Virus record (IMG/VR): IMGVR_UViG_3300036761_000373
Span: 1 to 21,724 of that record
From: a virus
Reading direction: 5' to 3' (one strand)
Length of the DNA stretch: 21,724 bases
Shown: piece by piece, positions 1 through 21,724 of the stretch
Layout: each line of letters begins with the position of its first letter
Numbering within the stretch: the stretch's first letter is position 1
Made by a program: the position numbers and the translations under genes
Notes under the pieces: generated by a model
What the model saw: only the letters and a program-made list of their open reading frames with translations
Told to the model about the DNA's origin: nothing
Database searches by the model: none

Positions 1-1145
1 ACCACGTCCACCGCCGGGAACGGGTCGATGAAGGGGACGTTCGGCCCGAGCAGGCCGAGGGTCGAGTACGCCTGCGACGCGCCCGCCACGGGCATGAGAC
101 GCAGTTCCGACGCCGCGCCCACCGTGGGCGAGATGAGGAGCAGACGACCTTCGCGGTCGTCGCGGGCCACGTCGGTCAGGAGCGTCGGGATCGCCGCCTT
201 GAGCGCGGCGTTGATCTGACGCGCCACCTCAACCGCGTTGAGGGTGCCGTGCGTGAGAACGATGGTCACGCCCGCGCCGGGGGCTCCGTCCACCTTCAGC
301 TTCACCGTGTCGTTGCTGGAGGTGATGATGAACGGCTGGAACTCGGAACCGAGGAACTCCGCGCTCGTCGCCGCCGTGATCGTGATCGGGGCGTCGTCGG
401 GGATGAGGGGGATGCGGATCATCGGCGTGCCGAGCGGAGCCATCTCCGCGCCCTGAAGGGCCGCGTCGCCGAGGATCGTGCCGCGATCCGACACGACATC
501 CGCCCAGTCCGTTGCGATGGAGTCGCCCACCAGCCAGCGGAGACCGGGGTCGTTCTTGTACTGCTTGGGGATGCGACGCTTCATCTCGGAGAAGATGCCC
601 TTCTGGATCGAGGCACCCTTCACGTCGAGGATGTGCGCCCCTTCGGTCTGGAGGTTCCAGCCGTTGAGACGGCGCAGGAGGCGGTCGCGGGGGCTCGTGC
701 CGACCGTGGTCACGTCGCCGTTGATGGCGAGGTCTTCCATGTCGGTCGAGATGCGCTCGACCATCGTGTTCATGATGGTCTGCTCGAACTCGTTCTGCTC
801 GATGTTGCCCTGCAACACCTCGGTCGTGATGTTCCACGCACTGCGGAGCTTCTGCGCCCGCAGGACGATGCGCTGGAACTTCGCACGGGACAGGTTGCCC
901 GTGTCGGTGGCCTCGTCCACGCTCTCCGTGACGGGCTCGCCGATCCACAGCTTGTCCACGTCCATCAGGGGACGGGGCATCCGGATGAACCGGGAGATCG
1001 GGAGCAGGACCGAGAACTTCTTGACGAGGGTGACGAACTGGGTCTGCTGAAGCGGGTTCAGCAACCCGCCCGTGAGAAGGTCGCTCGTGGCGATGGTCTT
1101 CTCGATCATCTCTTCGTTGGCATCACGGCTCGCTACAGCGTTCAT
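1..1145 (-). CDS. Major capsid protein, HK97 fold, 3' end cut by window edge
   Basis: This is the shell-forming capsid subunit. The frame starts at ATG 1145-1143 behind an AGGAGG site nine bases upstream and stays open for 381 codons to the left edge, so the C-terminus is missing. Family-typical segments are visible: an ESVDEAT stretch near residue 75, then a WNITTEVLQ stretch, then ERISTDMEDLAINGD near residue 140, which match the spine-helix and P-domain patterns of HK97-fold capsids. After the GTPMIRIPLIP segment (about residues 239-249), roughly 115 residues look foreign to the fold and resemble the flagellin hook IN motif (KVDG, then a T-L-NAVEVARQINAAL helix, then GRLLLISPTVGAAS, then TLGLLG). 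The gene follows the protease-scaffold gene after 38 bases, as expected for a head operon. The capsid identity is family recognition; the domain assignment of the insert is inference. Confidence 0.88.
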   Translation of the reverse strand, partial: MNAVASRDANEEMIEKTIATSDLLTGGLLNPLQQTQFVTLVKKFSVLLPISRFIRMPRPLMDVDKLWIGEPVTESVDEATDTGNLSRAKFQRIVLRAQKLRSAWNITTEVLQGNIEQNEFEQTIMNTMVERISTDMEDLAINGDVTTVGTSPRDRLLRRLNGWNLQTEGAHILDVKGASIQKGIFSEMKRRIPKQYKNDPGLRWLVGDSIATDWADVVSDRGTILGDAALQGAEMAPLGTPMIRIPLIPDDAPITITAATSAEFLGSEFQPFIITSSNDTVKLKVDGAPGAGVTIVLTHGTLNAVEVARQINAALKAAIPTLLTDVARDDREGRLLLISPTVGAASELRLMPVAGASQAYSTLGLLGPNVPFIDPFPAVDV

Positions 1146-1183
1146 CTGATTCTTCCTCCTAAGTTTTCAAAAATCCACACGAT

Positions 1184-2893
1184 CTAGTATTTGGCGGTGG
1201 CCTCGCCCGCCGCCTTGTCGAAGAGTCCTCTCCACGTCCCGGCCCTGCCCTTCGACGGCACCTTGACCGTGGAATCCACCGTCCCGCGAGGTCCGCTCTG
1301 GCTCACACCGCCAGCCTTCTCCACCCTGACCACGCGACCCTCCAGATCAGCGAGACGCCTGTTGGAGTCGTTCGTGACCGAGCCGAGTTCCTCCAACGAC
1401 TTCTGGAGAAGCTCGGAGTTCCGCGCCTGTTCCTCGGCCATCTTCTCGATGGCGACTTCGATGAAAGACTTGGTGATCTCGGTTTGCTTCTCGACCAGAC
1501 CGCCCAGAGCCTTCTCCAGCGACTCCGGAGTGAGGGACTTGCCGAAGTTGTCGTTGGTTCCGACCTGCGGAAGATTGCCCGCCTCGCGGAGCTTCTTCAT
1601 GGTGAGGTCGAGGGCTTCCTTGGCCGTCATCGTGGTGGACTTGATCTCCCCGCCCACCTGAATGTCCCGGCGGGAGTCGGTCACGGCAGTCGCGGCCATC
1701 GCCGCGTCGCCCGTGGCCTTGTCGGGGCTGAACGCACCCTTGGGGCTCGCGCCCGAAAGGTCGCGGGGCGCGAAGGGCGCATCCGCCGCGATCATGGACA
1801 CGGCCATCTGCTCGCCCGCGCCGAGAGCGGCACCGCTGGCCTTGGCGAGAAGGTGCCGAGTCGTCCAGAGGGCGTTGTAGGCCGCGTTGACGATCTCCTT
1901 CTCCTCGTCGCTTCCGGAGGAGAGAGGGGCGTCAGGGGTCGGGTTGTTGTACTTGGAGAGAAGGATGGCGATGTCGTTGACGAGATCAGCCACTCCGGTC
2001 TCTCCCGCGTTCCGGGCTTTCATCTCAGGCTTCATGACTTCTTTCTCCGGTTGGGGTTTGCAGTCCTTGACGGCCACCTTGTTCTCGGTTGCGGCAGGGC
2101 AGACGGCCTTCTCCGCAGAAGCGGGGCTGGCGGTCGTGGTGCTTGCAGGAGTCCGGGGAGTCGTCTCCATCTCGGTCGGCGTCTCCTCTTCCGTGGGAGT
2201 CCCTTCCTTGTTCATCTTTCCTCTTCCTCCGAACAAACGCCCGAGGGTCGCAAGTATCCCCGCGCCCTTTTTCATGTCGTCCTCGTTGACGCCTTGGAGG
2301 GCATCCTTCTCGACGCCCTGCCAGCCGTCCTTCTCTGCATCGTCGAGAGCCTTGGAGATGGCCTCGACGTATCCCGTCCGGGGATTCGCCGCCTGCTTCT
2401 CCCGCGTAGCGGCGATGTGGTCCAGATCGAGATCGTTGATGGTCCGAGCCAGTCCGCTCGGCGTCATCTCGACCGCCACGGAGTCGCGGTTCTTGAGGTT
2501 GAGCTTCCCGCCGATGGAAAGCTGACGTTTGCACTCGCCGCTCGCCACTTCCTTGAACAGCTTGCGGGCCTGCGGGAACTCGCCATCGAGTTCGATGGTG
2601 GCGAAGAACTTGTTGATCTTCTTGCCATCCTTGCCCACGCTGGTCACGATCTCACCGTCCACGGTCTTCCCGAACTCGAACGTGGAACGGTGATTCTCCA
2701 AGAACGGAACGCCCTTCTTCGAGGCGGTCGCCATCTTGGTGAGCGCGGCGGTGCTCATGCGATCACGCTGAAGGTCCAGCCCGTCGTCGCTGGCGACGGC
2801 ACGGACGTACATCTTCCCGGTCTTCTCGTCCTGCCACGCCTTTTCGCAATCGGCGTCGAACTCGAACCGGACGGCAGAGAACTTATCGTTCAT
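1184..2893 (-). CDS. Prohead protease (S78/HK97-like) fused to a scaffold-like C-terminal region
   Basis: Probable head-maturation protease that cleaves scaffold and capsid during procapsid maturation. The N-terminal 170 residues fit the HK97-type serine protease pattern: a DDGLDLQRDRM segment, H68 in FLENHRS, S126 in KRQLSIGGKL, and a closing INDLDLDHIAAT segment near residue 155. The remaining 400 residues contain a Thr/Pro/Ala-rich linker (about 230-280), acidic and alanine-rich stretches, and a helical, coiled-coil-like region (about 450-530) ending in a Lys/Arg-rich tail. This is the usual make-up of an internal scaffold. ATG 2893 is preferred over an upstream in-frame start at 2914 because a GGGGAG site sits just before it. 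It overlaps the portal stop by 11 bases, suggesting coupled translation. The capsid gene follows directly. Family assignment is by motif only. Confidence 0.8.
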   Translation of the reverse strand: MNDKFSAVRFEFDADCEKAWQDEKTGKMYVRAVASDDGLDLQRDRMSTAALTKMATASKKGVPFLENHRSTFEFGKTVDGEIVTSVGKDGKKINKFFATIELDGEFPQARKLFKEVASGECKRQLSIGGKLNLKNRDSVAVEMTPSGLARTINDLDLDHIAATREKQAANPRTGYVEAISKALDDAEKDGWQGVEKDALQGVNEDDMKKGAGILATLGRLFGGRGKMNKEGTPTEEETPTEMETTPRTPASTTTASPASAEKAVCPAATENKVAVKDCKPQPEKEVMKPEMKARNAGETGVADLVNDIAILLSKYNNPTPDAPLSSGSDEEKEIVNAAYNALWTTRHLLAKASGAALGAGEQMAVSMIAADAPFAPRDLSGASPKGAFSPDKATGDAAMAATAVTDSRRDIQVGGEIKSTTMTAKEALDLTMKKLREAGNLPQVGTNDNFGKSLTPESLEKALGGLVEKQTEITKSFIEVAIEKMAEEQARNSELLQKSLEELGSVTNDSNRRLADLEGRVVRVEKAGGVSQSGPRGTVDSTVKVPSKGRAGTWRGLFDKAAGEATAKY

Positions 2894-4778
2894 CGCTCCC
2901 CCCACGACCAACACTGGCTCCCATCATAACAAGACGGCGGGCATCCGCCATAAGTTCTGTTGCAATTCTGAAAGCACCTTCGGACATCCCTCGGGACCTG
3001 CTCTTTGAGGACAACTTGAGCCGGGGGTTTTCCTGCTTCCCGCGAGGTTCGTTGGTGAAAGCCGTAGGAGGCTCCTCGGGCATGAACGCATCTTCCGGAG
3101 CAGAAGGTTCTCCGCCCGCGCTCGGCTCCATCCCCGGCTCGCTCGGCGCACCTTCCTCGCCCGGCGCACCGCTCGGCATTTCCGGTTTCGGCATCGCCTG
3201 TTTTTCGTCGAGGGCGATGGCGAGTGCGAGCCCTGCGGTAAGTTCGGCCATCGCAACGGACAAAGGCTTGTCCGCGAAGTAAAAGTCCTTGGGGTAAGGG
3301 GGCTTCCCAATCTTCTCGCGCATTTCGTTCGGCGTCATAGCACCGAGCGAGGCGTAGATTTGATCCATCCGCGCCATGTCGAGGGGATCGGTGAGCGTGA
3401 GACGGGCGAACCGGAACTGAACTCGGACTTGCTTCCGGTACTCCTCCATCTCCTCGCGGTCGTCCGGCGTCTTGGGGTCGTTCCCGAGGAGGGCGGACAG
3501 GAGATCGAACACAATGGTCTGGTTGATGATGTATTCCTTGGCGAGACGATCCGGCTCGAACTCCTGCTCGTTGGTGATCTCGCGGGACACCTGCGAGGAT
3601 GCCTTGTTGACGTTCTCGGTGGAGAAGAATACCGGGGCCATGCCGAAGATTTCACGAACCTCTTCGTCGTTGGCCGTCCGGTAGGTCTGGAAGCTGGCGT
3701 CTTCGGTCACGCCCACGGTGAGCGGCTTGAGTTCGATAGCCGTCTTGTTCTGCTGTTGAAAGCCGACCTTCGTGGGCTCGACCTGAATGACCATCACCCG
3801 ATGAGCCTGATCTACGCCGCGAGCTTTCCCGCGAACGAAATCCTCGACCTGTTGCATCGAGTCCTGCGTGAGCCTTCCGCCGGAGACCAGAAGGGCCATG
3901 CGGGGCACGGCATCGTTCTCGAAGAAGTTGACGTTTCGGATCGCCGACTGGCGGTTCCCGGCGATGGCCGTCGAAGCCGGGACGTAGCGCGGAGCCCCGT
4001 AGTAGGAATTCGTGGGGTCGTAGATCATGAAGTGGAGAATTTCGGTCGCCCGACTCTCTGCGGAGAGGGCGTTCTTTCCTTCCGAGAACTCTCCCTTCAC
4101 GGAGTCCATCCCGCGCTTGTCGCCGAACTCCTTGAAGTACCGCTTCTGGTTTCCGCGAATCTGGACGAAGCCGTAAACCGTCTGCTTCCCGCTCTCGTCG
4201 CGCATGACCCGCTTCCGCATGGTGGTCGCGGGAACGTGGTAGAGGCGGATAATTTTTCCGGCGTTGTTCCGAACGACTTCGATGAAACCATTCCCCGTGG
4301 ATTCCTCGTCGGTCTTCATCAGGTAGCAGAGTTCGGTGAACGGCATCTTCTCGTTGGGGTAGCTGAACAAAGAGCGGACGATCTCGGTCTGCTCCTCGAT
4401 GGCTTTCTTTTCCTTGTCCTTGGTCTCCGGCGTGAGGGGGTGGATGGGTTCGATGTTCCATCCGAGGCCGACCGTATTCCGGGCGTAGGACCGGATGCAC
4501 CGGGCAAGTCGAGTGTTGATCTTGGGCGTCTGCGCCCAAACGGAGGGGTTGTAGGTTGGGGCGACGAATTCTCCGGACGCCTGTTGCTCGAACTGGTCGA
4601 GTTGGCGAGACTTGGCCTCGCCCTCGTTGCTGTCGTCTTCCGATCCGCGCTTGGAGTTTGCGGCCTCTACGCGACCGCCGCCCAATAGCGCGACCTTGAG
4701 AATCTCGTCCATATCCTCTTTGGTGACACTCCCCTTGAGGAGCGTTTCTCTGACGGTTCCGTTGAACTCTTCGTTCAC
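2883..4778 (-). CDS. Phage portal protein, PBSX-type
   Basis: The portal forms the dodecameric ring at one capsid vertex through which terminase pumps DNA and to which the tail connector docks. The protein is 631 residues long. The central part (about 190-460) carries the pattern of PBSX-family portals: ILHFMIYDPTNSYYGAPRY, a run of AI-GNRQSAIRNVNFFENDA, the clip/stem-like PRMALLVSGG segment, and a late REIFGMAPVFFS followed by QEFEPDRLAKEYIINQ. The C-terminal 100 residues are rich in Pro, Glu and Gly and are probably disordered. I place the start at GTG 4778, which shares a GTGA overlap with the stop of the preceding gene. An in-frame ATG at 4907 would lie wholly inside that gene and yields atypical sequence. 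Next downstream come protease-scaffold and capsid, the standard head order. Confidence 0.9.
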   Translation of the reverse strand: MNEEFNGTVRETLLKGSVTKEDMDEILKVALLGGGRVEAANSKRGSEDDSNEGEAKSRQLDQFEQQASGEFVAPTYNPSVWAQTPKINTRLARCIRSYARNTVGLGWNIEPIHPLTPETKDKEKKAIEEQTEIVRSLFSYPNEKMPFTELCYLMKTDEESTGNGFIEVVRNNAGKIIRLYHVPATTMRKRVMRDESGKQTVYGFVQIRGNQKRYFKEFGDKRGMDSVKGEFSEGKNALSAESRATEILHFMIYDPTNSYYGAPRYVPASTAIAGNRQSAIRNVNFFENDAVPRMALLVSGGRLTQDSMQQVEDFVRGKARGVDQAHRVMVIQVEPTKVGFQQQNKTAIELKPLTVGVTEDASFQTYRTANDEEVREIFGMAPVFFSTENVNKASSQVSREITNEQEFEPDRLAKEYIINQTIVFDLLSALLGNDPKTPDDREEMEEYRKQVRVQFRFARLTLTDPLDMARMDQIYASLGAMTPNEMREKIGKPPYPKDFYFADKPLSVAMAELTAGLALAIALDEKQAMPKPEMPSGAPGEEGAPSEPGMEPSAGGEPSAPEDAFMPEEPPTAFTNEPRGKQENPRLKLSSKSRSRGMSEGAFRIATELMADARRLVMMGASVGRGGSDER

Positions 4779-5125
4779 GGTACACCAATCTCGGCCCAAG
4801 TGATCGCAACGGAATGCTTCACGCCACCAGCGATTCCCGTCGTGCGAAAACGAATCCGTTGAGCGGGCACGAGGTCGATCTTCTCCGGGGAGCGCGAGTT
4901 GGGCCACGAGTAAACCTGCCCCGCGAACGCGGCCACCCTGTCGAGTTCGTACACTCGATCCCCGTCAACGATTTCCACGAAAAGGGATACCGCGCCTGCG
5001 GCATCAGCCGACCACAGAATCGTCCTTGCGGAAAACGGATGGTAGCGTGCGCCCGCTTCCTTGGTGATGTTGACTCCCGTTTGGAAGTCTCGCTCAACCT
5101 GAAGAGTTCCTTCGCTTACGCCCAC
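4775..5125 (-). CDS. Small protein of unknown function upstream of portal
   Basis: A 116-residue protein that I do not recognise. It has no membrane segment or signal peptide. The composition and alternating hydrophobic pattern (for example AVSLFVEIVDGDRVYELDRV and KHSVAITWAEIGVP) suggest a compact beta-rich domain, as is common in small virion proteins. The only suitable start is GTG 5125; the ATG at 5136 is in another frame and terminates after a few codons. Its TGA stop overlaps the portal GTG by four bases, so it is probably co-translated with portal and made late. A connector, decoration or head-completion role is possible but is inferred from position only. Confidence 0.7.
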   Translation of the reverse strand: MGVSEGTLQVERDFQTGVNITKEAGARYHPFSARTILWSADAAGAVSLFVEIVDGDRVYELDRVAAFAGQVYSWPNSRSPEKIDLVPAQRIRFRTTGIAGGVKHSVAITWAEIGVP

Positions 5126-5204
5126 AGGTGTCCCATCCTATCTATCCGTGTCCGCAAATTCAACTTTACGTTGTTTTTTCCTTTTTGTCCAGTCACAACC
5201 AACA

Positions 5205-5732
5205 TCACGGAATCGTTATCGGAACAGGGGAGCAAGTCTCCGAGAAATCGAGAGCGGGTTCCACGAAGAAAGTGGCGATCTCAGTTCGGAAATCGTCCAC
5301 GAATGTCGGAAGGACGATGTGCGCCTGAACTCGCCACTGACCCAACTGATCCAAGTCGCCCACCACGGTCTTGTACCGAAGTCTCCCGTCAGTCCCATCT
5401 GTCACGAAATCCGCGTTCTTGACCTTGGCACCGCTGAGAGGTCGTCCGAAGATTATCTGCTTGGTCGGCGCACTGCTCAGATCGACGATGACGCCGCTCT
5501 TGTCCAGAACGACGATCTCGAACACAACCCCGATGTCGCCGAACCTGACCGATCCGAGATTCGCCACAACTGCCCCCGGACTAATGCCTCGATGCAATCT
5601 GGCCTCGATGCGCGGCGCGATCTTCAAGACCAGCAGAAACCCGTCAGAGGCGGGAATGCACGATGACGGGATGTTGGGGAGAACCAGCGGTTGCCCAAAG
5701 GGGCCGCAGGCACCGTCACAACATCCCGTCAT
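5205..5732 (-). CDS. Probable virion protein with a BppU-N-like beta-sandwich pattern
   Basis: A 175-residue protein. Residues about 65-155 read like the beta-sandwich domain at the N-terminus of phage baseplate protein BppU and relatives: GDIGVVFEIVVLDKSGVIVDL, then a TDGTDGRLRYKTVVGDL hairpin, then LGQWRVQAHIVLPT. This pattern is widespread in small structural proteins of siphophages. The N-terminus is unusual: Cys residues at positions 4, 5 and 9 within the first ten residues, plus another near 25. These could bind metal or form disulfides. The start is ATG 5732 with a GAGG six bases upstream. It lies 10 bases after the preceding small gene and 79 bases before the next. A structural role is inferred; head or neck placement fits the neighbourhood better than baseplate. 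Confidence 0.68.
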   Translation of the reverse strand: MTGCCDGACGPFGQPLVLPNIPSSCIPASDGFLLVLKIAPRIEARLHRGISPGAVVANLGSVRFGDIGVVFEIVVLDKSGVIVDLSSAPTKQIIFGRPLSGAKVKNADFVTDGTDGRLRYKTVVGDLDQLGQWRVQAHIVLPTFVDDFRTEIATFFVEPALDFSETCSPVPITIP

Positions 5733-5742
5733 CTGGACCTCG

Positions 5743-5985
5743 TTAGACGTTCACCAACGAGTCGATGACCTGCACCCGGCGCGGCAAGGCCGCCACCGCC
5801 GTCTGGAGAGCACCGAAGTTCGCCGCCGCGATGATCGCGGCACGGAGTTCCTGACGTTCTTCGATGAGAGCCATGAGCACGTCACGCAGGTCCCAGATGT
5901 CCGAGTTCCCACGGCCCGTCTCGGGACGAATGAAGACGGTCTGCCCGTCTCCAACAACTTTCGGATCGCCACCACCCATCGGCAT
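5743..5985 (-). CDS. Small helical protein of unknown function
   Basis: An 80-residue protein with a Gly-rich, polar first third (MPMGGGDPKVVGDGQ) and a long predicted helix (about residues 32-65: DLRDVLMALIEERQELRAAI and on into an Ala-rich stretch), ending in a short VQVIDSLVNV strand. The start at ATG 5985 is supported by AAGGAG seven bases upstream. It sits 14 bases after the HAD gene and 10 bases before the BppU-like gene, so it is clearly part of the same operon. The helix could mediate oligomerisation. I recognise no family. Confidence 0.65.
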   Translation of the reverse strand: MPMGGGDPKVVGDGQTVFIRPETGRGNSDIWDLRDVLMALIEERQELRAAIIAAANFGALQTAVAALPRRVQVIDSLVNV

Positions 5986-5999
5986 AGTTCACTCCTTAA

Positions 6000-6629
6000 T
6001 CAAGCGGCCTCGGCCCACAAATACGTCCCTTGGAGGCCCAACAGGGCCTTGAGAAAATCTCGTCCTTCGTCGGGCCGGACAATTCTATCATCCAGTTCGA
6101 CACCGTTCTTGAGAATGTCGCCGACAATCGAACTCTTCGAGCCCATCCGCTCAACCACGAGACCATTCTCGAAATCGAAAATGGCAATGGGGGCGACTTT
6201 CCCTTCGCGGTCGGCAACCATGAGCTTGACGGAAGATTTGGTCTCCCCGTCTATCTTCCACATCGAGCGGCGGCGGTCGAGTTCGGCGATGGTCTTCTGC
6301 CAGTCCCCGTCGAAGGCAACGGCCTTGTCGTCCACGGTTGCGTTGAAGAAAATCTTGCGCGAGTAGTCCTTGGCGTCAGTATCGGGGTCCTCGTTGATAT
6401 GATCGAAGGGGATTCCGTGACGCTCCAGAAGATTCCGGGTCTGGGCAAGATCGGAACGGTGAGTCCAGATGATGATCTTCCATCCGGTACTCTTGAGGTA
6501 GATCAGAGCCTCCTTCGCGCCGGGAATGAGATTCTCATTCTCGTCCACGAGAGTCAGGTCGCAGTCAACCCCGATGACAGGGGCTTCTGCGCCCTGCTTT
6601 TCTACCACAACTCGCCGAGTTTTTCCCAT
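6000..6629 (-). CDS. HAD-superfamily phosphatase-like protein with an extra C-terminal domain
   Basis: Residues 18-112 carry the HAD catalytic set: motif I IGVDCDLTLV with nucleophile D22 and acid/base D24, motif II IIIWTHR with T56, motif III around K92 (DYSRKIFF), and motif IV VDDKAVAFDGDW with D100, D101 and D107. The short HAD with a DDKA--F-GDW ending resembles the small BT0820-type phosphatases and may act on a phosphoester, nucleotide or protein phosphate; the substrate is unknown. Residues 125-209 form an additional domain (KLMVADREGKVAPIAIFDFENG and on to a Leu-rich C-terminus) that I cannot name. The start at ATG 6629 lies 28 bases inside the end of the kinase-like gene, which suggests translational coupling of kinase and phosphatase. 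It sits inside the head-gene cluster, so protein or virion modification is a reasonable guess. Confidence 0.78.
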   Translation of the reverse strand: MGKTRRVVVEKQGAEAPVIGVDCDLTLVDENENLIPGAKEALIYLKSTGWKIIIWTHRSDLAQTRNLLERHGIPFDHINEDPDTDAKDYSRKIFFNATVDDKAVAFDGDWQKTIAELDRRRSMWKIDGETKSSVKLMVADREGKVAPIAIFDFENGLVVERMGSKSSIVGDILKNGVELDDRIVRPDEGRDFLKALLGLQGTYLWAEAA

Positions 6630-7504
6630 ACCCTCAGACCTTTGAGTTGCCGGATTCTTGAAATGACTCCGGCCTCTTCGTCGTTCTGGAAATTCCTCCC
6701 CCAGAGGAGGTCTTTCACTGCGGCCTCGTCGATGCTCTGGATTTCACCCAGTACGGAGGGGTGAATGGGAGTCCCTTTGAGATGCTTTCCTGCGCTCGTT
6801 CGGAACCACTTCCGGTTGTCGCCCTTCACGAAGGAGTACCCGTTGTCGATGGCGTAGACGCGGCGTTCCGCATCCATGATCCAGTTGTTCGAGTGGCGGT
6901 CGATCTCGCCCCGGATGAAATCGAAGGCCGCGAGTCTGTGGAGCCAAGGATTCTTCTTGTCCTTGCGGTAGTCGTATCCCCGGTCGATCCACTGCCACGC
7001 GGTCGGCTGGTCGGCCCACGCCTGTAGGCTCCCGTAGCCGATGACGGCGATCTCCCTTCCGATGGTGGGGGGAGTGAGATCGAACCCGATAAGCTGGTCG
7101 AGTTCGTAGGACAACATCTCGCGTTCCGGCCCGGTGATCTTGGTGTCCACGCTCTCGCAGTACCGCTTGTTCTCAAACTGGAAGTGGACAGTCTTGAGAA
7201 CAGCCTTCAGCGTGGTCATGATTCCGGACTCGATGCCGTCCTTGAACGTGACCTTGAACGGACGGTGGATTCCCTGTCCGATGGATGCAACTTCGGACTC
7301 CTCGGAATCCATAAGAGCCCGGCACATGAGATCGCGGGTCTCGGAATCCCCGTGCTTGCGAGAGAGCGGAGTCCAATCCCCCTCGGCCCCTCGCATCATG
7401 TCGAGAAGGCCGAGTGAGAGTTCGGCGGACCCCTTTTCCGGGTGTTCCTCCGGACGGAGGCCGGAAAAGAGTCTCGCCGCTAGGACGGACTCTCTGGTTT
7501 GCAT
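6602..7504 (-). CDS. PI3/PI4-kinase-like (HipA/Fam20-type fold) putative kinase
   Basis: A 300-residue protein whose C-terminal half has the signature of bacterial PI3/PI4-kinase-like enzymes. E134 lies in a SYELDQLIGFDLTPPTI segment, followed by a GYGSLQAW segment (156-163), the catalytic-loop motif D202-R203-H204 with N207 and W208, and the metal-binding-like IDNG motif at 219-222 followed by YSFVKGD. The ATP-binding Lys is less clear; K88, K100 or K104 are candidates in residues 80-105. Such enzymes phosphorylate proteins or small molecules; no substrate can be read here. The start is ATG 7504, with an AAAGGG site, ten bases after the preceding stop. A longer in-frame opening up to 7648 lies inside that gene and is basic low-complexity sequence. 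The gene overlaps the HAD phosphatase gene. Fold assignment is by motif; activity is inferred. Confidence 0.72.
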   Translation of the reverse strand: MQTRESVLAARLFSGLRPEEHPEKGSAELSLGLLDMMRGAEGDWTPLSRKHGDSETRDLMCRALMDSEESEVASIGQGIHRPFKVTFKDGIESGIMTTLKAVLKTVHFQFENKRYCESVDTKITGPEREMLSYELDQLIGFDLTPPTIGREIAVIGYGSLQAWADQPTAWQWIDRGYDYRKDKKNPWLHRLAAFDFIRGEIDRHSNNWIMDAERRVYAIDNGYSFVKGDNRKWFRTSAGKHLKGTPIHPSVLGEIQSIDEAAVKDLLWGRNFQNDEEAGVISRIRQLKGLRVWEKLGELW

Positions 7505-7514
7505 CCGCCCTTTT

Positions 7515-7874
7515 CTAGTCGCCGATGGCGAGGAACCGAATGCGCTGGGACACGCCCTGCGCTTCGATTTCGAGATCGAGGACTCCGCTCGGCGTCGAGG
7601 CCATTTGCACGAGCATGGTCTTGTACGACTTGACGCCGAACGCGCCACCGTCGAACTTGAGCCTTGCGCCGTCGCCGTCCGCGAGGAGCAGAGCCCACAG
7701 GGGGTCCGCGATGGACGCGACGAGGGGCGCGAGATCGACGCTCAGAGGCCCCGGCCCGAACGTATCGTCGAGCAGAGCCTTGGCGTTCGCGTTGAGGCCC
7801 GTGAGGGCGCGACTCAGGGAGATGCCGTCCGAGGTCGAGAGGCCCGCCGTTGCGTTGAACGTGAAGTTCGCCAT
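7515..7874 (-). CDS. Small protein of unknown function, probable structural
   Basis: A 119-residue protein with a Thr/Ser/Ala-rich N-terminus (FTFNATAGLSTSDGISLSRAL), a hydrophobic middle (DPLWALLLADGD) and a beta-rich C-terminus (VLDLEIEAQGVSQRIRFLAIGD). It has no signal peptide or membrane helix. The start at ATG 7874 has a very strong AGGAGG site, one of the best in the window, which suggests high expression and would suit a decoration or other abundant virion protein. That role is inference. It is separated by 10 bases from the kinase-like gene downstream and 18 bases from the Cys/His-rich gene upstream. Confidence 0.68.
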   Translation of the reverse strand: MANFTFNATAGLSTSDGISLSRALTGLNANAKALLDDTFGPGPLSVDLAPLVASIADPLWALLLADGDGARLKFDGGAFGVKSYKTMLVQMASTPSGVLDLEIEAQGVSQRIRFLAIGD

Positions 7875-7892
7875 TGGAAAATCCTCCTCTGT

Positions 7893-8486
7893 CTATGTCT
7901 TACTGGTCGGAACCCACGAATGGGTATGTCCGTCCGCTTCGGCGGTCGTACCCATGACATTGATGTTGTGGTCGTGACCGTTCACCATGTCGGTCTTCCC
8001 GCGAATGACCTGACCGTTCTTGTCGGCGATGACAACGAGGCGATGCTTGTGGCTCGGGGACCTGATCCCCTCCTCTTGCGTCGTGATTGCCTCGAATCGC
8101 TTCTCGCCGAACTCCGGTCGAGACTGCCAATGCCACGCGCCCTGCTCATCGACTTGAACGGGGCCGGGGTTGGAGGTCACTGCCCCCGAAATATCCTTGA
8201 GGGTGAACTGGTCACACGCACCCATCGCTGACATGGCGAGCTTCCACGCGCCGCACCATCCCGCGAGTTCTCCACTGGCTTCCTTCGCGTCCTGCGCCTT
8301 GAAGTGCTTGCAGTTCGCGCAGGCTTTCGCCATCCCCACCGGGGAGCCGCCCGGAAGACACTTCTTGAAGTACGCATTTCCATCAACGACCGACACGAGT
8401 TCCCAACCCTCTTCACCCATCTGCTTCAGGAGATTGGGCTCGTTGGCGAGAAACTCCGCCTTCCGGACTTCGTGCGCGAACTTCAT
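7893..8486 (-). CDS. DUF4177-like protein with a Cys4 cluster and three His-x-His motifs
   Basis: A 197-residue protein with three visible parts. Residues 1-42 resemble DUF4177 (LLKQMGEEGWELVSVVDGNAYFKK at about 19-42). Residues 56-94 carry four cysteines, C56-x2-C59, C78 in a GWCGAW segment and C91 before DQF, which could bind zinc or an iron-sulfur cluster. Residues 145-191 contain three His-x-His motifs, H146/H148, H171/H173 and H187/H189, the last two as GHDH and GHTH. His-x-His motifs coordinate metal in phage tail-fibre and spike tips such as T4 gp37 and P2 gpV; whether that applies here is inference. The start at ATG 8486 has AAGGA six bases upstream. The same GH-x-H motif recurs in the protein encoded at 10899-11831. 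Exact function is unknown. Confidence 0.72.
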   Translation of the reverse strand: MKFAHEVRKAEFLANEPNLLKQMGEEGWELVSVVDGNAYFKKCLPGGSPVGMAKACANCKHFKAQDAKEASGELAGWCGAWKLAMSAMGACDQFTLKDISGAVTSNPGPVQVDEQGAWHWQSRPEFGEKRFEAITTQEEGIRSPSHKHRLVVIADKNGQVIRGKTDMVNGHDHNINVMGTTAEADGHTHSWVPTSKT

Positions 8487-8505
8487 CTAGTTCCTTCCCT
8501 TTGGC

Positions 8506-9063
8506 CTAGTAGACCTTCGGAGCCGGGGCCGGGAGCGATCCCGGCTTTCCCGCCTGACTGGTCACCTGCGTCGAGGCTTCCGGAGACGCATCCTTCGGGT
8601 GCGCCCACGCACGGAACTGGCCGGGGGCGAGACGCACCTGCCCTCCCATCCGAGCGAGAGAGGACACGACCGCCGGGCCGTGAGTGGCGAGACCCGTCTG
8701 GGCGGCGACGATCCTCGGGATCATGTCCGCGTTTCCGCGACGGGCGAACGCGCCCATCTCGTCGGCCTCTGCGGGGGGAACGCCCTGCGTTCCCGATCCG
8801 GGGATGTTCGACGCCACGGACGGTTGCTTGTCCGGATCGGTCGCCATCTTCTCGACGCCGGAACGGGCGAAGTCCGCGAGAGACTTCTTGGCAGGGGCTT
8901 CGGAGGAGGCGTCCGAAGAAGTGGGAGTCGTCGGAGACTCCGACTCATCCGCGCTCTCCCACGGCTTCCCGCCCTTGGCCTTCTCGATGCCACGAGCCAC
9001 GTTGGACTTGGAAATGTTTCCACCACCCTGCCCGCTACGGGCGTGCCCTGCGAGTCCGCTCAT
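8506..9063 (-). CDS. Low-complexity, probably disordered protein
   Basis: A 185-residue protein rich in Ser, Ala, Pro, Gly and Thr with little hydrophobic core. The opening is Gly-rich (SGLAGHARSGQGGGN), residues 40-60 are a Ser/Thr/Glu-rich acidic stretch, and the C-terminus is Pro/Ala-rich (PGSLPAPAPKVY). A short central region (about 115-150: IPRIVAAQTGLATHGPAVVSS) may fold. ATG 9063 is chosen because AGGAGG lies eight bases upstream; the open frame up to 9210 overlaps the preceding gene and lacks a site. Disordered Ala/Ser/Pro-rich proteins of this kind are often scaffold-, internal virion- or linker-type proteins in phage head regions, but I recognise no family. Confidence 0.66.
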   Translation of the reverse strand: MSGLAGHARSGQGGGNISKSNVARGIEKAKGGKPWESADESESPTTPTSSDASSEAPAKKSLADFARSGVEKMATDPDKQPSVASNIPGSGTQGVPPAEADEMGAFARRGNADMIPRIVAAQTGLATHGPAVVSSLARMGGQVRLAPGQFRAWAHPKDASPEASTQVTSQAGKPGSLPAPAPKVY

Positions 9064-9071
9064 GTTCCGAT

Positions 9072-9077
9072 CCTCCT
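9072..9077 (-). promoter_or_regulatory. Strong ribosome binding site that fixes the start at 9063
   Basis: The minus strand reads AGGAGG, eight bases before ATG 9063. No comparable site precedes the in-frame alternatives further upstream, so this decides the start of the disordered protein gene. Confidence 0.75.
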
Positions 9078-9082
9078 GAAAA

Positions 9083-10870
9083 TTATTGAGGGGCCACTTC
9101 ACCTGTCGGCTGGGCCAGAGGCTCAAGCCGAAGAACCATTGTCGTATCCTTGGTGACCACGGGGCAAGGACAAAGTTCCTCACCCTCCTTGCTGACCTCT
9201 TCGGACTCAAGCTCCATTCCCCACAGGCGATTCTCTACGACAGTCTGAACCTTGGAGAAATCGCTGGGAGCCTTTCCGGGCGGATAGGCGTTCTTCGACA
9301 CCTTGGCGGGGCCGACGAACAGTTTCTTGACCTTCATGGCCTCGGGAACGTAGGGGAGATCGAACGTGGCCCCGAATCTCCCAGCAGACATCCATTGCAG
9401 GGGGATCACCCGGTCGCCAACCTTGAGCCCGTCTTTCCCCGGCCTTGCGTATGCCGGAGGCTCCTCGGGCATGGCGTGTTCGACCATGATCTTTCCGGTG
9501 TATTCCGTCGAGGGCATCGCCCCGCGAGAGATGGCGTCTTCGATGACGCCCCTCGCCTTGTCCGTCAAGGGGAGCCTGTCGAAGCCGCTGGCCTTGAAGA
9601 TTTTCTCGACCATTTCTTTTTCGAGCATTGGCTCAAAGCAGTCGAGCGATTTCCCGACTTGCATAATGGACCTGCGCTCGCGGATGAAGGCTTCGTATTT
9701 GTTCGGATCAATCGTGTGGGAGACTTCAAGCCTCGCGGGGGTCTGTGGATCGACCTTCCCCTTTGCGGTGCTGATCGACACCATGACAGACTGACCCGTG
9801 GGATGATTGAACATGGAAACTGTTTCCTGTACGCCCTTGTGAGCGTCCATCTTCATCTCGCCCTTGGTCGTGTACCCGACATAGCGAAGACTGTTCTTCA
9901 CCTGTTGGGCAATCCGGTTCGCGCTCTCCACAGTCCCGGCGTGCGACGATTCGTGATAGAGAGGGGTGATCTCGGGGTCCTTCTTGAGCCCTTTGATGCT
10001 TGCGATCATCGACCTTGTGACAGTTCCGGGGGTTGCGCCCCGTTCGGACTTCATCTTCTTGAACCAGTCCGTCCCGGCTTGACGGAGCTTCATTTCGTCC
10101 GGAGACAGGGCACCGGGTTGCGCCCGACCGCGCTTGTCCCACGCACGATTGGCGGCTTCGGAACGGTCTGCGTCGCTGTCGATGATTTGAGGATGGACCT
10201 TCGAGACCTCGGGGGAGACTTCTTCACGTTGCGGGAGAAACAGCTTTGCGACGGGTCCACTCGGAGCGTCCTTCTCGGCCTTCTCTCGGGCGCGACGTTG
10301 CATCCCCGAGGTTACGATATTCGCCACTTCCTGTTGATGGGCGTCACGTTGACGGGACGCCCACGCCTTCTTCCCGGCTTCGGAACGGGCACGGTCGGCA
10401 TATGCCGCCGCCCTCTGATCTATGATCGAAGCTACGGGAATCTCTCCGAATTTTGCCTTGTTCTGGAACCCTTCCGCATCCGCGCCCTGCGCGGACTGAT
10501 TCACGGCGGAAGGGCTATCGGGAAAAGACTCCGGCTCCTTCGCATCCACGCTTCTCGCGGACAGTCTCATGGCGAGGGAGCTATTCGGAAAATCCGAGGA
10601 CTTCTCCACGTCCTGCGTCGTGGCCGGGACGTGCATCGGAGAACCGGGCGCGTGGAGGGAGCCCTTGACGTGGGACCGGAGGTGCATCACCGCGCCCAGC
10701 CCCTCCATCTCACCCTCGCCTTGGTAGTCCTTCTCGACCACCGCATCCTTCGCCGCCCCGAGCTTGGGGAGGAGGATTTGAGGGAGATGGAACTTGGTCA
10801 TCGTCGTCCGCATGGACTTGTTGATTCTGTCCAACTTGTCCCTTGCGGAGCCGCTCATCGGATCGCTCAT
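9083..10870 (-). CDS. Large protein of unknown function with internal sequence repeats
   Basis: A 595-residue protein without a family I recognise. The first 270 residues look largely disordered and hold two kinds of repeat. One is a roughly 22-residue tandem unit (about 91-134) sharing SxxFPxSxxAxxxSAxxxDA. The other is a RSEAxxxAWxxR motif that occurs twice, near residues 160 and 240. From about 290 to 590 the sequence looks folded, with a VSHTIDPNKYEAFIRERRS segment and a C-terminal beta-rich region ending at a CPCP motif and TTMVLRLEP. ATG 10870 is preferred because GGAGG lies four bases upstream; ATG 10891 in the same frame is possible. Its size and position between other unknown late genes suggest a virion or ejection-type protein, which is inference only. 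Confidence 0.7.
   Translation of the reverse strand: MSDPMSGSARDKLDRINKSMRTTMTKFHLPQILLPKLGAAKDAVVEKDYQGEGEMEGLGAVMHLRSHVKGSLHAPGSPMHVPATTQDVEKSSDFPNSSLAMRLSARSVDAKEPESFPDSPSAVNQSAQGADAEGFQNKAKFGEIPVASIIDQRAAAYADRARSEAGKKAWASRQRDAHQQEVANIVTSGMQRRAREKAEKDAPSGPVAKLFLPQREEVSPEVSKVHPQIIDSDADRSEAANRAWDKRGRAQPGALSPDEMKLRQAGTDWFKKMKSERGATPGTVTRSMIASIKGLKKDPEITPLYHESSHAGTVESANRIAQQVKNSLRYVGYTTKGEMKMDAHKGVQETVSMFNHPTGQSVMVSISTAKGKVDPQTPARLEVSHTIDPNKYEAFIRERRSIMQVGKSLDCFEPMLEKEMVEKIFKASGFDRLPLTDKARGVIEDAISRGAMPSTEYTGKIMVEHAMPEEPPAYARPGKDGLKVGDRVIPLQWMSAGRFGATFDLPYVPEAMKVKKLFVGPAKVSKNAYPPGKAPSDFSKVQTVVENRLWGMELESEEVSKEGEELCPCPVVTKDTTMVLRLEPLAQPTGEVAPQ
10495..10625 (-). repeat. Degenerate tandem repeat of about 22 codons
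   Basis: Two adjacent coding units of roughly 22 residues share the pattern SxxFPxSxxAxxxSAxxxDA (units starting KSSDFPNSS and PESFPDSPS). The repeat is clearer in protein than in DNA, indicating an old duplication inside the disordered N-terminus of the large unknown protein. Boundaries are approximate. Confidence 0.55.
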
Positions 10871-10898
10871 ACGGCCTCCGTTGTTTTCCATGACTCGT

Positions 10899-11831
10899 TC
10901 AGACTCCGGACTTTTCCTTGGCGACTTTTCCCTTGGCCCGCTCGATGGCCCTCGTGAGTTGGTCGCGGAACAGGTTGACTTCTTCGGGGGCCTCCTTCAA
11001 CGCCGCCACGGGCTCCATGCCGGGGTTGAACGTGACGCGATGCTGGTGGGCGTGTCCGCCGACCGGGGACTGATCCGGGGCCGTGCGTGAGTCGAGGGAA
11101 CCATCGGGGTTGAGAGCGGCCTCGACCATGTGGGCGTGCCCGTTGTTGTAGCTGGTCAACCCTTGCACCCGGAACCCGGCGGGATCGGGGGAAGGGGTCA
11201 GGTGGAACTCGTGACGATGACCATCCTGCGGATCGGTCAGGCCGTGAAGAACGTCGGGCATTCCCGGCGTTGCGGCGATCACCGCGACCGGACCCTGATC
11301 GGGGAGGGCCAGTCCTCCTGACGCCATCGAGGTCGTCGTGATGCCGGGAGAGTGCATGGACGCCTGCCCGCCCTGCGAGGGACCTTCCTTCTCGGAGACG
11401 CCGACTTCGGCGATGACTCCGGGGGCGATCCACACCGCCCGAATGGTCTCGGGAGCGAGACGCTCGATGGAAACGTGGTAGGCGTGCCCGCCCACGTTCT
11501 CCACCTGTTCAGGCTCGCCGATCTCGCGGTCCTTGGCCCACGCCTTGACCGCATCCACGCTGGCGAACTTGCGAACGGAGAAGTAGAGTCCCCCGATCAC
11601 CATCTCGGGCTCCTCGGTCTCGCGCTTGTACTCCCCGAGGTCCCCGGTGAAAAGGGAATGAGGAGTCTCTCCTGCCCGGATGGTCTTCAGGGTGGAGTTG
11701 CAGTAGCGGCAGGCGAGCTTCTGCCCGACTGTCTGAGGACGCCATTCGAGCATCGACTCGACACAGCATCCTTTCATCAGGCCCGGAACCTCGACCCCGA
11801 GGCGACCGTCCCATTGTGTCTTCGTGGTCAT
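10899..11831 (-). CDS. Cys- and His-motif protein, probable virion protein
   Basis: A 310-residue protein. The N-terminus has a possible zinc site, C22-C23 and C41-x2-C44 (LACRYCNSTL). Residues 78-145 form a domain beginning GGLYFSVRKFASVDAVKAWAK, a Phe/Ser/Val-Ala-Trp pattern also common in small phage and prophage proteins. Residues 204-264 carry three spaced His-x-His motifs, GHRHEFH (204-210), GHAHMV (231-236) and GHAHQH (259-264), each about 27 residues apart, separated by Asp/Pro/Gly-rich linkers. The final 40 residues are helical and Lys-rich. ATG 11831 is chosen because AAGGAG lies just upstream; the frame above it runs into the preceding gene. The periodic His motif suggests a repeated metal-binding or trimeric fibre-like element. 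The function is not known. Confidence 0.72.
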   Translation of the reverse strand: MTTKTQWDGRLGVEVPGLMKGCCVESMLEWRPQTVGQKLACRYCNSTLKTIRAGETPHSLFTGDLGEYKRETEEPEMVIGGLYFSVRKFASVDAVKAWAKDREIGEPEQVENVGGHAYHVSIERLAPETIRAVWIAPGVIAEVGVSEKEGPSQGGQASMHSPGITTTSMASGGLALPDQGPVAVIAATPGMPDVLHGLTDPQDGHRHEFHLTPSPDPAGFRVQGLTSYNNGHAHMVEAALNPDGSLDSRTAPDQSPVGGHAHQHRVTFNPGMEPVAALKEAPEEVNLFRDQLTRAIERAKGKVAKEKSGV

Positions 11832-11841
11832 GTCGGCTCCT

Positions 11842-12585
11842 TCATCCCTTGATTCGAGCGGTGATTTTGTCGGCTTCTTCACGAGTAAGAAGCCCGACGC
11901 CCACCGCGTTGTTCACGACGAACTTCTTGATGCGGTGAGACTGCACTGCATCAAACTCTCCGGGGTCGCCATCGGCCCCGGCGATCTGGTCGATATCCAA
12001 GAACGCCTCGGCGATGAAATCCGGCGCACCCGAGACGATCTCCTTGATGACTGCAAACGTCGGCAGATCGACTTCCTTCCGGACCTTGATCCGATCCCGC
12101 TTCTCGGTGATGAGCCGGGACACGTCGCGGAGAGCCGCCGCATTCGAGAGCCAGAACATCTTGATCTTCTTGCCCTCTTCCGTGGTCGGCTCTTTCATGG
12201 CGCGAGCCTTGGACGTGTAGGAATTGGCGATGCCTTCGGCCTTCCCGATGGCGCGGTTCATCTTGTGCCACTTGGGGGGTTCGTTCCCGGCGTGATCCGC
12301 CTTGGGGGAGTAGAAAAGGAATCCCTTTTGACGCCCGGCTCCGATGGAAGCCTTCTCGTAGGCGTTCGCCTTCCCCTCAAGAACTTCTCGGCTGAGTTGG
12401 GCGGCGACGTTGAAAGCGGCGTTGGCTTCGTCGGTGAACTTCCCGAATTCGTCGCGCCACGGATTTCCACGCTCGACGATCTCGGCAGTGTCCTCCGCTT
12501 CGGGAACATCAAAGTACGATTCCTTGATGCCGCCGAGAACAGAGGCGAACTTGAGACCGTAGCGAAGACTTTCTGTGGTCTGCAT
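11842..12585 (-). CDS. Protein of unknown function with a WRDEFGKF motif
   Basis: A 247-residue, mostly helical protein of unknown function. A short GNPWRDEFGKFTD segment (about residues 40-52) matches the 'RDE-GKF' type motif often seen at cleavage or linker regions of phage head proteins; I do not assign meaning to it. Residues 60-175 are Lys/Ala-rich helices (AFNVAAQLSREVLEG, TTEEGKKIKMFWLSNAAALRDVSRLITEK). The C-terminus holds more helices and ends GLLTREEADKITARIKG. The start is ATG 12585; TTG 12588 is the alternative. No Shine-Dalgarno site is evident, but a TTGACA element sits about 50 bases upstream in a 65-base gap, so this may be the first gene of its own transcript. Confidence 0.68.
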   Translation of the reverse strand: MQTTESLRYGLKFASVLGGIKESYFDVPEAEDTAEIVERGNPWRDEFGKFTDEANAAFNVAAQLSREVLEGKANAYEKASIGAGRQKGFLFYSPKADHAGNEPPKWHKMNRAIGKAEGIANSYTSKARAMKEPTTEEGKKIKMFWLSNAAALRDVSRLITEKRDRIKVRKEVDLPTFAVIKEIVSGAPDFIAEAFLDIDQIAGADGDPGEFDAVQSHRIKKFVVNNAVGVGLLTREEADKITARIKG

Positions 12586-12609
12586 CAATTCACACAGGGA
12601 CGAAATCCA

Positions 12610-12638
12610 ACATTATCGGGGAATCCCCCCTTTGTCAA
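12610..12638 (-). promoter_or_regulatory. Candidate sigma70-type promoter with a palindrome in the spacer
   Basis: The minus strand reads TTGACA (12638-12633), 17 bases, then TAATGT (12615-12610). A GATAAT box at 15-base spacing (12617-12612) is an alternative. Inside the spacer is a perfect 4-base inverted repeat GGGG-att-CCCC (12618-12628), which could be an operator. The site falls in the 65-base gap ahead of the gene starting at 12585. The exact -35 match is seen; promoter activity is inferred. Confidence 0.5.
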
Positions 12639-12653
12639 CTACAACCGCCGTGC

Positions 12654-12956
12654 CTAGACTACGACCGGATCGGCAATGGAGGTCAGGACTCCTGCGTTGT
12701 CGATCTCGGTCGCCTTGAACCCGCTCGACGGCCCGCCGGAATTCTTGAGACCCTGCGCCAGCGCGTTCCCGCAAAGCACCGAGTTGTCGCCGTCATCAAT
12801 GGTTGCTTGGATTCCCCGCGCCGGGGAGTTCGTCAGGAACGTGAACGGACTGGAGCCCACCGCGTCGAAGACCAGCTTCGCGGTCTTCGCCAGATAGCTC
12901 GCATCCGAATTGGGGATTCCCAGCCCCGCCACGGTGACGGTGATCTTCTTCGACAT
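12654..12956 (-). CDS. Small protein, first member of a paralogous pair
   Basis: A 100-residue protein. It starts with a beta-like KKITVTVAGLG segment, then a VFDAVGS motif (about 34-40), a region around the DDGD motif, GNALAQGLK, and a closing EIDNAGVLTSIADPVVV. The next gene upstream encodes a protein with the same order of motifs, so the two arose by duplication. ATG 12956 is preferred to the in-frame ATG 12974, because a GGAG site lies about eight bases ahead. No known family is recognised. Small paired proteins in a late operon could be decoration or cement proteins; this is a guess from position and size. Confidence 0.68.
   Translation of the reverse strand: MSKKITVTVAGLGIPNSDASYLAKTAKLVFDAVGSSPFTFLTNSPARGIQATIDDGDNSVLCGNALAQGLKNSGGPSSGFKATEIDNAGVLTSIADPVVV
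12853..12873 (-). repeat. Direct repeat copy 1, shared by the paralogous genes
   Basis: A 21-base stretch identical to 13194-13214. It encodes the VFDAVGS region in both paralogs, in the same frame. Flanking DNA has diverged, so the core is either under strong constraint or recently homogenised. Confidence 0.8.
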
Positions 12957-12991
12957 GATCCAACTCCAAAACAAGTGGTTGAAAAGTTCGA

Positions 12992-13300
12992 CTACACCGG
13001 GACCGGGGCCGTCAGGCCCGTGACAACGCCCGCGCTGTCGATCTGCTGGGCGGAATAGGTCCGGCCCGCGCCGATCACGTCCTTGACGCCCTGCGCGATG
13101 GCGTTGGCCGCATCCTGCGACACGTCGGCATCATCGACGACCGCCTTGGCCCCGCCACAGCCGGAAGCCCCGAACGTCCCGCAGGCGGCCTGAGAGCCCA
13201 CCGCGTCGAAGACCTTCTTGCTGATGCGCTCCAGCAGGAGCGAATCCGTCCCTGCGCCTTGGCCGATGAGCGGGGTGAACGCCACAACGATCTGCTTCAT
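12992..13300 (-). CDS. Small protein, second member of a paralogous pair
   Basis: A 102-residue protein paralogous to the product of 12654-12956: shared motifs are VFDAVGS, a DD-D turn, NAIAQGVK, and IDSAGVVTGLTAPVPV at the C-terminus. Between VFDAVGS and the DD turn it carries a Cys/Gly-rich insert (QAACGTFGASGCGG) absent from its partner. The start at ATG 13300 has AGGAG eight bases upstream. It lies 10 bases after the small gene that follows the terminase. Function is unknown; it is probably a virion component made late, inferred from context. Confidence 0.7.
   Translation of the reverse strand: MKQIVVAFTPLIGQGAGTDSLLLERISKKVFDAVGSQAACGTFGASGCGGAKAVVDDADVSQDAANAIAQGVKDVIGAGRTYSAQQIDSAGVVTGLTAPVPV
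13194..13214 (-). repeat. Direct repeat copy 2, shared by the paralogous genes
   Basis: Twenty-one bases identical to 12853-12873, encoding the VFDAVGS segment of the second paralog. Confidence 0.8.
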
Positions 13301-13310
13301 ACCGAATCTC

Positions 13311-13520
13311 CTAATCTATCTCATCCATCATACGATACAGCCATTGCAAAACGAAGCGGTTTGCGTCGGAAAGAAGTTTCTCTGTTATCGGAAGACCCAC
13401 GTACCTCTTCTCAAGCTCGTAGGCAAGGTCGTGATAGTAGGGATGGAACTTGTAGGGGATGTTAAAAATAGAAATGGATTTAGAGGCCGGGTCATACTGG
13501 ATGTATTGGGTCGGAGGCAT
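13311..13520 (-). CDS. Small protein of unknown function after the large terminase
   Basis: A 69-residue protein rich in Tyr and aromatic residues in its first half (TQYIQYDPASKSISIFNIPYK) with a helical second half (LLSDANRFVLQWLYRMMDEID). The start ATG 13520 overlaps the terminase stop by one base (TAATG), so it is probably translated by reinitiation after the terminase. I compared it by eye with the KTSC-type pattern and it does not fit. Function is unknown. Confidence 0.65.
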   Translation of the reverse strand: MPPTQYIQYDPASKSISIFNIPYKFHPYYHDLAYELEKRYVGLPITEKLLSDANRFVLQWLYRMMDEID

Positions 13521-15385
13521 TACAACACCACCACCTGCCCGTCACTGGACTTCCGTGGAATTGATTGGAGCGCATTCCCCGGAACCGTGACTCCCTGAAC
13601 CGTCACCTGAGATGAAGTCGGAGGGGACGATCCTGCAAACGTGGGCCGGGGCCGCACGAGAACCTGATCGGGGGCCATCTCGTTCTCTTCCAAGTCCTCT
13701 CCGAACTTCTCCTCGAACTGGAAGTGGAGCATCGAGCAGAGCATGGCGTCGGGACCGTGGTCGTCCTTCTTGACAGGCTTCCCGTACTTATCCTGCCTGT
13801 ACCTCTTGAGTTGTTCGACGAGTCCGGTGTGGCACGACCGGATAAAGAATCTTTCCTTGGTCGTGAAGTATTTGGTGCAGTTTCCGATCCCGTAGTCCTT
13901 CCACTTGAGGAAGAGGACGCGGTTCATGTCGAACCCGGCCTGCTCCACTTCGAGGTTGTTGAACGGGTGGCTCGCGTCGGCGTAGACGTGGAACTTGTCC
14001 TGCCCGTACTTTTCCATCCACGACATGAGGATTCGGAGGGCTTCGCTCGTGAGCTTCCCGGTCATGTATTCCGTTTCGAGAATCCCCACGCACTTCTTGG
14101 TGGGGGCTTCATCCATGAGTTTCTGTGCGATCCGGAGTTCCGGATTGTAGGACGGGTTGGGGATTTCGATGAGAGCGGAGAGGACGAGGGCAGTCTGCCC
14201 CTCCAGACCCCAGTCGATCCCCACGGATTTCTCGATGATCCGGGCCTTCTCCCCCGGCCACTCCGGGTCCACGAGACTGTTCTCGATCCAAATCGTGTCG
14301 TAGACCGGACGCATCCAGTTGGGACGCTCGTTCTCGTACTCGACAGCGAAGACGTTGGTCCCCCGGTTCATCTTCTTGGCGATGATGACGTTCTTCCGGG
14401 GGAGGAATCCTTGGGAATGACGAGCCTTCCCGTTGCACCCCTTGAAGTGCCAGCCCATCTGGACTCCGTTCTCGTCGAAGGTCGGAGCCTTCTCGGTGAG
14501 AGGGCATTCGGTTTGGCAGTATTCCAGTGCTTGAGGGTCTTCGGGCGTGGCGGTCTCCATCCCCGTATCGCACTTCTCGATGGCGTCGTAAATGTTCCAG
14601 TTGAACCGCGTGAATCCGCGCTCCTCCGCGAAGTCCCAAATCTCTTGGAAGAGGCCGATGGGATGGTGGAACGTGGACAGGGCGAGGACCATGAAATTCG
14701 GTTCCGACATCGCGCCCTGCATGGCCGCAGAGATCATGCGGTCGGTGTTCTCGCCTTCCTGACACGACTCGTCCACCACGAACCCGGCGTTGTGCTTACC
14801 GCGAGCCTGCTTCTCGGACGCGGAGATGATCTTGAGTACAACGCCGTTGGTGAATCGAGTCTCGGTCTGGAGAGGGTCTCCGTCGATGATGGCGCGGGCG
14901 AACTCGGGAAAGCAGTCCCAGAAAGATTTCGTGTAGTGGTATACCTGCTTCGCCTGATCCTGCGATCCGGCCATCATGGTGAAGCTCATCTTGTGGTAGA
15001 CGAGCGAGAGCCAGATGATGATGGACGTGCAGAGGGAGCCTCCCGTTCCACGGCCCTTCCAGAGAATCGCCTGACAGGTTCTCCGGTAGAACAGATCGCA
15101 GATGAACGAGAGCATGGTTGGGGCGAGCTTGAGGGCGATTTTTCGGGCGTCCTTGGCAAACCACAGTTTCGTTTGAAGGAACTCGGAAAGTTCACGATTC
15201 TGCCGGGCGATGAAGCTGGCGTCCGTTTCGACTTCGGATTTCGGACGGAGGAGATCAGGGAGCCCGTAGGATCGAGGGTCCTCGACTTTGATCCTGCGCT
15301 TGATCTCGCTCTCGACGAGGGTGAGATGTTGGAGATCGGAACTGACCTGACGGAAGGCTTCGCCCTCTTTCTTAGTTCCTCGCAC
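13520..15385 (-). CDS. terL: Terminase large subunit (packaging ATPase and nuclease)
   Basis: The motor that cuts concatemeric DNA and pumps it through the portal. The ATPase domain has a deviant Walker A, K110-GRGTGGS-117, in which the usual GK[ST] Lys is a Gly while a Lys lies at the front, similar in layout to the lambda gpA class. Walker B is VVDE at 203-206, preceded by the ARGKHN adenine-region pattern, and the coupling motif is LST at 236-238. The nuclease domain shows three acidic residues in the expected places: D391 (VGIDWG), D470 (VYADAS) and D546 (DHGPDA). Between the domains, C272, C290, C294 and C317 form a probable zinc-binding insert. The 40 C-terminal residues are Pro/Ser-rich. 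The annotated start GTG 15385 overlaps the small-terminase gene by 14 bases; no clear ribosome site is seen, so the start is uncertain. Confidence 0.92.
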   Translation of the reverse strand: MRGTKKEGEAFRQVSSDLQHLTLVESEIKRRIKVEDPRSYGLPDLLRPKSEVETDASFIARQNRELSEFLQTKLWFAKDARKIALKLAPTMLSFICDLFYRRTCQAILWKGRGTGGSLCTSIIIWLSLVYHKMSFTMMAGSQDQAKQVYHYTKSFWDCFPEFARAIIDGDPLQTETRFTNGVVLKIISASEKQARGKHNAGFVVDESCQEGENTDRMISAAMQGAMSEPNFMVLALSTFHHPIGLFQEIWDFAEERGFTRFNWNIYDAIEKCDTGMETATPEDPQALEYCQTECPLTEKAPTFDENGVQMGWHFKGCNGKARHSQGFLPRKNVIIAKKMNRGTNVFAVEYENERPNWMRPVYDTIWIENSLVDPEWPGEKARIIEKSVGIDWGLEGQTALVLSALIEIPNPSYNPELRIAQKLMDEAPTKKCVGILETEYMTGKLTSEALRILMSWMEKYGQDKFHVYADASHPFNNLEVEQAGFDMNRVLFLKWKDYGIGNCTKYFTTKERFFIRSCHTGLVEQLKRYRQDKYGKPVKKDDHGPDAMLCSMLHFQFEEKFGEDLEENEMAPDQVLVRPRPTFAGSSPPTSSQVTVQGVTVPGNALQSIPRKSSDGQVVVL

Positions 15386-15857
15386 TTGGTACGCCGGATT
15401 GTTGTAGACGAGAGAGAATCTCAGTTCTCTTGTTGAGAAGCTCCTGCGTCGTCATCTTCTTGATTTCTTCCACCGACATATTGATGTGTACCGGGGCCTT
15501 CTCGATGAGCCCGGCATCCATCGCCAGCCGAATCCGCTTTTCACAGGCGGTTATGGCCGTCAGAAGAAAATTGTTCTTGGCGTGGGGATTCTCCGTCTCG
15601 TTGAAGTGGAACATCGCCTCTTTCTCGATCTCATCGAGCTTCGCCATCGCCGTGCCCATCTCGCTGAATTTGTCGGTGCTGGCGGCGAGTTCCCGAAGGT
15701 TTTCCTTGATCCACTCGGAGTCTCGGATGATGGTGTTTCGATTGACGCCGAGTTCTCGGGCGATGACGGAATGGTTAAGGCCCCGCATCTTCATGCGGAA
15801 GACATCCACACGACGTTCGTAGGTGGCTTCCGCCGAGGGCTTCTTCGCCAAAGGCAT
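15372..15857 (-). CDS. Probable terminase small subunit (HTH protein)
   Basis: A 161-residue protein directly before and overlapping the large terminase, the usual place for the DNA-recognition subunit. Residues 19-50 (VFRMKMRGLNHSVIARELGVN, then RNTIIRDSEWI) form a clear helix-turn-helix. This is followed by a helical middle (60-120) typical of the oligomerisation core, including a CEKRIRLAMDAGLIEK segment and a Glu/Lys-rich helix at the end (SVEEIKKMTTQELLNKRTE). The start is ATG 15857; there is no Shine-Dalgarno site, but a promoter-like TTGACA-N17-TATCGT ends six bases ahead, suggesting a leaderless transcript. Naming it small terminase rests on context and the HTH; sequence similarity to a specific family is not claimed. 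Confidence 0.75.
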   Translation of the reverse strand: MPLAKKPSAEATYERRVDVFRMKMRGLNHSVIARELGVNRNTIIRDSEWIKENLRELAASTDKFSEMGTAMAKLDEIEKEAMFHFNETENPHAKNNFLLTAITACEKRIRLAMDAGLIEKAPVHINMSVEEIKKMTTQELLNKRTEILSRLQQSGVPSARN

Positions 15858-15863
15858 AAAGAA

Positions 15864-15892
15864 ACGATACTGCCTTATGTGGAGTTTGTCAA
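15864..15892 (-). promoter_or_regulatory. Candidate promoter of the terminase genes, possibly leaderless
   Basis: The minus strand reads TTGACA (15892-15887), exactly 17 bases, TATCGT (15869-15864), six bases, then ATG 15857. With transcription starting about seven bases after the -10 box the mRNA would begin at or next to the ATG. There is no ribosome site in those six bases. The element overlaps nothing but the last bases upstream of the preceding gene's stop. Matches are seen; activity is inferred. Confidence 0.6.
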
Positions 15893-16306
15893 TCAGGGCG
15901 ATGAGGGGCTGGACGAGGGGCCGGGCTTTTTCACGAGACTCTTGGCGATCTCCCCGCGAATGTACTGAGTGGCGAGGGTGCTTGCAGAGCCGTCCGGATA
16001 GATGAGATGGAAGGATGAGGCCCGGTCGATGAGTCTAGTGAGCTTCATCCGTTCCAGCCGAAGGGAGTCCGCGAGCTTGGGTTTGTCGTACTCGACCTGC
16101 TCCCACAACCAGAGCCACTGTGAATTCTCGTCTTCTGGAGCGGCAACTTTGCCGGGATTGAATACCACGGGGAGAAGGGGCCAGAGGACCACGAGATTCC
16201 GGAGAACCGGATCACGGATTAGAGGGTGGATAGATTCTCCACGGTCTTTGTCCTTGAGCTTGATGGCCGCAAGAATTTCTGCGGCCCGGCCAATCACTTG
16301 AGCCAT
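15893..16306 (-). CDS. Protein of unknown function between methyltransferase-like gene and terminase
   Basis: A 137-residue protein of mixed helix and strand composition. Visible pieces are a helical start (AQVIGRAAEILAAIKLKDKD), a hydrophobic stretch RNLVVLWPLLPVVFNPG (about 37-53), a Trp-rich SQWLWLWEQVEYD, a helix LADSLRLERMKLTRLIDRAS, and a low-complexity Pro/Ser C-terminus. The start ATG 16306 overlaps the preceding stop by 13 bases. The longer open frame up to 16396 lies inside the preceding gene and is Arg-rich, so I reject it. It could be a second terminase-associated or DNA-binding factor; I recognise no family. Confidence 0.66.
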   Translation of the reverse strand: MAQVIGRAAEILAAIKLKDKDRGESIHPLIRDPVLRNLVVLWPLLPVVFNPGKVAAPEDENSQWLWLWEQVEYDKPKLADSLRLERMKLTRLIDRASSFHLIYPDGSASTLATQYIRGEIAKSLVKKPGPSSSPSSP

Positions 16307-16935
16307 TTGAGCCGAAGCCCCGCGTAAAAATGACCGAGGTCGTCGGGATTGTCGGCGAAGACAACCTTCTTCGCCTCGATCACGTCGAAGCCGCACTCAA
16401 GACAGTAGGAAATGCAGGACTGTATGGCGAGTTTCGTGATGGCCGTGGCTTGCCAAATTTTCCAGTCCTTCGGGATTCCGAGCCGCTCGCGCACGGGATT
16501 GGACATGACCCCCACGGTGTTGATCCCCACTCGGCAGTAGGTGAGGAAGACCGTGATCTCGTCGCCCACGAAATTTTCGAGCATCGGAAAATAGACGGAC
16601 CACGGTTCGCCATAGGTGTCGATGTCCACGACATCGGCTCGCCACTCGACCTGACTCATCCACCGGGCCGCGTCGATCTTGACCACGCCCTTCCCGACTC
16701 GTTTCTTGTCGAGCCCCATGTACTGAATGTTCGGGAATTCGTGGCGAAGCTGGGTCCAGATTTTCTGCTCCTCCCCCGCGCAACAGTCGATGACGCGGTA
16801 GGTCTTGCAGGGGTACTTCTTGAGAAAGTACCTCCGGAGTTCCAGCTTGGGCTCGGGGCGACTGTTGTCCGTCTTGACCCAGATGTGCTTGTCCGGCACG
16901 TTGGGCAAAGACTTGGAAGACGCCGCCCCGCTCAC
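16294..16935 (-). CDS. Class I SAM-dependent methyltransferase-like protein
   Basis: A 213-residue protein with a Rossmann-like methyltransferase layout. Motif I is VIDCCAGE (48-55), the acidic end of the second strand is in YMGLDKK, and a motif IV-like VVDIDTYGEPW follows near residues 97-108. After these come a helical region, a VFLTYCRVGIN strand and a C-terminal FYAGLRLKWLK strand. Motif I lacks the usual GxG glycine pair, so cofactor binding needs testing. It shares a GTGA overlap with the ParB-like gene, so the two are probably made together and may act on DNA as a pair, for example a ParB-like specificity or nuclease component with a methyltransferase. Start GTG 16935. The substrate is unknown. 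Confidence 0.66.
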   Translation of the reverse strand: MSGAASSKSLPNVPDKHIWVKTDNSRPEPKLELRRYFLKKYPCKTYRVIDCCAGEEQKIWTQLRHEFPNIQYMGLDKKRVGKGVVKIDAARWMSQVEWRADVVDIDTYGEPWSVYFPMLENFVGDEITVFLTYCRVGINTVGVMSNPVRERLGIPKDWKIWQATAITKLAIQSCISYCLECGFDVIEAKKVVFADNPDDLGHFYAGLRLKWLK

Positions 16936-17546
16936 CGTACCACCGTGTCGAGCATCACGCCCTTCGTCTTTCCGAGCTTCTCGATCATCTGCGCCACCTC
17001 GGGCCAGATTTCGGTCGGCACTGCCACGAGCGACCACACCATTTTGGGCGGCGGCGGAACCTTGAGTTCTTCGAGGGCGAACTCTCGCTTGAATTCGTCG
17101 GCAGTTTCTTGGAGTTGAGCCTCAAGGGACTGCTTGAGTTCATCCATTCGCAGACCTTTGAGAAGGTCCGATCCGCCGACTTCATCGAGAATCTTCTGGA
17201 GCCCGTCCGTGAACTCGCCCTGAATCATGGGGTTGTTCAGGGTGACGTTGAGAGCCTTCTCCTCTTCGTCCGTGAGGTCCACGAGGCAAACAGGGACTTC
17301 AGTCGTCCCCATTTCCTTGAGGGCCTTCACTCGCTTGTCCCCGCCGACGATGTGCATGGTCCGCTTGTTGACCACGATCTCCTGCACAAGACCGAATCGG
17401 TCGAGCGAGGTCTTGAGCCCCTCCATCGCCTCATCCTTGATGGCGCGGGGGTTGTAGGGGGCGGGAATGAGCTTCTCGATGGGGAGGGTGACTCTCTGGA
17501 CCTTGGAAGAAATGCCGGGGGCGGGAGCAGGGGAAGATTTAGCCAC
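16932..17546 (-). CDS. ParB/Srx-fold (ParB-like) protein
   Basis: A 204-residue protein. Residues 19-110 show the ParB N-terminal domain pattern: PIEKLIPAPYNPR (22-34), GLKTSLDRFGLVQEIVVN (43-60), the nucleotide-binding-type GGDKRVKA (68-75), and a VPVCLVDLTDEEEKALN segment. This fold underlies chromosome-partition ParB, sulfiredoxin and phage ParB-like nucleases. The C-terminal half (120-204) is helical and then Pro-rich and does not look like a ParB HTH, so partitioning is unlikely. GTG 17546 is the start because GGAGG lies five bases before it; ATG codons at 17579-17582 lack a site. The TGA overlaps the methyltransferase GTG (GTGA). A role in DNA modification or packaging is inferred. Confidence 0.75.
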   Translation of the reverse strand: MAKSSPAPAPGISSKVQRVTLPIEKLIPAPYNPRAIKDEAMEGLKTSLDRFGLVQEIVVNKRTMHIVGGDKRVKALKEMGTTEVPVCLVDLTDEEEKALNVTLNNPMIQGEFTDGLQKILDEVGGSDLLKGLRMDELKQSLEAQLQETADEFKREFALEELKVPPPPKMVWSLVAVPTEIWPEVAQMIEKLGKTKGVMLDTVVR

Positions 17547-17551
17547 GAAAA

Positions 17552-17556
17552 CCTCC
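17552..17556 (-). promoter_or_regulatory. Ribosome binding site that sets a GTG start for the ParB-like gene
   Basis: GGAGG on the minus strand, five bases before GTG 17546. The ATG pair at 17582 and 17579 has no such site, so a GTG start 12 codons downstream is favoured. Confidence 0.65.
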
Positions 17557-17627
17557 AAGCGCAGGGCAACTCGGCCCATCACACGCTGGCCGGATTCTAC
17601 TTCACGGAGTCGGGGGATGCAAGAACA

Positions 17628-17885
17628 CTAGGCCGTGTCCTCGTTGATGTCCCCGGACTCCACAAAATCGGAGGCTTTCCAGAGAACCTCCGTCACGGTC
17701 TGGATCGCCACCCGGCTCCCTGAAGCCATGTCCTTGCAGAGCATCCGGGGATCAACCCACTTCCCGAATCCGCACTTCGGGCATCGGGCCGCTGGCTGGT
17801 TCTCGTACATATAAATCCGGGCGCACCTGAGACACATGACGGGGAGGTGCATCCCAATCTTCTTTCTCGGCGTAGGATTCCCCAT
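17628..17885 (-). CDS. Small zinc-ribbon protein
   Basis: An 85-residue protein with two CxxC knuckles, C18/C21 (MCLRC) and C35/C38 (RCPKC), which is the minimal zinc-ribbon arrangement. The start is basic (PTPRKKIG) and the C-terminal half is a polar helix (VAIQTVTEVLWKASDFVES). Such small ribbons bind nucleic acid or act as protein adaptors; this cannot be resolved here. ATG 17885 has no Shine-Dalgarno site but lies six bases after a TAGAAT box with an extended TGG, suggesting a leaderless message. It follows the HNH gene by 17 bases and precedes the ParB-like gene. Confidence 0.72.
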   Translation of the reverse strand: MGNPTPRKKIGMHLPVMCLRCARIYMYENQPAARCPKCGFGKWVDPRMLCKDMASGSRVAIQTVTEVLWKASDFVESGDINEDTA

Positions 17886-17891
17886 GCTCAG

Positions 17892-17900
17892 ATTCTACCA
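17892..17900 (-). promoter_or_regulatory. Candidate extended -10 promoter before the zinc-ribbon gene
   Basis: The minus strand reads TGG-TAGAAT (17900-17892), six bases before ATG 17885. It fits an extended -10 (TGnTAnAAT) element and, like the terminase promoter, would yield a leaderless mRNA. No clear -35 is seen. It overlaps no other gene: the HNH gene ends at 17903. Confidence 0.45.
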
Positions 17901-17902
17901 AA

Positions 17903-18526
17903 TTACGGGTCCAGTTCGATTTCCCAATAGGCCCGCGAGACGAACTGCTCCCACGACTCCATCCTTTCGTGAGGAGCAATGTGGGAGATCGCCTTCCATG
18001 ACGGCTTCTTTGGAACCTTCCGGAGCTTCATGCCCGCCTCGTCCGGAGTCCGATTGGCCTTCCGCTTGTTGCACTCTACGCAAGCGAGAATGCAGTTCGT
18101 CCAAGACGAGACGCCCTTCCGAGACTTCGGCATAACGTGATCCACCGTCAGCAGTTCGGGTCCGGGCTGGAGCCCGCAATACTGGCAAGTGTAGCGGTCA
18201 CGCTTGAAGAGGTTGCGGCGGCTGAATACGACCGACCGCTCGCCCAACTTGTCGTAGTTGGTGAGGACGATGACTTCGGGCGGAACGAGAGCGAGACGGC
18301 AGGAGCGGATCACCGCGTCGCCATACTTCACTCTGGACTTCGAGACATCGCTCCACGAAAACAGATCGAGGGAGCAGAATGTCTCTGGGTCGATGATCTT
18401 GGCCGACCCCTTCGACACAAGAGCGATGGCCTCCTTGACCGTCGTGGTCTGGATAGGAGCCCAGTTCTTGTTGAGGATGAGGACTGGCCGCTCAAGGACT
18501 TTTGCCATGTTCATATTCATAATCAT
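17903..18526 (-). CDS. HNH endonuclease of the McrA-like chromosomal type
   Basis: A 207-residue protein (201 from the last candidate ATG at 18508). From 18508, residues 1-100 carry the N-terminal region typical of this family (PVLILNKNWAPI, VKEAIALVSKGSAKII). The HNH core follows: CQYC at 108-111, DHVMPKSRKG at 123-132 with D123-H124, N138, then C143/C146 with N147 (CVECNKRKANRTP). The four Cys bind structural zinc and DH-N-N form the nuclease centre. This arrangement matches the widespread bacterial HNH/McrA-like family, so it may have been taken from a host chromosome or act as a phage nuclease in packaging or recombination. Four ATGs occur within 21 bases (18526, 18520, 18514, 18508); a TAGAAT box overlaps the first, so a later start is likely if it is a promoter. 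Confidence 0.82.
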   Translation of the reverse strand: MIMNMNMAKVLERPVLILNKNWAPIQTTTVKEAIALVSKGSAKIIDPETFCSLDLFSWSDVSKSRVKYGDAVIRSCRLALVPPEVIVLTNYDKLGERSVVFSRRNLFKRDRYTCQYCGLQPGPELLTVDHVMPKSRKGVSSWTNCILACVECNKRKANRTPDEAGMKLRKVPKKPSWKAISHIAPHERMESWEQFVSRAYWEIELDP

Positions 18527-18553
18527 TCTACGGGCTGGAACAATTTTGCACAA
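18525..18553 (-). promoter_or_regulatory. Candidate promoter before the HNH gene
   Basis: The minus strand reads TTGTGC (18553-18548), 17 bases, TAGAAT (18530-18525). It lies just after the last tRNA. Three of six -35 bases and five of six -10 bases match sigma70 consensus. If used, the HNH protein would start at one of the ATGs at 18520, 18514 or 18508. Confidence 0.4.
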
Positions 18554-18556
18554 GAT

Positions 18557-18633
18557 TGGTCTCCCCGGTAGGATTCGCACCTACAGTCTCCGAGTTCGTA
18601 GCTCGGCGTCTTATCTAGTTGGACCACGGGGAG
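18557..18633 (-). tRNA. tRNA-Arg, anticodon ACG, with encoded CCA and atypical loops
   Basis: Acceptor stem CTCCCCG pairs with CGGGGAG, and discriminator A is followed by encoded CCA. The anticodon stem CCGAG/CTCGG encloses CTACGAA (anticodon ACG). The T-stem GTAGG/CCTAC encloses TGCGAAT, so position 55 is G, not U. In the D-loop the canonical GG reads AG, so position 18 is A. The 13-22 pair in the D-stem is C-A. ACG would need inosine formation at position 34 to read CGU, CGC and CGA. The missing G18 and U55 are both elements of the normal D-T loop tertiary pair, so this tRNA may be specialised or decaying. Confidence 0.88.
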
Positions 18634-18634
18634 T

Positions 18635-18710
18635 TGGTGCCCCTACAAGGACTCGAACCTTGATCTGAACCTTCGGAGGGTTCTGACCTGTCCAATTGGT
18701 CGATAGGGGC
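18635..18710 (-). tRNA. tRNA-Arg, anticodon CCG, with encoded CCA
   Basis: The acceptor GCCCCTA pairs with TAGGGGC; discriminator A, CCA encoded. D-arm GACC/GGTC with a GG-containing loop; anticodon stem GAACC/GGTTC enclosing CTCCGAA (anticodon CCG, reads CGG); T-stem CAAGG/CCTTG with a TTCGAGT loop. One base separates it from the next tRNA, so the two are almost certainly processed from one transcript. Confidence 0.94.
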
Positions 18711-18714
18711 CAGA

Positions 18715-19185
18715 TTATTTTCGAGCAAGCCGATGGCCCTCTCGACAAAGAGGGCAACGGCATCGGTGGTTGAGGTAGGTGCTGTTCGACCCATGAACCG
18801 GAGTTCGGGGCTGAAAGTTAAATCTCGCGGAACAGGCCCTTGAGCAAAAGCTCTTTCTCCCGCGACCCGATTGACTTGGAAGCCTCTTGAATCTCTTCTT
18901 GCACTGAGCACACCTTAGCTTGAGCCTAACCCTTGGATGGTGAATTTTACCATGCCCAGTCTTGGTTGTGAGTTTCAAGTTCCGGATCGTGTTGGGGAAC
19001 TTCTTGTCGTTACGATGATGAACGATCTCGAAGGACTTCAAGAATCTACCGAGGTGACACTCCATCACGAATCGGTGTTCGTACACATACCCCGTCGCGT
19101 AGGCGTGGGGATGACCGGGAATCTTGACGTAAGAATATCCGTGGCTCCTTGACCGAGCCGTGATCTTCAAGTCTTGAGGTTTCAT
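18715..19185 (-). CDS. HNH homing-type endonuclease with zinc finger
   Basis: A 156-residue protein lying between two tRNA genes. The HNH core is the phage homing type: E36-H37 (YEHRFVME), a [15 protein letters not shown] segment with H56-H57, N65 and N69-L70, and H78/H82. A Cys4 site follows at C92/C95 and C114/C118. The C-terminus has the [17 protein letters not shown] pattern, a small Cys-rich module seen attached to other phage and actinobacterial HNH-type proteins. ATG 19185 is preferred over the in-frame opening at 19239, which lies in the tRNA. An extended -10-like TGG-TATACT precedes it. The position between tRNAs suggests it is a self-propagating homing gene; whether it cuts its own target is unknown. 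Confidence 0.82.
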
Positions 19186-19197
19186 CCTAGTGCATTG

Positions 19198-19206
19198 AGT
19201 ATACCA
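19198..19206 (-). promoter_or_regulatory. Candidate extended -10 promoter before the second HNH gene
   Basis: The minus strand reads TGG-TATACT (19206-19198), twelve bases before ATG 19185 and directly after the tRNA-Arg(CCT) CCA end. The same TGG-TA pattern occurs before the zinc-ribbon gene. No -35 is seen. Confidence 0.4.
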
Positions 19207-19209
19207 CGT

Positions 19210-19287
19210 TGGTATCCCCGGCAGGACTCGAACCTGCAATTTGCCTCTTTAGGAAAGAGGTGCCCTGTCCAGTTAGGCGACGGGGAC
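19210..19287 (-). tRNA. tRNA-Arg, anticodon CCT, with encoded CCA
   Basis: Acceptor GTCCCCG pairs with CGGGGAT with a G-U at 1-72; discriminator A, CCA encoded. D-arm GCCT/GGGC with GG in the loop; anticodon stem CCTCT/AGAGG enclosing TTCCTAA (anticodon CCT, reads AGG); six-base variable loop; T-stem GCAGG/CCTGC with TTCGAGT. It is the third arginine tRNA in 730 bases, separated from the other two by the HNH gene. Confidence 0.94.
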
Positions 19288-19324
19288 GTGCGTCTGCTAC
19301 ACCACGGAGATGTGTTGGTCTTGC

Positions 19325-19678
19325 CTAGACCTTTTTCGGAGTGACTTCGGTGATTCCCTTGAGTTCTTCTACCTTGGCGTCTATGAATGTCGGCTTTGGC
19401 TTTTTGTCCTGATCCAACTTCTCTCGGACTTGGGTTCCCGTGAGTGTTTGTCCGCGAAGAGATTGTTCGTGGGCCTCTTGAAGCTGGTCCATATGCCTGT
19501 CGATTATCCCCTCTTTCCGAATCATCTCCTCTCGGGCAATCGCCGTCGTCTGGAACGACGCGCTGACGCGGTGGCGACGCTTCCTGAGAAGAGTCATCAG
19601 GACCGCGCACACCCCTCCTCCGACCAGCGCGAGAACGATCCCGATGGCGATGGGAGGAACGGACTGGGTGGCGAGCAT
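19325..19678 (-). CDS. Small membrane-anchored helical protein
   Basis: A 117-residue protein with one N-terminal membrane segment (about residues 8-32: PPIAIGIVLALVGGGVCAV and on), followed by a basic RKRRHR stop-transfer and a long Glu/Lys/Gln-rich helix (50-85) and a Pro/Lys-rich tail. The positive charges after the helix suggest the tail is cytoplasmic. The single anchor plus coiled-coil tail resembles an inner-membrane spanin or a holin-associated protein by layout, but with the wrong orientation for a spanin. ATG 19678 overlaps the preceding stop by one base (TGATG); GTG 19681 is an alternative. A GGGGG-containing site precedes it. Confidence 0.64.
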   Translation of the reverse strand: MLATQSVPPIAIGIVLALVGGGVCAVLMTLLRKRRHRVSASFQTTAIAREEMIRKEGIIDRHMDQLQEAHEQSLRGQTLTGTQVREKLDQDKKPKPTFIDAKVEELKGITEVTPKKV

Positions 19679-20046
19679 CACGACCCCCTTTTATCCTTGA
19701 TGAGCGCGATAATGACTTCGAGACTCGATGCGAACTTGTCCATCGTCGCCTGCTGATTCTTCGCCAGAGAGACCACGACATCAAGGCTCGTTGCGAACTT
19801 GTCCATCGCCGCCTGATACTTCCCCGCCATCTCGATGTACTGGGAGATGAACTTGTCCTTGTCCGCGAGCATCTGGTCGATACGCTTCTCGTAGCTCGCA
19901 TCCTTGACCTTGATCCAGAGGGCACAGGCAATCAAGCACGCCCCCGCCACTCCCGCGCTCAAAAGCACGTTCATGATGCCGGGATCGTGCGCCACAACCT
20001 TCGTCTCGTCCGCGAATGAAACCAAGGCGAGTATCAGTAGTGTCAT
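19678..20046 (-). CDS. Membrane protein with tandem repeats, holin candidate
   Basis: A 122-residue protein. The first 12 residues are hydrophobic and end in SFA-DE, which may be a signal peptide; a membrane segment follows at about 24-45 (IMNVLLSAGVAGACLIACAL). The rest is a charged helix starting KVKDASYEKRIDQM, and the last 42 residues are two copies of a 21-residue unit (MDKFATSLDVVVSLAKN and MDKFASSLEVIIALIKD). The N-terminal membrane segment followed by an E/K-rich helix with a Tyr-x-x-R/K pattern resembles BhlA/UviB-type holins, but this is by layout and not by close sequence match. It sits between two other small membrane proteins, so a lysis module is plausible, although no endolysin is present in the window. 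Confidence 0.62.
   Translation of the reverse strand: MTLLILALVSFADETKVVAHDPGIMNVLLSAGVAGACLIACALWIKVKDASYEKRIDQMLADKDKFISQYIEMAGKYQAAMDKFATSLDVVVSLAKNQQATMDKFASSLEVIIALIKDKRGS
19729..19808 (-). repeat. Tandem repeat of 63 bases (21 codons) in the holin candidate
   Basis: A 17-base run is identical at 19729-19745 and 19792-19808, exactly 63 bases apart, and the flanking positions are also similar. It encodes the MDKFA core of two 21-residue heptad-like units in the C-terminal helix. Confidence 0.72.
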
Positions 20047-20100
20047 CGAAATCCCCTTTCATGGAAACCTACCACATTCCAGAACCGGGGGAAAGGGGGA

Positions 20101-20307
20101 CTATTTGGAGGGCTTGATCTCTTTGGGGGGCTCGATCTCTTTGGATTTCCCCCCGGATGCACGGCCTACCGCGTACCCGATGAGGCTACCGAGAGTGGCG
20201 TCGAAGAGTTCTGAGTGGGGCTTGTCCGCGAACGTCGCGTGAATCTCTCCGACGCAGAGAGTCGCCACGCACAGGGCGACGAGCCAGAGGATGATTCGAT
20301 CCGGCAT
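20101..20307 (-). CDS. Small membrane protein of unknown function
   Basis: A 68-residue protein with an N-terminal membrane segment (residues 4-21: RIILWLVALCVATLCVG), a second hydrophobic, glycine-rich segment with small-residue spacing (about 38-52: ATLGSLIGYAVGRASGG) and a Lys/Glu/Pro tail encoded by a short repeated GATCTCTTTGG pair (20116-20126 and 20134-20144). Two-segment proteins of this size occur among phage holins and antiholins. The start is ATG 20307; no Shine-Dalgarno site, but TAGAAT lies six bases ahead and overlaps the rmlB stop codon. Function not known. Confidence 0.62.
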   Translation of the reverse strand: MPDRIILWLVALCVATLCVGEIHATFADKPHSELFDATLGSLIGYAVGRASGGKSKEIEPPKEIKPSK

Positions 20308-20311
20308 TGCC

Positions 20312-21265
20312 CTATTCTACACCGTGCCGATCTCGATACCAGTCCAGTGTCTTTTTCAATCCACTGTCGAACCCGATCTTCGGATTCCATCCCAGTTCAC
20401 GCTTCGCCTTCCGGCAGTCGATGGCATACCTGCGGTCGTGTCCGGGGCGATCCTTGACGAACTGGATGAGAGATTCGGGCTTTCCGAGGTGCTTGAGAAT
20501 GGCCTTGGCGACAACGATGTTCGGACGCTCGTTCCCTCCGCCAAGATTATAGACCTCGCCCGCTTTCCCAAACTCCAAAGCCGCGAGGATTCCACGGCAA
20601 TTGTCCTCGACGTGGAGCCAGTCCCTCACGTTCAGTCCGTCGCCATAGAGGGGGCACGGTTTGTCGGCGAGGGCATTCGTGGCGAAGAGGGGGATGAACT
20701 TCTCGGGGAACTGGTACGGCCCGTAGTTGTTGGAACTCCTCGTGATGATCGTGAAGAGTCCGAACGTATGGGCATAGGCTTGAACCATGTGATCCGCCGC
20801 CGCCTTGGTCGCGGAGTAGGGGTTGTTCGGATGGAGAGGGGTGGTCTCGCGGAACATCCCCTCCTTTGGGAGTGATCCGTAAACCTCGTCCGTGGAAACC
20901 TGAAGGAACTTCTTCACACCATGACGGCGGGCCGCTTCCAGAAGAACCGTGGTCCCGCGAATGTTCGTCTCGACGAACTCGATTGGTCCGTACAAGCTCC
21001 GATCCACATGAGACTCGGCGGCGAAATTCACAATCGCGTGGGGGCGATGCCGCCCTATAAGGGCATCGACCTCCTTGCTGTCCTCGATGGAGCCGATCTC
21101 GAACAAGTATCGGGGGTTACTCCACACCGATTTCAGATTCTCGTGATCCCCGGCGTAAGTGAGGGCGTCGAGATTGATGATGCTGGCGGATTTCCGGGTA
21201 GAAAGCATCAGACGGATGAAGTTCGACCCGATGAATCCGCAACCCCCGGTGACGAGTAGCCTCAC
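20312..21265 (-). CDS. rmlB: dTDP-glucose 4,6-dehydratase
   Basis: Converts dTDP-glucose to dTDP-4-keto-6-deoxyglucose using bound NAD, the second step of dTDP-rhamnose and related deoxysugar pathways. The 317-residue protein has the short-chain dehydrogenase set: GGCGFIGSN at 7-15 (NAD-binding), NFAAESHVDRS at 80-90, the T125-D126-E127 catalytic loop in STDEVYGS, and the Y150-x3-K154 pair in PYSATKAAADH. Also present are SSNNYGPYQFPEKFIP and the C-terminal DRPGHDRRYAID segment characteristic of this enzyme. The start is GTG 21265, sharing a GTGA overlap with rmlA, so the two enzymes are coupled. No rmlC or rmlD lies in the window; the product may feed glycosylation of the virion or host surface. 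The gene is intact. Confidence 0.9.
   Translation of the reverse strand: MRLLVTGGCGFIGSNFIRLMLSTRKSASIINLDALTYAGDHENLKSVWSNPRYLFEIGSIEDSKEVDALIGRHRPHAIVNFAAESHVDRSLYGPIEFVETNIRGTTVLLEAARRHGVKKFLQVSTDEVYGSLPKEGMFRETTPLHPNNPYSATKAAADHMVQAYAHTFGLFTIITRSSNNYGPYQFPEKFIPLFATNALADKPCPLYGDGLNVRDWLHVEDNCRGILAALEFGKAGEVYNLGGGNERPNIVVAKAILKHLGKPESLIQFVKDRPGHDRRYAIDCRKAKRELGWNPKIGFDSGLKKTLDWYRDRHGVE
20314..20319 (-). promoter_or_regulatory. Possible -10 box (TAGAAT) six bases before the small membrane gene
   Basis: The minus strand reads TAGAAT (20319-20314), then six bases, then ATG 20307, the same spacing as before the zinc-ribbon gene. The box overlaps the rmlB stop codon and there is no -35, so chance is a real alternative. 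Confidence 0.3.
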
Positions 21266-21724
21266 AGGACTCTTTCGTTAAAGATGATCCGGCTGGCGTG
21301 GTAGAGCGAGTCGAATGTTCCGGCGTCCGTCCACCAGCCGTTGAGCTTTTCCCACATCAGCGACCCGCGCTGGATGTAGGCGTTGTTCACGTCCGTAATT
21401 TCCATCTCGCCCCGGCCCGAGGGCTTCATCGTGCGGAGGATGTCGAACACGCAGTCGTCGTACATATAGACGCCCGTCACGGCAAGGTTGGACTTGGGGA
21501 CTTTCGGCTTCTCCTCGATCCCGACGACGTTTCCTCCGGAGATGGAGGCGACTCCGAAGCGTTCCGGGTCCTCAACTTCCCGCAGGAAGATTCTCGCCCC
21601 GTCCTTCTGCTCCATGAACCGGGCGAGCCCCGGACGAAGATCATCTTGGAAGAGGTTGTCCCCCAGCACGGCCACGACGCGGGCTCCGTCCACGAAGTTC
21701 TCCGCGAGCGCGAGGGCCGCGCCG
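21262..21724 (-). CDS. rmlA: Glucose-1-phosphate thymidylyltransferase, N-terminus outside window
   Basis: Makes dTDP-glucose from dTTP and glucose-1-phosphate, the first step of the pathway of the next gene. The reading frame is open to the right edge (the in-frame GTG at 21693 is internal: the preceding codons read GAALALAENF), so the N-terminal nucleotide-binding GGxGTR region is outside the window. Visible family pieces are VLGDNLFQ, ERFGVA, the sugar-binding EEKPKVPKSNLAVTG, YMYDDCVFD, and RGEMEITDVNN, ending in WWTDAGTFDSLYHAS. The C-terminus is short, lacking a long allosteric extension, as in short-form thymidylyltransferases. The TGA overlaps rmlB. Confidence 0.88.
   Translation of the reverse strand, partial: GAALALAENFVDGARVVAVLGDNLFQDDLRPGLARFMEQKDGARIFLREVEDPERFGVASISGGNVVGIEEKPKVPKSNLAVTGVYMYDDCVFDILRTMKPSGRGEMEITDVNNAYIQRGSLMWEKLNGWWTDAGTFDSLYHASRIIFNERVL

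Follow-up and report, generated by a model that had tools for sequence, protein, structure and literature searches.

A viral record of 21,724 bases from IMG/VR (the window, analysed over its whole length; the virus is bacterial) carries two overlapping genes, KIN and HAD, which encode a homologue of the PI3/PI4-kinase-like protein kinases and a HAD phosphatase-like protein and are, as judged from sequence, probably two active enzymes of opposite chemistry. KIN (300 aa; 6602..7504, minus strand) and HAD (209 aa; 6000..6629, minus strand) share 28 nt (6602..6629, minus strand); coordinates, lengths and overlap are exact, which bears out the first-pass annotation. The two genes are adjacent, with an identical 28-nt overlap, in all seven lineages collected, which is more than chance. 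No description of a fixed KIN/HAD pairing was found in the literature and collections searched, and within that scope a fixed kinase-phosphatase pairing appears to be previously undescribed. By profile comparison both proteins belong to known superfamilies, but neither falls in a named family by cut-off.

In order of transcription, all on the minus strand, the genes are a ParB-like gene; the terminase large subunit (TerL; 13520..15385; phrog_9, 8e-11); mostly unnamed genes; KIN; HAD; an 80-aa protein (g80; 5743..5985); a 175-aa protein (5205..5732); the portal protein (2883..4907; PF04860, 2e-27; phrog_12, 1e-41); a 576-aa protein; and the major capsid or virion structural protein (MCP; 3..1145; PF05065, 7e-5; phrog_1623, 5e-55). 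A 119-aa protein (g119; 7515..7874, minus strand) is encoded immediately 5' of KIN in every relative, and is present in two copies in L046 as a tandem duplicate (L046:9201-9978). Upstream of it lies a conserved neighbour of 197 aa (g197; 7893..8486, minus strand), the C-terminal part of which resembles phrog_15223 (annotated as protease). In relatives g80 is always immediately 3' of HAD, and the 175-aa protein is kept in most of them. Spacing between the pair and its flanking genes is 10-14 nt, so that the pair is probably read within one operon. A promoter scan gave a single weak minus-strand site, which lies 3' of the pair at 5191-5163; terminator-like matches were no commoner in the window than in shuffles. 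Genes that overlap in this manner are usually co-translated, and translational coupling of KIN and HAD is likely.

The annotation had placed the pair inside the head gene cluster. This holds in outline, with TerL upstream and portal and MCP downstream, but the immediate neighbours are mostly unnamed and are not known capsid genes. For that reason, and because collagen-like or fibre-like genes lie just 3' of the pair in L006/L046 and L058, the location is better called 'between terminase and portal' than 'among known capsid genes'. The L006 gene (L006:9389-11839), just downstream of the pair, encodes an 816-aa collagen-like protein; a different, repeat-rich fibre-like protein of 566 aa is encoded at a comparable position in L058 (L058:7337-9037). 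Elsewhere in the window, the proteins encoded at 7893-8486 and 10899-11882 share a C-terminal motif of the GHxH type, rich in histidine, and weakly match YmaF and phrog_15223, and genes for an NDP-sugar epimerase and a nucleotidyltransferase lie at the upstream end (20312-21723).

KIN contains DRHSNNW at residues 202-208 and IDNG at residues 219-222, where the annotation had located a DRH--NW catalytic loop and IDNG. D202, N207 and D220 align with distant phage kinases; K104, in a strand-like AV(L/M)KT motif, and E129, 25 residues C-terminal of it, are by alignment the probable beta3-Lys/alphaC-Glu pair. K104, E129, D202, N207 and D220 are the candidate catalytic residues. An alignment that had placed K113 as the beta3 lysine was rejected, since L058 has R there and the position is not invariant. 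Against Pfam PF00454, KIN scores 19.4 bits, below the cut-off of 27.1, which is exceeded by the distant phage kinases L036, L028, L038 and Mx1. The best family-profile match is TIGR03843 (SCO1664 family), which residues 122-291 match with E from 2.3e-11 in the window to 8e-16 in L058; scores of the KIN lineages (43.5-58.1 bits) are far under the 172.4-bit cut-off. Alignment of KIN to an actual SCO1664-family member with hhalign gave P 8e-7. When the KIN profile was compared with the PDB, FAM20A, FAM20B and FAM20C were the sole matches (E 3e-4), though the score against Fam20C (PF06702) was 12.6 bits, below the cut-off of 26.8. These comparisons place KIN, as a protein-kinase-like protein, within the kinase superfamily on its PI3/4K-SCO1664-Fam20 side. 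Its predicted fold and ATP pocket are assigned in the same way, the AlphaFold2 model built from 7 sequences (mean pLDDT 44) being too poor to use or to judge the pocket, and Foldseek on it meaningless. HipA kinase identity was rejected: HipA_C gave no match at E<=1, and the downstream gene encodes a HAD protein. A scan of the immediate neighbours gave no HTH match (HipB partner). PADLOC defence matches were also rejected.

The actinobacterial, PI3/4K-like SCO1664 family (TIGR03843) shares with KIN the motif ER..Y....GFDxVPPTxxR....G.GSVQ.WV and the catalytic block; unlike KIN, SCO1664 is a cellular gene with a TIGR03847/TIGR03848 neighbourhood, not a phage gene, and is without a HAD partner. 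The Fam20 kinases (FAM20A/B/C) have in common with KIN an AE/REIAAFHLDRLLGF..PP.VGR helix and FDFxxGxxDRH, but overall similarity is very low and Fam20 kinases are animal secretory-pathway proteins. A kinase domain of the same type is present in gp16 of the haloviruses HCTV-6, HSTV-2 and HRTV-7 ('phosphatidylinositol kinase', phrog_37179), which, unlike KIN, is 490 aa long, has an extra N-terminal domain and lacks an adjoining HAD gene.

The HAD motifs are D22-x-D24-x-T26 (motif I), T56 (motif II), K92 (motif III) and D100-D101 (motif IV), so that the complete set of motif I-IV residues described by the annotation is present. The core is BT0820-like, a comparison that the annotation had proposed: the HAD profile matches 2OBB with E 5e-12, and the predicted model (pLDDT 75) has 2obb as its best Foldseek match (E 5e-5), while the score against the BT0820 equivalog NF046079 (33-37 bits) is below the 165-bit cut-off. 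The core, alike in HAD and the BT0820-type phosphatases (2OBB; NF046079; phrog_1238), comprises about 110 aa (residues ~16-125) and has no cap domain in the predicted model; capless HADs are able to reach phosphoproteins. Foldseek matches also include proteins annotated as prohead proteases. HAD differs from the BT0820 type in an extra C-terminal domain (residues ~128-209), which the annotation had put at 85 residues; it is about 82 residues long, consists of mixed strands and helices in the model and is lineage-specific, a scan for the domain alone returning loci of the KIN/HAD clade only. It was considered as a mobile partner of such kinases and rejected: comparison with neighbours of the L028 or Mx1 kinases gave no resemblance, and the ART protein beside the L036 kinase resembles it only marginally, at the N-terminus (hhalign P 0.001, probability 18%).

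Relatives were collected by alignment-based scans and by searching DNA for a pattern that encodes G-[E/N/D]-x-DRHxNNW, and represent seven distinct lineages: the window (with the near-identical L042), L043, L044/L045, L046-L048, L049, L050 and L058. Pairwise identity between lineages is 49-82% for KIN and 38-70% for HAD. Invariant across the seven are K104, E129, D202, N207 and D220 of KIN, and D22, D24, T26, T56, K92, D100 and D101 of HAD. The candidate catalytic residues of both proteins are intact throughout, with none of the loss of a catalytic aspartate that the annotation had named as refuting its reading. Overall, 107/300 positions of KIN and 43/209 of HAD are invariant; given the latter, the probability that all seven chosen HAD residues are invariant by chance is ~2e-5. 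Because these residues are invariant despite identity down to 49% (KIN) and 38% (HAD), the motifs of both proteins are judged not to be chance. In every pair with unsaturated dS, dN/dS was <1 (KIN 0.14-0.52; HAD 0.17-0.64; rough values, with dS close to saturation in many pairs), and by this measure both genes are under purifying selection.

Phage operons often show gene overlap and synteny, and the TerL-to-MCP order is also kept in the clade, with losses, a duplication and insertions between the 175-aa gene and the portal. The co-occurrence of KIN and HAD in relatives, which the annotation had wished to see checked and which is complete (7/7), is clade-level conservation and not independent pairing, because the entire TerL-to-portal block is syntenic within the clade. 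Two scans of genome contigs with kinase alignments gave no relatives, and hence no copy in a prophage or a cell. In L050 (L050:1-3632 and 18187-20892) TerL matches break at residues 140 and 264 and the portal match at residue 441, and in L058 (L058:11199-12626) the portal match breaks at residue 163; the interrupting insertions are likely inteins or introns, and the window copies of TerL and portal are uninterrupted.

Among the collected sequences the KIN profile matches L028 (E 1e-11), L036 (1e-7), L038 (1e-5) and HCTV-6 gp16 (2e-5). The gp16 gene has a head-completion gene on one side and a tail-completion gene on the other; the L036 kinase is preceded by a MuF protein and followed by an ADP-ribosyltransferase (ART); the L028 kinase is near a DUF2213 protein; and in Myxococcus phage Mx1 the kinase is encoded after a NUDIX-ART-GNAT polyvalent protein, in the interval from MCP to tail sheath. 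In L053, a relative of L036, a GNAT-kinase fusion directly follows a MuF-ART protein. The MuF protein (L053:1063-5301) has an intein-like insert and an ADP-ribosyltransferase domain; GDLPGHPFRGNQW linkers are repeated between the domains of this protein and of the GNAT-kinase fusion (L053:5305-6951). Phage effectors of the polyvalent or MuF-linked kind adjoin or are fused with portal and MuF proteins, with kinase, GNAT and ART domains sharing loci; enzymes so linked have been argued to be packaged and injected, and the kinases of the published polyvalent group are described as without the C-terminal subdomain (PMC5512222). The KIN and HAD of the window are separate, unfused, single-function genes, unlike multidomain polyvalent effectors and unlike the L053 and Mx1 kinases, which are multidomain or beside multidomain proteins. 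No HAD gene lies directly beside the kinase in the kinase-bearing viruses found outside the clade (HCTV-6, L028, L036, L053, Mx1), and no kinase was found near BT0820-like HADs of other viruses within the flanks seen. One such HAD is fused to the C-terminal side of a portal protein (L067:2956-6969) in which a LAGLIDADG-type intein is apparently inserted. Weak matches in two gut records of the phage collection, MT835969 (L013) and MT836127 (L014), were discarded as phage evidence; their gene sets are bacterial (a SCO1664/TIGR03847/TIGR03848 locus and a HipA-like locus, respectively), and the records are probably not phage.

The annotation had proposed that coupled opposite activities form a phosphorylation switch. 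The intact residues, the pairing and the probable activity of both enzymes agree with this, and the switch itself is plausible rather than proven. We tentatively favour, at somewhat less than an even chance, a head-associated, possibly injected, opposing pair that would phosphorylate reversibly. KIN and HAD would be co-produced at almost equal levels by transcription of the late (packaging/head) unit; both would become head- or portal-associated and enter the next host together with the DNA. In that host KIN may phosphorylate one or more proteins, and HAD, which as a capless enzyme could act on bulky substrates such as phosphoproteins, may limit or reverse the mark, or stop premature marking during assembly. 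We infer virion association because related kinases occur among virion or effector genes elsewhere and a HAD is fused to the portal in L067; a shared substrate is assumed from the adjacency of KIN and HAD, and a protein substrate and antagonism are likewise putative. Against this reading count the lack of fusion to portal or MuF in the window, the absence of an adjacent HAD outside the clade and the pLDDT of 44 for KIN; no packaging signal was found for either protein.

Injection would not be needed if KIN marked a virion protein (g119, g197, a fibre-like protein or the portal) during assembly and HAD removed the mark again, so controlling when maturation, fibre attachment or ejection takes place. 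Placement in the TerL-portal block, the conserved immediate neighbours g119 and g80 and the fibre-like genes close by in L006 and L058 are consistent with such a switch, which we nevertheless think unlikely: relatives elsewhere occur in effector-type GNAT fusions and beside ART, and no protein with conserved phosphosites emerged as a candidate substrate. A comparable, low likelihood is given to an action on small molecules (a sugar phosphate, a nucleotide or a lipid head group), for example in DNA hypermodification or glycan decoration. Many HAD phosphatases use small phosphates, weak Foldseek matches of HAD include phage AfhF (D-arabinose 1,5-diphosphate phosphatase, 9iqw), and the epimerase and nucleotidyltransferase genes are in the window; these genes, however, are ~13 kb off and were not seen to adjoin the pair in any of the relatives examined, the modelled HAD core of ~110 aa lacks a cap domain, and KIN groups with PI3/4K-SCO1664-Fam20 and not with known sugar kinases.

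The order of the genes, with overlap, is that of toxin then immunity, and related kinases occur in MuF-ART effector loci, so that KIN could be a toxic host-directed kinase from which HAD protects the producer cell; this is improbable, as conservation of the two genes is uniform and neither varies as genes of toxin-immunity cassettes would be expected to, and HAD, present in 7/7 lineages, has a conserved C-terminal domain of its own. Equally improbable is an incidental adjacency, in one operon, of two accessory enzymes of the late region that are unrelated to each other. The whole TerL-MCP block is syntenic and outside the clade neither enzyme type was found with the other, but the overlap stays at exactly 28 nt between lineages with proteins ~50% identical, in a block from which other genes were lost or in which they were duplicated or displaced. 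A split polynucleotide kinase/phosphatase for nucleic-acid end repair, suggested by PHROG 415 (polynucleotide kinase) as a secondary HAD match, is contradicted by the KIN sequence, which has no P-loop (no GxxxxGK[ST]) and carries the DRHxxN...IDNG signature of the protein-kinase-like superfamily, and was rejected as extremely improbable.

Kinases near phage head genes are present in databases and mostly unnamed (phrog_37179, 3162, 8728 and 11186), and for none of those met in these searches has a counter-enzyme been suggested; the KIN profile ties together the SCO1664-like, halovirus, MuF-ART and Mx1 kinases. If a matched protein kinase and phosphatase were carried in the head and into the host, which is a speculative extension of the favoured reading and on balance doubtful, phosphorylation in the first minutes of infection would be self-limiting and reversible, and the C-terminal domain of HAD might tie the phosphatase to the kinase or to its substrate. 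The conserved, overlapping pair would offer a small, testable model of how phosphorylation may be reversed during virion assembly or host takeover.
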